DNA of 64,000 bases from Rhodospirillaceae bacterium (GCA_022843945.1 JALHMR010000002.1:198073-262072), one strand, 5' to 3'; shown: positions 1 to 64,000, counted from the stretch's first letter. Numbers and translations: made by a program. The notes: a model not told the origin generated them from the sequence alone.

Positions 1-573
1 AGGCTGGGCAGGGATGTCGTGGCCCTGCTCGACGGGCTGAAGATCGACAAGGCCAATTTCCTCGGCCTGTCGATGGGCGGCATGACCGGCATGTGGCTGG
101 GCTACAGCGCCGGCAAGCGCTTCGACAAGCTCATCCTGAGCAACACCTCTGGTCACACCACCATGCCTGACGCCTGGACCCAGCGTATCGCCTCGGTCAA
201 GAAGGACGGCATGGAGGCGCTGGCCGCCACCTTGCCGGAGCGCTGGTTCACCGAGGGCTTCCGCAAGTCCAATCCCCAGGCCGTGGCGCGCATCATCGGG
301 CTGGCGGCCAAGACCAGTGCCGCCGGCTATATCGCCTGCTGCGAGGCGATCCGCGAGATGAACCAGCTCGATGCGGTCGGCAGGATCGCCAACCCGACCC
401 TGGTCATCGCCGGGGCGAGCGACCCGGCCACGCCGCCGGCCGCCGGCAAGGCGGTCGCCGACCGCATCAAGGGCAGCAAGTATGTCGAGCTGCCGGCGGC
501 GCACCTGGCGAATGTCGAGCTCGGCGAGCGCTACACCAAGACGGTTCTCGACTTCCTCACGGGAGGGAAATGA
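1..573 (+). CDS. pcaD: 3-oxoadipate enol-lactonase-like alpha/beta hydrolase, 5' end missing
   Basis: The reading frame is open from base 1, so this is the C-terminal 190 residues of a protein that normally has about 260. The nucleophile elbow GLSMGG has its Ser at residue 24 of the visible part. The acid appears in IAGASDP and the base in PAAHLANVE, so the catalytic triad of an alpha/beta hydrolase is complete. PcaD enzymes hydrolyse beta-ketoadipate enol-lactone to 3-oxoadipate in the cytoplasm. The pcaC-like gene overlapping its stop by 4 bases supports this role. An internal GTG at 19 is not a likely start. Because pathway neighbours are mixed (a ligI gene follows), the true substrate may be a related lactone. 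Confidence 0.8.
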   Translation, partial: RLGRDVVALLDGLKIDKANFLGLSMGGMTGMWLGYSAGKRFDKLILSNTSGHTTMPDAWTQRIASVKKDGMEALAATLPERWFTEGFRKSNPQAVARIIGLAAKTSAAGYIACCEAIREMNQLDAVGRIANPTLVIAGASDPATPPAAGKAVADRIKGSKYVELPAAHLANVELGERYTKTVLDFLTGGK

Positions 574-959
574 TGGCCGACGACCGGGAGCGCTACGACG
601 CCGGCATGAAGGTGCGCCGGGCGGTGCTCGGCGACGCCCATGTCGATCGCTCGCTGGAGCGCCGCACGCCCTTCAACCAGGAGTTCCAGGATCTCATCAC
701 CCGCTACGCCTGGGGTGAGATCTGGACACGGCCGGGCCTGCCGCGGCGCGAGCGGAGCCTGATCGTGCTGGCGCTGATGATCGCCCTCAACCGGGCCGAC
801 GAGTTCAAGATGCACGTGCGCGCCGCCTTCAACAACGGTCTGACGCGCGACGACATCAAGGAAGTGATCATGCAATGCGCCATCTACGCCGGCGTGCCGG
901 CGGCGAACTCGGCGTTTCATCAGGCGGAGGAAGTCTTCGCCGCCATGGAGAAGAAATGA
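570..959 (+). CDS. pcaC: 4-carboxymuconolactone decarboxylase family protein
   Basis: The protein has 129 residues, the usual length of a single-domain CMD protein. The segment RSLIVLALMIALNRADEFK followed by HVRAAFNNGL and the C-terminal IYAGVPAANSAFHQA is characteristic of gamma-carboxymuconolactone decarboxylase rather than of AhpD, since there is no CxxC. The known reaction converts 4-carboxymuconolactone to beta-ketoadipate enol-lactone, the substrate of the upstream hydrolase. The ATG overlaps the upstream TGA (ATGA), which implies translational coupling. A second in-frame ATG at 573 is possible. Function is assigned by family and context. Confidence 0.85.
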   Translation: MMADDRERYDAGMKVRRAVLGDAHVDRSLERRTPFNQEFQDLITRYAWGEIWTRPGLPRRERSLIVLALMIALNRADEFKMHVRAAFNNGLTRDDIKEVIMQCAIYAGVPAANSAFHQAEEVFAAMEKK

Positions 960-1912
960 TGCGTTGGCTGCTCGCTCTCATCCTCGTTGCCCTAGCCGTT
1001 CCGGCCGAGGCGCAAACCTACCCGCAGCGCCCGGTGCGCGTGGTGATCGGCTTCGGGCCCGGCGGCGTCGCCGATATCGTCGCCCGCACCGTGGCGCCGA
1101 AGCTGACCGAGGCGCTCGGCCAGCAGGTGGTGGTCGAGAACCGCCCGAGTGCCGGTGGCATCGTCGCCGCCGAGACCGTAGCCAAGGCCGAGCCCGACGG
1201 CCACACGCTGCTGCTGATCAGCGGCGGCAACGCTGTCAGCGCCTCGCTCTACAAGTCGCTGAGCTATGACCCGATCAACGATTTCGCCATGGTCTCCAGC
1301 CTCGGCTTCTTCGACCTCGCCCTGGTCGTCGACCCGTCCTCGCCGATCAAGTCCCTCAAGGACCTGATCCAGGCGGCCAAGGACAAGCCCGGCACGATCA
1401 ACCTCGGCACCATCGGCATCGGCAGCACCCAGCACCTTTCGGGCGAGCTGTTCAAGAGCATGTCCGGGGCGAACATCGTCATCGTCAACTACCGCAACAC
1501 GCCCGGCGTGATGACCGCGCTCAAGGGCGGCGAGATCCAGGTAGCCTTCGAGTTCCTGGCGCCGCTCGCCGGCCAGATCAAGCAGGGCGGGGTGCTGGCG
1601 CTCGGCGCCACCAACAGCAAGCGCTCGGCCATGCTGCCCGAGGTCCCGACCATCAGCGAGAGCGGCCTGGCTGGCTACGAGGCGACCTCGTGGAACGGCA
1701 TCGCGGCGCCCGCCAGGACGCCGGCCGCCGTGATCCGCCGGCTCAACCAGGAGCTGGTCAAGATCGCCGACATGCCCGACGTCAAGGCGCGCCTGCTCGA
1801 GCTCGGCGTCGAGGCGCGCGGCAGCACGCCGGAATGGCTGCGCGACTACTTCCTCGCCGAATCGAAGAAATGGGGCCAGGTGATCGAGCGCGCCGGCATC
1901 GAGAAGCAGTGA
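956..1912 (+). CDS. Bug/TctC-type tripartite tricarboxylate transporter receptor
   Basis: A 318-residue periplasmic binding protein. It begins with a signal peptide (MMRWLLALILVALAVPAEA, cleavage likely before QTYP). The mature protein starts with YPQRPVRVVIGFGPGGVAD, the hallmark of the Bug family, which binds carboxylates through this loop. Family proteins deliver the ligand to TctA/TctB permeases, but none is encoded in this operon. The other TTT genes in the window lie 52 kb away and have their own receptor. The ATG overlaps the pcaC stop (ATGATG; the second ATG at 959 is an alternative). Ligand unknown, plausibly an aromatic or tricarboxylic acid processed by the neighbouring enzymes. 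Confidence 0.88.
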   Translation: MMRWLLALILVALAVPAEAQTYPQRPVRVVIGFGPGGVADIVARTVAPKLTEALGQQVVVENRPSAGGIVAAETVAKAEPDGHTLLLISGGNAVSASLYKSLSYDPINDFAMVSSLGFFDLALVVDPSSPIKSLKDLIQAAKDKPGTINLGTIGIGSTQHLSGELFKSMSGANIVIVNYRNTPGVMTALKGGEIQVAFEFLAPLAGQIKQGGVLALGATNSKRSAMLPEVPTISESGLAGYEATSWNGIAAPARTPAAVIRRLNQELVKIADMPDVKARLLELGVEARGSTPEWLRDYFLAESKKWGQVIERAGIEKQ

Positions 1913-2772
1913 AGTCCTGCCAGCCGCCGGTCGCCCATCCGCGCAAGCCCCGCTACAAGCCGCCGGAAGGGGCCTGCGACGCGCATTGCCACGTCTTCGG
2001 GCCCGCCGACCGGTTCCCTTACGCGCCGGACCGCAGCTACACGCCGCCCGACGCCGGCAAGGAGCGGCTGCGCGCGCTGCATGATCATCTGGGGATCGAG
2101 CGCGCGGTGATCGTGCACGCCAGCTGCCACGGCACCGACATGGCCGTGACCCTCGACGCCATCGCCAGCAGCGGCGGCCGCTACAAGGGCGTGGCCGTGG
2201 TCGACGGCTCGATCAGCGACAAACAGCTCGAGGCGCTGGCCAAGGGCGGCATCTGCGGCATCCGCTTCAACTTCGTCGCCCATCTGGGCGGCATGCCCGA
2301 CCTCGACGTCTTCGACCGCATGCTGGAGCGCATCGCGCCGCTGGGCTGGCATGTGGTGCTGCATCTCGATGCCCAGGACATTCCGGAGCACGCCGTGCGC
2401 ATCGCCCGCATCAAGGTGCCCTTCATCATCGACCATATGGGCCGGGTGCAGGCCAAGAATGGCCTCGACCAGAAGCCGTTCCAGACCCTGCTCGAGCTGA
2501 TGAAGAACCCCAATGCCTGGGTGAAGATCTGCGGGCCGGAGCGCTGCTCGTCGTCTGGGCCGCCGTTCCGCGACGCGCTGCCCTTCGCCAGGCGCCTGGT
2601 CGAGGCGGCGCCCGACCGCATCCTTTGGGGCACGGACTTCCCGCATCCCAATATCGCCGGCACGATGCCGGACGACGGGGACCTGGTCGATCTCTTCGCT
2701 GAAGCCGTCACCGACGAGGCTTTGCGCAAGCGGATCCTCGTCGACAACCCGGCTCGGCTCTACTTCTCCTAA
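1909..2772 (+). CDS. ligI: 2-pyrone-4,6-dicarboxylate hydrolase (amidohydrolase superfamily)
   Basis: The 287-residue protein starts at GTG 1909, overlapping the previous TGA. The motif DAHCHVFGPADRFPYAP (His26, His28), then HASCHGTD, GIRFNF, IDHMGR and WGTDFPHPN follow the order and wording I know from LigI. LigI opens 2-pyrone-4,6-dicarboxylate to 4-oxalomesaconate in the protocatechuate 4,5-cleavage and gallate routes, without a bound metal. The length matches LigI (about 293). Its presence beside pcaC/pcaD, which belong to the 3,4-cleavage route, is unusual. A homologous lactone hydrolase with another substrate is the main alternative. Confidence 0.82.
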   Translation: MKSCQPPVAHPRKPRYKPPEGACDAHCHVFGPADRFPYAPDRSYTPPDAGKERLRALHDHLGIERAVIVHASCHGTDMAVTLDAIASSGGRYKGVAVVDGSISDKQLEALAKGGICGIRFNFVAHLGGMPDLDVFDRMLERIAPLGWHVVLHLDAQDIPEHAVRIARIKVPFIIDHMGRVQAKNGLDQKPFQTLLELMKNPNAWVKICGPERCSSSGPPFRDALPFARRLVEAAPDRILWGTDFPHPNIAGTMPDDGDLVDLFAEAVTDEALRKRILVDNPARLYFS

Positions 2773-2782
2773 GGGTGTAGCC

Positions 2783-3682
2783 ATGACCATCTCCATCGCC
2801 TTCATCGGCTTCGGTGAAGCCGGGCAGCACATCTCCCGTGGGCTGCGCGGCGCCAATTCGGGGCCGATCCGCTGCTATGACATCCTGTTCGACAAAGGAG
2901 GCGAGGGCGCCGAGCGCATCCGCAGCCGCGCGCAGGAGATCGGCGTCACGGCCTGTGCGACGCAGGCGGAAGCGGTGAAGGGTGCGTCCGTGGTGTTCGC
3001 GGCGGTCACAGCCTCCTCCGCCAACGCGGCGGCCTCCGCCACTGCGCCGGCCCTGGTCGCCGGACAGTACTATGTCGACATCAACTCCTGCTCCCCGGCG
3101 GTGAAGCGCCAGAACGCCACCGTGGTCGACAAGGCCGGCGCGCGTTTCGTCGAATCGGCGGTCATGGAATCCGTGCCGCCGCACGGCCACAAGGTGCCGA
3201 TGCTGCTGGCCGGCGCTCATTCAGCGGCGCTGGTCGAGTTGCTCAAGCCGCTGGGCATGCGGGTCGAGGCGGTGGGCGAGACGGTGGGACAGGCCTCCTC
3301 GGTCAAGCTGCTGCGCAGCATCCTGATCAAGGGGCTCGAATCCCTGATGCTCGAATCGCTCTACGTCGCCTCGAATCTCGGTGTCGCCGACCGCGTGCTG
3401 GCCTCGATCCAGGAGACCTATCCGCAGATGGACTGGCAGAAGACGGCCGACTACCTGGTCGGTCGCACGGCGCAGCACGGTGTGCGGCGCGAAGCCGAGA
3501 TGCGCGAGGCGGCGCGCATGCTGCGCGACGTCGGTTTCGAGCCGATCATGGCCGAGGCCATCGCCAACCGCATCGGCTGGTGCGCCAAGACGCTGGCCGG
3601 CCACAAGTGGGAGTCGACCCCCAAGGCCGCCGAGGTCTTCAAGGCGCTCGACACCCGGGTCGCCAAGCGCCCGGCCGCCTGA
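2783..3682 (+). CDS. NAD(P)-dependent dehydrogenase with DUF1932 C-terminal domain
   Basis: A 299-residue cytoplasmic oxidoreductase. The N-terminus IAFIGFGEAGQHISRGL is a Rossmann nucleotide-binding loop. The C-terminal half (from about residue 185, VKLLRSILIKGLESL) resembles the DUF1932 helical domain of 6-phosphogluconate dehydrogenase-like proteins, with the conserved Lys of the beta-hydroxyacid dehydrogenase fold in SSVKLL. Such enzymes usually oxidise a 3-hydroxy acid; the substrate cannot be read from sequence. It follows ligI by 10 bases, so it probably acts in the same pathway, for example on a hydroxy-acid derived from ring cleavage. Confidence 0.75.
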   Translation: MTISIAFIGFGEAGQHISRGLRGANSGPIRCYDILFDKGGEGAERIRSRAQEIGVTACATQAEAVKGASVVFAAVTASSANAAASATAPALVAGQYYVDINSCSPAVKRQNATVVDKAGARFVESAVMESVPPHGHKVPMLLAGAHSAALVELLKPLGMRVEAVGETVGQASSVKLLRSILIKGLESLMLESLYVASNLGVADRVLASIQETYPQMDWQKTADYLVGRTAQHGVRREAEMREAARMLRDVGFEPIMAEAIANRIGWCAKTLAGHKWESTPKAAEVFKALDTRVAKRPAA

Positions 3683-3687
3683 TTTTT

Positions 3688-4104
3688 CTAGGTAGCGCTT
3701 CCGGGGGTGAGCTTGCGCTGCACGCGGCCGTCGAAACGCGCCACGTTGACCACCACGCGTTGATGCGTGCCGTCGCCGATCGGCTCGCGCTCGTCTCGCA
3801 CCGCGACCCTGAAAGTGAGGGTGCGGCCCTCGACCGCGATGAGCTCGGCCGTCGCCTGTACCTTCATGCCGACCGGCGTCGCGGCGAAATGGCGCACGTC
3901 GAGATGAATGCCGAGGCTCTGATGCCCCGGCGGCAGCAGGTGCTCCACCGTGGCCAGCGCCGCGGCTTCGATGACATTGATCATCACCGGCGTGGCCAGG
4001 ACGGCCACCATGCCGCTGCCCACCCGTGGGGCGGTGTGTTCGGCGCCGACCAGCAGATCGGAGGTGCCGACGAGGCCGGGTTTCAGAGTCGAGAGATCGA
4101 TCAT
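3688..4104 (-). CDS. Hotdog-fold thioesterase, FlK (fluoroacetyl-CoA thioesterase)-like
   Basis: A 138-residue protein. The segments VMINVIEAAALATVEHLLPPG and LDVRHFAATPVGMKV match the FlK-type thioesterase family, including the Glu in NVIEAA and the His in VRHFAATPVG that belong to the catalytic set. It probably hydrolyses an acyl-CoA thioester in the cytoplasm. The gene is transcribed against its neighbours, ends 5 bases from the convergent dehydrogenase, and leaves about 95 bases to the divergent dehydratase at 4200. The start is the only upstream ATG. Substrate unknown; resistance to fluoroacetate should not be assumed. Confidence 0.72.
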   Translation of the reverse strand: MIDLSTLKPGLVGTSDLLVGAEHTAPRVGSGMVAVLATPVMINVIEAAALATVEHLLPPGHQSLGIHLDVRHFAATPVGMKVQATAELIAVEGRTLTFRVAVRDEREPIGDGTHQRVVVNVARFDGRVQRKLTPGSAT

Positions 4105-4199
4105 GCGGGCACTATAACCGGCTGATTTGGCGCCCGGCAGGCTTTATCGCCTGTCGGGGAGAGGGTAGGGTGGTGCGCTAAGGGAGAAGCAAAACACAA

Positions 4200-5927
4200 A
4201 TGGACGACAGCAAGAACAAGCCGCCGCACGGCCTTTCCACCCGCCTGGTCAGCTACGGCGACCGCGCTTTTTCGCTCTATATGCGCCGCTCTTTCGCCAG
4301 CTCGATGGGCTACCTGCCCGCGACCCTGTCGAAGCCAGTGATCGGCATCGCCAACTCGGTCAGCGGTTTCAACAACTGCCACCGCCACTTCCCGGAGCTG
4401 CTGGAAGCGGTGAAGCGCGGCGTGCTGCAGGCTGGCGGCCTGCCCATCGACTTCCCGACTGTCTCGCTGGGCGAGGCCTTCCTCAACCCGACCAGCCTCA
4501 TGTTCCGCAACCTGATGGCCATGGACGTGGAGGAGATGGTCCGCGCCCAGCCCATGGATGCCGTGGTGCTGATGGGCGGCTGCGACAAGACCGTACCCGC
4601 GCAGCTCATGGGCGCCATTTCGGCCAACATGCCGGCGATCTATCTCGTGGGCGGGCCGATGATGACCGGCCGTCACAAGGGCGAGCGTCTGGGTGCGTGT
4701 ACCGACTGCCGCCGCTTCTGGGCAAGCTACCGGGCCGGCAAGGTCAGCGCGGAGGAGATCGAAGTGGTCGAAGGCCGCCTGGCCACGACTGCCGGCACCT
4801 GTGCCGTGATGGGCACGGCCAGCACCATGGCCTGCATCACCGAGACGCTGGGCATGATGCTGCCCGGCACGGCGGCGATCCCGGCCGTGCATGCCGACCG
4901 CCTGCGCGCGGCGGAAGCGACGGGCATCGAGGCGGTGCGCCTGTCCCAGAGCAAGATCACCCCGGACAAGATCATCACCAGGAAGTCCGTCGAGAACGCC
5001 ATCCGCTGCCTCATGGCCCTGGGCGGCTCGACCAATGCGGTGATCCATCTGACCGCCGTGGCCGGCCGTGCGGGCATCGACATTCCGCTGCCCTGGCTCA
5101 ACGAGATCAGCGACACGACACCGGTGCTGGTCAACCTCAAGCCGACCGGCTCGCATTACATGGAAGATTTCAACGCCGCGGGCGGCATGAGTGCAGTTTT
5201 GCATGAGCTCAAGCCGCTGCTGCACTTGGACTGCCTGACCGTCACGGGCCAGACCCTGGGCGAGCGGATCGACGCCGACACCGACCCTTACGTCGACCGG
5301 ACGGTGATCCGCTCGATGGCCGAGCCGGTGGAGCCACTGGGCGGCCTGGTCTCGCTGTTCGGCACCCTGGCTCCCCAGGGCGCCATCTTCAAGCGCTCGG
5401 CTGCCGATAAGACGCTGTTCGAGACAGAAGGGCGGGCGGTGGTGTTCTCCTCGCTCGACGACCTCGCGGCGCGCATCGACGATGACAGTCTTGATGTGAA
5501 CGCCAACGATATCCTGGTGCTGCAGAACGCAGGCCCGATCAGCGGCACCGGCATGCCCGAGGCCGGCTACCTGCCGATCCCCGGCAAGCTCGCCCGCGCG
5601 GGGGTCAAGGACATGGTGCGCATCTCCGACGCGCGCATGAGTGGTACGGCTTTCGGCTCCATCGTGCTGCATGTGACGCCGGAGGCGGCGGCCGGCGGGC
5701 CGCTGGCGCTGGTGCGCAACGGCGACCGCATCCGCCTCAGCATCAAGGACAAGAAGCTGGACCTGCTGGTCGATCCGGCCGAGCTGGCCAAGCGCAAGGC
5801 GGTCTGGGAGAAGGAAGCCGCCAAGAAGGTCCAGCCGACACGCGGCTACCAGCAGCTCTACCAGCAGCACGTGCTGCAGGCCGACAAGGGCTGTGACTTC
5901 GATTTCCTGCGCGCGGGGGGCAAATAG
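4200..5927 (+). CDS. IlvD/Edd family dehydratase
   Basis: A 575-residue protein of the dihydroxyacid/sugar-acid dehydratase family. Cysteines that normally bind the Fe-S cluster are seen in NNCHRH, MGGCDKTVPAQ and GTCAVMGTASTMACI. GGSTNAVIHL and the C-terminal RISDARMSGTAFG are further family signatures. ACTDCRRFW is more like the aldonic-acid dehydratases (for example arabonate) than biosynthetic IlvD, so I favour a catabolic sugar or hydroxy acid as substrate. It is followed after 2 bases by a livF-type ATPase gene. It could still be a paralogue acting on branched dihydroxy acids. Confidence 0.8.
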   Translation: MDDSKNKPPHGLSTRLVSYGDRAFSLYMRRSFASSMGYLPATLSKPVIGIANSVSGFNNCHRHFPELLEAVKRGVLQAGGLPIDFPTVSLGEAFLNPTSLMFRNLMAMDVEEMVRAQPMDAVVLMGGCDKTVPAQLMGAISANMPAIYLVGGPMMTGRHKGERLGACTDCRRFWASYRAGKVSAEEIEVVEGRLATTAGTCAVMGTASTMACITETLGMMLPGTAAIPAVHADRLRAAEATGIEAVRLSQSKITPDKIITRKSVENAIRCLMALGGSTNAVIHLTAVAGRAGIDIPLPWLNEISDTTPVLVNLKPTGSHYMEDFNAAGGMSAVLHELKPLLHLDCLTVTGQTLGERIDADTDPYVDRTVIRSMAEPVEPLGGLVSLFGTLAPQGAIFKRSAADKTLFETEGRAVVFSSLDDLAARIDDDSLDVNANDILVLQNAGPISGTGMPEAGYLPIPGKLARAGVKDMVRISDARMSGTAFGSIVLHVTPEAAAGGPLALVRNGDRIRLSIKDKKLDLLVDPAELAKRKAVWEKEAAKKVQPTRGYQQLYQQHVLQADKGCDFDFLRAGGK

Positions 5928-5929
5928 CC

Positions 5930-6643
5930 ATGGCGGAGATGCTGCTCGAAGCCTCGGACCTGCACACCTATTACGGGCCGAGCCATGTGCTGCGCGGCAT
6001 CAGCCTGAATGTGCGCCGGGGCGAGGCGATCAGCCTGATGGGCCGCAACGGCATGGGCAAGACCACGACCCTGCGCAGCCTGGTCGGCCTGACCGCGCCG
6101 CGCCGCGGCAAGGTGGCGCTCTGCGGCCGCGAGATCACCGGCCGGCCGACGCACGAGATCGCCCGCCTGGGCATCGCGCTGGTGCCCGAAGGGCGCGGCA
6201 TCTTCCCCAATCTGCGGGTGCGCGAGCAACTCATCATGGCGGCGCGGCCGGGCACGGACGGGCGGCAGGACTGGACGCTCGAGCGGGTGATCGGTCTGTT
6301 CCCGCGCCTGGCCGAGCGGGCCGAGAATTACGGCAACCAGCTTTCCGGCGGCGAGCAGCAGATGCTGACCATCGGCCGGGCGCTGATGACCAACCCGGAC
6401 CTGCTGATGCTCGACGAGGCGACCGAGGGCCTGGCGCCGCTGGTGCGCAAGGAGATCTGGCGCGTCATCCAGCTGATCAAGGCCGCGGGGATCGCCACCA
6501 TCATCGTCGACAAGGACATCAAGGCCCTGAGCACGATCAGCGACCGCAGCCTGGTCATCGCCAAGGGCCGCATCGTCTTCGAAGGCCCGACCGCCGATCT
6601 CGTCGCCCAGCCGGAGATCACGGCGAAGTACCTGGGGGTCTAG
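5930..6643 (+). CDS. livF: Branched-chain amino acid type ABC transporter ATP-binding protein (LivF)
   Basis: A 237-residue ATPase. Walker A GRNGMGKTT, signature LSGGEQQMLTIGRAL and Walker B LLMLDEATEGLAP are all present. The short length and the LDEATEGLAP wording are typical of LivF rather than LivG. LivF works as one of two ATPases with LivG and the LivHM permeases at the inner membrane. No livG, livH or livM lies in the window, so this copy is an orphan at the end of its operon. Its partners may be upstream of base 1. Translation is probably coupled to the dehydratase (2-base gap). Confidence 0.85.
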   Translation: MAEMLLEASDLHTYYGPSHVLRGISLNVRRGEAISLMGRNGMGKTTTLRSLVGLTAPRRGKVALCGREITGRPTHEIARLGIALVPEGRGIFPNLRVREQLIMAARPGTDGRQDWTLERVIGLFPRLAERAENYGNQLSGGEQQMLTIGRALMTNPDLLMLDEATEGLAPLVRKEIWRVIQLIKAAGIATIIVDKDIKALSTISDRSLVIAKGRIVFEGPTADLVAQPEITAKYLGV

Positions 6644-6665
6644 CCGGGGGCTTTTGGGGGAAGGC

Positions 6666-7322
6666 ATGATGAAAGCACTTGTCGTCTTCGTGCTGGCCAT
6701 GGGACTCACGGCCTGCATCGTCCTGCAGCACGATATGTCGGACCTCAACCCGCGCGCTCCGGACCCTCCGGAGGAGAAGATCGCCGGCTCCTATGTAGTG
6801 GCGTTGGTTGGCAACCTCGACCAGCCTGTCAAATCGGCGATGATCAACAAGGCCTACAATCCATACTTTGCAGCCCGTTTGAACAGGCCTTCGTCGGAAA
6901 CGACGATTGCCGTGGGTGAGCCGTTGCGCAAGACGATGATCGGCGCCTTTCGGGATGCCATGTCCAACCCGCAATTTGTGAGCAGTGAGGCCGAAGCCCG
7001 CTCGGCCGTGGGATCGGGCAGGGGAGCGATCATCATCGCTTTCATGTCGGGAAATTCCCAGGCCAGCAAGCAGGAAGGACAAGGCCTCATGAACGTCACC
7101 AGCTCGGCCGTCATTACCCTGCTCGGGAATGCGACCGTCATCCGTCCCGATGGCAAGGAGGAGACGGTTCCTTTTTCCGCCGTCGGCAACCACTCGAATA
7201 CGACCCGCGGTTTCGATCAGGATCTGCCCGCCACCAGGACGGCCGCTGAATCTGCCGTGACCATTTTCGCCCGCAAGGCTGTCGCCACCGCACAATACGC
7301 CCTGGCGAGGTTGGGCTCCTGA
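6666..7322 (+). CDS. Putative lipoprotein of unknown function
   Basis: A 218-residue protein with a lipoprotein signal (MMKALVVFVLAMGLTAC, lipobox LTAC, lipidation at Cys17). I start it at ATG 6666; an in-frame TTG at 6654 lacks merit. The body has no family I recognise. The central part (ARSAVGSGRGAIIIAF) and C-terminal TRTAAESAVTIFARKAV are Ala-rich and probably helical. It is followed by a smaller lipoprotein gene whose C-terminus looks similar. Codon use and GC content are slightly lower than in the flanking enzymes. Probably anchored to the outer membrane or periplasmic face. Confidence 0.65.
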   Translation: MMKALVVFVLAMGLTACIVLQHDMSDLNPRAPDPPEEKIAGSYVVALVGNLDQPVKSAMINKAYNPYFAARLNRPSSETTIAVGEPLRKTMIGAFRDAMSNPQFVSSEAEARSAVGSGRGAIIIAFMSGNSQASKQEGQGLMNVTSSAVITLLGNATVIRPDGKEETVPFSAVGNHSNTTRGFDQDLPATRTAAESAVTIFARKAVATAQYALARLGS

Positions 7323-7406
7323 AGCCGCCACGCCGATCTGCGCGTAACCGATAGTCGCCCGACAAGGGCCCGGGCGAGGTTCTGCCTCGTGGTTCCCGGG
7401 GGACCG

Positions 7407-7667
7407 ATGAAGCGGGCGGGTCTAATCGTTGTTCTGGTGCTGCTCGGCGGCTGCGCTCCGAGCGTTAGCGGTTTCAATCCGCCGGCCGTCACCCCGGCCG
7501 AGCGGGTTCCTGGCAATGCCCAGCATCAGGCTTTTGACTCCAGCCGCAACATGACGGCCGCGAAAACCACGACCGAGGAGGCAATGGCGCGCTTTGCCGC
7601 CAGTGCCGTGTCAGCCATCGCCCTGGCCCGCAGATCCAACGCCATCGCGCCGGTCTCCGATCGCTGA
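7407..7667 (+). CDS. Small putative lipoprotein
   Basis: An 86-residue protein beginning at ATG 7407 with a clear lipobox (MKRAGLIVVLVLLGGC, Cys16). The mature part is about 70 residues, starting APSVSGFNPPAV. No known domain. Its C-terminal segment (KTTTEEAMARFAASAVSAI) resembles the C-terminus of the preceding lipoprotein, so it may be a shortened tandem paralogue. It ends just before a strong hairpin that serves mainly the opposite strand. An upstream in-frame GTG at 7389 would add six residues before the signal and is less likely. Confidence 0.55.
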   Translation: MKRAGLIVVLVLLGGCAPSVSGFNPPAVTPAERVPGNAQHQAFDSSRNMTAAKTTTEEAMARFAASAVSAIALARRSNAIAPVSDR

Positions 7668-7671
7668 GCCG

Positions 7672-7708
7672 GAAAAGAAAACGGCGGCCGGGTTGATCCG
7701 GCCGCCGT
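7672..7708 (-). terminator. Rho-independent terminator of the TAXI-TRAP operon
   Basis: A perfect 11-base-pair GC stem (arms 7681-7691 and 7698-7708) has a 6-base loop. On the minus strand it is followed by a T-rich run (TTTTCTTTT), 20 bases after the receptor stop codon. On the plus strand the stem is not followed by Ts, so it is unlikely to end the lipoprotein transcript efficiently. Confidence 0.8.
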
Positions 7709-7727
7709 CTCAGTCAGGTTCTCTTCC

Positions 7728-8894
7728 TTACTCCCCGCCGCCGGCGTCGAAGCCTGCGGCCTTGAGTCCCGCCAGGCGGGCCGTCTGCCAATGCTTGGCA
7801 AAGGCCGCCTCGTCCGACGGAGCGCCACGGCCGGCCGCGGTCCAGGCCTGAGCCAGGGTGTCCTGGCGCTTGATCAGCTTGTCGTTATGCGCCTGGTACT
7901 CGGGCTTCCAGACGTTGATCTCCTTGTAGTAGCGGATGGCGCCCTCGTGGAAGGGCACGACCCAGTCGAAGACCTGGCGCTTGAGCTCCCAGCCGACATT
8001 GCCGGGGGCGGCGGCCTTGTAGTCGTCGTAGTAAGCGAACATCGCCTTGGTCATGTTGTAGACGAGGTCGGCGTTCTGCTTTTCGTAAGCGATGAGGATC
8101 GGGTAGGGGTAGGTCGCGGCCTCGACCGGATTGTCCTTCGACATCGCTGCGCCCTCGGTGCCCATGAAGGGCACGAAGAACGGCGCGATCTTCTTGACCC
8201 GCTCCCAGCCGGCCTTGTCCTTGTGATCCATGGTCGGGTACTGGATGCCGCGCGCCGACGAGGCGAGCTGATAGAGCGGCCCGGAGATGCTCGAGGCGAA
8301 GGCCGCGTCGACCTGGTTGTTGATCATGCCGGTCATGGCGGCGCCGAAGCCGCCGAACTCGACCTTCTGCACGTCGTTCCAGGTCAGGTTGGCGAAGGCG
8401 AGCAGCGCCGTAATGTTCTGGTTGAGCGAGGGAGCGCCGACCACCCAGGCCACGCGCTTGCCCTTGAGGTCGGCCATGGTTTTGATATTGGCGTCCTTGG
8501 CCGTGGTGATGGTCAGGAGCTGATCGGAGTTGTTGAGCAGCAGCATGCGCAGGCGTTGCGGGCCCCATTCCTTGGCGCCGAAATCATCCAAGCCTTCCTG
8601 CGCCAGGTAGGAACCGCCGACCCCGTTGGCGGAGAAATGCACCTTGTCCTCGCGCAGCGGCAGGTTGCGCGACACGTCGTTCTTGCCGGGCAGGACGCGC
8701 AGATTGACGTTGGCCTTGTTCTTGAGCGCGTTGCCGATGGCCACCGCCTGGTTGTAGCCGCCCGAGCCGACGTCGTAGGCGGTCCAGGCCAGCGTGTCCG
8801 GCAGCTTGACGGTCTGCTGTGCCGCCACCGGTGCCGCGATGAGCGCTCCGCCAAGAGCCAGGGGCAGCGCGTATTTGAGCAGTGTCATTGTCAT
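7728..8894 (-). CDS. TAXI family TRAP transporter solute-binding receptor
   Basis: A 388-residue periplasmic protein. The signal peptide (MTMTLLKYALPLALGG...APVAA) is cleaved before QQTVKLP. TLAWTAYDVGSGGYNQAVAIGNAL corresponds to the N-terminal ligand-binding region of the TAXI receptors, and KGKRVAWVVGAPSLNQN to the second lobe. A strong GAGGAGG lies 5 bases before ATG 8894, which decides this start over a longer frame. It pairs with the fused permease encoded directly upstream (34-base gap). Ligand unknown; TAXI receptors mostly bind dicarboxylates or amino acids such as glutamate. Expression is probably under the divergent IclR regulator. Confidence 0.88.
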   Translation of the reverse strand: MTMTLLKYALPLALGGALIAAPVAAQQTVKLPDTLAWTAYDVGSGGYNQAVAIGNALKNKANVNLRVLPGKNDVSRNLPLREDKVHFSANGVGGSYLAQEGLDDFGAKEWGPQRLRMLLLNNSDQLLTITTAKDANIKTMADLKGKRVAWVVGAPSLNQNITALLAFANLTWNDVQKVEFGGFGAAMTGMINNQVDAAFASSISGPLYQLASSARGIQYPTMDHKDKAGWERVKKIAPFFVPFMGTEGAAMSKDNPVEAATYPYPILIAYEKQNADLVYNMTKAMFAYYDDYKAAAPGNVGWELKRQVFDWVVPFHEGAIRYYKEINVWKPEYQAHNDKLIKRQDTLAQAWTAAGRGAPSDEAAFAKHWQTARLAGLKAAGFDAGGGE

Positions 8895-8928
8895 GGTGTC
8901 CTCCTCCCTCGAAAACAGTTGATCCACG

Positions 8929-10935
8929 TTATTCCGCCGATGGGACGGTCGCAACCGCCGGGCGCCGGGCGCGCAGCAGCATGATGGCCGGCACGCCGAC
9001 CGCCATGGCCAGCAGCGCCAGTTCGATATGGCTCAGGCCGACCCCGGTTCCTCCCGGCACCGCAAACAACAGGCCGGAGGCAAACAGAAGCACGCGCGCC
9101 AGAATGCCGCGGGCAGAATCCTCGGCTGGCCCGACACCGACGAGATAGCCCTGGATCGCGGCGCCGATAAACAGGATGCCGATGACCGCCGTGACCGTGA
9201 CGATGATGATCTCCTCGAACGGCCCGCGCAGGATAAGTGCCGGATTGAGTACGAAGAAGAACGGCACGAAGTACATGACGCTGCCCATGCGCATCGCCTC
9301 GAAACCCACGGCGAAGGGACTGCAGCGCGCGATCGGGGCGGCGGCAAACGAGGCCAGGGCCACCGGCGGGGTGATGAACGAAACCATGCCCCAGTACATG
9401 ATGAAGAGATGGACCGCCAACGGATCCATACCGGCCTTGACCAGCGGCGGCGCCAGCACGATGGCGAGGAAGATGTAGCAGGCGGTGACCGTCATCCCCA
9501 TGCCGAAGATGAAGCTGGTGATGGCACCCATGACGAGCAGGACGAACGGCGCGTTGCCGGCGAGATAGACCAGGTCGTTGGCCAGCGTGCCGGCGAGGCC
9601 CGTGACCGAGAAGGCGCCGATGATAAAGCCGACGCCGGCCAGGATGGCGACGATCTCGGCCAGGCCGCGGCCCGTCGACGCCAGGTAGTCCAGAAAGCGC
9701 GCCAGGTTCATGCGGTGGCGCGGCAGGCACTGGTTGATAACCAGCAGCAGGCCGGTGGCATAATAGGGCGCCAGTGCCTCCAGGCTCTCGTTGATCATCA
9801 GATAGACCAGCACGGCGAAGACCGCGATGTAGACCCAGCCTTCGCGCAAGGTCGCACCCAGCCGGGGCAGCTCCTCGCGCGTCAAGCCGCGCAGGCCGCG
9901 CCGCGCTGCGTAGGCGTCGACTTGGACCATCAGGCCGAAATAGAAGAGCAGAGCGGGGATGGCTGCGGCGAGTGCGATTTCGCCGTAGGAAATCCCCAGG
10001 AACGAGGCCATCACGAACGCGGTCGAGCCCATGACCGGCGGCATGAGGACCGCACCGGTCGAGGCCACCGCTTCCACGGCGCCGGCATACTTCGCGGTGA
10101 AGCCGGTACGTTTCATGGCCGGGATGGTGACCACGCCGCTCGAGATCACGTTCGAGATGACGCTGCCGCTGATCGAGCCCTGGAGGGCGCTCGACACGAT
10201 GCCGACCTGTGCCGCGCCACCGCGGATGTGGCCGACCAGGGCAAAGGCGACGTCGTTGAAGAACTTGCCGCCGCCGGTGTGGTTGAGCGCCACGCCGAAG
10301 ACGATGAAGCCGACGACCAGCTCGCCGAAGGCCCGCATCGGGATGCCGAAGGCGCTCTCGGCGCTCAGCACGTGATAGGCCAGCGTGTCGGGCAGTGTCT
10401 GGGCGATGCCGGAGATCGGTCCCAGCATCTTGTCGGCGACGACGGGATAGAGCGATACGATGACGATGATAACGGCGATGGGCAGGCCGCCGGTGCGCCG
10501 CACCGCCTCGATGACCAGCAACCAGAGCATTCCGCTCATGACGATGGCGAGCGTCGGCGCGCTATACTCCCAGCCTTGGGCCAGGATGCGCTCCCCGTTC
10601 CAGGCGAAGTAGCCGCCGACGATCAGGCACAGCATTGCCGCCAGGAGATCGTACCACGCCATGGAGGTCGCGCGCCGCGAGGTCAGCGGATAGGCGAGGT
10701 AGGCCAGGGGCAGCGTGAGCGCCGCCAGCAGGTAGAGATAGCGGTTCTCGATCAGCGTGAACTTGAGGAGGAAGCCGAGGTTCAACAGCTGATTGAGGAC
10801 GAGGACGTTGATCACCAGCGTCAGCAGCGCGAAGAACCAGAGCAGCGGCCCGCGTAGCTCGCGAAACGGCAGTTCCTCCACCATCTGCTGGTCGGGCGAT
10901 AGCGGCGACGCAATCGGATCGCTGGCAAGCGCCAT
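8929..10935 (-). CDS. TRAP transporter fused permease (DctQM type, TAXI system)
   Basis: A 668-residue inner-membrane protein. An N-terminal part of about four membrane helices (from LRGPLLWFFALLTLVINVLVL) corresponds to DctQ. It is joined to a long DctM part that contains the family segment NHTGGGKFFNDVAFALVGHIRGGAAQVGIVSS..., written here only in part, and VMPPVMGSTAFVMASFLGI-like helices. Such fusions are usual for TAXI-TRAP systems that use a Na+ or H+ gradient. The order permease then receptor on the minus strand forms a two-gene operon. The ATG at 10935 lies 47 bases from the inverted repeat shared with the IclR gene. Confidence 0.9.
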   Translation of the reverse strand: MALASDPIASPLSPDQQMVEELPFRELRGPLLWFFALLTLVINVLVLNQLLNLGFLLKFTLIENRYLYLLAALTLPLAYLAYPLTSRRATSMAWYDLLAAMLCLIVGGYFAWNGERILAQGWEYSAPTLAIVMSGMLWLLVIEAVRRTGGLPIAVIIVIVSLYPVVADKMLGPISGIAQTLPDTLAYHVLSAESAFGIPMRAFGELVVGFIVFGVALNHTGGGKFFNDVAFALVGHIRGGAAQVGIVSSALQGSISGSVISNVISSGVVTIPAMKRTGFTAKYAGAVEAVASTGAVLMPPVMGSTAFVMASFLGISYGEIALAAAIPALLFYFGLMVQVDAYAARRGLRGLTREELPRLGATLREGWVYIAVFAVLVYLMINESLEALAPYYATGLLLVINQCLPRHRMNLARFLDYLASTGRGLAEIVAILAGVGFIIGAFSVTGLAGTLANDLVYLAGNAPFVLLVMGAITSFIFGMGMTVTACYIFLAIVLAPPLVKAGMDPLAVHLFIMYWGMVSFITPPVALASFAAAPIARCSPFAVGFEAMRMGSVMYFVPFFFVLNPALILRGPFEEIIIVTVTAVIGILFIGAAIQGYLVGVGPAEDSARGILARVLLFASGLLFAVPGGTGVGLSHIELALLAMAVGVPAIMLLRARRPAVATVPSAE

Positions 10936-10981
10936 ATCGGGCGACGTCTCCCTGTTTCCCCGCGTGCTTTCTCTTGCGGCC

Positions 10982-11004
10982 TCAATTTCGCTGTGCGAAA
11001 TTGA
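10982..11004. promoter_or_regulatory. Perfect inverted repeat, probable IclR operator
   Basis: Arms TCAATTTCGC and GCGAAATTGA are exact reverse complements separated by TGT. The site lies in the 139-base gap between the divergent TRAP permease and IclR genes, 47 bases before the permease ATG and 70 before the iclR ATG. TTTCGC/GCGAAA half-sites are known for IclR-family operators. The likely role is control of both directions, including autoregulation. Binding itself is inferred. Confidence 0.75.
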
Positions 11005-11074
11005 ATTCCGCAGTTATTGACGGCGAGGTTAGGCCGCCTCTAGGATTTTGTAAACCGCCCTCCGGGTCCTGTGG

Positions 11075-11926
11075 ATGATCACCGTTCCGCAAAGCCGCCG
11101 CCGCGCTTCCCGTCTGCTGCTGGACGTCGATACGGCGCGCGACCTGGCCGGCGGCAAGACCGGCAAGGACCGGCAGTTCGTCACCGCCTTGGCGCGCGGC
11201 CTGGAGATCCTGCGGGCCTTCGTGCCCAATGACGGGCCGCTGGGTAACCAGGAGATCGCCCAGCGCACCGGCCTGCCCAAGCCGACCGTCTCGCGCCTGA
11301 CCCACACGCTGACCCGCCTGGGCTATCTGAACTATCTCGAGCGGCTGGAGAAGTACCAGCTCGGCACCGCCGTGCTGTCGCTGGGCTATGCCGTGCTGGC
11401 CAATCTCGGTATCCGCATGATTGCCCGGCCTTTCATGCAGGAGCTCTCCGACTATGCCGGCGCCTCCGTGTCGCTGGGCAGCCGCGACCGGCTGAACATG
11501 GTCTATGTCGAGCATTGCCGGCCCGATGCGCCGATCACCCTGCGGCTCGATCTCGGCTCGCGCATCCCCCTGGCGACGACCGCGATGGGGCGTGCCCTGC
11601 TCGCCGCCCTGCCGGAGGACGAGCGCTCCTACCTGATGGAGCACATCGCCGAGGCCGAGCCGAAGCAATGGCCGCGGATCAAGGCGGGCATCGAGCAGGC
11701 GGTCGAGGACTACAGGAGCCGGGGTTTCACCCTCTCGGCCGGCGACTGGCAGGCCGATGTGCACGCGGTGGGCGTGCCGCTGAAGCCGCCGGACGGCTCG
11801 CCGGTCCTGGCCCTCAACTGTGGCGGGCCGGCCTTTCTTTACGACCGCAAGCGGCTGGTCAGCGAGCTGGGGCCGCGGCTGGTCAACCTGGTACGCAACG
11901 TCGAGGCGGCGCTGGGTCGGCAATAG
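11075..11926 (+). CDS. IclR family transcriptional regulator
   Basis: A 283-residue regulator. The winged helix-turn-helix spans about residues 35-95 (ALARGLEILRAF, GNQEIAQRTGLPKPTVSRLT), followed by the IclR effector domain (LRLDLGSRIPLATTAMGRALLAAL; GFTLSAGDWQADVHAVGVPL). It has an unusual 35-residue Arg-rich N-terminal lead, so a later start cannot be excluded. It is divergent from the TAXI-TRAP operon and shares with it a perfect palindrome. It probably senses a small aromatic or organic acid carried by that transporter. The acyl-CoA genes downstream (58-base gap) may be co-transcribed. Confidence 0.9.
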   Translation: MITVPQSRRRASRLLLDVDTARDLAGGKTGKDRQFVTALARGLEILRAFVPNDGPLGNQEIAQRTGLPKPTVSRLTHTLTRLGYLNYLERLEKYQLGTAVLSLGYAVLANLGIRMIARPFMQELSDYAGASVSLGSRDRLNMVYVEHCRPDAPITLRLDLGSRIPLATTAMGRALLAALPEDERSYLMEHIAEAEPKQWPRIKAGIEQAVEDYRSRGFTLSAGDWQADVHAVGVPLKPPDGSPVLALNCGGPAFLYDRKRLVSELGPRLVNLVRNVEAALGRQ

Positions 11927-11983
11927 GAAGGGCGACAGTAGCAACAGAGTTCGAATCAAGCGGGGAACCCCGCTGGTGGGAGG

Positions 11984-13150
11984 ATGACGACGATGGCCAT
12001 GGACAGCGACACGTTTGCTCAGCTGCTCGACACGATCGAGCGTTTCGTGCGCGAGAAGCTCGTGCCGGCGGAGGCGCGCATCGCCGAGGAGGACAAGGTC
12101 CCCGACGAGATCCGCCAGGGCATGCGCGAGCTTGGCCTGTTCGGCCTAACCGTGCCGCCCGAATACGGCGGCGTCGGCCTGACCACGACCGAGGAAGTGC
12201 AGCTCTTCTTCATCCTCGGCCAGACCTCGCCGGCGATCCGCTCGATCATCGGCACCAACAACGGCATCGGCTCGCAGGGCATCGTGCTCGACGGCACCGA
12301 GGAGCAGAAAAATAAATACCTGCCGAAGCTGGCCTCGGGGCAGATGGTCGGCTCCTTCGCCCTCACCGAGCCCGAAGCCGGATCGGACGCCGCCAGCCTG
12401 AAGACCAGCGCCAGGCGCGATGGCAACGGCTATGTCTTGAACGGAACAAAGCGTTTCATCACCAATGCGCCGCATGCCGGGCTGTTCACCGTGATGGCGC
12501 GCACCGATCCGTCGAAGCCGGGATCGGACGGCATTTCCGCCTTCCTGGTCGAGGCCGGCACGAAGGGCCTGACCATCGGCAAGATCGACAAGAAGATGGG
12601 CCAGAAGGGCGCCCACACCGCCGACGTCATCTTCGAGGACTGCAAGGTGCCGGGTGAGGCGCTGCTCGGCGGCAAGGAAGGGCTGGGCTTCAAGACGGCG
12701 ATGAAGGTGCTCGATCGCGGGCGGCTGAGCATCGCCTCGGTCTGTGTCGGTGTCGCCGAGCGGCTGATCCGCGACAGCGTCAACTACGCGCTCGAGCGCA
12801 AGCAGTTCGGCAAGCCGATCGCCGAATTCCAGCTCATCCAGGCCATGCTCGCCGACAGCCAGACGGAATGCTACGCCGCGCGCTCGATGGTCATGGACGC
12901 GGCGGTCAAGCGCGACGCCGGGCAGAACGTCAGCATGGAAGCCTCGTGCTGCAAATACTACGCGAGCGAGATGGTCGGCCGGGTGGCCGACCGCGCGGTG
13001 CAGATCTATGGTGGCGCGGGCTACATCGCCGATTACGGCGTCGAGCGCTTCTACCGCGACGTGCGGTTGTTCCGGCTCTACGAGGGGACGAGCCAAATCC
13101 AGCAGCTGGTGATCGCGCGGCACATGCTGCGCGAGGCCAAGCACGCATGA
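11984..13150 (+). CDS. Acyl-CoA dehydrogenase
   Basis: A 388-residue flavoenzyme. FALTEPEAGSDAASLKT is the FAD/substrate motif. QIYGGAGYIADYGVERFYRD and LYEGTSQIQ hold the C-terminal FAD contacts and the catalytic Glu in YEGT. It should oxidise an acyl-CoA to the 2-enoyl-CoA and pass electrons to ETF. Substrate chain is not predictable. A good GGGAGG precedes ATG 11984. It overlaps the ligase gene by 4 bases (ATGA), so activation and first oxidation of one acid are probably coupled, perhaps of the acid imported by the adjacent TRAP system. Confidence 0.92.
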   Translation: MTTMAMDSDTFAQLLDTIERFVREKLVPAEARIAEEDKVPDEIRQGMRELGLFGLTVPPEYGGVGLTTTEEVQLFFILGQTSPAIRSIIGTNNGIGSQGIVLDGTEEQKNKYLPKLASGQMVGSFALTEPEAGSDAASLKTSARRDGNGYVLNGTKRFITNAPHAGLFTVMARTDPSKPGSDGISAFLVEAGTKGLTIGKIDKKMGQKGAHTADVIFEDCKVPGEALLGGKEGLGFKTAMKVLDRGRLSIASVCVGVAERLIRDSVNYALERKQFGKPIAEFQLIQAMLADSQTECYAARSMVMDAAVKRDAGQNVSMEASCCKYYASEMVGRVADRAVQIYGGAGYIADYGVERFYRDVRLFRLYEGTSQIQQLVIARHMLREAKHA

Positions 13151-14727
13151 CCCTCACGGCGGCCGATCTTGACGCGCTCCTGGCGTCGCTGCCGCCGCGC
13201 CTGTCGCATATCGTGCGGCCATGGGCCACGCGCCGGCCCGACAAGGTGGCGCTGGTCGAGGGCGAGCGGTCCTGGACCTACGGCGCGCTGGCCGGAGTCA
13301 TCCGCGACACGGCCAGGGGCCTGCGCCAGCTCGGCGTGCGGCCGGGCGACCGCGTCATGGCCGTGGGCGAAAACGGTCTGGTCGTTGCGGCGCTGATCCT
13401 GGCGGCGGCGGAGATCGACGCCTGGGCGGTGATCATCAACGCCCGGCTGTCGCCGCGCGAGGTCGACGAGATCATCGCCCACGCCCAGCCGCGGCGGATC
13501 CTTTTCGCCGTGTCATCGCCGGAGGCGCAGGCGCATGCGGCTCGCCGCGGCGCCGAGCCCATCGATCTTGGCATCGGCTCTCTGGCCGTGACCCCTCTGG
13601 ACGAGGCCTCGCGGCCGGAACTGGCGGTCGCCGACGGTGCCAAACAATGCGCCGTGCTGCTCTACACCTCGGGCACCACCGGCCAGCCCAAGGCGGTGAT
13701 GCTCAGCCATCGCAGCCTGCTCTACATCGCCGCGGTCTCGGCGGGACTGCGGCGGCTGTCGCCCGAGGACCGCTGCTACGGCGTGCTGCCCATCGCGCAT
13801 GTCTTCGGCCTGGCCTCGGTATTCCTCGGCTCGCTCTATCACGGCAGCACGCTCTACCTGGCGCCGCGCTTCGATCCGGCGGCGGTGCTGCGCTCCCTGG
13901 ACCACGACCGGCTCACCGTCTTCCAGGGCGTGCCGGCGATGTATGCGCGCCTGCTCGCCTATCTCAAGGAGAAGAACCTGACGCAGGTCGCGCGTCCGGC
14001 CTTGCGCTTTCTCTCCTCGGGTGGGGCGGCGCTCGATCTCGCGGTCAAGCACGGGATCGAGCGGCTGTTCGGCCAGCCGCTCTACAACGGCTACGGCCTG
14101 ACCGAATGCGCGCCGACGATTTCCCAGACCCTGCTCGACCAGCCGCGCGGCGATACCTCGGTCGGTGTCCTGCTGCCGGGTGTCGTCGGCAAGCTCGTCG
14201 GCCCCGAGGGGGGTGCGCCCGGCGTGGACGGCGTCGGGGAACTCTCTGTCAAATCCGTCGGCCTGATGCTCGGCTACTACAAGGCGCCCGAGGCCACCGC
14301 CGCCACCCTGACCGCCGACGGCTGGTTCCGCACCGGCGATCTCGCCCGTTTCGAAGGCGATCACCTGTTCATCGTCGGCAGGTGCAAAGAACTCATTATC
14401 CGTTCGGGGTTTAACGTCTACCCGGCGGAGATCGAGGCGGTGCTCAACGCCCATCCCGACGTCACCCAGTCAGCCGTGGTCGGGCGCACCGTGCCGGGCA
14501 ACGAGGAGATCGTCGCCTTCGTCCAGCCGGTGCCCGGCCGCAGCGTTTCGGTGAACGATCTCAAGGCTTTCGCCGAGGAGCGGCTGGCCCCCTACAAGCG
14601 CCCGCAGGCCATCGTGCTGCTCGATCCTTTGCCGGCCAGCGCCACGGGCAAGATCCTCAAAGGCCGTCTGGCCGAGATGGCCGCTCAATCTGCGTCGGTT
14701 TCAGGCGTTTCCGCCCGTTCTGCCTAG
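13147..14727 (+). CDS. AMP-dependent acyl-CoA synthetase/ligase
   Basis: A 526-residue adenylate-forming enzyme. It has the P-loop-like YTSGTTGQPKAVML, the A5 motif YGLTECAPT, the hinge region TGDLARFEGDHLFIVGRCKE and the C-terminal catalytic Lys in SATGKILKGRL. It converts a carboxylic acid, ATP and CoA to the acyl-CoA through an acyl-adenylate. The start ATG 13147 overlaps the dehydrogenase stop. A longer upstream frame is only an extension inside the previous gene. The substrate (fatty, aromatic or short branched acid) is unknown. Confidence 0.9.
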   Translation: MTLTAADLDALLASLPPRLSHIVRPWATRRPDKVALVEGERSWTYGALAGVIRDTARGLRQLGVRPGDRVMAVGENGLVVAALILAAAEIDAWAVIINARLSPREVDEIIAHAQPRRILFAVSSPEAQAHAARRGAEPIDLGIGSLAVTPLDEASRPELAVADGAKQCAVLLYTSGTTGQPKAVMLSHRSLLYIAAVSAGLRRLSPEDRCYGVLPIAHVFGLASVFLGSLYHGSTLYLAPRFDPAAVLRSLDHDRLTVFQGVPAMYARLLAYLKEKNLTQVARPALRFLSSGGAALDLAVKHGIERLFGQPLYNGYGLTECAPTISQTLLDQPRGDTSVGVLLPGVVGKLVGPEGGAPGVDGVGELSVKSVGLMLGYYKAPEATAATLTADGWFRTGDLARFEGDHLFIVGRCKELIIRSGFNVYPAEIEAVLNAHPDVTQSAVVGRTVPGNEEIVAFVQPVPGRSVSVNDLKAFAEERLAPYKRPQAIVLLDPLPASATGKILKGRLAEMAAQSASVSGVSARSA

Positions 14728-14819
14728 AGTTTGAACAACCTTAGGGCGACGCTGCTGCTCAAATATACGGCAAGCCGGGCGAAAATCGGCCTGGGCTCCC
14801 GGTTATTGCGGCGCAGCAG

Positions 14820-14837
14820 TTGGCACGACTCTCGCTT
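14820..14837 (+). promoter_or_regulatory. Sigma-54 (RpoN) -24/-12 promoter element before urtA
   Basis: The sequence TTGGCACGACTCTCGCTT matches the consensus YTGGCACG-N4-TTGCW with one deviation (TCGC for TTGC). The invariant GG (14822-14823) and GC (14834-14835) are exactly 10 bases apart. It lies 66 bases before the urtA start, leaving an untranslated leader of about 55 bases. RpoN/NtrC control of urea uptake under nitrogen limitation is well known. I found no convincing NtrC dyad upstream. Confidence 0.7.
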
Positions 14838-14902
14838 TAGTCCTCGCGCGGGCCTCGCTTTTCAGGGAAACGGCCCGCAATCCCGGGGAAGCTCAAGGAG
14901 AA

Positions 14903-16198
14903 ATGCTCGTGTCAAAACTCAATCTGTCGCGGATTTTGGGCGCGGCGACGGTCGCGGCCGGTATCGCCGTCACCCTGCCGGCGCTCGCCCAGCAGCCGCC
15001 GATCAAGGTCGGCGTCCTGCACTCGCTGTCGGGAACGATGGCGATCAGCGAAACCACCCTCAAGGACACGGTCCTGATGATGGTGGACGACATCAACAAG
15101 AAGGGCGGCCTGCTCGGCCGCAAGGTCGAGGCGGTGGTCGTCGATCCGGCCTCCAACTGGCCGCTCTTCGCCGAGAAGGCGCGCGAACTGATCTCGAAGG
15201 AGAAGGTCGACGTGGTCTTCGGCTGCTGGACCTCGGTGTCCCGCAAGTCGGTGCTGCCGGTGTTCGAGGAGCTCAACAGCATGCTCTTCTACCCGGTGCA
15301 GTACGAAGGCGAGGAAAGCTCGCGCAACGTGTTCTACACCGGCGCGGCGCCGAACCAGCAGGCCATCCCGGCCGTCGAATACCTGATGGGCAAGGAAGGC
15401 GGTGAGGTGAAGCGCTGGGTGCTTGCCGGCACCGACTACGTCTACCCGCGCACGACTAACAAGATCCTCGAGGCGTTCCTGAAGGCGAAGGGCGTCAAGG
15501 CCGAGGACATCATGATCAACTACACGCCGTTCGGGCATTCCGACTGGCAGACGATCGTGGCCGACATCAAGAAGTTCGCCTCGGCCGGCAAGAAGACCGC
15601 CGTCGTCTCGACGATCAACGGCGACGCCAACGTGCCCTTCTACAAGGAGCTGTCGAACGCCGGCATCAAGGCGTCCGACATCCCCGTCGTCGCCTTCTCG
15701 GTCGGCGAGGAAGAGCTCGCGGGTATCGACACCTCGAACCTCGTCGGCCATCTCGCCGCCTGGAACTACTTCCAGTCGGTCAAGAACCCGACCAACGACG
15801 CCTTCATCAAGCAGTGGCAGGCCTACATCAAGAACCCGAAGCGGGTGACCAACGACCCGATGGAAGCCACCTATATCGGCTTCAAGATGTGGGCGCAGGC
15901 TGTCGCGCAGGCGGGCACGACCCAGGTCGATGCCGTCCGCCAGGCGATGTACGGCCAGAAAGTCACGGCGCCGTCGGGCTTCGTGTCGGTGATGAACACC
16001 AATCACCATCTGTCGAAGCCGGTCTATATCGGCGAGATCCGTCCGGACGGCCAGTTCAACACCGTCTGGAAGACGCGCGGTCCGATCAAGGCCGACGCCT
16101 GGTCGAAGTTCATCCCGGAGAGCGCCAAGCTCACCGCGGATTGGAGCTTCCCCTGGGTGTGCGGCAACTGCCCGGCACCGAAGTACCGGGGCCTCTGA
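14903..16198 (+). CDS. urtA: Urea ABC transporter, substrate-binding protein
   Basis: A 431-residue periplasmic receptor. A signal peptide ends at ALAQQPPIKVGVL, and the mature start IKVGVLHSLSGTMAISET with VFGCWTSVSRKSVLPV and LFYPVQYEGEESS is specific to UrtA-type receptors for urea/short amides. It delivers urea to UrtBCDE. AAGGAG ends only 2 bases before ATG 14903 but 8 bases before the in-frame GTG 14909, so the GTG may be the real start. First gene of the urt-ure cluster, behind a sigma-54 element and followed by a terminator-like hairpin. Confidence 0.95.
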   Translation: MLVSKLNLSRILGAATVAAGIAVTLPALAQQPPIKVGVLHSLSGTMAISETTLKDTVLMMVDDINKKGGLLGRKVEAVVVDPASNWPLFAEKARELISKEKVDVVFGCWTSVSRKSVLPVFEELNSMLFYPVQYEGEESSRNVFYTGAAPNQQAIPAVEYLMGKEGGEVKRWVLAGTDYVYPRTTNKILEAFLKAKGVKAEDIMINYTPFGHSDWQTIVADIKKFASAGKKTAVVSTINGDANVPFYKELSNAGIKASDIPVVAFSVGEEELAGIDTSNLVGHLAAWNYFQSVKNPTNDAFIKQWQAYIKNPKRVTNDPMEATYIGFKMWAQAVAQAGTTQVDAVRQAMYGQKVTAPSGFVSVMNTNHHLSKPVYIGEIRPDGQFNTVWKTRGPIKADAWSKFIPESAKLTADWSFPWVCGNCPAPKYRGL

Positions 16199-16214
16199 GT
16201 CCAGTCTGACGAGA

Positions 16215-16245
16215 GGGCCGTCCGCCTCGGCGGGCGGCCCTTTTT
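16215..16245 (+). terminator. Terminator/attenuator between urtA and urtB
   Basis: A 12-base-pair GC stem with one G-T pair (arms 16215-16226 and 16229-16240) and a 2-base apical gap is followed by TTTTT. It lies 17 bases after the urtA stop and before urtB. It may end a fraction of transcripts so that the receptor is made in excess over the membrane components. Confidence 0.7.
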
Positions 16246-16271
16246 CTCACCCAACGGCACGATCCAACAGA

Positions 16272-18206
16272 ATGCCGATCCGCCTGCTCAAACTCCTCGC
16301 CATCGTGGCTCTTCTCCTGCTTCCGCTCACCGCCGGGGCACAGGAGCTCAAGGACCTGATCGCCGGCCTGGGCGAGCCGGATCCCAAAACAGCCATCGAG
16401 GCGCTCGCCACCAACGACGATCCCAAGGCCAAGGCCGCTCTGCAGGCGCTGGCTGCCGGGACCCTCTTCCGCCGCCTGTCCGACAGCGCCGTGATCATCG
16501 GCGAGAAGGACGGCGAGATGGTCGTGGTCACCAACGCCGCCAGCGGCGAAATCGAAGACATGGCCAAGCCCGAGGAGCTCGAGCTCATCGAGGCCGATGC
16601 CGCCGTCAAGGCGCTGCTCGAAAGCGCCGGCGCAACCGCCGAGAAAGCCGACGACACGCCGCTCGACTTCGCCGGCGCCGTCAAGGCGCTCAACGCCGAT
16701 TCATTCGCCCAGAAGGGCAAGGCCATCGAGCGTCTGAGCGCACTGGCCGACGGCCGCGCCATCCGGGTGCTCGAGGCGCTGGCCGAGGGCCGCCTGTTCA
16801 TCCGCCGCTCCGACGGCGCCACCGTCATCGGCGACCGCAGCGGCAACGACGTCCGCCTGACCCTGGCGACGACGCTGGAGGCGGCGGGTATCGTCGCGCC
16901 CTCGGCGGTCGAGCCGGTGGTCATCAACAACAACCTGCGCAACAGCATCCGTGAGCTGGTCGGCCGCCTCGGCCTGCTGAGCCCCGATTCCGCGCAGCGC
17001 CGACGCGCCGCCGACGCGCTGATCGGTGCTGCGAACAGCCAGTCCGCCGGCTTGCTGCGCGAAGCCCACGGCAAGGAGCGCGAGCCCAGCATCAAGGCGG
17101 TGATGGGGCTGGCCCTGGCCGCCGCCGACCTGGTGGAGGGCGACAAGGCACAGCGCCTGGCTGCGGTCGAAATCCTCAAGGGCTTTACCGATCTGCGGGT
17201 GCGCTCGCTGCTGCAGAACCGCTCGGCCGCCGAAAGCGATCCCGAGGTCCGGGCCGCCATCACCACCGCTTTCAACGCCGTCCAGCACAAGCTGATGCTG
17301 ATCGGCTGGGCCGCCAATATCTTCCAGGGCATCAGCCTGGGGAGCGTCCTGCTGCTCGCCGCCATCGGTCTCGCCATCACCTTCGGTGTCATGGGCGTGA
17401 TCAACATGGCGCATGGCGAAATGATCATGCTCGGGGCCTATTCGGCCTTCGTCGTGCAGGAGGTGTTCCGCGCCTTCCTGCCGCCGGCGCTGATCGATCT
17501 CTACCTCATCGTCGCCATCCCGGTCGGCTTTCTGGTCGCGGGCGCCTTCGGCATTGCGCTGGAGCGCGGCGTCATCCGCTTCCTCTACGGCCGGCCGCTG
17601 GAGACGCTGCTCGCCACCTGGGGCATCAGCCTGATCCTCCAGCAGATGGTGCGCTCGATTTTCGGCTCGCCCAACCGGGAGGTCGCCAACCCGTCCTGGA
17701 TGACCGGCGGCTTCGACGTCGTCGGCGGCTTCAGCGTCACCTGGAACCGGCTCTACATCATCATCTTCTGCTTCGCCGTGCTCGGCGTGATCGCGCTCAT
17801 TTTGCAGCGCACGGCCTTCGGCCTGCACATGCGGGCCGTGACCCAGAACCGCGACATGGCCTCGGCCATGGGCATCCCGACGGCGCGTATCGATGCGCTG
17901 ACCTTCGGCCTGGGCTCGGGCATTGCCGGCATGGCCGGGGTGGCGCTGAGCCAGATCGGCAATGTCAGCCCCAATCTGGGGACGTTCTACATCGTCGACA
18001 GCTTCATGGTCGTGGTCTTCGGCGGCGTCGGCAACCTGCTCGGCACGCTGGTCGGCGCCATGACCCTGGGCATCGTCAACAAGTTCCTCGAGCCGTTCGC
18101 CGGCGCCGTGCTCGGCAAGATCGCCGTGCTGGTGTTCATCATCCTGTTCATCCAGAAGCGGCCACGCGGGCTCTTTGCCCTGCGCGGTCGCGCGGCGGAG
18201 GGCTGA
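16272..18206 (+). CDS. urtB: Urea ABC transporter, permease UrtB
   Basis: A 644-residue protein in two parts. Residues 1-22 are a signal peptide and about 25-335 are an extracytoplasmic Ala/Leu/Glu-rich helical domain with repeated EALA and FRRLSD/FIRRSD units. From about residue 345 (IFQGISLGSVLLLAAIGLAI) there is a LivH-type permease with MGVINMAHGEMIMLGAYSA. A soluble N-terminal extension is characteristic of UrtB and distinguishes it from LivH. This copy is on the long side. It forms the membrane pore with UrtC. No clear Shine-Dalgarno sequence stands before ATG 16272. Confidence 0.95.
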   Translation: MPIRLLKLLAIVALLLLPLTAGAQELKDLIAGLGEPDPKTAIEALATNDDPKAKAALQALAAGTLFRRLSDSAVIIGEKDGEMVVVTNAASGEIEDMAKPEELELIEADAAVKALLESAGATAEKADDTPLDFAGAVKALNADSFAQKGKAIERLSALADGRAIRVLEALAEGRLFIRRSDGATVIGDRSGNDVRLTLATTLEAAGIVAPSAVEPVVINNNLRNSIRELVGRLGLLSPDSAQRRRAADALIGAANSQSAGLLREAHGKEREPSIKAVMGLALAAADLVEGDKAQRLAAVEILKGFTDLRVRSLLQNRSAAESDPEVRAAITTAFNAVQHKLMLIGWAANIFQGISLGSVLLLAAIGLAITFGVMGVINMAHGEMIMLGAYSAFVVQEVFRAFLPPALIDLYLIVAIPVGFLVAGAFGIALERGVIRFLYGRPLETLLATWGISLILQQMVRSIFGSPNREVANPSWMTGGFDVVGGFSVTWNRLYIIIFCFAVLGVIALILQRTAFGLHMRAVTQNRDMASAMGIPTARIDALTFGLGSGIAGMAGVALSQIGNVSPNLGTFYIVDSFMVVVFGGVGNLLGTLVGAMTLGIVNKFLEPFAGAVLGKIAVLVFIILFIQKRPRGLFALRGRAAEG

Positions 18207-18207
18207 G

Positions 18208-19323
18208 ATGACGCCCTTCGCCTCGGTGCTCGGCCCGCGCGGCTGGGCCGCCTTCCTGGGCATTGGCCTGGTCCTGCTGGTCGGCGTGCCGATCCTCAAC
18301 CTGCTGCCGGCGTCCTCGCCGTTCCACATCCCCAACTATCTCGTGCCGCTGCTCGGCAAGTACGCCTGCTACGCCATCCTGGCGCTGGCCATGGACCTCG
18401 TCTGGGGCTACGCCGGCATCCTCAGCCTGGGCCACGGCGCCTTCTTCGCGCTCGGCGGCTACTGCATGGGCATGTATCTGATGCGCCAGATCGGCACGCG
18501 CGGTGTCTACGGCCATCCGGTGCTGCCCGACTTCATGGTCTTCCTCAACTGGAAGGAGCTGCCCTGGTACTGGCACGGCTTCGACTGGTTCATCTTCGCC
18601 GCTTTCATGGCGCTGGCCGTGCCCGCACTCCTCGCTTTCGTCTTCGGCTGGTTCGCCTTCCGCAGCCGCGTCACCGGCGTCTATCTCTCGATCATCACCC
18701 AGGCGCTGACCTTCGCCCTGCTGCTCGCTTTCTTCCGCAACGACATGGGTTTCGGCGGCAATAACGGCCTGACCGACTTCAAGGATATCCTGGGCTTCGA
18801 GATGCAGGCCCCGGCCACCCGCCGCGGCCTCTATGTCGCCTCGATCCTGGCGCTCGGCCTCAGCTTCCTGGCCTGCCGGGTGATCGTCACCTCGCGGCTG
18901 GGCAAGGTCCTGCTGGCGGTGCGCGACGCCGAGAGCCGCGTGCGCTTCCTCGGCTACTCGGTGACCAACGCCAAGCTCTTCGCCTTCACCGTGTCGGCCA
19001 TCCTCGCCGGCTTGGCCGGCGCGCTCTACGTGCCGCAGGTCGGCATCATCAATCCCAGCGAATTCTCGCCGGCCAATTCGATCGAGATTGCCATCTGGGT
19101 CGCCGTCGGCGGCCGCGGCACGCTGGTGGGGGCCATCCTGGGCGCCGGCCTCGTCAACTGGTTCAAGACCTGGCTGACGGGTGCTGCGCCCGAGATCTGG
19201 CTCTTCTTCCTCGGCGCGCTCTTCATCCTCGTGACCCTGGCCATGCCGGCCGGCGTCATCGGCCTGGCCAAGCAGCTGCGCCGCAAGCGGCCGCCGGCCG
19301 CCGCGGGAGCACCAGCCGAATGA
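18208..19323 (+). CDS. urtC: Urea ABC transporter, permease UrtC
   Basis: A 371-residue inner-membrane protein of the LivM type. DLVWGYAGILSLGHGAFFALGGYCMGMYL is the conserved permease region (only a part is diagnostic: GYAGILSLGHGAFFALGG). NPSEFSPANSIEIAIWVAVGGRGTL-type wording near the C-terminus, and the long insertion FMVFLNWKELPWYWHGFDWF, are typical for UrtC. The start ATG 18208 lies 1 base after the urtB stop. Its end overlaps urtD by 4 bases, so the transporter genes are tightly coupled. Confidence 0.95.
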   Translation: MTPFASVLGPRGWAAFLGIGLVLLVGVPILNLLPASSPFHIPNYLVPLLGKYACYAILALAMDLVWGYAGILSLGHGAFFALGGYCMGMYLMRQIGTRGVYGHPVLPDFMVFLNWKELPWYWHGFDWFIFAAFMALAVPALLAFVFGWFAFRSRVTGVYLSIITQALTFALLLAFFRNDMGFGGNNGLTDFKDILGFEMQAPATRRGLYVASILALGLSFLACRVIVTSRLGKVLLAVRDAESRVRFLGYSVTNAKLFAFTVSAILAGLAGALYVPQVGIINPSEFSPANSIEIAIWVAVGGRGTLVGAILGAGLVNWFKTWLTGAAPEIWLFFLGALFILVTLAMPAGVIGLAKQLRRKRPPAAAGAPAE

Positions 19324-20135
19324 ACGTCACCAGTCTCGCCCTCAAGCAGCCCGTTCCCGAGGTGACCCGTGCGCCGTCGCGGGCGCTGGCGACCTCGGCC
19401 GACACGCTGCTTTACCTCGATGGCGTGACCGTCAGCTTCGACGGCTTCAAGGCGCTCAACAACCTGTCGCTGGTCATCGACCGTGGCGAGCTGCGCACCA
19501 TCATCGGCCCGAACGGGGCCGGCAAGACGACCATGATGGATGTCATCACCGGGAAGACCAAGCCGGATACCGGCACGGTGGTGTTCGGCGCCAACGTCGA
19601 CCTGACCAAATTGGACGAGACGGCCATCGCCAATCTCGGCATCGGCCGCAAGTTTCAGAAGCCCACGGTGTTCGAGAACCTGACCGTGTTCGAGAACCTG
19701 GAGCTGGCGCTCAAGGGTGAGCGCGGCATGTGGAAGACCCTGCGCGCCCTGCTGAACGGCGAGCAGCGCGGCCGCATCGCCGAGGTGCTGAAGACCATCG
19801 GCCTGTCCGAGCGGCCGGCTGAGACCGCCGGCGCTCTCAGCCACGGCCAGAAGCAGTGGCTGGAGATCGGCATGCTGCTGATCCAGGACCAGCAGCTGCT
19901 GCTGCTCGACGAGCCGGTCGCCGGCATGACCGATCACGAGACCAAGCAGACGGCAGAGCTGATCCTGACCCTGGCCGGGTCGCGCACGGTCGTCGTGGTC
20001 GAGCACGACATGGAGTTCGTGCGCAGCCTGGGGGCGCGCGTCACGGTCCTGCATGAAGGCTCGGTGCTGGCCGAAGGCTCGATCGACCACGTGCAGAGCC
20101 ATCCGCGCGTCATCGAAGTCTATCTGGGCCGCTGA
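19320..20135 (+). CDS. urtD: Urea ABC transporter, ATP-binding protein UrtD
   Basis: A 271-residue ATPase. Walker A GPNGAGKTTMMD, signature LSHGQKQWLEIGMLL and Walker B LLLLDEPVAGMTD. The GQKQWLEIGMLL wording is the usual UrtD form. A 30-residue lead precedes the ATPase domain, and a slightly later start is possible, but the ATG overlapping the urtC stop (ATGA) is favoured by coupling. It energises UrtBC together with UrtE on the cytoplasmic side. Confidence 0.95.
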   Translation: MNVTSLALKQPVPEVTRAPSRALATSADTLLYLDGVTVSFDGFKALNNLSLVIDRGELRTIIGPNGAGKTTMMDVITGKTKPDTGTVVFGANVDLTKLDETAIANLGIGRKFQKPTVFENLTVFENLELALKGERGMWKTLRALLNGEQRGRIAEVLKTIGLSERPAETAGALSHGQKQWLEIGMLLIQDQQLLLLDEPVAGMTDHETKQTAELILTLAGSRTVVVVEHDMEFVRSLGARVTVLHEGSVLAEGSIDHVQSHPRVIEVYLGR

Positions 20136-20137
20136 CC

Positions 20138-20833
20138 ATGCTCGAGGCGCGCGACATCGACCTGCATTACGGCGCCAGTCATACGCTGCGCCGCGTCAAC
20201 CTCTCGGCGCGCAAGGGCGAGATCACCTGCATCCTCGGGCGCAACGGCGTGGGCAAGACCAGCCTGTTGCGCGCTATCTTCGGCCTGCAGCCGGTGAGCG
20301 GCGGCACGGTGACCTGGGAAGACAAGGACATCACCCGGCTGGCGCCGCATGCCCGCGCCCGGCACGGGCTGGCCCTGGTGCCGCAGGGCCGCGACATCTT
20401 TCCGCGCCTGACCGTGCTGGAGAACCTGCAGACCGGCTTTGCCCCGCTGCCGCGCGAGAAGCGGGAGATCTCGGACGAGATCTACGCCCTGTTCCCGGTG
20501 CTGCGCGACATGCTGCGCCGGCGCGGCGGCGATCTGTCGGGCGGCCAGCAGCAGCAGCTGGCCATCGCCCGGGCGCTGGTCACAAGGCCGCGGCTGCTGA
20601 TCCTCGACGAGCCGACCGAGGGCATCCAGCCGTCGATCATCAAGGACATCGAGCGGGTCATCCGCCTGCTGGCCCAGCGCGGCGACATGGCCATCGTGCT
20701 GGTCGAGCAGTATTTCGATTTCGCCCGCGACCTGGCCGACTCCTATGCCGTCCTGGAGCGCGGCGAGGTGGTCCTGGCGGGGCGCAAAGCGGACATGGAG
20801 GAATCGGCCGTCCGGCGCTACCTTACGGTCTGA
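20138..20833 (+). CDS. urtE: Urea ABC transporter, ATP-binding protein UrtE
   Basis: A 231-residue LivF-type ATPase. Walker A GRNGVGKTSLLR, signature LSGGQQQQLAIARAL, Walker B LLILDEPTEGIQP. HYGASHTLRRV near the start and VPQGRDIFPRLTVLENLQTG are typical of UrtE. It starts 2 bases after urtD and is followed by ureD after 1 base, which links uptake directly to urease expression. Second ATPase of the urea transporter. Confidence 0.95.
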   Translation: MLEARDIDLHYGASHTLRRVNLSARKGEITCILGRNGVGKTSLLRAIFGLQPVSGGTVTWEDKDITRLAPHARARHGLALVPQGRDIFPRLTVLENLQTGFAPLPREKREISDEIYALFPVLRDMLRRRGGDLSGGQQQQLAIARALVTRPRLLILDEPTEGIQPSIIKDIERVIRLLAQRGDMAIVLVEQYFDFARDLADSYAVLERGEVVLAGRKADMEESAVRRYLTV

Positions 20834-20834
20834 C

Positions 20835-21692
20835 GTGCCGTACGACAGCTCCCATCCTCGCCCCCTGGGGGCCCTGCAGCGCGGCGACGGCGCCGCCGAG
20901 CTGGTATTCGCCGCCGGTGCCTCCGGCAGCCGTCCCGCGCATCTCTATCAGCGGGCACCCTGCCGGGTGCTGTTCCCGCGCGCCGAGGCGGGGGAGCCGA
21001 CCAACGCCGTGATGGTGACGACCTGCGGCGGGCTGGCCGGCGGTGACCGTTTGCGCATCGCCGTGACCGCCCAGACGGGCGCCGCGGCGACCGTGACGTC
21101 ACAGTCCGCCGAGAAAATCTACCGTTCGCTGGGTGACGATTGCCGGGTGGAAGTGACGCTCGCCGCCGATCCCGGTGCCTGGCTCGAATACCTGCCGCAC
21201 GAGACCATCCTGTTCGAGGGCGCGCGGCTGCGCCGACAGACGGATCTCCAGGTGGCGCCGGGCGGGCGCCTGCTGGCCTGCGAGATGGTGGTCTTCGGCC
21301 GGCTGGCGCGCGGTGAGCGGTTCCGGACGGGTTTCCTGCGCGACGGCTGGACGGTTCGCCGCGACGGGCGCTTGATCTGGACCGATGCGTTGCGCCTCGA
21401 TGGCGACATCGCCGCTTTGCTGGGCCGGGATCGTGCCTTTGGCGGCGCCCTGGCGCTGGCCAGCGCGGTCTACGTGGCCGACGATGCGCCCGGCCAGCTC
21501 GAAGCGGCCCGCGAGTTTCTCGCCGGCGCCGGCAGCCATGCCGCGGTGACGGTGGTCAACGGCCTGCTGCTGGCCCGCTTCTTCGGGCCGGACCCCGCTT
21601 CGGTCCGGCACGATCTCGGTGTCTATCTCGGCGGCCTGCGGCAGCACGTCGCCGGCCTGGCGCCGCACCTGCCGCGCGTCTGGTATCACTAG
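20835..21692 (+). CDS. ureD: Urease accessory protein UreD
   Basis: A 285-residue protein from GTG 20835, 1 base after the urtE stop. A longer upstream frame would run inside urt[24 protein letters not shown] and [17 protein letters not shown] are the conserved UreD blocks. UreD binds apo-urease and with UreF and UreG forms the complex that loads nickel. The protein is cytoplasmic and catalyses no reaction itself. Its place in front of ureA is the common order in alphaproteobacteria. Confidence 0.95.
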
Positions 21693-21712
21693 GAAAACGA
21701 GGGGGAGAGACG

Positions 21713-22015
21713 GTGAATCTGACTCCACGGGAAAAGGACAAGCTGCTGGTCGCCATGGCGGCCGTGGTGGCGCGCCGGCGGTTGGAGCGCGGCGTCAAGC
21801 TCAACCACCCCGAGGCCGTTGCCCTGATCACCGACTATGTCGTCGAGGGTGCGCGCGACGGGCGCAGCGTCGCCGAACTGATGCGCGACGGCGCCACCGT
21901 TCTCAAGCGCGACCAGGTGATGGAGGGCGTGGCCGATATGATCGCCGATATCCAGGTCGAGGCGACCTTCCCCGACGGCACCAAGCTCGTCACCGTCCAC
22001 GAACCAATCCGCTGA
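21713..22015 (+). CDS. ureA: Urease gamma subunit
   Basis: A 100-residue protein, the standard length. It begins [17 protein letters not shown] from a GTG codon and contains LKLNHPEA-like [13 protein letters not shown] and [21 protein letters not shown] (here [14 protein letters not shown]). It is the smallest structural subunit of the (alpha-beta-gamma)3 urease. It is separated from ureB by 8 bases. Confidence 0.97.
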
Positions 22016-22023
22016 GGCACGCC

Positions 22024-22335
22024 ATGATTCCCGGAGAGATCATCACCCAGTCGGGCGATATCGAGCTCAACGCCGGCCGTCCGACGGTGACGCTGGAGGT
22101 GGCCAATACCGGCGACCGGCCGATCCAGGTCGGCTCGCACTACCATTTCTTCGAGACCAACGAAGCGCTGGCGTTCGATCGGGCCAAGGCGCGCGGCTTC
22201 CGCCTCGACATCGCCGCCGGCACGGCGGTGCGCTTCGAGCCCGGCCAGACGCGCTCGGTGAAGCTGGTGGCCTATGGTGGCGAGCGCGCCGTCTACGGTT
22301 TCCAGGCCAAGATCTCCGGCAAGCTGGGAGGCTGA
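22024..22335 (+). CDS. ureB: Urease beta subunit
   Basis: A 103-residue protein of normal length. [32 protein letters not shown] and [17 protein letters not shown] are UreB signatures. It is separate from UreA, as in most Proteobacteria and unlike the fused Helicobacter subunit. The ureC ATG follows after 3 bases. Confidence 0.97.
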
Positions 22336-22338
22336 GCC

Positions 22339-24051
<1,713 letters not shown>

Positions 24052-24052
24052 C

Positions 24053-24535
24053 ATGCGCGCCCATCGCCGCATCCCGGCCGGACACTGGCCCCGCGCGCAA
24101 TGCCGGGGCTCGATCACGCTGGCTTATGACGACCGGCACCGGCGGCGCATGCGATTGACCACGGATGAGGGGCAGGATCTCATCCTCGACCTGCCGCAGG
24201 CCGTGGTCCTCGCCGATGGCGACGGGCTGATGCTGGAAGCGGGGGATTTCGTGGCGGTCAAGGCCGCGCCCGAGGACGTGGTCGAGATCACGGCCGAGCC
24301 CGGCCTGCTGCTGCGCCTCGCCTGGCATATCGGCAATCGTCATTTCCCGGCCCAGATCGAGGCAACCCGCATCCTCATTCGGGACGACCACGTGATGGTT
24401 GACATGGTCGAAGGGCTTGGCGGGCGGATCCGCCGCATCCGCGCGCCCTTCAACCCGGAAGGCGGGGCCTATGCCGGCGGCGGTCACGACCACTCTCACG
24501 ACGACGAGCATGATCACGACCATGAGCACCACTGA
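24053..24535 (+). CDS. ureE: Urease accessory nickel chaperone UreE
   Basis: A 160-residue protein. The N-terminal peptide-binding domain is followed by the metal-binding domain with the conserved WHIGNRHFPAQIE. The C-terminus ([19 protein letters not shown]) is a His/Asp tail with 8 His that can bind extra nickel, as in Klebsiella UreE. It hands nickel to UreG. Its last 14 bases overlap the ureF start. Confidence 0.93.
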   Translation: MRAHRRIPAGHWPRAQCRGSITLAYDDRHRRRMRLTTDEGQDLILDLPQAVVLADGDGLMLEAGDFVAVKAAPEDVVEITAEPGLLLRLAWHIGNRHFPAQIEATRILIRDDHVMVDMVEGLGGRIRRIRAPFNPEGGAYAGGGHDHSHDDEHDHDHEHH

Positions 24536-25202
24536 CGCGGCGCTCTACCGGCTGATGACCTGGTTGTCGCCGGCCTATCCGCTCGGCGCCTTCAGCTACA
24601 GCCATGGTCTGGAATTCGCGGTGGAGACCGGCGTGGTGCGCACCGGCGCCGATCTCACCGACTGGATCACCGTGGTGCTGGAGCGGGGGGCGGGGCGGAT
24701 CGACGGCGCCCTGCTGGCAGCGGCCTGGCGCGCGACGCAGGGCGGCGACGACCGCCGTCTGGCGGAAGTCTGTGAGACTGCCGCGGCCTGGCGGAGCAGC
24801 GCCGAGACCGCGCTCGAGAGCTCGGCCCAGGGCGCGGCCTTCGTCACCATCACCCGCGCCGCCTGGCCGCATCCCGATTTCGAGCGCCGGAGCGGGATGG
24901 TGGGTGTGTCGCTGGCCAGTGCACTGGGAACCGCGGCGGCGGTTCATGGCCTGGCGCTTCAACCGGTGCTGCTGGCCTATCTGCAGGCCTTCGCGGCCAA
25001 CCTCGTATCGGCGGGGGTGCGGCTGGTGCCGCTCGGCCAGACCGACGGGCAGCGCACGATCGCCGCCCTGGAGCCGGTGGTCGGACGGCTGGCCGCGGCC
25101 GCGCTCGACACGGACCTCGACGATTTGGGCACCAGCGCGCCGCTGATCGACTGGTGCTCGATGAAACACGAAACCCAATACACCCGGTTGTTCCGCTCAT
25201 GA
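24522..25202 (+). CDS. ureF: Urease accessory protein UreF
   Basis: A 226-residue protein. [21 protein letters not shown] and [16 protein letters not shown] are UreF blocks. The C-terminus [14 protein letters not shown] carries the conserved tail that docks UreG. The ATG at 24522 lies inside the His-tail codons of ureE; ATG 24510 is an alternative. It bridges UreD and UreG in the activation complex and is thought to gate GTP hydrolysis by UreG. Its end overlaps ureG by 4 bases. Confidence 0.94.
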
Positions 25203-25846
25203 CATCACCCCATGGTCCTTTGCGTGTCGGTGTCGGTGGGCCCGTCGGCTCGGGCAAGACGGCGCTGGTCGATCGCCTGTGCAAGCACCTGCGCGAGCGC
25301 TACCGCCTGGCGGTCATCACCAACGACATCTACACCAAGGAGGACGCCCAGTTCCTCACCCGCTCGGGGGCGCTGGCGCCGGAGCGCATCATGGGGGTCG
25401 AGACCGGCGGCTGCCCGCACACCGCCATCCGCGAGGATGCCTCGGCCAACCTGGCCGCGGTCGCCGATATGTGCCGGCGATTCCCCGATCTCGATGTCGT
25501 ATTCGTTGAGTCGGGTGGCGACAATCTGGCGGCCACGTTCAGCCCCGAGCTTGCGGATATCACGATCTATGTCATCGACGTGGCGGCCGGCGACAAGATT
25601 CCGCGCAAAGGGGGGCCCGGCATCACGCGCTCCGACCTGCTGGTGATCAACAAGATCGACCTGGCGCCCCTGGTCGGCGCCAGCCTGGAGGTCATGGACC
25701 GGGACGCAAGGATGATGCGCGGCACCCGGCCCTTCCTGTTCAGCAACCTCAAGGAAGAGCGCGGCGTGGCCGAGATCGCCGCCTTTATTATCGAGGCCGG
25801 CGGGGTCGAGCCGGGCGTGGCGTCGGCGGCAGCAGCCCAGTCCTGA
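25199..25846 (+). CDS. ureG: Urease accessory GTPase UreG
   Basis: A 215-residue GTPase. P-loop [12 protein letters not shown] (about residue 13), the metal-binding CPH motif in [36 protein letters not shown] (switch region) and the NKID guanine-specificity motif. It powers nickel insertion into urease. The start at ATG 25199 overlaps the ureF stop (ATGA). The cluster ends here; no ureJ/hupE nickel permease follows, so nickel import must be encoded elsewhere. Confidence 0.97.
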
Positions 25847-26002
25847 TCTGCCTCGGGTGCGTTCGGCCGAAGGCCGGCGCATTGGAGGTAAGCGGCGCAT
25901 TTCGCGAGCGGCACGGTCAAGCTGGTCACAAGTTTGATGCGTGTGGTCCTCCGTTCGAGGCGATAAGATAACGGTATCGCCACACCTATTTTTGCTGTGA
26001 GT

Positions 26003-26974
26003 ATGACGGCTGCATCGCTGAATCTCGCGCCCGAGCGGCGCACCATGGAGCATCTGCGCGAAGAGGTCGGCCGGATTGCCTCTTACATTCCCCGCGCCAA
26101 GCCGGTGGTCTATCTCGACTATCCGGTGCACACCAATATCGGCGACCTGCTGATCGAGCGCGGCACGAACCTGTTCTTCAAGGAACTGGGCTATCGGGTC
26201 ACGGATCGGCGCTCGGTCTATGATTTCTGCGAGTGCGCCATGGAGCGCATGCCCAAGGACGCGACTATCGTCCTGCACGGCGGCGGCAACTTCGGCGACC
26301 TCTATCATCTGCATCAGCCGTTCCGCGAGCGCATCATCGAGCGCTTTCGCGACCATCCGATCGTCATGATGCCGCAGACCATCCATTTCGAGCGCGAGGA
26401 GAACCTGCGCCGGGCGGCGGCGGTGTTCTCGCGACACGACAACCTCACCGTCCTCCTGCGTGACCAGAGCTCGCTCGAGTTCTTTCGGCGGCATTTCCAG
26501 AACCCTGTGCACCTGGCGCCCGACATGGCGCATTTCCTGCTGGGTTCCTTCAACCCGGCCGCAGTCGACGCGGAGAATCCGCGGACGCTGCTCTTCGCCC
26601 GCCGCGACAAGGAGACGCGGCCGATCGGCGCGATCCCGCCGGGGGCCAGCGCGCCGGCGGACTGGGAGGACGTGATCTCCTCCGTCGAGACGCTGGCTTT
26701 CCGGGTGTTCCGCAAGCTGCATTTCAAGCATTGCAGCTTCGGCGGCAAGCGCTCGCTGCATGCGGGCTGGGCGGTGATCCGCGACCGGCTGATTGCCAAC
26801 GGCGCCAGGCTGATCAACGGCTACGACGTCGTGGTCACCAACCGGCTGCACGCGGCGCTGTTCGGCCTGCTGCTGGGCCGCCAAGTGGTGATGATGGACA
26901 ACTCGAACGCCAAGCTGTCGAACTACTACGCCACCTGGCTGCAGGGCCATCCCGACGCACGCTTCGTGCACTGA
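26003..26974 (+). CDS. Polysaccharide pyruvyl transferase family protein
   Basis: A 323-residue protein. LDYPVHTNIGDLLIERGTNLF near the start, VLHGGGNFGDLYHLH and VVTNRLHAALFGLLLGR are blocks of the polysaccharide pyruvyl transferase (PF04230-type) family. Its members add pyruvate ketals or transfer sugars in exopolysaccharide synthesis. Start choices are GTG 25997, ATG 26003 and ATG 26045; I use 26003. It has no neighbour on its own strand for 3.4 kb and marks the start of the polysaccharide island. Cytoplasmic. Confidence 0.82.
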   Translation: MTAASLNLAPERRTMEHLREEVGRIASYIPRAKPVVYLDYPVHTNIGDLLIERGTNLFFKELGYRVTDRRSVYDFCECAMERMPKDATIVLHGGGNFGDLYHLHQPFRERIIERFRDHPIVMMPQTIHFEREENLRRAAAVFSRHDNLTVLLRDQSSLEFFRRHFQNPVHLAPDMAHFLLGSFNPAAVDAENPRTLLFARRDKETRPIGAIPPGASAPADWEDVISSVETLAFRVFRKLHFKHCSFGGKRSLHAGWAVIRDRLIANGARLINGYDVVVTNRLHAALFGLLLGRQVVMMDNSNAKLSNYYATWLQGHPDARFVH

Positions 26975-26992
26975 AGCGCGCTGAGCCGGACG

Positions 26993-27934
26993 CTACGGGT
27001 TGGCGAGGGGGGCGGGACCCGGCGGTGAATCGCGCAGAGTAGCCAGACGGTCGGCGATGCGCCCGGGCAGCATGCCCCACGGCTTGATGAACAACACGTG
27101 CACCTGGTACAGCGCGAAAGCGGCGATGGCCGCGTGGCGCGGGACGGGCAGATCCAGGCGTTCGGCGTAGCGGCTGTAGTACTTTCGGAAGAAATAATTG
27201 GTGTAGTAGACGTTCCAGAACAGGCGCTGCAGGCGGCCGACGCGCTGGCCGCCGCTGGGGTTCTCCTGGCGGCTGAGCTCGACGCAGTGCGTGTCGTTGG
27301 TCACCAGGATGGTGTGGCCGTTGACGAAAGCGTTGAGCTGGAAATCCGACTCTTCGCGGTAGCCGTTGCCCTTGGCATAGAAGGCGTCGTAGCCGTACTT
27401 CTCGAGCAGCTCCTTGCGCGTCAGGATGACCGAATGCGTCAGGGGCGCGGTCAGGTCGCCGCGGAAGCGCGCCTCGACCCGGAACTCGCAGAACAGCTTC
27501 TTGAACGGTGCACGACGCGAGGAGCCATAGCCGAACTCCTCGATCGCCGCCTCGGCCGACTGGCTGGCCCGCTTGTGCACCAGCCGGCCGGAAACGATCG
27601 AGGCGCCGGTGGTCTGCAGCTTCTCCAGGCAGGTCCGGGCGTAGCCGGGCTCCAGGTAGACATCGTCGTCGCAGTAGAGCACGTACTCGTTGGTCGCAGT
27701 CCTGAAACCGAGGGTGCGGGAGAACGCGGCGCCCCGCCGCTCGCCGTTGCGCAGCACGCGCGTCGGGATGGCCGGAAAGCGGCCAGCCAGCTCGGCGATG
27801 ACCGCGGGGCTGTCGTCGGAGCCGGCGTCGTCGACGAAGATGACCTCGGAGACGCCATGCTGGCGATAGAAGGTCTCGCCCACCAGGCGGATGGTATGCG
27901 CCCGGTTCCGCGTCGGTACGATCAGGGTAATCAT
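26993..27934 (-). CDS. Glycosyltransferase family 2
   Basis: A 313-residue GT-A enzyme. ITLIVPTRNRAHTIRLVGE begins the nucleotide-sugar fold, FVDDAGSDDS holds the first Asp motif, and EYVLYCDDDVYLEPGY the DxD-like metal site. A C-terminal hydrophobic stretch (AIAAFALYQVHVLFIKPWG) could associate with the membrane. It ends 18 bases from the convergent pyruvyl transferase. It should add one sugar to the lipid-linked repeat unit. Donor and linkage unknown. Confidence 0.85.
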   Translation of the reverse strand: MITLIVPTRNRAHTIRLVGETFYRQHGVSEVIFVDDAGSDDSPAVIAELAGRFPAIPTRVLRNGERRGAAFSRTLGFRTATNEYVLYCDDDVYLEPGYARTCLEKLQTTGASIVSGRLVHKRASQSAEAAIEEFGYGSSRRAPFKKLFCEFRVEARFRGDLTAPLTHSVILTRKELLEKYGYDAFYAKGNGYREESDFQLNAFVNGHTILVTNDTHCVELSRQENPSGGQRVGRLQRLFWNVYYTNYFFRKYYSRYAERLDLPVPRHAAIAAFALYQVHVLFIKPWGMLPGRIADRLATLRDSPPGPAPLANP

Positions 27935-27941
27935 CGAAACC

Positions 27942-28913
27942 TCAGGTGCTGTTGGGCAGCTTCTGGAACTGGCGCCGCAGACGATCCCAGAACGTCTCCG
28001 GCGCGCCGCGCTCGCAGCGCGTGATGTACTGCCGCACGTCGTCGCTCAGGCGGTAGATGCCGGACGAGCGGCGGGCCGACGAGCGAACGGCCATGGTCGT
28101 CGCGTCGACGATGGCCCGCAGGCTCTGGCTGACGAGGCCGTTGTAGAAGCCCTTGGCCGTCATGCCGGCGGCGGCGCGCATCAGGCTGAGCCAGGGCGTG
28201 CCGAACTTGTACTCAATGAACAGCGTGTTGCGGACCGCGTAGTAGTAGCGCCCGCGGCTCCACTGGATGCGGGCTTCCGGGTCGACGCGATGTCGGACGA
28301 TCAGCTCCGGTGCGTACTTGATGTAATAGCCGAGATTGAGGATGCGATAGCAGAGGTCCCGTTCTTCGCCGCCGAAGAACAGTGTGGCGTCGTAGCCGCC
28401 CGCAGCCTCGAAGGCGTGACGGCGGACCGCGTAGCCGGCACCGACGAAGCGGGTGGCGTGGAACTCCTCCGCCGAGCGCGGACGAAGAGCGGCCGGGTAG
28501 TCCCAGGACACGTCGTCGTCCTCGCCGGTGTAGTAGTTCAGGATGCGAAAGGCGACCGCGCCGAGCTCCGGCTCCCGGTCGAGCCGCTGGACGACACGTG
28601 TCAGCATGTGCTCGTCGGCGAAAACCGCGTCGTTGTCGATCGCCACGACGATCGGTGCATCGCCGATATGCGTGGCGATATTGCGGCCCATGGCGACACC
28701 GACGTTCCGGCCGAGCTCGCGGAGCACGACGTTGGCCTTGCCGCTGGCGAAGGCGCGCAGGCGCGCAACGTTCGCGGGCGTGCTGCCCTGGTCGACGATA
28801 TGTACATTCAGGGTGACGCCCCGCTGCGCCAGGGCGCTCTCGATGGCATCGATTGTCTCGTCGATCCGGTTCCAGGACAGGACGACGACATCAACCTTCG
28901 GCATTACGATCAT
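27942..28913 (-). CDS. Glycosyltransferase family 2
   Basis: A 323-residue GT2 protein. VDVVVLSWNRIDETIDAIESAL at the N-terminus, VHIVDQGSTPAN, and PIVVAIDNDAVFADEH with the DND metal-binding triplet. FFGGEERDLCYRILNLGY contains the acceptor/base region of rhamnosyl-type GT2 enzymes. I start at ATG 28913, where GAGGAAA is 5-6 bases upstream, rather than at 28943. It lies 7 bases after the next GT2 gene in the operon order and 7 before the previous one. Confidence 0.83.
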   Translation of the reverse strand: MIVMPKVDVVVLSWNRIDETIDAIESALAQRGVTLNVHIVDQGSTPANVARLRAFASGKANVVLRELGRNVGVAMGRNIATHIGDAPIVVAIDNDAVFADEHMLTRVVQRLDREPELGAVAFRILNYYTGEDDDVSWDYPAALRPRSAEEFHATRFVGAGYAVRRHAFEAAGGYDATLFFGGEERDLCYRILNLGYYIKYAPELIVRHRVDPEARIQWSRGRYYYAVRNTLFIEYKFGTPWLSLMRAAAGMTAKGFYNGLVSQSLRAIVDATTMAVRSSARRSSGIYRLSDDVRQYITRCERGAPETFWDRLRRQFQKLPNST

Positions 28914-28949
28914 GGAGTTTCCTCGGTTGAAAGGTCGAAACACGCCGCT

Positions 28950-30125
28950 CTATGAAGGCAAGTGGCTGCTGTTGTCACGGATCGAGGCCGCCGGCGTCCA
29001 GATCCGGAAGCGCTGGCCGCGCAAGGCGCGCCAGACGCCGACGCCGGTCGCCACGAATGACCACAAGGCGTCCACCACGACCGTCACGATCGGCAACCGC
29101 CAGTAACGGTCCACGAAGATGATGATGGTGGCGGTGAGCACGGCGCTGACCGCGATGGAAAGGCCCGCGGCCCGGGTTATGGCGGCCAGGCCGAAGACCG
29201 CGGCGAAGGCAAGAAACACGACGGTGAACCAGCGCAACAGTTTGTGGGAGACGTACTTGTAGGCGGTCAGCAGGCCGAGCCGGCGCAAGCGGGGCCAGAG
29301 CAGGCGATGCGAAACGAAGGCCTGGCACGAGATGCGAACCTTGCGGCGGAACTCTTCCGCGGCATTGGGCACGGAGCGCTCGAAGGCGCGTACGTCCGGC
29401 GCCCGGACGATGCGATAGCCCTCGCAGAGGACGCGAAGCGACAGGTACATGTCGTCGGCGACGCTTCGCGGGATGGGGCGGTACAGATGCCGGCGAACCG
29501 CGTAGAGCGAACCGTCGGCCCCCATCACAGAGCCCGTATCGCTCTCGAGCTGCTTGATCCATTCCTCCAGCCGCCAGTAGAGCGAGCCGGTGGTGGCCGT
29601 GGCTGTCTCTCCGACATTCACGTAGGTGAGATGGCCGCAGACGCAGCCGACATCGGGAGCCTGGAAGTAGCGGGCCATGTTGACCAGGGCGCCCGGCTCG
29701 ATATGAACGTTGGCATCGGTCAGGACGAGGATGTCGCCGGTCGCCAGGGCCGAAATCCGGTTGAGGCCGTAGGCCTTGCCACGACGCACGGGAGAGACGA
29801 CCAGGTCGATCTGCGAGGCGTAGGACTTGAGGATTTCCGTCGTTCCGTCGTCCGCGCCGTCGACATAGACCAGGATCTGGAGATGGCCGAGCCGTCGCCG
29901 CAGCTCGAGGCAGTTCTCGATCTTGGCCCGGATGACCGGGGCCTCGTTATAGGCGCAGACGCAGATGGAGAACGACACCGCAAGCGGCGGCGCAGCGCGC
30001 TTCACTAATGCGGGCCGCCACCAACGCATAAACGAAAGTGATAGGGGATACGTCCCGAAAGGGTGAAGGGCGATCAGTAGAGATATGCCGGCCGCGCCGA
30101 ACAGCAGGAAAGCGGCTGCGTCCAC
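28950..30125 (-). CDS. Membrane-bound glycosyltransferase family 2
   Basis: A 391-residue processive-type GT2 protein. One N-terminal membrane helix (LLFGAAGISLLIALHPFG), a catalytic domain with SICVCAYNEAPVIRAKIENC, VYVDGADDGT, TDANVHIEPGAL and ADDMYLSLRV, then two or three C-terminal helices (FTVVFLAFAAVFGLAAI; SAVLTATIIIFV). The start is GTG 30125, with GGAGG 5 bases upstream. First gene of a minus-strand operon of three glycosyltransferases, divergent from the chain-length/kinase gene. Whether it makes a polymer or adds a single sugar is not clear. Confidence 0.83.
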   Translation of the reverse strand: MDAAAFLLFGAAGISLLIALHPFGTYPLSLSFMRWWRPALVKRAAPPLAVSFSICVCAYNEAPVIRAKIENCLELRRRLGHLQILVYVDGADDGTTEILKSYASQIDLVVSPVRRGKAYGLNRISALATGDILVLTDANVHIEPGALVNMARYFQAPDVGCVCGHLTYVNVGETATATTGSLYWRLEEWIKQLESDTGSVMGADGSLYAVRRHLYRPIPRSVADDMYLSLRVLCEGYRIVRAPDVRAFERSVPNAAEEFRRKVRISCQAFVSHRLLWPRLRRLGLLTAYKYVSHKLLRWFTVVFLAFAAVFGLAAITRAAGLSIAVSAVLTATIIIFVDRYWRLPIVTVVVDALWSFVATGVGVWRALRGQRFRIWTPAASIRDNSSHLPS

Positions 30126-30390
30126 ATCAACCTCCAATGGGGATTGCTAGGACCAGAAAATGGTAACGCGGGGTGAATGCATCACGAAATCTTTCGGGGA
30201 TTGTCCTTGGCCGGATGGAACCGTGGCCGTGGCAATTTCGTGTGCAAACTGAGGCCACGAAAGATGGCGAAGTTCGTTGCTTTAAATGAGCTTGGGCAAT
30301 CTTATTTGATGCCAAGCGCCACAGAAGCGCATGCGTGATTTTGTTCCCTCCGGGGCAGCTTTGGCCTCCCAAACGATGGGCGAATGATTG

Positions 30391-32712
30391 ATGAGCTACT
30401 ATCAACCTGCGTCGTTTCCGGGGCGCCGCCGCTCCGGATCCGGTTCCCTCGAGCATCGGCCGTCTCGTAACGGCCTCTATGCTGAATCAGATCCCTCGAT
30501 GTCGGAGCAGCTGGCGCTGTACCCCTCGGGGCGCGGCGCGGAAGGTGTGGCCTATCCGTCCGAGCGCAGCCTGGGCCAGATCTTCTCGGTGCTCTGGCGC
30601 CGGAAGTATCTGATCCTCGCCACGGCGCTCTTTGTCGGGTTCGCCAGCTACCTGATCTCCCTCCAGCTCGTCCCGCGCTTCCTGGCGCAGGGCATACTGG
30701 CCATCGAGACGCGGCCGCTCTACATGCCGCAGCTCGGCAATGTGGTGCCGCCGATGCCGCCGGATGTGGCTGCGGCCCGGAGCGAGGCGCAGATCCTGAA
30801 ATCGCGCGAGCTCATCGAGACCGTTTCTCGGCGGCTCAAGCTCGACGAGGACCCGGAGCTCAACCCCTATATCCGGGAAGCGTCGTTCTTCGATGAGCTT
30901 CAGAGCTCCGTCAAGTCGGGCATCAATGGAGGGCTTCGCTTCCTGGGCCTGGCGCCGGCGCCGATGGAAAGCGACATCGCCAAGGACGATCTCGTCTGGG
31001 CAGCGGTCGTCGACAATGTGACCCGCAACCTGGCGGTTCGTACCGACGGTCGGAGCTACGTGATCTACGTCGAGTTCGAGAGCGAAAGCCCGCAGGTCGG
31101 CGCGGCGGTGGTGAACACCCTGATGGAGATGTTCATTACCCGCCAGGTCGAAACCGCCTCCAAATCCATGGTCGATGCGAATGTATGGGTGAAGGAGCGG
31201 GCGGCAGAACTACGGCGCAGCGTCGATGAAGCCGACCAGCAGGTGCAGGCCTATCGCAGCCGATATGCCCTGATCGATACCCGCATGGGCAGCGTCAGCT
31301 CGCAGCAGTTGAGCGAGATCAACGGCGCTCTCACCATGGCGCGCACCGAGCGTGCCCAGGCTGAGGCCCGTTACGGGCGGGCCCGGGACGAGGCCAGCGG
31401 TCGCAGCGGCACTCCGGATGCGGCCAGCGAGGTCCTCGCCTCGCCGCTGATCCAGAAGCTGCGTGAGCGTGAAGCCGAGCTGATCTCGCGCGAAGCGGAG
31501 ATGTCGATGCGGCTCGGCGAAAGCCATCCGCACCGCCGGGCGGCGCGTCACGAGATCACCAATCTGCAGGCGCACATCGACAAGGAGATCAACAAAATCC
31601 TGCGTTCGTTGCAGAGTCAGGTGGTCGTGGCACAGTCGCGCGAGCAGACCCTCGAGCGCCAGTTGCGGGACAACACCGGCCGGGCCGTGAAGGTGGCCGA
31701 GACCGAGGTTGAGCTGCGGCAGCTGGAGAAGGAAGCCGAGACCAAGCGGAACGTCTACCAGTCGTTCCTGGCCACGGCGCAGCAGACCGCCGAGCCGTCG
31801 CGGATCAACCAGTCGAACGCGCGGATCGCCTCCACCGCCGTGCCGCCGACGGTGCCGTTCAGCCCGCGCAAGAAGTGGTTCCTGGTCTCCGGCCTGTTCA
31901 TCGGCCTGCTTCTGGCAGCCGGTGTGGTCCTGCTGATGGCGGAACTGGATCGCGGCTTCGAGACGATTGCCGAACTCGAGGACGCAACCGGTCTGCCGGT
32001 GCTGGGCGCGGTGCCGATGCTGAAGCGGGTCAAGAAGGGCTCGGCCCTGACCCGCGAGGTGGTGCAGCGTCCCAACTCGGCGGTGTCGGAGACCATCCGT
32101 GGCCTCCGGGTTGCCCTGCGCTCACGCTCGAAGAAGGGCGCCTCGCAGGTGCTGCTGGTGACGTCGTCCGAGCCCGGCGAGGGCAAGACCTCGCTGGTCA
32201 GCTCGCTCGGCTTCCTGTCGGCGCGTGACGGCATGCGCGTCCTGATCGTGGACTCCGACCTGCGGCGGCCGCGCATCCACCGGCTGTTCCGTGGTGCTCC
32301 GGCGGCCGGCGGCCTCCAGGACGTGCTGCGTGGCACGCAGGCCTGGATCCAGGCCGTGCGCACCGACGAGGAGTCGGGTGCGGACTACCTGACCGCCTAT
32401 GACCGCACGGACAGCCCGGTGGCGCTGCTCAGCTCCGGCCACTGGCACGAGTTCCTGCGGCAGGCGCGGCGGATCTACGACCTGGTCATCCTGGACTCGC
32501 CGCCGATCATGCAGGTCTCGGATGCGCTGACCCTCGCCGATTACGCGGATACCGTAATCTTCGTGGTCGGCTACAAGACGACCCGTCGCCAGACGGTCCA
32601 GGAGGCCCTGCGGCGCTTCGCTGCCACCGGTCGCCCGGTTCTGGGTGCGGTGCTATCGAAGGTGGCCGGCAAGGTTCCCGTGCTGCAGTACTACAGCGGT
32701 TACGCAACCTGA
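30391..32712 (+). CDS. Polysaccharide co-polymerase with bacterial tyrosine kinase domain (Wzz/BY-kinase)
   Basis: A 773-residue inner-membrane protein. The Wzz domain covers about residues 50-520 between helices YLILATALFVGFASYLI and FLVSGLFIGLLLAAGVVLL, with long coiled coils between. The cytoplasmic kinase part has Walker A SEPGEGKTS (about 594), Walker A' VLIVDSDLRRPR (about 619) and Walker B DLVILDSPP (about 696). The C-terminus has only a small Tyr set (QYYSGY). This ExoP/Wzc-type fusion controls chain length and export. A strong terminator follows. Confidence 0.92.
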   Translation: MSYYQPASFPGRRRSGSGSLEHRPSRNGLYAESDPSMSEQLALYPSGRGAEGVAYPSERSLGQIFSVLWRRKYLILATALFVGFASYLISLQLVPRFLAQGILAIETRPLYMPQLGNVVPPMPPDVAAARSEAQILKSRELIETVSRRLKLDEDPELNPYIREASFFDELQSSVKSGINGGLRFLGLAPAPMESDIAKDDLVWAAVVDNVTRNLAVRTDGRSYVIYVEFESESPQVGAAVVNTLMEMFITRQVETASKSMVDANVWVKERAAELRRSVDEADQQVQAYRSRYALIDTRMGSVSSQQLSEINGALTMARTERAQAEARYGRARDEASGRSGTPDAASEVLASPLIQKLREREAELISREAEMSMRLGESHPHRRAARHEITNLQAHIDKEINKILRSLQSQVVVAQSREQTLERQLRDNTGRAVKVAETEVELRQLEKEAETKRNVYQSFLATAQQTAEPSRINQSNARIASTAVPPTVPFSPRKKWFLVSGLFIGLLLAAGVVLLMAELDRGFETIAELEDATGLPVLGAVPMLKRVKKGSALTREVVQRPNSAVSETIRGLRVALRSRSKKGASQVLLVTSSEPGEGKTSLVSSLGFLSARDGMRVLIVDSDLRRPRIHRLFRGAPAAGGLQDVLRGTQAWIQAVRTDEESGADYLTAYDRTDSPVALLSSGHWHEFLRQARRIYDLVILDSPPIMQVSDALTLADYADTVIFVVGYKTTRRQTVQEALRRFAATGRPVLGAVLSKVAGKVPVLQYYSGYAT

Positions 32713-32756
32713 AGACTTGAGCCTGCCGGCCTGTTCAGGGCCGGCTCGACAAAGCG

Positions 32757-32788
32757 ACGGCGAGCCTAACGGCTCGCCGTTTGCTTTT
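32757..32788 (+). terminator. Rho-independent terminator after the Wzz/BY-kinase gene
   Basis: A perfect 10-base-pair stem (arms 32757-32766 and 32771-32780, loop TAAC) is followed by a T-rich tract (TTGCTTTT), 45 bases after the stop codon. A second GC hairpin just before it (GCCGGC...GCCGGC) may assist. Confidence 0.82.
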
Positions 32789-32992
32789 GGGAAGTGCGGC
32801 GGGAATTCTCGCTGATGCCCTGTCGCGACCGTGACCGTCTGGCGACGGCTCAGCGACCGCGGCAACCCGACATCCTCCTCTAAAGTATTTTTGATCGCTG
32901 CCGCCAAGCTGCGGCGGTTGGCATTCAAGCGGCGCAGTGCCGCTGCGCTGCATGGTGGGAGCAGTTCGCTCCGCAGTGCGTTTTAAACGCGC

Positions 32993-33157
32993 CTAGAAGA
33001 ACAAGCCGACGACGAAACCGAAAATCATCGAAACCAGAGCGACGAGTCCGAATGCAACAACCGTGGCCGGGCGCTCAGGCGCGTCCATCGTGTGTTCACG
33101 GCTCAGCTCCGACAGTGACTCTGGCCGTGGCAACGGTATGCGTTTCGGTTCTGACAT
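32993..33157 (-). CDS. 54-residue single-pass membrane peptide, unknown function
   Basis: A short frame from ATG 33157 to TAG 32993. The protein has a Pro/Arg/Glu-rich start (MSEPKRIPLPRPESLSELSR) and then one strong membrane segment at the C-terminus (VVAFGLVALVSMIFGFVVG). AGAGG stands 7 bases before the ATG. It lies alone on the minus strand in the 694-base gap between the chain-length gene and the exoY-like gene. The split between charged head and membrane tail is what a real small protein shows, not a chance frame. No family recognised. Confidence 0.6.
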   Translation of the reverse strand: MSEPKRIPLPRPESLSELSREHTMDAPERPATVVAFGLVALVSMIFGFVVGLFF

Positions 33158-33406
33158 TTATGACCTCTGCTGCTCACAAAGCTGCGTTATGACGCTGATT
33201 TACCGTGATGTTTTCGAGGAGCGGAGCCAACAAATTATCATAATAGGCACACGCGCCAAGCGGCTTTGAATCGATTTAACTAGGGGTACCAAAACACGGC
33301 CTTGCGCGCCCTAGCGTAACGCTGGCCGGATAGAGGGAGGATCGCAGAACGCTCCGGAGCGGAGGCGGAGCGGTTTGACTGGGAGCCGAACGGAGGACGA
33401 GGACGT

Positions 33407-34147
33407 ATGTTGGAAGTTTATAGCCGGGATGCGGGTTCGCTGCAAAACCGCGACAGCTTGGTCGGTTTTGCCCGGCGGCGCGTCGATGCGCGGCCCACTC
33501 AAAACACGGCGTCTCTTCGCCTCGCGCATGCCGGCCCGGCCGGCTCGTTCGTGAAACGGACGGTCGATATCCTGGGCGCGGCGGCGATGCTGCTGGCGCT
33601 GGCGCCGGTGATGCTCATCCTCGCGCTGCTCGTCCGCCTGGACGGCGGCCCGGCCCTGTTCCGCCACAGCCGTATCGGCGCCGGCGGCCGCACCTTCGGC
33701 TGCCTGAAGTTCCGCAGCATGTGCCTGGACGCGGACAAGCGGCTGCAGGAGCTGCTGGAACGTGATCCGGCGGCGCGCGCCGAATGGGAGCGGGACTACA
33801 AGCTGCGCAACGACCCGCGCATCACGTCGGTCGGCCGCTTCCTGCGCCAGACCAGCCTCGACGAGCTGCCGCAGCTGTTCAACGTCCTGGCCGGCACCAT
33901 GAGCCTGGTGGGCCCCCGGCCGATCGTGCGCGGCGAACTGCCGCGCTACGGCACGGCGATCCAGGAGTATCTGCGCTGCCGGCCCGGCATCACCGGCCTG
34001 TGGCAGACCAGCGGCCGCAACGACGTCGACTACGCCAAGCGCGTGGACCTCGACTGCCGCTATGCCCGCACCTGGAGCCTGAAGCAGGACATCGTCATCC
34101 TGTTCCGCACCGTGGGCGTGGTGCTGAAGCAGTCCGGCGCCTACTGA
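33407..34147 (+). CDS. ExoY-type initiating sugar-1-phosphate transferase
   Basis: A 246-residue bacterial sugar transferase. After a 45-residue lead it has one membrane segment ([24 protein letters not shown]), then [42 protein letters not shown] and [15 protein letters not shown]. It transfers a sugar phosphate (often galactose or glucose) to undecaprenyl phosphate and starts the repeat unit. It lacks the large N-terminal membrane domain of WbaP, so the ExoY class is meant. GGAGGACGAGGAC precedes the ATG. Confidence 0.92.
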
Positions 34148-34167
34148 GCGAAGGCTTTCCCGCCAGT

Positions 34168-34211
34168 CCGGCCGCTTCCGCCACCAAGCGTCGAAGCGGC
34201 CGGCCCTTTTT
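34168..34211 (+). terminator. Terminator after the exoY-like gene
   Basis: A perfect 10-base-pair stem CCGGCCGCTT/AAGCGGCCGG (34168-34177 and 34194-34203) with a 16-base loop is followed by CCCTTTTT. It lies 22 bases before the next start codon, so it may partly separate the glycosyltransferase gene from exoY. Confidence 0.6.
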
Positions 34212-34232
34212 CCCGACCCAAGTTGGCTGCCC

Positions 34233-35435
34233 ATGAAAATCGCCGTCATCGATCCCTCACTGTTCACCTGGCCGTACGACCGGGCGCTGGTCGGGGGCCT
34301 GCGTAACCTCGGCCACGACGCCGTGCTGTTCGGCAAGGCGCTGTCCCGGTCCGATGCCCGGTTGCGGGATCCCGTGCTGCGCCCGATCTTCTATACCTCG
34401 CTGGCCGACACCGGCTCCTGGCCGCGCCCGCTGCTCCGCGCGGCGAAGGGCTTCAGCCATGTCGCCTCGCTCGAGCGCCTGCGCCGGGAGCTCACCCTGT
34501 GGGCGCCGGATGTCATCCATTTCCAGTGGCTGCCGCTGCCCGTGGTCGACCGCCTCTTCCTGCCGATGCTGCGGCGCATCGCGCCGACCGTGCTGACGGT
34601 CCACGACACCATGCCGTTCAACGGCTCGCCGGTTTCGGCCCTGCAGGCCTTCGGCACCGTCGACGCTTTCCGCCAGTTCGATCACTTGATCGTGCATACC
34701 GACCAGGGGCGCCAGCGCATCGCGCCGCACGCTGGCAGCGGCCTCAGCCGCGTTCCGCACGGGCTTTTGCACGACGAGGCGGTGGCCGAGGCGAAAGCGC
34801 CGACGGCCGGCGGCGGGAAGGGGCCCGTGACCCTGCTCATGTTCGGGCAGATCAAGCCCTACAAGGGCATCGACGTGCTGTTGCGCGCCCTGGCGGCCCT
34901 CGATCCCGAGACCCGTTCCCGCTGCCGCGTCTGCATCGCCGGAAAGCCCTACATGGACACCGCGCCCCTGGTGGAGTTGCGCCGCGCGCTCGGCCTCGAG
35001 GACGTCGTTTCCTTCCGCTTCGAGTTCGTCCCCGATGCGGAACTCACTGCGCTTTTCGAGCAATCGGCCGGGGTGTTGTTCCCCTACCGCGAGATCGAGG
35101 CCAGCGGCGCGCTGATGGCGGCCCTGGCCCATGCCAAGCCGGTCATCGCCTCGAAGCTCGGCACCTTTGCCGAACTGCTCGAGGACCAGCGCCACGGGCT
35201 GCTGGTGCCGCCCGATGATGTCGCAGCCCTGACGCAGGCCATCACGCGTTTCGTTCGCGAAGATGGGTTGCGGTGGCGGCTGACCGAGGAAATCGTGCAG
35301 CTGAAAGCCTCCATTCCGTCCTGGGACGCGATCGCCGCCCAGACCGTCGCCGTCTACGACCAGGCGGCCCGGCGCTGGGGCCGGACGGGCGAGAACACCG
35401 TTGCCCTGCAGTCGCGCCCCGGCCGCGGCACCTGA
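34233..35435 (+). CDS. Glycosyltransferase family 4 (GT-B fold)
   Basis: A 400-residue protein. KIAVIDPSLFTWPYD starts the N-terminal Rossmann domain. LLMFGQIKPYKGIDVLLRAL is the start of the GT1/GT4 donor domain, and EIEASGALMAALAHAKPVIAS the nucleotide-sugar E-x7-E motif (Glu residues in EIEASG...). It adds a sugar to the growing lipid-linked oligosaccharide at the cytoplasmic face. The first base of the ATG lies 22 bases after a terminator-like hairpin. Substrates unknown. Confidence 0.88.
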   Translation: MKIAVIDPSLFTWPYDRALVGGLRNLGHDAVLFGKALSRSDARLRDPVLRPIFYTSLADTGSWPRPLLRAAKGFSHVASLERLRRELTLWAPDVIHFQWLPLPVVDRLFLPMLRRIAPTVLTVHDTMPFNGSPVSALQAFGTVDAFRQFDHLIVHTDQGRQRIAPHAGSGLSRVPHGLLHDEAVAEAKAPTAGGGKGPVTLLMFGQIKPYKGIDVLLRALAALDPETRSRCRVCIAGKPYMDTAPLVELRRALGLEDVVSFRFEFVPDAELTALFEQSAGVLFPYREIEASGALMAALAHAKPVIASKLGTFAELLEDQRHGLLVPPDDVAALTQAITRFVREDGLRWRLTEEIVQLKASIPSWDAIAAQTVAVYDQAARRWGRTGENTVALQSRPGRGT

Positions 35436-35671
35436 GGACCGGCCTCCGACGATCCCGGCCGACCGGTGGCCGTAGCGGCCCGATACCGCCCTGACGGGGC
35501 CCCGATCCTGCGTCCTTGCCCGCATCCATCCGCCTTTGACCGCCCCTGGCAGGGACAGCCAGAAGGCCGCTGCCTCGTGTCGCTGCGCCTGACTGATCCG
35601 CCGCGGGCTGTCCTCCGAGGGGCGTTCAACGAGGGGCGTGCGGGCAAGCCCGCCGGGCGCTCAGGGCGTGC

Positions 35672-37030
35672 TCAGGCTTCTCTGGGAGCGGGCCGGTGGG
35701 GCTCCGGCTCGTCGTCGATGGTCGCCGGCTCCGGCCAGCGCACCGTACGCCGGCGGACCGGTATCGCGGCGCGCGCCGGATCGCTGTGCCAGGCCATCAG
35801 GGCGATGAAGGCCGCGTGCATCGTGCCGTTGAGCAGGTAGCCACCCAGGAACAGGTAGAGGTACAGGATCGCCACGCAGAGCACCTTGTCCCGCGTGCCA
35901 TGGGTGAGGGCGGTCGTCACGTAGACCAGGAGGCCGAGGAAGGCGAGGAAGCCGTACTCGAAGAGCAGCTTGATCCAGGTCGGATCATGGGCGAGGTAGC
36001 CGCCGACGCGCGAAGCCTTGACGAAGTCGTCGATGGCGCCCGGACCGAAGCCGAAGAAGAAGCCGCGGGCCGAGTCGAGCAGGAAGTCGCGGATCAGGTA
36101 GATCGGCGAGATGAAGCGGGCGAAGCCGCTGGACTCCGGCTCGCCGAATTCGCCGAGGCGGTCGGTGACCTTGGCGAGGTTCATCGATTCGCCGGCGATG
36201 ATCAGAAAGGCGGCGACGATGAAGCCCCAGACCAGCAGCTGGATGTTGCCGCGGCGGTAGAGGATCCAGGGCAGGAAGAGCACGACCATCGACAGGCCGG
36301 TGCCGGAATAGGAGACGACCAGGGCTGCGCAGTAGATCACCAGGCGCCACAGGCTCTGCCGGCGGGTGAGCTCGATGATGATGGACAGGCCCAGGAACTG
36401 GGAGAAGAACGACGGCTCCAGGAAGAACACGCCGTTGCTCTTCATGATCTCCGATTCGTAGGCCAGCGGGATGATGACGTTGAAGGTCTCTCGGTACAGG
36501 TACTCCTCGGGCACGTACGTGTCGATCGGGAACATCATCTCCGCGCCGACCACGAACTGCGAGGCGAACTGCAGGATGCCGGCGACCGCCGCCACGATCA
36601 TCAGGTTCTGATAGGAATGCAGCGTGTGCTCGAACATGCCGTCGCGGTGGCGAAGCTTGAAGGCGTAGAGCACATAGATCGCGAAGAGGTAGATGAACGA
36701 CATCAGCGATGCCTTCTCGTCGGCGATCGCCAGCGAGATGGTCATCAGCGCCATGACGCCGCAGAAGAACATCGTCAGCGCCGGGCTTACCAGAAGGCGG
36801 CCGCGGAGCAGCATGTAGCCGAAGACGAAATAGGTCAGGATGAACGAGAGGGCGATCTGGCTCGTGCCGCCGATCGGCAGGGCAAAGCGCTGCAGATAGA
36901 TACAGACGAAGAGGATCGTGGTGACGCCAAAGGCCGAGACCTTGTCCACGGCGGGCAGGAAAGCGGCGGGGTGCATAGGCTGCGGCATGTGGCCCCGGCG
37001 GTGCGGAGCGGCATAGGCCCGTCGCAACAT
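35672..37030 (-). CDS. O-antigen ligase/Wzy-like polysaccharide polymerase
   Basis: A 452-residue polytopic membrane protein with about eleven hydrophobic segments (for example ALSFILTYFVFGYMLL, LWRLVIYCAALVVSYSGTGLSM). A large loop around residues 290-345 contains GPGAIDDFVK. The SGTGL segment and the late loop are features of Wzy/WaaL proteins. In this setting it should polymerise repeat units in the periplasm. AGAGG 6 bases before ATG 37030 supports that start. It is separated from the export lipoprotein gene by a terminator-like hairpin. Confidence 0.75.
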   Translation of the reverse strand: MLRRAYAAPHRRGHMPQPMHPAAFLPAVDKVSAFGVTTILFVCIYLQRFALPIGGTSQIALSFILTYFVFGYMLLRGRLLVSPALTMFFCGVMALMTISLAIADEKASLMSFIYLFAIYVLYAFKLRHRDGMFEHTLHSYQNLMIVAAVAGILQFASQFVVGAEMMFPIDTYVPEEYLYRETFNVIIPLAYESEIMKSNGVFFLEPSFFSQFLGLSIIIELTRRQSLWRLVIYCAALVVSYSGTGLSMVVLFLPWILYRRGNIQLLVWGFIVAAFLIIAGESMNLAKVTDRLGEFGEPESSGFARFISPIYLIRDFLLDSARGFFFGFGPGAIDDFVKASRVGGYLAHDPTWIKLLFEYGFLAFLGLLVYVTTALTHGTRDKVLCVAILYLYLFLGGYLLNGTMHAAFIALMAWHSDPARAAIPVRRRTVRWPEPATIDDEPEPHRPAPREA

Positions 37031-37060
37031 GGCGACCTCTCGGCTGATGGGTGTTGGACT

Positions 37061-37108
37061 AAAAAGGGCGGCTGTCCGCGCCCTGGCTAAGGAGCCGGGG
37101 CGCGGACA
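37061..37108 (-). terminator. Terminator-like hairpin between export lipoprotein and polymerase genes
   Basis: An 11-base-pair stem (arms 37073-37083 and 37098-37108) is followed on the minus strand, after seven bases, by TTTTT (37061-37065). It lies 21 bases after the stop of the minus-strand export gene. It may reduce read-through into the polymerase gene. Confidence 0.5.
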
Positions 37109-37129
37109 ACGGCTGGAACGAGGCTAGGC

Positions 37130-37714
37130 TTAGAACCAGCGCTCGGGGACGTTGACCACGTCGCCCGGCACGAGATAGTTCATCTCGCTCGCCGACTTCG
37201 GCTCGCGATCGCCGGTCTCCTCGCGGATGACCGAGATCTTCTTGTTGCTGGCGCGATAGGTGTAGCCGCCGGCGAGGGCCACGGCGTTCAGGATGGTCAT
37301 GCCTGACTGGTAGGGATAGGCGCCCGGACGCTGCACCTCGCCCAGGATGTACACCGGCCGGTACCGGACGACGGCGACGTTGACCTTGGGGTTGTTGAGC
37401 ATGCCGCCGCGGCCGCCGAGCTGGGCCTCGAGCTGCTTCTCGACGTCGCGGGGGGTCTTGTTCTTGACCGGAATGGCGCCGGCGAGCGGCAGGGCGATGG
37501 CGCCCGTGTCGTCGACGTCGAATTCGCCGGACATGTCCTGTTGGCCGAAGACGGTGACCGCGATCCGGTCGCCGTGCCCGAGGCGATAGGCCTGGGGAGA
37601 TTCCGGTCCGCTGAGCTGGGTGGTGGGGCCGGTCCCGCCGCATCCTGCCAACGCAAGCACGGCAACGACGGGAATGATAAGGGCGATACTTTGATACCAG
37701 GGCTTACGTGTCAT
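37130..37714 (-). CDS. Polysaccharide export lipoprotein (Wza/OtnA family)
   Basis: A 194-residue protein with a lipobox (VLALAGCGG, Cys at about residue 25). The polysaccharide export domain starts at YRLGHGDRIAVTVFGQQDMSGEF, followed by the SLBB-type region VYILGEVQRPGAYPYQSGMTIL. It is short compared with E. coli Wza (about 380), which is common for alphaproteobacterial ExoF-type proteins. It forms the outer-membrane or periplasmic part of the export channel and works with the Wzz/BY-kinase. GAGGAG precedes the ATG by 8 bases. Confidence 0.9.
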   Translation of the reverse strand: MTRKPWYQSIALIIPVVAVLALAGCGGTGPTTQLSGPESPQAYRLGHGDRIAVTVFGQQDMSGEFDVDDTGAIALPLAGAIPVKNKTPRDVEKQLEAQLGGRGGMLNNPKVNVAVVRYRPVYILGEVQRPGAYPYQSGMTILNAVALAGGYTYRASNKKISVIREETGDREPKSASEMNYLVPGDVVNVPERWF

Positions 37715-37821
37715 CAGAGGTTCTCCTCAACCGTACGAGATGCGAGTCCCCCCTGCTGCTGCCCCCTAAATGCTGATTGGCGCCCCCTGCTGCCCTTGAT
37801 CTGATCGACGCTTGTGCATGG

Positions 37822-39129
37822 TCAGAACGTCTTCCGCACCCGAACCAGGGCCAGGCTGCGGCTGTAGCCCGATGAGGACGAGTTCTTCGTGTCCTGGTCG
37901 CGATAGCGATATTCGCCGTCGAGGAACAGGCCGCGGTCGAGCCGATATTTCAGCCCGATGTCGCCGCCGATGACCTCGTCTTCGCGGGGCAGCTTGTCGA
38001 AGTCGCGCGTCTGATAGACGCCGCGCACGAAAGCCACGAGATTGAAGCGCAGCTCGTGCGCCACCGTCAGGGTGTGCAGCGTGCGCCAGTAGCCCGGGCT
38101 GCCGGTATTGAAGCTCTCGGAGAACTCCTTGCGGGTTTCGGCGCGAACGCTGGTCAGCCGCGTCGGGTTCCACAGCAGCGATCCGGACCAGACGAAGTCG
38201 CCGGGCGTGCCGAGGCGGCTATCGTCGTATTTCTGCTCCTGATAGCCGACGGCCACGTCAGCGAAGATCAGCCCGCCGAGATCCGCGGTGGCGCCAAGCT
38301 CGGCACGGTAGCCGTTCGAGCTGCGCTGGAAACCGGAATTGTCGGTCGTCTGGTCGTATTCGCGGTCGTTCGCCTGCAGGCGGACATAAACCTGCTCAGG
38401 GCCCAGATAGCGGAAGCCGAAGGTGCCGTTGACGAACGCTTCGTTCCTGTCGCGCTCGCCGGTGCGGATCGGCACGCCGGCCGTGGTTGACGCACCGCCG
38501 TCGTACTCCTGGCGGACCACGCCGGCCTCGAGGCGGGGAACGAAGCGGCCGAATTCGGTCTGGCCGTTGACGGCGCCGCGATAGACCATGAACTCGAGCG
38601 GCTCGTTCGATCCGGTCTCGTCCGGCGCGTCGCGCGGCTCGGTCAGCCGCCGCACGCTGGCTTCGGCGCCGAGACTGCTCACTGCGTCGATGTCGTAGCG
38701 GCCGCGGCCATCGAGATTGGCGTTGTAGAAATCTTCGCGGCCATTGTCGGCAAACTTGTTGTAGTCGAGCTGACCGTCGAGGCCGAAGAAGTGCTGGGTC
38801 ATCTCGGTCTGGGCGCGCGCGCCGACTGAGCCATTGAAAATGAAGTCGCTCTTCTTGCCGGTCTGCGTGGCGAAGATGTTGTCGTCATACGACAGGCCGG
38901 CCGCGATTCTCGGATTCACCCGGAAGCCGCCCACCCGGTAGCCGAGCGCCGGCTCCGCCGTGTCATGGCGCTGGATCACGTCCTGGCGCCGGTCCGGCAC
39001 ATCGGCCGTGGGCGCAGGGGCGCGGATGTCGCGCTCAGGCGTGTTCTGGGCGTGCACGGCTGAAGCGACCAGCAAGGCCGCTATCGCGGTCAAAGTCGAA
39101 AAGGTGACACTGTAGCGCCGCGGTAACAT
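37822..39129 (-). CDS. Outer-membrane beta-barrel protein of the polysaccharide island
   Basis: A 435-residue protein. I start at ATG 39129 (MLPRRYSVTF), giving a signal peptide cut at SAVHA/QNTPERD. The body has repeated short amphipathic strands ending in aromatic residues (GLSYDDNIFATQTG, FDGEYRYRD-like LDGEYRYRDQDT, terminal LALVRVRKTF with a final Phe). These are signs of a BAM-inserted barrel. Similar barrels occur near exopolysaccharide export genes and may serve as the outer-membrane pore beside the short Wza-like lipoprotein. The upstream 695 bases hold its promoter. Confidence 0.75.
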   Translation of the reverse strand: MLPRRYSVTFSTLTAIAALLVASAVHAQNTPERDIRAPAPTADVPDRRQDVIQRHDTAEPALGYRVGGFRVNPRIAAGLSYDDNIFATQTGKKSDFIFNGSVGARAQTEMTQHFFGLDGQLDYNKFADNGREDFYNANLDGRGRYDIDAVSSLGAEASVRRLTEPRDAPDETGSNEPLEFMVYRGAVNGQTEFGRFVPRLEAGVVRQEYDGGASTTAGVPIRTGERDRNEAFVNGTFGFRYLGPEQVYVRLQANDREYDQTTDNSGFQRSSNGYRAELGATADLGGLIFADVAVGYQEQKYDDSRLGTPGDFVWSGSLLWNPTRLTSVRAETRKEFSESFNTGSPGYWRTLHTLTVAHELRFNLVAFVRGVYQTRDFDKLPREDEVIGGDIGLKYRLDRGLFLDGEYRYRDQDTKNSSSSGYSRSLALVRVRKTF

Positions 39130-39824
39130 AGTCCGCAGTCTCCCCCGTCTTACAGCCAACGAGTCGACCTCGTTGGCACCCTGTAAAGCCTTGGTAGGCA
39201 TAGGCATTTTCCGGCCACGCTCCGCCTTCGGTCAGCCCCGTTGGCGTAAACTGCGCCACAATATGAACGAAATCTAAGGCCATGCAAAGACTGCCGTTTC
39301 GCTTCATATGCCTGTGTTGCGGAAATGCATCGCCAGGACTGCTCAACTACACCGAAAGAGGTAAGCGCTCACGGATACTGCGCGTTTCCCCGCCGCCTCA
39401 CCCCTTTAAGGGCTCACACTCGCCCCGGCCGACGCCGTTGAGCGAGCGCTTCGGTACATGGATATGGAGCGCCGCTTCTCCGGTCCCAACGCCCGGGTGG
39501 GCGGCTGGCCGGTCGATTCCGGCGTACCTCTTTCAGGCTTGCCGTGCTGATGCGCCCTCCGGGTGTTTCCCTATTCCCTAATGACTTAGTTCTTTGTCGA
39601 ATGGCTCTTTTCCTGCCCGGCCGGTGCGGTATGCACCCCATTTCGGCGGGTTGATTTGTGTCACGACAACCTTATGTCTCGGAAGCTCACGCCGCAGTGA
39701 CCCTGGTTGGCTTCGGGGGGTCTGCGTCACTCGAAAGATTCGGTCGTGCGCGGGAATCGCAGCAGCGATTCGCGAAGGGATGTCTGTCACTCGAGGCAGA
39801 GGACAGCATAGGAGGCGAAACAGA
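39130..39824. other. Non-coding region between divergent barrel and response-regulator genes
   Basis: About 695 bases without a convincing gene. Short open frames here have no ribosome site and no protein-like composition. It must carry the promoters of the minus-strand export operon and of the plus-strand signalling operon. I see two similar GTCACTCGA words (near 39727 and 39787) but no strong palindrome. Confidence 0.5.
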
Positions 39825-40649
39825 ATGACGACCACCGAAGCCATTTCCGAGGCCGAAACCCGGCCTCCCGTCGAAGCGAAAGCCGAGGTGCCGACCGTCG
39901 GCGCCCGCGTCCTCTTCGTCGACGACGACGAGCTCTTCCGGGAATCGCTCAGCCGAAATCTCGAGGAGGCCGGCTTCACGGTCGTCGATTTCGACGGCGG
40001 CGGCGGCGCGCTGCGCTACTTCGAGGATGGCGGCCAGGCGGATATCGCCCTGCTCGACTGGAAGATGCCCGAGATGACGGGCATCGAGCTGCTCCAGCGT
40101 CTCAAGGAGCGCAATATCGAGCTGCCGGTGATTTTCCTGACGTCGCTGGGCGGCCAGTTCTACGAGGAGACGGCGCTGATGAACGGCGCGGTCGACTTCG
40201 TCGACAAGTCGCGCAGCTTCTCGATCCTGCTCAACCGCATCGGTTCCGTGCTGTCCGGGCAGAAGGCGCCGCACTCGCCGGTGCTGCCGGGCACGCCGCG
40301 CGCCGTGATGCGCCGCGGCGACCTCGAACTCTGCCTGAACTCGAATCGCGCCTTCTGGACCAAGAAGCGGGTCAACCTGACCCTCGCCGAGTTCAAGATC
40401 GTCCACTTGCTCGCCTCGCAGACCGATCGCGATGTGTCGCATCGCGAAATCTACGACATCGTCCGCGGCCCGGGCTTCGTCGCCGGCGACGGCGAGAACG
40501 GCTATCGGGCGAACGTGCGCACTTTCATCAAGCGCATCCGGCAAAAATTCGGAGAGGTCGATGACAAGTTTGACCGGATCGCCACGTATTCCGGCTTTGG
40601 TTACCGCTGGGCGACGGAAGGCGAAACGATCGAGCAGATCGACGGATGA
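39825..40649 (+). CDS. OmpR/ChvI-like response regulator
   Basis: A 274-residue regulator, started at ATG 39825 behind AGGAGGCG. A 28-residue lead precedes the receiver domain (VLFVDDDELFRESL, phospho-acceptor Asp78 in LLDWKMPEMTG, Lys in DFVDKSRS). The C-terminal winged helix runs from about residue 165 (LELCLNSNRAFWTKKRVNLTLAEFKIV...) to RIRQKF and YSGFGYRW. The FVDKSR wording, instead of the usual KPF, is unusual. It should pair with the kinase starting 1 base after its stop. The location suggests control of the adjacent export genes. Confidence 0.9.
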   Translation: MTTTEAISEAETRPPVEAKAEVPTVGARVLFVDDDELFRESLSRNLEEAGFTVVDFDGGGGALRYFEDGGQADIALLDWKMPEMTGIELLQRLKERNIELPVIFLTSLGGQFYEETALMNGAVDFVDKSRSFSILLNRIGSVLSGQKAPHSPVLPGTPRAVMRRGDLELCLNSNRAFWTKKRVNLTLAEFKIVHLLASQTDRDVSHREIYDIVRGPGFVAGDGENGYRANVRTFIKRIRQKFGEVDDKFDRIATYSGFGYRWATEGETIEQIDG

Positions 40650-40650
40650 C

Positions 40651-41691
40651 GTGAGCCGGGGCCACAAGCCCTGGCGTTCGCTCTCGACCAAGATCGCCCT
40701 CCTGCTTGTCGTCTTCGCGGTCTTTCCGGCGGTTGCCTATGAGCAGCTGCGCCTCGGCGCTGAGGGCAATTTCTACGGGCTGGCCGTCGCCTATGCGGCG
40801 GCTGTCGGGCTACTGCTCTGGGTCCTCGTCGGCCTTCTCCTGAACCTGCGCCGCCTCGAGACGGCGGCGCGCTCCGCCGGAACCGACAGGACGGTGCGGC
40901 TCGCCTCGCTCAACCGCCTGCCCGATCTCGCCGGCGTGGTGCGGGAATTCGACCGCATGGCCGACAGCCTGCGGGCGGCGGCCGAAACCAGCCGTATCGC
41001 GGCGGCCGAAAACGCGCATGCGTTCAAGACGCCGATCGCCACGATCACCCACGCGCTCACCCCGTTGCGCAACACGGTCCCCGCCGGCAACAGCCGCGGC
41101 CGGCGTTCAGTCGAGCTTATCCAGATGACAATCGACCGGCTCGATGCGCTGGTGATGGCGTCACGGGAGATGGAGGAGGCGTTCGCCAAGACCCTGCATC
41201 CGCCGCGCGACCGTATCGAGCTCAGCGCCGTCATCCGTCACCGCGTGTCGGCGCGGGAGGGGCGCGGCGATGCCGGGGCGGTTCGCCTGGTCAGCGATAT
41301 CGGTCCCGATATCGTGGTTGATGGCAACGCCGATCTGATCTGCACCGCCTTCGACAATGTCATCGATAACGCGGTGGGTTTCACCAGGCCGGGCGGAACG
41401 GTGTTGGTCAGCGTTCGTCGCGAGGGGCCGCAGGCCCTCTGCTGCATCGACGACGAGGGGCCCGGCTCGCCGAGCGATGATACCGAGCGCATGTTCGAGC
41501 GCTACTACACTTACCGGCCGTCGGCCGACCCGGCCGAATCGGCGCCGGACTTCGAGAACTCCGGCGATTTCGGCATCGGTCTCTGGGTTGCGCGTCGCAG
41601 CATCGAGGCTCTGGACGGCAAGATCTGGGCCGAAAACCGCCCGACCGGCGGGATGCGTATCGTCATAACTTTGCCGCTCGCGGACAGCTAG
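40651..41691 (+). CDS. Sensor histidine kinase with minimal periplasmic loop
   Basis: A 346-residue kinase from GTG 40651, 1 base after the regulator stop. Two membrane helices (IALLLVVFAVFPAVAYEQ; YGLAVAYAAAVGLLLWVLVGLLL) enclose only about 12-15 residues, so there is no extracytoplasmic sensor domain. The H-box NAHAFKTPIATI (His123) has the PhoQ-like HAxKTP form. N-box DNVIDNAVGF, then the D-box DDEGPG and G-box FGIGLWVARR make up the ATPase domain. It probably senses the membrane itself or a partner protein, with the next gene as a candidate. Confidence 0.88.
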   Translation: MSRGHKPWRSLSTKIALLLVVFAVFPAVAYEQLRLGAEGNFYGLAVAYAAAVGLLLWVLVGLLLNLRRLETAARSAGTDRTVRLASLNRLPDLAGVVREFDRMADSLRAAAETSRIAAAENAHAFKTPIATITHALTPLRNTVPAGNSRGRRSVELIQMTIDRLDALVMASREMEEAFAKTLHPPRDRIELSAVIRHRVSAREGRGDAGAVRLVSDIGPDIVVDGNADLICTAFDNVIDNAVGFTRPGGTVLVSVRREGPQALCCIDDEGPGSPSDDTERMFERYYTYRPSADPAESAPDFENSGDFGIGLWVARRSIEALDGKIWAENRPTGGMRIVITLPLADS

Positions 41692-41726
41692 GCCATGCGG
41701 CATCTCTGCTGTTCCGGAGAGTGTTG

Positions 41727-42947
41727 ATGTACGACGGCGCGCTCGATCTATTGGAAACCCGGCTGATGCGTCGCGCCGATGTGACGCTCCACGTCATGGA
41801 TACCGGCGGCGTGCTCTTCGATGCGCCGGCTCAGCGGCTGTACGGCACCAACACGACTGCGACCTTCATCTGGTGTCTGCTCGAGGATGACATCGCTCCG
41901 CGCGAGATCGCCCTTCGGGTTCATCAGACCTTCGGCGTCGACCTGCCGGACGCCGAAAACCTGGTGAGCGAAAGCTTCCGCCAGTGGCGGGATCTCGGGC
42001 TGATCGGGTTTGGGGTGGAACCGTCACCACCGCCCTCGCTCGTCACCTCGGGAGCGGCGCGCCGCGTGCGCCCCAGGACGGCGCCACCGCCGCTGATCCG
42101 CGGCGCCCGCTATCAGCGCGACTACCGCCTGCTGGACACCCGGATCCGGTTGCGCTTCTCGTCGCGTACCCTGCTGGCTTACGTGGAGCCGCTCCTGGCG
42201 CCGCTGGCGGATGACGACCTCGATGAGTTCCGCGATCTGCTCTACCTGATCCAGATGCCGGACCGCATCCTGCTCTGCAACCAGGAGCGGGTCATCGACG
42301 AATGTGAAGGCTGGAGCGGCATCATGCCGATGCTCAAGGCCTCGCTGGTGCTCTACGCGCTCGACCGCAGCGATGATTTCGCCGCCGTGCATGCGGCGGC
42401 CCTCACCCGCGGCAAGAAATGTCTTCTGATTCCCGGTGAGTCCGGGCAGGGCAAGAGCACGCTGTCCGCGGCCCTGGTGGCCGCCGGGTTCCGGCTTCTG
42501 GGCGACGATACGATCGTCTTGTCCCGCCAGGCGCTGCAGGCGCGGGCGATGCCGTTCGGCATCTGCCTGAAGAAGGGGTCGTGGCCGCTGCTGGCCTCAC
42601 GCTTTCCGGCGCTGGCCGACGGCCCGATCCACGATCGCGTCGACGGCAAGCGGATCCGCTACCTGCTGCCGGCCAATCACGGCTCGTGGACCTCCTCGGG
42701 CTTTCAGGCGCCGATCGGGACCGTCGTCTTTCTCGACCGTCGCGAGGCCGTCGAGCCGGCCCTCTCTTCTCTCGATCCCGGGGCGGCGTTCCCGCGCTTT
42801 CTGCGGGAGTTCTATCCCCTGCGGGGCGGCCTGGATGCCCAGAAGGTCGAGCGCCTCGTGCGCTGGGCGGCCGGGCTTCAGTTTGTCGAGCTGCGCTACA
42901 GCAGCCTCGACGATGGCGTCGCGCAGCTCATGGAGCTCGGATCATGA
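41727..42947 (+). CDS. PqqD-like peptide-chaperone domain fused to HPr-kinase-like P-loop domain
   Basis: A 406-residue protein. Residues about 10-95 (VLFDAPAQRLYGTNTTATFIWCLLED ... VSESFRQWRDLGLIG, quoted in part) look like a PqqD/RiPP-recognition winged helix. Residues about 215-400 look like an HPr kinase domain, with P-loop GESGQGKSTLSAAL (about 237) and the following LLGDDTIVL. HprK-related proteins with PqqD partners are known in uncharacterised alpha/betaproteobacterial cassettes, usually as separate genes. Here they are one chain. It starts 35 bases after the kinase gene (GGAGA 6 bases before ATG) and overlaps the next gene by 4. Function unknown. Confidence 0.75.
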   Translation: MYDGALDLLETRLMRRADVTLHVMDTGGVLFDAPAQRLYGTNTTATFIWCLLEDDIAPREIALRVHQTFGVDLPDAENLVSESFRQWRDLGLIGFGVEPSPPPSLVTSGAARRVRPRTAPPPLIRGARYQRDYRLLDTRIRLRFSSRTLLAYVEPLLAPLADDDLDEFRDLLYLIQMPDRILLCNQERVIDECEGWSGIMPMLKASLVLYALDRSDDFAAVHAAALTRGKKCLLIPGESGQGKSTLSAALVAAGFRLLGDDTIVLSRQALQARAMPFGICLKKGSWPLLASRFPALADGPIHDRVDGKRIRYLLPANHGSWTSSGFQAPIGTVVFLDRREAVEPALSSLDPGAAFPRFLREFYPLRGGLDAQKVERLVRWAAGLQFVELRYSSLDDGVAQLMELGS

Positions 42948-44056
42948 TGTCGACCGCTACGGCGCTTCGCCTGGTTGCTGACGCCTTGCAGCCCGATGCG
43001 GGCGGTGTGGCCGCGGCGGTGCGTCGTTCGCGGGTTGCGGACTGGACGTCACCGCTGATCTTCGCCAACGAGAACCTGGTGGCCACCGCGGCCTATGCCG
43101 GGCTGGTGGCCGCCGGCCGCAGCCACGAAGTGCCGGACGATGTGCGCGAGTATCTCGCCTTCCTTCACCAGCACAACACCGACCGCAACGAGGTCGTCCG
43201 GGGCCAGGCGCTGGAGCTGCTGCGGGCCTTCGCCGAGGCGGGTGTCGACGTCATCCTGCTCAAGGGCGTGCACTCGTTGCTGGCCGGGCTCTACGCCGAT
43301 CCCGGGGCGCGCATGGTGCGCGACATCGATGTCCTGATCCGCCCGGAGAAGATCGAGCCGGCGCTCGCCGTACTGGAGCGGCTGGGCTACTCGATCATGG
43401 TCAAGTACGACGCGGACCAGCACGCCTACGCCGAGTTCGGCCGCGAGGGCGTGCCCTGCGCGGTCGATCTCCATCTCGAGATCGTCGACGTGCCGCACGT
43501 CTTCTCGGCCCGCGACGTCTGGCCGCGTTCGCTGCCTTTGAGTGTCGACGGCGTACCGTTTCGCATCCCGTCACCGACGGACGCGTTGCTGCACCACCTG
43601 ATCCACGCGCAGATCCACTATCGCGGCGGGCACTATTGGGCGGCTATCGAGCTGCGTCAGCTGATGGAGTTCGCCACCCTGGTGCGGCGCCACGGCAGCG
43701 CGATCGACTGGCGGCACGTGGAAGAGGTCTTCAACCGCCAGGGGCTGGGAACAGCGGTGCAGTCGTACGCCCTGGTCGCCGAGCGCTTGCTGGCCTTGCC
43801 CTGGCCGCTCGCCGGACGGCCGACGCTGGCGGCCTCGCTCCATGCAACGCGCAGCATCGCCCAGCTTCGCTTCCCGCTGCTCAAGACCGCGCTCGTGCCG
43901 TGGTCGAACCTGCGCGCCGCCTTCGCCCATCATCGCCTGAGCGCGCTCTATCCGCGCGTCGACAGCGAGTTCGGGCGCATGCTCCGGCACACGCTGCAGT
44001 TCCTGCGCAAGACCGACCCGCGCGCCTTCGTGACCCGGCTGATCCGCGAGCGCTGA
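42944..44056 (+). CDS. Nucleotidyltransferase-like protein (PF14907 type)
   Basis: A 370-residue protein. ILLKGVHSLLAGLY and ARMVRDIDVLIRPE (Asp about 127 and 129) form the DxD of an uncharacterised nucleotidyltransferase family. VDLHLEIVDVPH supplies a third acidic position. Such proteins are seen next to HprK-like and PqqD-like genes in some peptide-modification and polysaccharide loci. It starts in the stop of the fusion gene (ATGATG). No radical-SAM, asparagine-synthase-like or short precursor gene is seen nearby. Substrate unknown. Confidence 0.72.
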   Translation: MMSTATALRLVADALQPDAGGVAAAVRRSRVADWTSPLIFANENLVATAAYAGLVAAGRSHEVPDDVREYLAFLHQHNTDRNEVVRGQALELLRAFAEAGVDVILLKGVHSLLAGLYADPGARMVRDIDVLIRPEKIEPALAVLERLGYSIMVKYDADQHAYAEFGREGVPCAVDLHLEIVDVPHVFSARDVWPRSLPLSVDGVPFRIPSPTDALLHHLIHAQIHYRGGHYWAAIELRQLMEFATLVRRHGSAIDWRHVEEVFNRQGLGTAVQSYALVAERLLALPWPLAGRPTLAASLHATRSIAQLRFPLLKTALVPWSNLRAAFAHHRLSALYPRVDSEFGRMLRHTLQFLRKTDPRAFVTRLIRER

Positions 44057-44063
44057 CCCCGGC

Positions 44064-44519
44064 TTACCGGGGTTCGTTGTTCTTGGAGAGGCCGGCGACG
44101 ACGCCGACGGCGACCAGCGTCGCCAAGTCCCACACGTTCAGCGGTCGCGACTGCGGCAGCAAGCCGGCGAAATTGACCAGGTTGAGGTTCATCTCGGCCT
44201 CGCCCTGAACGGCCGGCGGCGTTTGCGCGGCCTTCGGCCGCCGATAGTGAAGCTTGAGGCCGAGAGCCAGCAGCCCGATCACGACGAGGAAGGTCAGGGC
44301 GGTGAGCCCGGCCGCCGCCACGTCGCTGAATTCCGACTGCAGCGCCAGGTAGAGCGTCATGGCGCTCCACAGGGCGACCATCAGCAGGCAGACGAGGCCC
44401 GCCAGGCCGACGACGGCTGCCACCAGGATCTCCGTGCCCCAGCGGCGCGGCGACAGGGCCTCGGTGGCGTTGTCTATGCCGGGAAGACCCGCCGCCAGGA
44501 GCTGGCGGAGCCCGTTCAC
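44064..44519 (-). CDS. Small membrane protein, phage-holin/YqjE-like
   Basis: A 151-residue protein from GTG 44519. Two adjacent membrane helices (GTEILVAAVVGLAGLVCLLMVALW and GLTALTFLVVIGLLALGLKL, quoted in shortened form as hydrophobic stretches around residues 28-50 and 68-92) resemble the YqjE/holin-superfamily pair. A third weak segment lies at the C-terminus (DLATLVAVGVVAGL). It follows the DUF883 gene by 11 bases, the same order as the yqjD-yqjE pair in E. coli. Probable inner-membrane stress protein. It converges on the nucleotidyltransferase gene. Confidence 0.6.
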   Translation of the reverse strand: MNGLRQLLAAGLPGIDNATEALSPRRWGTEILVAAVVGLAGLVCLLMVALWSAMTLYLALQSEFSDVAAAGLTALTFLVVIGLLALGLKLHYRRPKAAQTPPAVQGEAEMNLNLVNFAGLLPQSRPLNVWDLATLVAVGVVAGLSKNNEPR

Positions 44520-44530
44520 GAGGCCCCGGC

Positions 44531-44845
44531 CTAACGAGGGTGGCTGCGGTCGAGCAGCCGGCTGATGATGAGGCCGATGGCCAGCGCGATCGCCGCCGTG
44601 CCGACCGGATGCTCGGCGATCTGCTTCTCGACCACGTTGGCGTAGCGCGAGGCTTCGTCGGAGACCCGTTCGTAGCCCTTCGCGGCCCGCTTCTCCAGGT
44701 CGTCGACCAGCCGGTGCGTCCGGGTTCCGGCAACCCCGGCGACGTCATGGCCGAGCGCGGCCACCGTGCCCATCAGGCTCTTGATGTCGTCGCGCAGCTG
44801 GGCGACGTCGTCACGCAGCGTGTCGATATCGATAGTCTTGCTCAT
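44531..44845 (-). CDS. DUF883 (ElaB/YqjD-like) membrane-anchored protein
   Basis: A 104-residue protein from ATG 44845. An N-terminal amphipathic coiled coil (IDTLRDDVAQLRDDIKSLMG) is followed by EKQIAEHPVGTAAIALAIGLIIS, whose C-terminal membrane helix and HPVGTA motif are those of the ElaB/YqjD family. Those proteins bind ribosomes at the membrane in stationary phase in E. coli; whether this one does is not shown. A longer frame begins at 44884 but the internal ATG has AAAGGA upstream. Confidence 0.78.
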   Translation of the reverse strand: MSKTIDIDTLRDDVAQLRDDIKSLMGTVAALGHDVAGVAGTRTHRLVDDLEKRAAKGYERVSDEASRYANVVEKQIAEHPVGTAAIALAIGLIISRLLDRSHPR

Positions 44846-45014
44846 CCCGGCGTTCCTTTCGTGATCGCGGGCGCCAACAACCATGCCGCCGCAGCCCCGC
44901 GGGCGGTAACGTCATAGGAAACGTGGGGGGACGGCCAAGGTTCCGCTACACTCCGTTCGGCTTGGCGAGAATGAGTAACGGGGAGCCCGATCGGGCGGCG
45001 CGGAAGGAGTAGGC

Positions 45015-46100
45015 GTGGATATAGCGGTTCTGGGCGGCGGTAACGGCAGCTACGCGGCAGCCACCGATTTGAGCGAGCAGGGGCACCGGGTGCGGTTCTG
45101 GCGGCGCGACCGCGAAGCCTTCCGGCCGGTGCTCGAGACGGGACAGATCACCCTCAAGGATTACCGGGGCACGCGCACCGTGCCGCTGGCGCTGGCGACC
45201 GACGATCTCGGGGCCGCCATCCGCGGTGCGGCGTTGATCGTCGTGCCGGCCCCGGCTTTCGCCCAGGAGAGCCTCGCCCAAGCGCTGGCGCCGCATGTCG
45301 ATGAAGGCCAGGTGCTGTTCCTGCCGCCGGGGACCTTCGGCAGCTATGTCATGAGCCAGGCCTTGCGCGCGCGCGGCTGCAAGGCCGATATCGCCATCGG
45401 CGAGACCGGCACCTTGCCCTGGCTGACGCGCAAGCATGCGCCCGACACCATCGCCATCACCACGCGCGCCACGCGCCTGCCGACCGGCGTATTCCCCGCC
45501 CGCAAGACGGAGGAAGCGCTGGGCGTCATTAAGACGGCGTTTCCGGCGATCGAGCCGGTCGAGGACGCGCTCAGCGCGGCGCTGATGAATGCCGGTCCGA
45601 TCATCCATCCGCCGCTCATCCTGATGAATGCCGGGCCGCTTGAGCATTTCGACAAATGGGACATCCACAAGGAAGGCACGCAGGCCTCGATCCGCCGGGT
45701 GACCGACGCGCTCGACGCCGAACGCATCGCCACGCGCGAGGCGCTGGGCTACCGGGCGCCGCATTTCCCGCTCGCCGACCACTACAGCAAGGACGGCGAC
45801 GAGTGGATGTACGGCAACCTGGCCCATGACAAGCTGACCGACAGCGGCGACTGGCGCGAGCGCATCGACCTGCTCAAGCACCGCTACATGATGGAAGACG
45901 TCCGGCTCGGCCTGGCGTTCCTGGTGTCGGTGGCCGAATGGGTCGGGGTGCCGTGCCCGGTGGCGCGCGGCCTGCTGGCGCTGGGCTCGGCGGTGGTGGG
46001 CGAGGATTTCCGCGAGACCGGCCGCACGCTCGAGACTCTCGGCCTGGCCATGCAGTCCGGCGACGACATGATGGTGCTGCTGCGCGACGGCTTCGTATGA
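45015..46100 (+). CDS. Opine/octopine dehydrogenase family NAD(P)-dependent oxidoreductase
   Basis: A 361-residue protein from GTG 45015, with GGAAGGAG upstream. IAVLGGGNGSYAAATDLSEQG is the Rossmann loop of the opine dehydrogenase family. NAGPIIHPPLILMNAG and HYSKDGDEWMYG fall in the C-terminal opine domain, with the conserved His in the HPP motif. Family members oxidise or form N-carboxyalkyl amino acids, so this protein may cleave an opine-like or similar secondary amine. It overlaps the next dehydrogenase by 4 bases. Substrate unknown. Confidence 0.82.
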   Translation: MDIAVLGGGNGSYAAATDLSEQGHRVRFWRRDREAFRPVLETGQITLKDYRGTRTVPLALATDDLGAAIRGAALIVVPAPAFAQESLAQALAPHVDEGQVLFLPPGTFGSYVMSQALRARGCKADIAIGETGTLPWLTRKHAPDTIAITTRATRLPTGVFPARKTEEALGVIKTAFPAIEPVEDALSAALMNAGPIIHPPLILMNAGPLEHFDKWDIHKEGTQASIRRVTDALDAERIATREALGYRAPHFPLADHYSKDGDEWMYGNLAHDKLTDSGDWRERIDLLKHRYMMEDVRLGLAFLVSVAEWVGVPCPVARGLLALGSAVVGEDFRETGRTLETLGLAMQSGDDMMVLLRDGFV

Positions 46101-47089
46101 ATGAGCAGGGCATGAGCAAGCCGGTGATCGGCGCTCTTGGGGCCGGGCGCATGGGGCAGGGGATCGCCCTGGTCTTCGCCTATGCCGGACACGACTGCGT
46201 GCTGATCGATATCAAGCCGCGCGAGCCGGCGGCGGCGGCCAAGCTGCGCGACACGGCCCTGTCGGCCATCGACGCCAACCTGGGCGCGCTGGAAAAAGCG
46301 GGGGTGATCGTTGCCACCCAGCGCACGGCGATCCTGGCACGCGTCGGCTTCGTGGCCCGCGACGAAGCACCAGCGGCCCTCAAGGGCATCGACGTGCTGT
46401 TCGAGGGCGTGCCCGAGGTGATCGAGGCCAAGCGCGAGGCCTTCGCCTTCGCCGGCGCGCATCTGCGCCCCGAGGCGCTCGTCGCCTCGACCACCTCGAC
46501 CATCCTGTCCAACGACCTGGCGCCCTTCGTCGTGCGGCCGGAACGCTTCCTCAACGCGCACTGGCTCAACCCGGCGTTCCTCATCCCGCTGGTCGAGCTC
46601 TCGCCGGCCGACGCGACGGCGCCCGGGACGGTGGCCCGCATGAAGGCGCTGCTCGAGGGCATCGGCAAGGTGCCGGTGGTCTGCAAGCCCTCGCCGGGCT
46701 TCATCGTGCCGCGTATCCAGGCCCTTGCCATGAACGAGGCGGCGCGCCTGGTCGAGGAAGGGGTGGCCAGCGTCGAGGACATCGACAAGGCGACGCGCTA
46801 CGGGCTCGGCTTCCGCTTCGCGGTGCTCGGCCTGCTCGAGTTCATCGACTGGGGCGGGGGCGACATCCTCTATTACGCCAGCAAATACATGACCCAGGCC
46901 ACCGGCGAGACCCGCTTCGCCGCGCCCGAGATCATCGATCGCAACATGCAGGAGGGCCGCACCGGCCTGCGCGCCGGCCAGGGCTTCTACGATTTCAACG
47001 CCCTGGACGTGCCCGCCTACCAGCAGGAGCGGCTCATCCGCTTCGTCGGCCTGCTGCGCCACCTGAACCTGCTGCGGGACCCGGCCTGA
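46097..47089 (+). CDS. 3-hydroxyacyl-CoA dehydrogenase family protein
   Basis: A 330-residue enzyme. PVIGALGAGRMGQGIALVFAYAGHD is the NAD-binding domain (GAGRMG). ERFLNAHWLNPAFLIPLVELSP holds the catalytic His and KPSPGFIVPRIQALAMNEAARLVEEG the C-terminal helical domain. It should oxidise a 3-hydroxyacyl-CoA or a free hydroxy acid such as hydroxybutyrate or gulonate. ATG 46097 overlaps the upstream stop. With the opine-type dehydrogenase it makes a two-gene operon. Confidence 0.85.
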   Translation: MNEQGMSKPVIGALGAGRMGQGIALVFAYAGHDCVLIDIKPREPAAAAKLRDTALSAIDANLGALEKAGVIVATQRTAILARVGFVARDEAPAALKGIDVLFEGVPEVIEAKREAFAFAGAHLRPEALVASTTSTILSNDLAPFVVRPERFLNAHWLNPAFLIPLVELSPADATAPGTVARMKALLEGIGKVPVVCKPSPGFIVPRIQALAMNEAARLVEEGVASVEDIDKATRYGLGFRFAVLGLLEFIDWGGGDILYYASKYMTQATGETRFAAPEIIDRNMQEGRTGLRAGQGFYDFNALDVPAYQQERLIRFVGLLRHLNLLRDPA

Positions 47090-47189
47090 GCCCTGGGGCC
47101 TGATTTTTTTGGGGCGCATCCCACCTTTCGGGTGGGCTTGCCTCCGCCCCCCGAGAAGGCGTCAAATGGGAGACCTAGGGAGCGAAACA

Positions 47190-48110
47190 ATGAGCGTGCA
47201 TTCGTTACTCGGCTACAGCCTGACTGTCCCGGATATCGAGCCGGGCAAGAAATTCTATGAGGATTTCGGCCTGAGCGGCACGGCCCGCGGCAACCGGCTC
47301 GGTCTGCGCTGCGGCGACGACACGCGCGACACCGTGACCCTGGCCGAGGGCAAGGGACGGCGGCTCAATCACCTGGTCTTCGGCGCCTCGGCGGCCGGCC
47401 TGAAGGTGCTGGAGAAGGACATCAAGGCCCGCGGCGGCAAGGTCGTCGATGCGCCCGCCGAGTCAGGCGGCGCCTTCGCCGTGCGCGACCCCGACGACAA
47501 CCTCATCGTCTTCCGCGAGAATCAGCGCGCCGACGTGCTCGAGCGCCGCAAGAAGGTGATCGCCGAGGAGACCGCGAAATACACGCGCGCCGGCGGGCGC
47601 CGCGGCTGTCCGCCGCGCGACATGGCGGTGAAGCCCTGGCGCCTCGGCCACGTGCTCCTCTTCACGCCGGATGTCGATCGCCAGATCGCCTTCTACACCG
47701 ACACGCTGGGCATGAAGCTTTCCGATCGCTCGGGCCCGATCATCGCCTTCCTGCGCGTGGCCGGCGGCTCTGACCACCACGTCATCGCCTTCGCCAAGTC
47801 CGACCGGCCCGGCTTCCACCATGCGAGCTTCGAGGTCGGCGGTGTCGACCATGTCGGCTTCGGCGCCGCCTCGCTGCTGCGCAAGGGCTACCGCAACGGC
47901 TGGGGCTTCGGCCGCCACGTCATCGGCTCGAATTTCTTCCATTACGTGCGCGACCCCTGGAACTCGCTGGCCGAGTATTTCTTCGACATCGACTACATCG
48001 CCGACGACGCGGCTTGGGACGCGCGAGACTGGCCGGGCGAGGACTCCCTCTATCTCTGGGGGCCCGATGTGCCGGCGGACTTCGTGGAAAATTTCGACGC
48101 GCCCAAGTGA
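47190..48110 (+). CDS. Two-domain VOC (glyoxalase/extradiol dioxygenase) protein
   Basis: A 306-residue protein from ATG 47190. Two VOC modules are seen: MSVHSLLGYSLTVPDIEPG begins the first and KPWRLGHVLLFTPDVDRQIAFY the second. In the second, the His of GHVLLF, the His in RPGFHHASFEVG and the Glu of LAEYFFDID can form the 2-His-1-carboxylate iron site of type I extradiol dioxygenases. It may therefore cleave a catechol-like ring. Some relatives only rearrange substrates. It is followed by a receptor gene with a TetR-type operator candidate upstream. Confidence 0.8.
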   Translation: MSVHSLLGYSLTVPDIEPGKKFYEDFGLSGTARGNRLGLRCGDDTRDTVTLAEGKGRRLNHLVFGASAAGLKVLEKDIKARGGKVVDAPAESGGAFAVRDPDDNLIVFRENQRADVLERRKKVIAEETAKYTRAGGRRGCPPRDMAVKPWRLGHVLLFTPDVDRQIAFYTDTLGMKLSDRSGPIIAFLRVAGGSDHHVIAFAKSDRPGFHHASFEVGGVDHVGFGAASLLRKGYRNGWGFGRHVIGSNFFHYVRDPWNSLAEYFFDIDYIADDAAWDARDWPGEDSLYLWGPDVPADFVENFDAPK

Positions 48111-48148
48111 GGCGTGTCGGCAACTGGCGTCAACGGGGGAGAGCGAAT

Positions 48149-48167
48149 AGTATTGATCGACTGATCA
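48149..48167 (-). promoter_or_regulatory. TetR-type operator candidate, copy 1
   Basis: On the minus strand the site reads TGATCAGTCGATCAATACT, 15 of 19 positions identical to copy 4. Core GATC-AGTC-GATC is a dyad with 4-base spacer. It lies 51 bases before the LivK-type receptor start. Confidence 0.55.
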
Positions 48168-48217
48168 CGTAAGTCGGCATTCCAACAGCGAAAACAATCA
48201 ATCTTTAGGGAGGATCC

Positions 48218-49483
48218 ATGCTCGACAAATCGTTTACCCGGCGGGCCGGCCTGCTGTCGGCCGCGGCCACCGTTGCCTTGCTGGCAATGGGCGGCGGGGC
48301 GCAAGCCCAGCAGGGCCCCATCAAGATCGGCTACGGCATGTCGCTGACCGGCGGTCTCGCCGTCAACGGCAAGGCGGCGATCATCGCCCACGAGGCCTGG
48401 GCGGCCGACGTCAACGCCAAGGGCGGACTGCTCGGGCGCAAGGTCGAGCTGGTCTATTACGATGACCAGAGCACGCCCTCGACTGTCCCGGCCATCTACC
48501 AGAAGCTGATCACCGTCGATAAGGTCGATTTCGTCATCGGCGGTTACGCAACCGTGCCGCTCGCCGCCGCCATGCCGGTGGTCATGCAGCACAACAAGGT
48601 CTTCGTCGGGCTCTTCGGCCTCGCGGTGAACGAGGAATTCAAGTATCCGAAGTACTTCTCGATGGCCCCTCCGGGGCCGGATCCGAAGCCGGCCTTCACC
48701 AAGGGCTTCTTCGACATCGCCATGCAGCAGAATCCGAAGCCGCAGACCGTGGCGATCGTCGCCAACGATCTGGAGTTCTCGAAGAACGCCTCGGATGGCG
48801 CCCGCGAGAACGCCAAGAAGGCGGGCCTGCGCATCGTCTACGACCGCTCCTATCCGCCCACCACGCCCGACTTCACGCCGATCGCCCGCGCCATCCAGGC
48901 GACCAACCCGGATCTCGTTGTGGTTTGCTCCTATCCGCCGGATTCGGTCGGCATGATCCGCGCGTCCAACGAAGTCGGCCTCAAGCCGAAGATGTTCGGC
49001 GGCGCGATGGTCGGCCTGCAGGCGACGCCGATCAAGACGCAGCTCGGGCCGCTGCTCAACGGCATCGTCAACTACGACTTCTGGCTGCCGGCCTCGACCA
49101 TGCAGTTCCCCGGCGCCATGGAGTTCCTCAAGACCTACCAGGCCAAGGCGCCAGGCGCGGGTGTCGACGTGCTCGGCTACTACATCCCGACCTGGGCCTA
49201 TGCCCAGCTCGAGGTGCTGGGCCAGGCGATCGAGGCGACGAAGTCGCTCGATCAGGACAAGATCGCCGACCATCTTGCCAAAGGCACCTTCAAGACGCTG
49301 GTCGGCGATGTGAAGTTCGGCAAGAACGGCGAGTGGGCCGAGGAGCGTATGCTCCAGGTGCAGTACCAGAACATCAAGGGTAACGCCCTCACCGAGTTCA
49401 CCGACATGTCGAAGACAGTGATCGTCACGCCGGCGAAGTACGCCACCGGCAAGGCGATCTACCCGTTCACCAGCGCCAGGTAA
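48218..49483 (+). CDS. LivK-type ABC transporter substrate-binding protein
   Basis: A 421-residue periplasmic receptor. The signal peptide (FTRRAGLLSAAATVALLAM) ends at AQAQQGPIKIGYGMSLTGGLA. The region IKIGYGMSLTGG...NAKGGLLGRKVELVYYDDQS is the N-lobe of branched-chain amino acid type receptors. No permease or ATPase gene is adjacent, so it must use a transporter encoded elsewhere. TAGGGAGGATCC provides a strong ribosome site. A perfect terminator follows. Confidence 0.9.
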   Translation: MLDKSFTRRAGLLSAAATVALLAMGGGAQAQQGPIKIGYGMSLTGGLAVNGKAAIIAHEAWAADVNAKGGLLGRKVELVYYDDQSTPSTVPAIYQKLITVDKVDFVIGGYATVPLAAAMPVVMQHNKVFVGLFGLAVNEEFKYPKYFSMAPPGPDPKPAFTKGFFDIAMQQNPKPQTVAIVANDLEFSKNASDGARENAKKAGLRIVYDRSYPPTTPDFTPIARAIQATNPDLVVVCSYPPDSVGMIRASNEVGLKPKMFGGAMVGLQATPIKTQLGPLLNGIVNYDFWLPASTMQFPGAMEFLKTYQAKAPGAGVDVLGYYIPTWAYAQLEVLGQAIEATKSLDQDKIADHLAKGTFKTLVGDVKFGKNGEWAEERMLQVQYQNIKGNALTEFTDMSKTVIVTPAKYATGKAIYPFTSAR

Positions 49484-49500
49484 GCGGGTTTGCGCAAATG

Positions 49501-49533
49501 CGCCGCCCGGGGAAACCCGGGCGGCGTTTTTTT
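49501..49533 (+). terminator. Rho-independent terminator after the LivK-type gene
   Basis: A perfect 11-base-pair stem (49501-49511 and 49516-49526) closed by a GAAA tetraloop and followed by seven Ts. It lies 17 bases after the stop. Confidence 0.93.
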
Positions 49534-49542
49534 GTGGCTAGT

Positions 49543-49659
49543 CGTCACCCCGGCGAAAGCCGGGGTCCAGGCTAATCCGGAGATAGAGTGCGCGAAGCGC
49601 GCGACTTCATGCTGGACCCCGGATCGGCGCTCGCTGTCGCTCGCTGGTCCGGGGTGACG
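49543..49659. repeat. Intergenic palindromic repeat of the GTCACCCCGG family
   Basis: The element begins CGTCACCCCGG and ends CCGGGGTGACG, which are exact reverse complements. Inside are further inverted pieces (GGGGTCCAG / CTGGACCCC) and a GCGCGAAGCGCGC hairpin. This layout is known to me from dispersed extragenic repeats of alphaproteobacteria. It lies between the terminator and the convergent dehydrogenase gene. Confidence 0.75.
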
Positions 49660-49660
49660 A

Positions 49661-50707
49661 TCAGGTTAGTGGCGAAATCCTGAGTTCGCTGGCCAACCCA
49701 TCCAACTGCACCCGCAAGGGTGCCGGCAGGGGAATGCCCTTTGCCTCGCGCTCGGCGCGCCGGCCGTGGCTCTGCTCGCCGGGCAGCCAGATCCGCTCGA
49801 CACCGGGCAATTTCGCCGAGCCGCGCATCTGCCGGGCCACGTCGTCGACCTTGCGCTTGAATTCGTCGACCGGACCGAAGGCCGAGGCGTCGATCGCCAT
49901 GATGGCCTGGCCGGTATTGGTCGGTGTCACCTCGTCCTTGTTGAAGTCGACCGTCTCACGTGCCATCGCCGCGCCATTGAGCGTGCCGGCGAGCAGGCCG
50001 AAGACCAGCGCCAGGCCGTAGCCCTTGTAGCCGCCGATCGGCAGCAGGAAGCCGTCGTCGGCGCGCTTGGGATCGGTGAGTGGCTTGCCCTGGCGGTCCA
50101 TCATCCAGCCCTCGGGCATGGTCTCGCCGCGCTGCGCCTTGGTCTTGACCTTGCCGTAGGCGGCGACGGTGGCCGCCATGTCGAGCACGAGAGGCGGCTC
50201 CCGATCGGTCGGGATCGCCACGGCCAGCGGGTTGGTCGAGAGCAGCATGTCGATGCCGCCCCAGGGCGGCAGGTGGTTGGCATTGCCCACCGCGAGATAG
50301 AGCCCGATCATGTCGTGCGCCAGCGGCATCGAGGCATAGAGCGAGGCCGGCCCCGCGTGATTGCTGGCCCGCACGCCGACCCAGGCGACACCGGCGGTCT
50401 TTGCCTTCTCGATCGCGGTGCGCGCGGCGAATGACATCACCAGGTGACCCATGCCGTTGTCGCCGTCGACCAGCGCCATCGCCGCCCGGTCGCTGACCAC
50501 CCGGATCTTCGGCCTCACGTTGATGCCGCGGTTGCGGATGCGGCGGATGTATTGCGGCAGGCGGAACACGCCGTGCCCGTCGGCGCCGATCAGGTCGGCG
50601 CGGGTCATCAGCCCCGCCACGCTGCTTGCGTCGTCCGCCGGCAGGCCGACCGCCTGCAGTGCTCGGGCGATGAAATCCTCAAGCTGCTGCGCTTTTACGG
50701 TCGTCAC
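49661..50707 (-). CDS. Ldh2/malate dehydrogenase family oxidoreductase
   Basis: A 348-residue protein of the YlbC/Ldh2 family. It has HGVFRLPQYIRRI, the conserved VRASNHAGPASLYA, STNPLAVAIP and IGGYKGYGLALV. Members reduce or oxidise 2-hydroxy/2-oxo acids (malate, ureidoglycolate, sulfolactate) with NAD(P). GTG 50707 has GGGAGGAC upstream. It is divergent from a Gfo/Idh operon, and the 211-base gap contains operator candidate 2. Substrate not predictable. Confidence 0.87.
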   Translation of the reverse strand: MTTVKAQQLEDFIARALQAVGLPADDASSVAGLMTRADLIGADGHGVFRLPQYIRRIRNRGINVRPKIRVVSDRAAMALVDGDNGMGHLVMSFAARTAIEKAKTAGVAWVGVRASNHAGPASLYASMPLAHDMIGLYLAVGNANHLPPWGGIDMLLSTNPLAVAIPTDREPPLVLDMAATVAAYGKVKTKAQRGETMPEGWMMDRQGKPLTDPKRADDGFLLPIGGYKGYGLALVFGLLAGTLNGAAMARETVDFNKDEVTPTNTGQAIMAIDASAFGPVDEFKRKVDDVARQMRGSAKLPGVERIWLPGEQSHGRRAEREAKGIPLPAPLRVQLDGLASELRISPLT

Positions 50708-50852
50708 GCCTTGTCCTCCCGGACGAATTCCTCGACGGTAAGCGGCACTTTCTATTGCCGAATGGCACTGGACTGCAACCTGCGCCCGGACAACACTTTG
50801 GTCCGGCCGGTCCGGTTTTGCGACCGGGCTGGGTCGTTGCCAGAACGCTCAA

Positions 50853-50871
50853 TTAGCGATAGATAAATAAG
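50853..50871 (+). promoter_or_regulatory. TetR-type operator candidate, copy 2
   Basis: The site TTAGCGATAGATAAATAAG agrees with copy 4 at 13 of 19 positions and shares the exact GATAAATAA word. Dyad form AATTAGC-GATA-GATAAAT. It lies 47 bases before the Gfo/Idh GTG at 50919, inside the divergent gap. Confidence 0.5.
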
Positions 50872-50918
50872 CAATGTAAAACAGGACGGCCACGGTTGGC
50901 GGGCGTAGGGAGGACGGC

Positions 50919-51995
50919 GTGAAGCAGATCGAAGTCGGCATCATCGGCACCGGCTGGTGCGGCGGCATCCGCGCCGAGGCCTGCGCGGCCAACCCCCTGG
51001 TCAAGGCCCTGCACATCGTCGAGAGCCGGCCCGAGCGCCTGGCGGAGATGCAGGCGAAGACCGGCGCCAAGACTGCCAGCGCCGACTATCGCGACCTGCT
51101 TAAGAACCGGAATGTCGAGGCGGTGTTCGTCTGCGCCACGCCGGAGACGACGCATTATCCGATGGCCATGGAAGCACTGCTGGCCGGCAAGCATGTGTTC
51201 CTGGAAAAGCCGATCGCTATGGATCTCGACGAGGCGGACGAGCTGATCGCCATCGCCAAGCGCTCGAAGCTCAAATTCACGATCGGCTATTCGCAGCGCT
51301 TCAATCCAAAATACGCTTACTGCAAGAAGGTGATTGCCGACGGCACGCTCGGCCAGCCCGTCAGCGCGCTGGTCAGCCGCCACATCACCCGCGGCCTGGG
51401 CAAGAAGATCAGCGGCCGCACCAAGCTCTCGCCGGCGGCGATGGAAGCGACGCACGACCTCGACTTCGTGCTCTGGTGCCTGGAGCCAGCCAAGCCGGTG
51501 CGCGTCTATTCGCAGACCGTGCACCGGGTGATGGCGGCGACCAACCCGCTGGTGCCGGACTGCCAGTGGATTGTGGTCACCATGGACAACGGCGTGGTCT
51601 TCACCGTCGGCGCCGGCTGGATCCTGCCGCCGGGCTATCCGAATTTCTCCTCGACCTGGATCGAGATCGTCGGCTCCGAAGGCGCCGTGATGGTCGACGA
51701 CACGCATCGCGACGTCATGCTCAACACCATGGGCAAGGGCATGATGCTGCCGATGTCGACCATGCCCGGTGAATCGGTCGGGCATGTTTACGCCGGCTCC
51801 ATGGCGCCCGAGACCATCCACTTCGTCGAGGCCGTGGCCTATGATCGCCCCGTGATGGTGACGCCTGAATCGGCGCGCACGGTGATGGAGCTCTACATGG
51901 CCGCCGACCTCTCGGCCGAGCGCAACATGCCGGTCGATCTGCCGCTGTCGAACGAGGCCACGGTGGCGCTGGCGGCCGCGGGAGCCCGCGCATGA
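50919..51995 (+). CDS. Gfo/Idh/MocA family oxidoreductase
   Basis: A 358-residue protein from GTG 50919 (GGGAGGACG upstream). VGIIGTGWCGGIRAEACA is the NAD(P)-binding loop, KHVFLEKPIAMDLDEADE holds the EKP motif with the catalytic Lys, and GYSQRFNPKYAYCKK the substrate region. DLDFVLWCLEP is the usual His-Asp block with Asp seen. It probably oxidises a sugar or cyclitol at one hydroxyl. It is coupled to a second family member by a 4-base overlap. Confidence 0.87.
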   Translation: MKQIEVGIIGTGWCGGIRAEACAANPLVKALHIVESRPERLAEMQAKTGAKTASADYRDLLKNRNVEAVFVCATPETTHYPMAMEALLAGKHVFLEKPIAMDLDEADELIAIAKRSKLKFTIGYSQRFNPKYAYCKKVIADGTLGQPVSALVSRHITRGLGKKISGRTKLSPAAMEATHDLDFVLWCLEPAKPVRVYSQTVHRVMAATNPLVPDCQWIVVTMDNGVVFTVGAGWILPPGYPNFSSTWIEIVGSEGAVMVDDTHRDVMLNTMGKGMMLPMSTMPGESVGHVYAGSMAPETIHFVEAVAYDRPVMVTPESARTVMELYMAADLSAERNMPVDLPLSNEATVALAAAGARA

Positions 51996-53110
51996 CCCGG
52001 CGCCCGGCAAATCAGATCGGCCTGGCGATTATCGGCGCGGGCCGTGTGGGCCTGTTCCGCGGTGGCGTCGCCGCGCGCCATCCGGCGGTGCAGTGGATCG
52101 GCATCGCCGAGACCAAGGCCGAGCGCGGCAAGGAAGTCGGCCAGAAGATCGGCGCGGATTTCGTGACCACCGATTATCGCGAGCTGCTCAAGCGCCCGGA
52201 GGTCACGGCGGTAATCGTCGCCACCGACGAGCACCTGCATGTCGATCCGGTGCTGGCCGCCGTCGAGCGCGGCCTGCCGATGCTGATCGAGAAGCCGCTG
52301 GCCACCACCCTGTCGGATTCGGCGCGGGTCCTGCGCGAGATCCAGCGCTCCGGCGTCGATGCCGTGGTCGGCTACACCCAGCGCTTCCGCCGCCGCTGGC
52401 TGGCGGCCAAAGAGAAGGTGCGCACCGGCGCCCTGGGTGACGTCACCCTGGTCACTTCACGCGCCTTCATGAACCGGCTGGTGGCCATCGACAACTACAA
52501 GCGCACCGACAAGCCGGAGACCATCTCGCCGATGGTCATCTCGGGCACGCACGCGCTCGACGTCGCCATGTGGTTCCTCGAGGCCAAGACGCCGGTCGAG
52601 GTCTATGCCCGCTCGATCGACAAGGTACTCGGCCCGCTCTACAAGGGCATCGATGCCACCGCCGGCATGATCATGTTCTCGGACGGCTGCGTCTATCACC
52701 TGAACATCTCCTGGGCCCTGCCGGTGACCTGGCCGGGCGCGGTCTATAGCCTGGAGGTCGGCATCGTCGGCACCGACGGCGTGCTGACCATCGACGACAC
52801 ACACCGCGATATCGTGCTGGCGGTCTCGGCGCCGCAGGCCGAGGGCTACGCCCCGGACAAGAACCGCCTCGTCGACTTCATGGGCAGCTATCCGCCGGGC
52901 GACATGGCGCTGGGCGAGCTGCGCGGGCCGATGCGCGAGGAAACCGAGCAATGGCTCAACCGCATCGCGCTCGGGCTGCAGACCCAGCACGCGACCGCGG
53001 CCGAGGCCCATAACCGCCTGATGCTGACCAAGGCGCTCGACTTGTCGGCGAAGCGCAAGCAGGCGGTGCGCCTGCCGCTCGATCCCGAGGAGGAACGCGC
53101 GGCCGCCTAG
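51992..53110 (+). CDS. Gfo/Idh/MocA family oxidoreductase
   Basis: A 372-residue protein, ATG overlapping the preceding stop. GLAIIGAGRVGLFRGGVAARHP is the nucleotide-binding loop, MLIEKPLATTLSDSARV the EKP motif, and SGTHALDVAMWFLEA the His-Asp block. It differs clearly from its upstream relative in sequence, so the pair may form a hetero-oligomer or act on consecutive steps. Followed after 62 bases by a damaged TTT receptor gene. Confidence 0.87.
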   Translation: MTRRPANQIGLAIIGAGRVGLFRGGVAARHPAVQWIGIAETKAERGKEVGQKIGADFVTTDYRELLKRPEVTAVIVATDEHLHVDPVLAAVERGLPMLIEKPLATTLSDSARVLREIQRSGVDAVVGYTQRFRRRWLAAKEKVRTGALGDVTLVTSRAFMNRLVAIDNYKRTDKPETISPMVISGTHALDVAMWFLEAKTPVEVYARSIDKVLGPLYKGIDATAGMIMFSDGCVYHLNISWALPVTWPGAVYSLEVGIVGTDGVLTIDDTHRDIVLAVSAPQAEGYAPDKNRLVDFMGSYPPGDMALGELRGPMREETEQWLNRIALGLQTQHATAAEAHNRLMLTKALDLSAKRKQAVRLPLDPEEERAAA

Positions 53111-53172
53111 ACGATCAAGGGACCGGTCCACACCACAAAAACCGGGTGGACCCTTAAACGAGGGAGGATGCT

Positions 53173-54163
53173 ATGAACAGGAGAACGCTACTGGCCACGC
53201 TGCTCGGCGGAGCGGCGCTGGGCATGCTGGGCGCACCGGCCGGTGCGCAGGTTCGCGAAGACCCATCCGCCTACCCGTCGCAGACCATCCGCATGGTCGT
53301 GCCCTTCGCCCCCGGCGGCGCCTCCGACTTCGCCGCCCGGCTGATCCAGCCCGGCATGTCGGAAGCGCTGGGCAAGCAGATCGTCATCGAGAACCGCCGG
53401 CAACGTGGGCATGGACGTGGCGGCGCGCGGCGCACCCGATGGCTATACGCTCTATCTCGGCAATGTCGGCACGGTGTCGATCAACCCGTCGCTCTATCCC
53501 GACCTGACGGTGAAGCCGAGCGTCGACTTCATCCCGGTGACCATCGTCGCCGACACGCCGGGCATCCTGATCGCCAATCCGAAGTTCCCGCCGAAGGACG
53601 CCAAGGAGTTCGTCGCCTATGCCAAGGCGAATCCGGGCAAGGTGAACTTCGCCTCGCCGGGCAGCGGCAGCCTCAACCGGCTGGAGATGGAGCTGTTCCG
53701 CAAGGCCAATGGCATGGACATGACGCACATCCCTTACAAGGGCGGTGCGGGGCCGGCGGTGGCGGACGTCATCGGCGGCCATGTCGAGGTGATGTTCACC
53801 ACCATTTCCTCGGCCATCAATCACGTGAAGGGCGGCCGGCTCAAGGCGCTCGGCGTGACGACCAAGGAGCGCGTCGAGGCCATGCCCGACACGCCGACTC
53901 TGGTCGAGCAGGGTTTCCCCGACAGCGTCAGCGCCTCGTGGCAGGGCCTGCTGGTGCCGAAGGGCACCCCGCGCCCGATCGTCGACAAGATCCACGCCGC
54001 CGCGGTCAAGGCGATGTCGGACCAGAATGTGCGCAAGCGGTTCCTTGAATCCGGCACCATACCGGTGACCAGCAAGACGCCGGAGGAGTTCAAGGCCTAT
54101 CTCGAGGCGGACGCCGCCAAGTGGTCCAGGGTGATCAAGGAAGTCGGCGCGACGCCGGATTGA
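53173..54163 (+). pseudogene. tctC: Bug/TctC receptor gene broken by a frameshift
   Basis: The first frame (53173 onward) encodes a signal peptide and the Bug start YPSQTIRMVVPFAPGGASDFA up to GKQIVIENRR. The second frame (from about 53400, GNVGMDVAARGAPDGYTLYLGN) carries the rest to a stop at 54163. The break falls at about 53396-53401, where family members have ENRPGAxGNxG. Here only ENRxG remains, so about 11 bases, or another number that changes frame, seem to be missing. All else is intact, including the TctB and TctA genes downstream. Either a recent mutation or a sequence error in GC-rich DNA. Confidence 0.85.
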
Positions 54164-54180
54164 ACCGTTAGGAGAAGAAC

Positions 54181-54336
54181 TCTTCACCCGACGCCTTCGG
54201 CGTCACCCTCTCGCCGGCGAAAGCTCCACTGGAGCTTTCGCTCTTTCGGCTTCGAGCCCGCAAGGGGAGAGGGTTGGTCGGCGTGCTCCCAGCAAACCTC
54301 TCCCCTTGCGGGAGAGGTCGCGAGCGGGTGAGGGGT
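54181..54336. repeat. Intergenic imperfect inverted repeat
   Basis: Arms GCAAGGGGAGAGG (54260-54272) and CCTCTCCCCTTGC (54297-54309) are perfect reverse complements, and outer parts TTCACCCG / CGGGTGAG add a second layer. A further GACGCCTTCGGCGTC hairpin lies at the left end. This CCTCTCCC type of extragenic repeat is common in alphaproteobacteria. A remnant of similar wording lies near 4150-4190. It sits between the broken tctC and tctB. Confidence 0.65.
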
Positions 54337-54374
54337 AGAGCTTCGTTCAGGTAAAGGTGCAGCAGGGGCAGGGG

Positions 54375-54821
54375 ATGAAAGTTCGGCTGACGACGGATTT
54401 CCTCACCGGCCTGCTGTTTCTGGCGTTCGGCCTGTTCGTGATCATCTATGGCTCGCGCTACCCGCTCGGCACCGCTGCGCGCATGGGGCCGGGCTATTAC
54501 CCGCTGCTGGCCAGCTCCGGCCTTGCTCTGCTCGGCGTGATCCTGATCGGCCGCTCCGTCGTCACAGGCGGTGGTGGCGAAGTCAGCGCCATCAATCTGC
54601 GGCCGCTGCTGATGATCCTGCTGGGCACCCTGGCCTTCGGGCTGCTGGTCGAGCGCCTGGGTTTCCTCGCGGCGGGTCTCGCGCTCGTGCTCCTGACGCG
54701 CTTTGCCGAGCGCGATATCCGCCTCGCCGAGACGGTGGCGCTCGCCCTCGGCCTCACCGCCTTCACCACGGCGATCTTCTGGTACGCGCTCGGCATGCCG
54801 CTGCGCCTGATGATCTGGTGA
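54375..54821 (+). CDS. tctB: Tripartite tricarboxylate transporter small permease TctB
   Basis: A 148-residue membrane protein with four helices (FLTGLLFLAFGLFVIIYG; PLLASSGLALLGVILIG; LLMILLGTLAFGLLV; LAETVALALGLTAFTTAIF). YPLGTAARMGPGYYPLL is the TctB family signature. AGGGG lies 6 bases before ATG 54375; a GTG at 54357 is an alternative. It works with TctA as the membrane part of a TTT carrier driven by an ion gradient. Confidence 0.88.
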   Translation: MKVRLTTDFLTGLLFLAFGLFVIIYGSRYPLGTAARMGPGYYPLLASSGLALLGVILIGRSVVTGGGGEVSAINLRPLLMILLGTLAFGLLVERLGFLAAGLALVLLTRFAERDIRLAETVALALGLTAFTTAIFWYALGMPLRLMIW

Positions 54822-54830
54822 GCGGCTGAC

Positions 54831-56336
54831 ATGGAACTCTTCGAGCGCATCGCCTTCGGTTTCTCGGTCGCCCTGATCCCGATCAACCTGCTCTATGGCT
54901 TCGTCGGCGTGCTCCTCGGCACGCTGATCGGCGTGCTGCCGGGCCTCGGGCCCGTGGCCACCATCTCGATCCTGCTGCCCATCACCTTCACGCTGGAGCC
55001 GCAGCAGGCGATGATCATGCTGGCCGGCATCTACTACGGCGCGCAGTACGGCGGCTCGACCACGGCGATCCTGGTCAACCTGCCCGGTGAGTCCTCGTCC
55101 GTTGTCACCTGCATCGACGGCTACCAGATGGCGCGACAGGGCAAGGCGGGCCTGGCCCTGGCAGCGGCGGCGCTCGCCTCGTTCATCGCCGGTACCTTCG
55201 CCACCCTGGTGATCGCCGCGGCCGCCCCCCAGCTTGCGGAAGTGGCGCTCGAGTTCGGCCCCGCCGACTATTTCTCGCTGATGGTCTTCGGCCTGGTCGG
55301 CGCGGTGATCCTGGCGCGCGGCTCCGTGGTCAAGGCGATCGGCATGATCCTGATCGGCATCCTGCTGGGCACCATCGGCATCGATGTCAACAGCAGCGTG
55401 CCGCGCTTCACCTTCGGCATTCCGCAGTTCGGCGACGGTATCGAGTTCGCGGTCGTCGCCATGGGCCTGTTCGGCATCGGCGAGACCATCGCCAATCTCG
55501 CCCGCAGCGAGGGCGACCGCACCTTCGTCAAGGATTTCTCCGGCCTGTGGCCGAAGCTCAGCGACCTCAAGGCGATCCTGCCGCCGTCCCTACGCGGCAT
55601 GACGCTGGGTGCGGCGCTGGGCATCCTGCCGGGCGGCGGCCCGATCCTGGCGGCCTTCTCCGCCTACTCGCTGGAGAAGAAGATCGCCAGGGATCCCAGC
55701 CGCTTCGGTCACGGCGCCATCGAGGGCGTGGCCGGGCCTGAATCGGCCAACAACGCCGCGGCGCAGACCTCGTTCATCCCGATGCTCACCCTCGGCCTGC
55801 CATCCAACGCGGTGATGGCGCTGATGATCGGCGCGCTGATGATGCAGGGCCTGCATGCCGGCCCGCAGCTCATGAACAACAAGCCGGACCTGTTCTGGGG
55901 ACTGATCGCCAGCATGTGGCTGGGCAACCTGATGCTGGTCATCCTCAACCTGCCGCTGGTCGGCATCTGGGCACGCTTCCTTACAGTGCCCTACCGCTTC
56001 CTCTATCCCGGCATCATCCTGATCTGCTGCATCGGCGTATACAGCATCAACAGCAGCGCGCTCGACGTCATGCTCGCCTGCCTGTTCGGCCTCGTCGGCT
56101 ACGTCTTCCACAAGCTCGAATGCGAGCCTGCACCCCTGCTGCTCGGTCTGATCCTCGGGCCGCTGATCGAGGAGAACATGCGGCGCGCGCTGCTCATCTC
56201 CAAGGGCAACTTCGAGACTTTCCTCACCCGGCCGATCAGCCTCAGCTTCCTGATCCTGACGGCTATCCTGATCGTCTTCCTGGCGGCGCCCCGCCTGCGC
56301 TCGACGCGCGAACGCGCCTTCCAGGAGCAGAGCTGA
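54831..56336 (+). CDS. tctA: Tripartite tricarboxylate transporter large permease TctA
   Basis: A 501-residue protein with about twelve membrane helices. GTLIGVLPGLGPVATISILLP, YYGAQYGGSTTAILVNLPGE and GVAGPESANNAAAQTSFIPMLTLGLP are TctA hallmarks. It translocates the carboxylate delivered by a TctC receptor. The adjacent receptor is frameshifted, so either another Bug protein (for example the one at 956-1912) serves it, or the frameshift is an artefact. It starts 9 bases after tctB. Confidence 0.95.
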   Translation: MELFERIAFGFSVALIPINLLYGFVGVLLGTLIGVLPGLGPVATISILLPITFTLEPQQAMIMLAGIYYGAQYGGSTTAILVNLPGESSSVVTCIDGYQMARQGKAGLALAAAALASFIAGTFATLVIAAAAPQLAEVALEFGPADYFSLMVFGLVGAVILARGSVVKAIGMILIGILLGTIGIDVNSSVPRFTFGIPQFGDGIEFAVVAMGLFGIGETIANLARSEGDRTFVKDFSGLWPKLSDLKAILPPSLRGMTLGAALGILPGGGPILAAFSAYSLEKKIARDPSRFGHGAIEGVAGPESANNAAAQTSFIPMLTLGLPSNAVMALMIGALMMQGLHAGPQLMNNKPDLFWGLIASMWLGNLMLVILNLPLVGIWARFLTVPYRFLYPGIILICCIGVYSINSSALDVMLACLFGLVGYVFHKLECEPAPLLLGLILGPLIEENMRRALLISKGNFETFLTRPISLSFLILTAILIVFLAAPRLRSTRERAFQEQS

Positions 56337-56363
56337 TCACGACCACCAACTGAAAGCACGGCA

Positions 56364-57362
56364 ATGGCCAAGAGTCCGGTTATCGACACACACGCCCACT
56401 GGTTCCCCGCCGACTACGTCCGCCTGATCGAGAAGGACGGTGTCGCCAACGGCGCCACGCTGGAGCGCAGCCCCGACGGCTATACGGCCTTCGTCACCGA
56501 CAAGATGCGGCAGGTCTTCAACCCGCCGATGATCGAGCTCGACCTGCGCCTGGCGGCGATGGACAAGAACGGCGTCGACATCCACGCGCTGTCGATGACC
56601 TCGCCCATGGTCTACTGGGCGCCGCCGGCCTTCGGCCTGGCCCTGTCGCAGGCCTATAACGACGCGGCCTCGGCCGCGCACCAGAAGCACCCGACGCGCT
56701 TTGTCGGCATGGCCATGCTGCCGATGCAGGCGCCGGACCTGGCGCTCAAGGAACTCGAGCGCGCCGCGAAGCTGCCCGGCCTGCGCGGCATCTACGTCGC
56801 CACCAACGTCAACGCCACGGAGCTGGACGACAAGGGCTTCTGGCCGGTCTACGCCAGGTGCGAGGCGCTGGGCTGGCCGGTGTTCCTGCATCCCGTGGAT
56901 ACGATCGGCTCGGACCGCACCAGGCGTTTCTACCTGCGCAACCTGCTGGGCAACCCCTACGACACCGGCGTCGCCGCGGCGCATCTCGTCTTCGGCGGCG
57001 TGCTCGATGCCTTCCCGAAGCTGGAGATCATGCTGCCGCATGCCGGCGGCACCTTCCCCGGCCTGATCGGCCGCCTCGATCACGGCACCAAGGTGCGGCC
57101 GGAGCTCAAGCACATGAAGCAGCCGCCCAGCGCCTACCTGCGCCGCTTTACCTACGACACGATCGGCCACAACGACCAGATCATGATGAACCTGGTGCGC
57201 ATGGTGGGGGCCGACCGCGTCATGCTGGGCAGCGACTACTGCTACGACATGGGCCACGAGCGCCCGGTCGACGTGGTCGACCGGCTCAAGGACCTGACGA
57301 CCACCGAGCGCGGGCAAATCCTTGGACAAACCGCCGCGCGGCTGCTCAAGATAGACGGATGA
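56364..57362 (+). CDS. ACMSD-like amidohydrolase (decarboxylase/hydrolase)
   Basis: A 332-residue metal-dependent enzyme. IDTHAHWFP gives the first metal motif, WPVFLHPVD a second His, LEIMLPHAGG a third, and VMLGSDYCYD the final Asp. This order and the length are those of 2-amino-3-carboxymuconate-6-semialdehyde decarboxylase and related 5-carboxyvanillate or resorcylate decarboxylases. It likely decarboxylates an aromatic-derived acid in the cytoplasm. It is coupled to the deacetylase-like gene by an ATGA overlap. Confidence 0.85.
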   Translation: MAKSPVIDTHAHWFPADYVRLIEKDGVANGATLERSPDGYTAFVTDKMRQVFNPPMIELDLRLAAMDKNGVDIHALSMTSPMVYWAPPAFGLALSQAYNDAASAAHQKHPTRFVGMAMLPMQAPDLALKELERAAKLPGLRGIYVATNVNATELDDKGFWPVYARCEALGWPVFLHPVDTIGSDRTRRFYLRNLLGNPYDTGVAAAHLVFGGVLDAFPKLEIMLPHAGGTFPGLIGRLDHGTKVRPELKHMKQPPSAYLRRFTYDTIGHNDQIMMNLVRMVGADRVMLGSDYCYDMGHERPVDVVDRLKDLTTTERGQILGQTAARLLKIDG

Positions 57363-58282
57363 AGCTGCCGCGCGACCGCGTTCCCTATTCGGCCATCGTC
57401 GATCGGCCGAAGCTGGTCCTGCCCAAGAAGGGCCGGATCGCCGTCTGGGTGATCGTCAATGTCGAGGAATGGGGCATCGAGCGGCCGATGCCGCGCACCG
57501 TGCTGTCGCCGCCCATGGGCCAGCCGCTGCTGCCCGACCTGCCCAACTGGGCCTGGCACGAATACGGCATGCGCGTCGGCTTCTGGCGCATCTTCGAGGC
57601 GCTCAAGCGCAACGGCATCGTGCCCACGCTCGCCATCAACGGCGTGGTCTGCGAATCCTATCCGCGCGTCGCCGAGGCGGCGCTCGAAGCGGGCTGGGAG
57701 TTCATGGGCCATGGCTACGTGCAGGGGCCGATGCACAAGGTCGACGATCAGCGCGCCGCCATCCGCCGCACGCTCGACACCATCGAGAAATTCACCGGCA
57801 AGAAGGTGCGCGGCTGGGAAAGCCCGGGCCTGACCGAGACCTACGAGACCATCGATATCCTGGCCGAGGAAGGCGTCGAATATGTCGCCGACTGGGTGCT
57901 CGATGACCAGCCGGTGGAGATCGCCACCACCAGGGGTCCGATCGTCTCGGTGCCCTACACGGTGGAGCTCAACGACATCGCCATGATGGCGCTGCAGCAC
58001 CACGGCAGCGAGGAGATGCTCCGCCGTGGTGTCGACCACTTCGACCGGCTCTACCAGGAGGGCCTGACCATCCCGCGGGTGATGGCGATCAGCGTCCACC
58101 CCTACATCACCGGCGTGCCGCACCGGATCAAGTATTTCGAGAAGCTCCTGGAACATGTCAGGCGCCACAACGAGGCGCTGATCTGGACCGGCGAGCAGAT
58201 CCTCGACTGGTACAAGGAAGCCAAGGTGGCCGCCGAAGCAGGCCCTACTCGGCCGCCTTCTCGCCGGCCAGCGCGCGGTTGA
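57359..58282 (+). CDS. Polysaccharide deacetylase family protein (PuuE-like)
   Basis: A 307-residue protein. VWVIVNVEEWGIERPM holds the position of the metal Asp with Asn-Val-Glu-Glu. GWEFMGHGYVQGPMHKVDDQ has the His of the metal site, and RGWESPGLTETYETIDIL the following strand. These are features of the cytoplasmic allantoinase-like PuuE group, which acts on C-N bonds of small molecules rather than chitin. Its last 38 bases overlap the convergent LLM gene tail to tail. Substrate unknown. Confidence 0.78.
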   Translation: MKLPRDRVPYSAIVDRPKLVLPKKGRIAVWVIVNVEEWGIERPMPRTVLSPPMGQPLLPDLPNWAWHEYGMRVGFWRIFEALKRNGIVPTLAINGVVCESYPRVAEAALEAGWEFMGHGYVQGPMHKVDDQRAAIRRTLDTIEKFTGKKVRGWESPGLTETYETIDILAEEGVEYVADWVLDDQPVEIATTRGPIVSVPYTVELNDIAMMALQHHGSEEMLRRGVDHFDRLYQEGLTIPRVMAISVHPYITGVPHRIKYFEKLLEHVRRHNEALIWTGEQILDWYKEAKVAAEAGPTRPPSRRPARG

Positions 58283-59348
58283 CCGCCGGCATCACTTTCT
58301 CGGCCATCAGCTCCATCGAGCGCTTCGCCAGCTTGGCGTCGACCCAGTCGTGGCCGGGATAGAGCAGCGTGCCGAAATCGCCGGTCTTCTCGCGGAACTT
58401 GAGGAGCTGGTCGACCACCGAGTTGACCGTGCCGCAGAGCACCAGTGATTCGGTGACGTAGTCGAGCGTCACGGCTGAATCGGGCAGCGCGCGGTCGTGC
58501 TTGAACAGCTCCGGCCGGCCGTTGGCGATCAGCTTGGTCATCAGCTGCTTGTAGTAGAAACGGTAGGGGCTGCTGGCACCCTTGGCGTAGTCGACGGCCG
58601 TGCGCTCGTCGTCGGCAACGAAGATCGAGCGCGCCACCCGCCAGTCCTCGGCCTTGGCTTTCTGGCCGACATTCTCGCGGCCCTTGGCGTACATCGGCCA
58701 GTGCGAGGCGACCCAGGCCGGCTGCAGGAAGTTGGCGGAGATCGGTAGCCAGCCGCGCTCGGCCGCCGCCTGCACGCCCTTGGAGAACGGCGCCACGACG
58801 GTGACGAAGATCGGCGGATGCGGCTTCTGGAACGGCTTGATCACCGTGCCCTGGCCGATATCCGGCATCATGGTTTTCTGGGTGGAGAAATTCCAGAACT
58901 TGCCCGTGCGGTTGTACGGCGCCTCGCCGGACCAGATGGCGAGGATGTGGTCGATGGCCTCGACGAACATCGCCGTGCGGTCGTTGCCCAGGTTGCCGAA
59001 GATCTCCGCGTCCGAGAGCAGGCCGCCCGGCGAGATGCCGAAGTAGAAGCGGCCCTCGAGCATGGTGTCGACCATCGCCACCGTCGCGGCGACCTGGGCG
59101 GGATGGTTGTTGGGCAGGTTGACCGTGCCGGTGCCCAGCTTGATCTGCTTGGTGTCGTGGATCAGCGAGGCGATGAAGGTCAGCGACGAGGTGATGGTCT
59201 CGGCCAGATCGGTGACGTGCTCGCCGACGAAGGCTTCCGTGAAGCCCAGCCTGTCGGCGAGGATGATGGCCTCGCGGTCCTCCCGGAGGGTCTCGACGTA
59301 GTTCCGCGACGGCGGGTGCAGCGGCATGGTGAAATAGCCGAGCTTCAT
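58245..59348 (-). CDS. LLM class flavin-dependent oxidoreductase
   Basis: A 367-residue luciferase-like monooxygenase. KLGYFTMPLHPPSRN begins the TIM barrel. DRLGFTEAFVGEHVTD, VAATVAMVDTMLEGRFYFGISPGG and the C-terminal LVLCGTVNSVVDQLLKF are family blocks. It would need FMNH2 from a reductase, not seen nearby. GGGAGG stands 6 bases before ATG 59348. Operator candidate 3 lies 28 bases upstream. It may oxygenate the compound processed by this catabolic region. Confidence 0.87.
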   Translation of the reverse strand: MKLGYFTMPLHPPSRNYVETLREDREAIILADRLGFTEAFVGEHVTDLAETITSSLTFIASLIHDTKQIKLGTGTVNLPNNHPAQVAATVAMVDTMLEGRFYFGISPGGLLSDAEIFGNLGNDRTAMFVEAIDHILAIWSGEAPYNRTGKFWNFSTQKTMMPDIGQGTVIKPFQKPHPPIFVTVVAPFSKGVQAAAERGWLPISANFLQPAWVASHWPMYAKGRENVGQKAKAEDWRVARSIFVADDERTAVDYAKGASSPYRFYYKQLMTKLIANGRPELFKHDRALPDSAVTLDYVTESLVLCGTVNSVVDQLLKFREKTGDFGTLLYPGHDWVDAKLAKRSMELMAEKVMPAVNRALAGEKAAE

Positions 59349-59375
59349 CGATGCCTCCCGCTGCCTCTTATTAAT

Positions 59376-59394
59376 TGTTCATCTGATAAATAAT
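59376..59394 (+). promoter_or_regulatory. TetR-type operator candidate, copy 3
   Basis: The site TGTTCATCTGATAAATAAT matches copy 4 at 15 of 19 positions. Dyad form ATTGTTC-ATCT-GATAAAT, a near-palindrome. It lies 27 bases before the minus-strand LLM start. Confidence 0.6.
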
Positions 59395-59568
59395 ACCCCG
59401 GGGGGACGATTCCGGCAACCCCGGTCCTCGCCGAGAAAGCCGCCGAGACCTGCAGGGTAGGGCCGAAGAGCGCCTGGCCGAAGAGAAATACGCCGAGCCG
59501 CGCAGCGGGAATCCCGCCGAGGAAGCCGAACAGACCTGCAGAGCCTTTGCAGGGCCTTCGCAGGCCCG

Positions 59569-60549
59569 TCAGCGCCCGACCGGGACGATCTGCCCCGTTT
59601 CGGCCGACTTGAAGATCGCCTCGAGCACCGCGGCGGTGTGGACGATCTGTTCGCCGGTGAACAGGTAGGGTCCCTTGCCGTCGAGCGCGTCGAGCCAGGA
59701 TTCGAATTCCGCCGCCACCGAATCGGTCGGCGCGAATTCGGTGTGTTGCGTCTCCATGCCGCGCTTGCGCGTGACGAGATGGAACTCGCTGCGCGCCTCC
59801 GCCCAGCCGTGGCTGCCCATCACGTGGTAGCGCCAGAGATAGGGCGTGACCATCGTCGTGCCGAGATAGCCGATCAGGCCGCTGTCGAAATTGACCAGCA
59901 CGCCGACCGTGTCGCCGGTCGGGTTGGGCAGCAGGCGCTTGGAGACCAGCGCGTGCACGCTCTTCACGGTGCCGAACATGTTGACGTAGGCATCGACGAT
60001 ATGGATGCCCATGCCGGTCATGCCGCCCGCGGGCGCTTCATTCGGCGAGCCGCGCCACGAGGTCTCGGGCCGCACGTCCTTCAGCCAGTCCGTACTGTAG
60101 TTCCCCTCGACCTGCATGATGGTGCCGAGCGAGCCGTCGTCGATCAGGCGCTTGATCTCGACCATCGGCCGCCAGAAGCGCCGGTTGTGGCCGACGCCGA
60201 GAATCTTCCCCGCCTTGGCGCAGGCCTCGACGGCGCGCGCCGCATCCTTGCGCGTCAGCGACAGCGGCTTCTCGCAGAACACCTGCTTGCCCGCCGTGAC
60301 CGCGGCGATGATCTGGTCGGCATGCAGCGAATGCGGCGTGGCCAGCACCACGGCGTCGATCTTGGGATCGCGCAGCGCGTCCTCATAGTCCGCCGACAGC
60401 GCGAATTCCTGCTCGGCGGCGAAGCCGCGCGCCTCGTCCATTTCCTTGGACACGCCGCGCACGAAGCGCAGGCGCTTGGACTTGCCCTGGACCGAGCGGA
60501 CGATCTCCTTGCCCCACCAGCCGAGGCCGACGATCGCGGCGTTGAGCAT
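59569..60549 (-). CDS. Gfo/Idh/MocA family oxidoreductase
   Basis: A 326-residue protein, third family member in the window. NAAIVGLGWWGKEIVRSVQG is the NAD(P) loop, KQVFCEKPLSLTRKDAA has the EKP motif, GVGHNRRFWRPM the substrate part and MGIHIVDAYVNMFG the His-Asp block. It is shorter than the tandem pair at 51-53 kb. ATG 60549 follows GGGGAAACGC. The 220-base gap after its stop contains two CCTGCAG words but no gene or clear terminator. Operator candidate 4 is 20 bases upstream. Confidence 0.87.
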   Translation of the reverse strand: MLNAAIVGLGWWGKEIVRSVQGKSKRLRFVRGVSKEMDEARGFAAEQEFALSADYEDALRDPKIDAVVLATPHSLHADQIIAAVTAGKQVFCEKPLSLTRKDAARAVEACAKAGKILGVGHNRRFWRPMVEIKRLIDDGSLGTIMQVEGNYSTDWLKDVRPETSWRGSPNEAPAGGMTGMGIHIVDAYVNMFGTVKSVHALVSKRLLPNPTGDTVGVLVNFDSGLIGYLGTTMVTPYLWRYHVMGSHGWAEARSEFHLVTRKRGMETQHTEFAPTDSVAAEFESWLDALDGKGPYLFTGEQIVHTAAVLEAIFKSAETGQIVPVGR

Positions 60550-60569
60550 GCGTTTCCCCAGACCCGTGA

Positions 60570-60588
60570 ATTATTTATCGGCCGATCA
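60570..60588 (-). promoter_or_regulatory. TetR-type operator candidate, copy 4
   Basis: On the minus strand it reads TGATCGGCCGATAAATAAT, used here as reference. The core ATCGGCCGAT is a perfect 10-base palindrome; the wider dyad is AATGATC-GGCC-GATAAAT. It lies between the Gfo/Idh start (60549) and the TetR stop (60620). Confidence 0.65.
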
Positions 60589-60619
60589 TTGCGTGGCCGG
60601 GGGCCGAGGTCAAGGCGGG

Positions 60620-61321
60620 CTAGCGGCCCTTGTGGATCATCGCCGTCATGACGTGTGGGACGCCGTCGAGGAAGGCGGCGACGCGGCGGCTGACCGCGGT
60701 CTCGAGATCCTCGGACCAGTCCATGCCGTAGATCCACTTGCGCACGCCGAGATAGAACATGGTGGCGTGCAGATCCCAGACATGCTCGACCTCGGCCTCC
60801 AGCGGCTTGAGCGCCGTGGTGGTGGGCAGGCCGAGCTCGTGGCGGATCTCGCCGATCACCGGCGTGAAGACCCGCGCCCGCAGCAGCTTCTGGTAACGCG
60901 CGTTGAGGCCGACACCCTTGAGGCCGGAGAACATGTAGATGCGCACCCATTCGTAGGTGACGGTGCGCCGTGCATAGGCGAGGTAGAAGCGCGTCAACCG
61001 CTCGCGCAGCGCCACGCTGCGGTCGACCAGCGCCTTCTCGTCGTCGGCGCTCAGGCGGTTGACGAAGAACTCGCTGTAGACCCGCTCGATCAGCTTCTGC
61101 TTGCTGGGGAAGTAGCGGTAGAGCAGCGGCTGGGTGATGCCCAGGCGCCGCGCCAGCTCGCGCGTCTGGCCCTCGAACCCGACCTCGGCGAAGAAGCGCA
61201 CGGCGCCCGCGACGATCATCTTTTCGCGGTCCGCCGGCTTGAGGCGCAGCCGGCCGTTCTCGCCGGCCGTGACGGCGGCCGCGCCTTTACGCTTACGGGA
61301 TGGCTTCTTCTTGCGGCTCAC
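60620..61321 (-). CDS. TetR family transcriptional regulator
   Basis: A 233-residue repressor-type protein. After a basic lead (MSRKKKPSRKRKG) the N-terminal helix-turn-helix is EKMIVAGAVRFFAEVGFEGQ and ELARRLGITQPLLYRYFPSKQKL. The C-terminal ligand domain is not diagnostic. It starts from GTG 61321, overlapping the GlcG/HbpS gene stop by 4 bases (GTGA). Five copies of a similar dyad in front of nearby operons, including this one, make it the best candidate for a local repressor of the catabolic region. Confidence 0.9.
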   Translation of the reverse strand: MSRKKKPSRKRKGAAAVTAGENGRLRLKPADREKMIVAGAVRFFAEVGFEGQTRELARRLGITQPLLYRYFPSKQKLIERVYSEFFVNRLSADDEKALVDRSVALRERLTRFYLAYARRTVTYEWVRIYMFSGLKGVGLNARYQKLLRARVFTPVIGEIRHELGLPTTTALKPLEAEVEHVWDLHATMFYLGVRKWIYGMDWSEDLETAVSRRVAAFLDGVPHVMTAMIHKGR

Positions 61322-61761
61322 GCTTTTGTCCCACCCGGATCAGCCTTGAGCCCCGCCGCCTCGACACCGGCGATGGCGCAGACCTCGTCCTTGTCCGAGG
61401 TGTCGCCCGAGATGCCGACCGCGCCGATCACCTCACCGCCCGCGTCGCGGATCAGCACGCCGCCGGGGACGGGGATGAAGCGGCCTTGGGCGGCCGTGGC
61501 CAGCACGCCGAAGAAGATCGGCGCGTTGGCGGCGCGTTCGGCCAGGGTGCGGCTGCCGAAGCCCATGCCCAGCGCCCCCCAGGCCTTGCCGAAGGCGATA
61601 TCGAAGCGCAGCAGGCCGGACTTGTCTTCCCGTTTGAACGCCACGAGATGCCCGCCGGCATCGAGCACGGCGACGGTGAGCGGCGCGCACGAAGTTTCCC
61701 GGCCTTTACGCAAAGCGGTGTCGACGATGGTGGAAGCCTGGGCGAGCGAGACGTTGGCCAT
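61318..61761 (-). CDS. GlcG/HbpS family heme-binding-like protein
   Basis: A 147-residue protein from ATG 61761. APLTVAVLDAGGHLVAFKREDKS, AFGKAWGALGMGFGSR and VPGGVLIRDAGGEVIGAVGISG are the conserved blocks of the GlcG/HbpS (PduO C-terminal) family. Members bind heme or cobalamin or have unclear roles in glycolate and aromatic catabolic loci. It lacks a signal peptide, so it is cytoplasmic. Co-transcribed with the TetR gene. Ligand unknown. Confidence 0.85.
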   Translation of the reverse strand: MANVSLAQASTIVDTALRKGRETSCAPLTVAVLDAGGHLVAFKREDKSGLLRFDIAFGKAWGALGMGFGSRTLAERAANAPIFFGVLATAAQGRFIPVPGGVLIRDAGGEVIGAVGISGDTSDKDEVCAIAGVEAAGLKADPGGTKA

Positions 61762-61791
61762 GGTTACCCCGGATAGGCTCGTGTTCTTTGC

Positions 61792-61810
61792 TGATCCGGC
61801 GATTACTATC
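61792..61810 (+). promoter_or_regulatory. TetR-type operator candidate, copy 5
   Basis: The site TGATCCGGCGATTACTATC agrees with copy 4 at 12 to 13 of 19 positions. Core GATC-CGGC-GATT. It lies in the 77-base gap between the GlcG-TetR unit and the divergent dehydrogenase, where autoregulation would be expected. It is the weakest of the five. Confidence 0.4.
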
Positions 61811-61838
61811 ACGTGGGTTTGTCCGGGAGGAAGAGCGC

Positions 61839-62720
61839 ATGACCGACCGCAGCATCGGCCTGATCGGCTTGGGCATCATGGGTGGGGCGATCGCCGCCAA
61901 CCTGCGCCAGGCCGGTTTCCACGTCACGGGCTACGACACGGACGCCGGCAGGTGCCGCGAGGCGGCGGCCCTGGGTGTCGAGATCGCCGACGGTGCCGGG
62001 GCGGTGGCGCGCGCCTCGCGCTACATCCTGGTCAGCCTGCCGACCGAAAAGGCGCTCGACGCCACGGTCAAGGCCATCGCCGCCGCCGGCGCGCCGCAGC
62101 GCCTTGTCGCCGAGCTCAGCACCTTCACCCTCGAGGGCAAGCAGCGCGCGCACGAGGCGCTGCGCGCGGGCGGCCATACGCTGCTCGACTGCCCGCTCAG
62201 CGGGACGGGCGCCCAGGCCAAGGTCAAGGACCTGGTCGTCTTCGCCAGCGGCGATACGGCGGCCATCCAGAGCCTGCGCCCGGCCTTCGACGGCTTTGCC
62301 CGCGAGATCCACGACCTCGGCGCCTTCGGCAATGGCAGCAAGATGAAGTACGTGGCCAACCTGCTGGTTGCCATCCACAACGTCGCGGCGGCCGAGGCGC
62401 TGGTGCTGGCCACGAAGGCCGGGCTCGACCCGCAGCTTGTCCTAAAGGCGGTGGGCGGCGGGGCGGGCGGCTCGCGGATGCTCCAGGTGCGCGGGCCGAT
62501 GATGGCCGCGCGGCACTACGAGGAGCCGACCATGCGCGTCGCGACCTGGCAGAAAGACCTCGACATCATCAGCGCTTACGCGCGCTCGGTGGGCTGCCCG
62601 ATCCCGCTGATGGCCGCCACCCTGCCGATCTATGCCGCGGCCCTGGCCCAGGGCCACGGCGAGCACGACACGGCCGCCGTTCACGCGGTTCTCGAAAAAA
62701 TGGCAACCCCCGGCGCCTGA
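61839..62720 (+). CDS. 3-hydroxyisobutyrate dehydrogenase family protein
   Basis: A 293-residue beta-hydroxyacid dehydrogenase. IGLIGLGIMGGAIAANLRQAG is the Rossmann loop, DCPLSGTGAQAK the substrate motif, and GNGSKMKYVANLL contains the catalytic Lys (NGSKMK). It would oxidise a 3-hydroxy acid such as tartronate or hydroxyisobutyrate. ATG 61839 has GGGAGG upstream; a longer frame from 61788 is not supported. It is divergent from the GlcG-TetR unit. Confidence 0.87.
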   Translation: MTDRSIGLIGLGIMGGAIAANLRQAGFHVTGYDTDAGRCREAAALGVEIADGAGAVARASRYILVSLPTEKALDATVKAIAAAGAPQRLVAELSTFTLEGKQRAHEALRAGGHTLLDCPLSGTGAQAKVKDLVVFASGDTAAIQSLRPAFDGFAREIHDLGAFGNGSKMKYVANLLVAIHNVAAAEALVLATKAGLDPQLVLKAVGGGAGGSRMLQVRGPMMAARHYEEPTMRVATWQKDLDIISAYARSVGCPIPLMAATLPIYAAALAQGHGEHDTAAVHAVLEKMATPGA

Positions 62721-62846
62721 CAGCCGCCGGTTGCAACGCAAAAATACGGGGTTTTCCGGAACCGTTCTAAGGTATTCCCGGGTCAGCCAGATCGCTGTTT
62801 CAGCGCTACGATTCCTGTCGAACATTGGCAGTCGGGGAGTCGGACA

Positions 62847-63104
62847 TTGGACGCGAGAAACGCGCCTGATCCGGGCAAAATCAGCGGGCATGCCGAATTC
62901 TACCGGGAGGAAGCCGCGCGCCTGCGTCTGGTGGCCGCCACCTCCGGGTTCGGCGACCTGCGGCTGGATTTCCTGAAGATGGCCGATCAATACGAGATCC
63001 TCGCGCGCCAGGCCGAGGTGAACGTGCTTCTGTCCACCGCCGGCTGGCCCAGCCCCGGCGATCCGCAAAACGACGGCGCCGCGTCTCTCCCGCGGCACCG
63101 TTAA
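62847..63104 (+). CDS. Small conserved-looking helical protein
   Basis: An 85-residue protein from TTG 62847, with GGGGAG 8 bases upstream and no in-frame ATG. HAEFYREEAARLRLVAATSG and LRLDFLKMADQYEILARQAE form two amphipathic helices. Proteins with this HAEFYR-EAARLR pattern are common in alphaproteobacteria and have no known function. It stands alone between the dehydrogenase and a GC-rich palindromic region. Confidence 0.65.
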   Translation: MDARNAPDPGKISGHAEFYREEAARLRLVAATSGFGDLRLDFLKMADQYEILARQAEVNVLLSTAGWPSPGDPQNDGAASLPRHR

Positions 63105-63505
63105 AAGTCACCCCCGCGCCGTCCCTACGGCCGCGCCGCCCGCCTCGTCGCACCCCACCGACGCGGGAGAACCGGCGGGCCCAGGAACGGCGCGGGGGTG
63201 ACGCTCAGCGCAACCTTCCGAGGTTGCGCGAAATGCGCCGCAGTGTCCGCGAAACGCGAAGCCCGCGAAACGCAAAGCGTTTGCGCGTATTGCGCAGCAA
63301 ACACGTGAGGCGCTCCGGATTACAAATGGCGCGCGAAGCGCGCACGTGTCATCAGGAAACGCCTCTCGCGCATCCTGCGGATGCGCTGCCGGCTCTGTAC
63401 GCGCAAACGCTTCGCGTTTCGCTGGAACCGCCGCGCTTCGCGGACCGTTTTCTGTCATCGCCATTCAGGCCCGCGAAGGCCAAGTCCGGAAAGGAAGAGT
63501 GCGTG
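63105..63505. other. Non-coding region rich in palindromes
   Basis: About 400 bases without a supported gene. Its central 200 bases form the large inverted repeat described separately. The last 60 bases lead into the small protein gene and carry its ribosome site (GGAAGGAAG). Confidence 0.55.
63245..63445. repeat. Imperfect palindrome of about 200 bases
   Basis: Outer ends GTCCGCGAA and TTCGCGGAC are exact complements. Inner arms of 25 bases (63265-63289 and 63399-63423) match at 24 positions. Deeper in are ACACGTG / CACGTGT (63301-63307 and 63343-63349) and a central GCGCGCGAAGCGCGC hairpin at 63329-63343. The whole can fold into one long branched hairpin. No transposase is present. Confidence 0.7.
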
Positions 63506-63862
63506 ATGACGCTCCAGAACGATCTGCTCGCGATGGAAAAGAAATTCTGGTCCGGCGACGCCGGCTTCTATCGCCAGAACCTCGACGACGAATGCCTGAC
63601 CGTGTTCACCAGGATGGCCGGCGTGCAGAAGAAGGAGGCGATCGCCGAGATGATCGACGGCGACAGCCAGCGCTGGCAGGACGTGACGCTCGATCAGAAG
63701 GGCCTGGTCGAGCCGACGCGCGACACGGCGATTCTCAGCTACGAGGCCAAGGCGCGGCGCGCCAACGGCGAGCACTATCATGCGCTGGTCAGCAGCGCCT
63801 ACGTGCGGCGCAACGGCGCCTGGAAGCTCGCCTTCCATCAGCAGACGCCGCTGCCGAACTGA
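63506..63862 (+). CDS. SnoaL/DUF4440-like small protein
   Basis: A 118-residue protein of the NTF2 fold type. LLAMEKKFWSGDAGFYRQNLDDEC, then AIAEMIDGDSQRWQDV and the C-terminal SAYVRRNGAWKLAFHQQTPL follow the pattern of DUF4440 proteins (strand with NGxWKLxxHQxT). Start ATG 63506 is preceded by GTG 63503; either fits AGGAAG upstream. Members are often enzymes of unknown use or binding proteins. No operon partner is visible. Confidence 0.72.
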   Translation: MTLQNDLLAMEKKFWSGDAGFYRQNLDDECLTVFTRMAGVQKKEAIAEMIDGDSQRWQDVTLDQKGLVEPTRDTAILSYEAKARRANGEHYHALVSSAYVRRNGAWKLAFHQQTPLPN

Positions 63863-63952
63863 GCCTGCGGCCACACGGCGGCCGAATTATCGGTGGAGCC
63901 CGGTTGCCTTGGCCGTGCTACGATAGGACTTAAACCGATGAAAGGCGCCGCG

Positions 63953-64000
63953 ATGGCCGACAAGGTCCCGGAATGGAAGCAGATCAGCGATCAGCAGCAC
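63953..64000 (+). CDS. Start of an unidentified gene, cut by the window end
   Basis: An open frame runs from ATG 63953 (MADKVPEWKQISDQQH) to the last base, with AAAGG 7 bases upstream. An upstream in-frame ATG at 63938 would add MKGAA. Too little is visible to name a family. Confidence 0.4.
   Translation, partial: MADKVPEWKQISDQQH

Follow-up and report, generated by a model that had tools for sequence, protein, structure and literature searches.

The fused PqqD-HprK-like protein and the adjoining NTP_transf_5 protein of a Rhodospirillaceae bacterium probably form a RiPP-like maturation unit for small peptides whose genes are scattered over the genome, with modification, export and a possible surface role as its parts. 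The two genes close a four-gene operon in the window (the whole stretch of 64,000 nucleotides analysed here), which lies on contig C2 of a draft genome (82 contigs, 96.7% complete). The fusion protein combines a lasso-type leader-binding domain with an HprK-like kinase domain, it recurs together with the transferase in many genomes, and nearly all of these cassettes adjoin a gene for a small unannotated peptide with a conserved leader. In the genome of the window itself, three such peptides are encoded in trans, on contigs C35, C39 and C42.

Operon layout and predicted enzymes

The anatomy of the operon agrees with the earlier note on this DNA in gene coordinates, domain order and spacings, the gaps between the four genes being exactly 1, 35 and -4 bases (Table 1). 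Scans of the plus strand for promoter- and terminator-like sites, which are weak, returned none between the genes except intragenic ones at chance level. The histidine kinase had been described as having almost no periplasmic loop, and indeed only about 10 residues separate its two apparent membrane helices. Because a paralogue in the same genome (L172:9460-10980) keeps a long sensor domain at that place, the sensor domain of the window kinase has probably been lost. Matches of the pair to the Proteobacterial dedicated sortase two-component system (TIGR03787 and TIGR03785) stayed below the cut-offs (102.9 of 335.7 and 61.9 of 612.2 bits).

Table 1. Positions of the operon genes, their functional sites and neighbouring features, counted from the first letter of the window
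Feature	Position	Strand	Basis or remark
BBP2_2 / TIGR03016-like outer-membrane protein	37822..39207	-	Divergent neighbour in the polysaccharide locus; outside the cassette
Response regulator, OmpR-type	39825..40649	+	Response_reg and Trans_reg_C; outside the conserved cassette
Histidine kinase without periplasmic sensor domain	40651..41691	+	GTG start, HATPase_c; compared with genome paralogue
RRE (PqqD-fold) and HprK-like kinase fusion, 406 aa	41727..42947	+	PF05402 above cut-off; predicted model
N-terminal leader-binding (RRE) domain, residues 11-97	41757..42017	+	Sequence and fold match to lasso B1 proteins
HprK/PEPCK-type kinase domain, residues 109-406	42051..42944	+	Fold and catalytic residues
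Catalytic H222	42390-42392	+	Matches BsfK residue and spacing
P-loop G237-T245	42435-42461	+	Matches BsfK residues and spacing
D260-D261	42504-42509	+	Matches BsfK residues and spacing
NTP_transf_5 nucleotidyltransferase-fold protein	42944..44056	+	PF14907, E 1.4e-46
NTP_transf_5 metal site D127/D129	43322-43330	+	Invariant residues
Terminator-like hairpin directly 3' of the NTP_transf_5 gene	44055..44074	+	Weak: regional count of such sites equals chance expectation

The fusion protein scores 29.5 bits for PqqD (PF05402; cut-off 23.4), and its predicted model has a mean pLDDT of 87.5. The best PDB sequence matches of the N-terminal half are the lasso B1 proteins TbiB1 (E 9e-10) and TfuB1 (E 4.5e-7), and in the predicted model the same half superimposes on leader-bound TbiB1 (5v1v; Z 14.1, 1.9 A over 87 residues) and on TfuB1 (6jx3; Z 13.2). 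By these sequence and model comparisons, the N-terminal half is a lasso-type leader-binding RRE with the PqqD winged-helix fold, in line with the leader-binding role previously suggested for the PqqD domain. Two residues of LppB, the Asp that binds Tyr and the Phe of the pocket, were mapped onto the RRE by alignment, and the corresponding positions vary. A role in canonical PQQ synthesis was rejected, since the contig carries a separate, canonical pqq-like locus (L038:7300-10522) about 170 kb upstream of the fusion.

The kinase half falls below all curated HprK cut-offs (24.6 of 33.3 bits for Hpr_kinase_C and 24.6 of 240 bits for TIGR00679, the HPr(Ser) kinase/phosphatase). Its best NCBIfam match is HprK-related kinase A (TIGR04352; positions 91-280 of 280), of which it is a non-member at 69.5 bits against a cut-off of 200 and from which it also differs in being fused to an RRE. 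The assignment as a kinase is nevertheless supported by the fold prediction and the catalytic residues. The predicted model matches HprK (Z 13.4) and PEPCK (Z 16.6); the fold-match lists contain no lasso or LPP kinase, which says nothing against kinship. Residues H222, G237, G240, G242, K243, S244, D260 and D261 correspond in identity and spacing to H148, G163, G166, G168, K169, S170, D186 and D187 of BsfK, an enzyme that phosphorylates Ser3 of a lasso precursor with the aid of its RRE (PMC10368454). Thus, the H-G-G-G-K-S-D-D signature of kinase-tailored lasso clusters is present in the fusion, and among 16 homologues H222, G240, G242, K243, S244 and D260 are invariant while position 261 is Asp or Glu. 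Judged from sequence and predicted fold, the C-terminal half is an HprK-like kinase whose catalytic residues follow the signature seen in lasso kinases that phosphorylate peptides.

In the NTP_transf_5 protein, K107, G108, R123, D127 and D129 are invariant among 15 homologues, and its model adopts an ANT(2'')/MenT-like fold (Z 13-14) with weak resemblance to FKRP, a glycan-assembly enzyme (Z 8). In genome G253, one open frame of 764 codons (L031:8080-10281) encodes both NTP_transf_5 and PqqD-HprK, an arrangement which suggests that the two enzymes act together. The P-loop of the kinase in this frame appears degenerate by eye, and the protein may be a pseudokinase form.

Cassette conservation and the peptide partner

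A single-sequence scan of genome contigs gave no match, and an alignment-based scan gave 74 loci. In the 31 loci examined, the pairing of fusion and transferase is repeated across Pseudomonadota and reaches Acidobacteriota; relatives of the fusion are found at 31/31 cassette loci, a peptide lies beside nearly all of them, and apart from kinase, transferase and peptide no gene is conserved between cassettes. Reading of the neighbourhoods in relatives revealed the peptide as a small unannotated ORF of 50-110 aa with a conserved start and a variable tail. The peptide genes are our own gene calls; when 10 of the peptides were scanned, no Pfam or NCBIfam match exceeded its cut-off, and a PDB sequence search with the peptide profile gave no match. 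The N-terminal region resembles those of TIGR04117 (Cys-Xaa-Xaa-Xaa repeat radical SAM target) and TIGR02811 (formate dehydrogenase region TAT target), both matching far below cut-off.

The leader follows the consensus RRxFLxxxGKFAxxTPP...AxA (in fuller form RRRFLAxCGKFAvxTPPavxLMLAxxerNYAxAxS). RRxFL, a hydrophobic stretch and AxA are features expected of a twin-arginine signal, and models of such signals matched 2 of the 10 peptides tested, both below cut-off. In the first eight peptides a Ser just past AxA is invariant; the candidate Ser is placed differently in distant peptides and is shifted by one position in L073. In contrast to lasso and LPP precursors, the peptides have no YxxP motif in the leader. 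Since this motif is missing and the LppB-equivalent RRE positions vary, the leader would have to be recognized in another way than in the lasso and LPP systems. The L-x3-G-x5-T spacing of the peptide may resemble lasso leaders; a literature search for the motif gave no match, and the likeness was not used as evidence.

The tails are diverse. In many close peptides the tail contains a second motif, NNGxGNGxxDGxPGxS, in which a Ser is conserved (for example, L025:11664-11966, L024:6162-6578, L029:8755-9309, L155:8771-9070 and L146:9488-9784); this motif is absent from the three copies in the window's genome. Peptides at L203:8090-8278, L204:7514-7723 and L085:343-537 end in very short, basic tails that include one or two Cys (for instance SCRGNGSKSC), in contrast to the Gly-rich tails of alphaproteobacterial peptides. 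In a Methylobacter MAG, five tandem divergent copies follow 3' of an HprK-like gene (L087:11620-12765).

The association between peptide and fusion extends beyond the peptides from which it was recognized. A first profile, built from eight alphaproteobacterial peptides, found unseen fusion-adjacent peptides in Pseudomaricurvus, a Rhodocyclaceae bacterium, Thalassotalea, Methylomicrobium and an Acidobacteriia bacterium (E 3e-7 to 0.03). After retraining, a peptide was detected near the fusion at 17 of the 18 best named loci (14 strong and three weak, namely L082, L087 and L088), which span Alpha-, Beta- and Gammaproteobacteria, Hydrogenimonas and an Acidobacteriia MAG; some are multi-copy, with five peptides in L087 and two in L076. 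The remaining locus, L081, is truncated where its contig ends, and L028, apparently a contig of the same genome, holds the kinase end and an adjoining peptide.

The fusion profile and the peptide profile were run independently of each other against a phylum sample of 383 genomes; the peptide profile had been trained partly on linked peptides, although most genomes of the sample were new to it. Eleven genomes contained a peptide at E<=1e-5, and ten of these were the ten best fusion genomes; the probability of this overlap is about 4e-17, or 4e-14 without the focal genome (G000) and G380, with genome relatedness not corrected. The distance between peptide and fusion in the ten genomes is at most about 1.2 kb in seven and 50-65 kb in two, and in the focal genome the peptides lie on other contigs. 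In a class sample the overlap was 8/11 (p 2e-12, genome relatedness again uncorrected). Genome G136, rated 100% complete, has a peptide gene (L146:9488-9784, on C21) but no fusion or NTP_transf_5 match at the thresholds used.

Regex and profile searches found no precursor peptide inside the window. The absence of a precursor, radical SAM or cyclase gene nearby, which had been noted before, holds for the window; elsewhere in the genome lie the three trans copies, assigned as candidate precursors by their sequences. A comparison of the region upstream of the operon with those upstream of the three peptide genes gave no 10-base word shared with the operon.

Polysaccharide genes are a recurrent minority neighbour of the cassette. 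Divergent to the window operon lies the BBP2_2 outer-membrane gene of a polysaccharide locus, which also contains Wza-, Wzc-, sugar-transferase- and glycosyltransferase-like genes. Such genes (Wza, Wzc, sugar transferase or BBP2) occur at 8/31 cassettes, compared with 0/22 control loci (Fisher p 0.009) and 2/56 more distant HprK-like loci (Fisher p 0.003), which lends moderate support, from gene context, to the link with exopolysaccharide that had been proposed. The window locus (26003-39207) resembles XrtA/PEP-CTERM loci of the Wza, BBP2_2 and Wzc type; all XrtA models matched it below cut-off, and no exosortase gene was noticed in the window.

Relation to known peptide-modifying systems

The closest likeness is to the LPP family (Popov et al. 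2026), which comprises an RRE, an HprK-like kinase, an NTP transferase and a linear precursor phosphorylated at Ser3, is often found beside capsule loci, and is described as restricted to Bacillota (PMC13381572). Shared with LPP are the presence of an RRE, an HprK-like kinase and an NTP transferase in one cluster, the lack of a cyclase, the frequent polysaccharide neighbourhood, and a linear precursor (35-200 aa) with a conserved N-terminus and a variable C-terminus. In contrast, the RRE is fused to the kinase in one frame here and is discrete in LPP; peptide alignments give the leader RRxFLxxxGKFAxxTPP here and YxxPxVLxHQxIxFETxxS in LPP; neither a SipW-type peptidase nor an MsbA-like transporter is a conserved neighbour here (TIGR02228 has a single match in the window's genome, 19.7 bits, below cut-off and on another contig); the precursors are in trans in the window's genome; and the cassette occurs in Pseudomonadota and beyond, whereas LPP occurs in Bacillota. 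Membership in LPP was rejected on the fused RRE, the different leader, and the lack of the peptidase and the transporter.

With kinase-tailored lasso peptides (paeninodin PadeK, ThcoK, pseudomycoidin PsmK/PsmN and BsfK/BsfN), the cassette shares the kinase signature, the lasso-type RRE and the accompanying nucleotidyltransferase gene. In pseudomycoidin biosynthesis, PsmK phosphorylates the lasso peptide, and PsmN, annotated as a nucleotidyltransferase, is needed for the addition of one or two hexoses to the phosphate (PMC9266682). The candidate peptides differ in having neither the C-terminal Ser nor the YxxPxL leader. A lasso cluster was rejected, given that the window's genome has no match to the B2 leader peptidase (PF13471) and that PF00733 matches for a lasso cyclase lie only off contig C2, with none at the locus or among the conserved neighbours.

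Proposed mechanism and its alternatives

The following pathway is proposed as the most likely reading. The RRE half of the fusion may recognize small peptides from genes elsewhere in the genome by their conserved leader (RRxFLxxxGKFAxxTPP...), and the fused HprK-like half could phosphorylate a Ser or Thr of the peptide, the first candidate in the close family being the Ser past AxA. Then, NTP_transf_5 may add a sugar, sugar-phosphate or nucleotide to that phosphate, after which the peptide could be exported through its signal-like leader. The sensor-less two-component pair ahead of the unit may control it, and the adjoining polysaccharide locus suggests that the product may act in or on cell-surface polysaccharide.

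The small peptides are thus regarded as putative substrates. An unlikely alternative is that they are co-inherited secreted partners or effectors and that the enzymes modify something else, such as a component of polysaccharide or a lipid carrier. This would suit the polysaccharide genes near eight of the cassettes, the signal-peptide-like leader with its very variable tails, and the weakly FKRP-like model of NTP_transf_5; however, a leader-binding lasso-type RRE fused to a peptide-kinase signature would be hard to explain otherwise, and a peptide accompanies nearly all of the 31 loci, whereas at 23 of them no polysaccharide gene was detected.

The earlier note had envisaged that the four genes form a phospho-relay or a protein-modification switch: the fusion would supply the signal of the sensor-less histidine kinase and control exopolysaccharide. 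The tight spacing, the sensor-less kinase and the divergent polysaccharide genes fit such a switch, but the response regulator and histidine kinase adjoin the cassette at 1/31 loci, that of the window, close relatives of the pair are found without cassette and without polysaccharide genes, and the peptide association would be left unexplained, so that the switch is now improbable. The two-component pair was rejected by context as a member of the cassette: the fusion and transferase recur widely without it, so that part of what the earlier note would have taken as refutation was observed, and this part of the idea is, from comparison of the loci, a local peculiarity, whereas the connection with polysaccharide loci recurs. 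The conserved companion of the cassette is a small peptide gene, and peptide modification accounts for the cassette better than would a phospho-relay that targets Wzz, HPr or the histidine kinase. A decaying copy that lost its peptide gene and sits idle, kept by its neighbours, would account for the missing adjoining peptide and for the presence of a two-component pair ahead of this cassette and no other, but is highly improbable with all catalytic residues and both frames intact and three peptide genes surviving elsewhere.

Judged from the open-licence literature, the fused RRE-kinase and the unannotated peptide family appear to be new, and the enzyme set is related to that of LPP. In a broader reading, to which we give an even chance, Pseudomonadota and neighbouring phyla share a RiPP-like family represented by the cassettes: a single RRE-kinase chain and a single NTP_transf_5 enzyme modify several, sometimes scattered peptides, the leader doubles as a twin-arginine-like export signal, and the products are secreted phospho- or phosphoglyco-peptides, tied in a subset of hosts to surface polysaccharide. 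Precursors escape notice when they lie away from their enzymes. If the maturation reading is correct, phosphate-modified linear peptides would extend from Bacillota (LPP, published in May 2026) to other phyla, the two-gene systems of Gram-negative bacteria would offer a simple setting in which to learn how the NTP_transf_5 enzyme acts, and the polysaccharide neighbourhood recurring in both LPP and the cassette would make a surface role testable.
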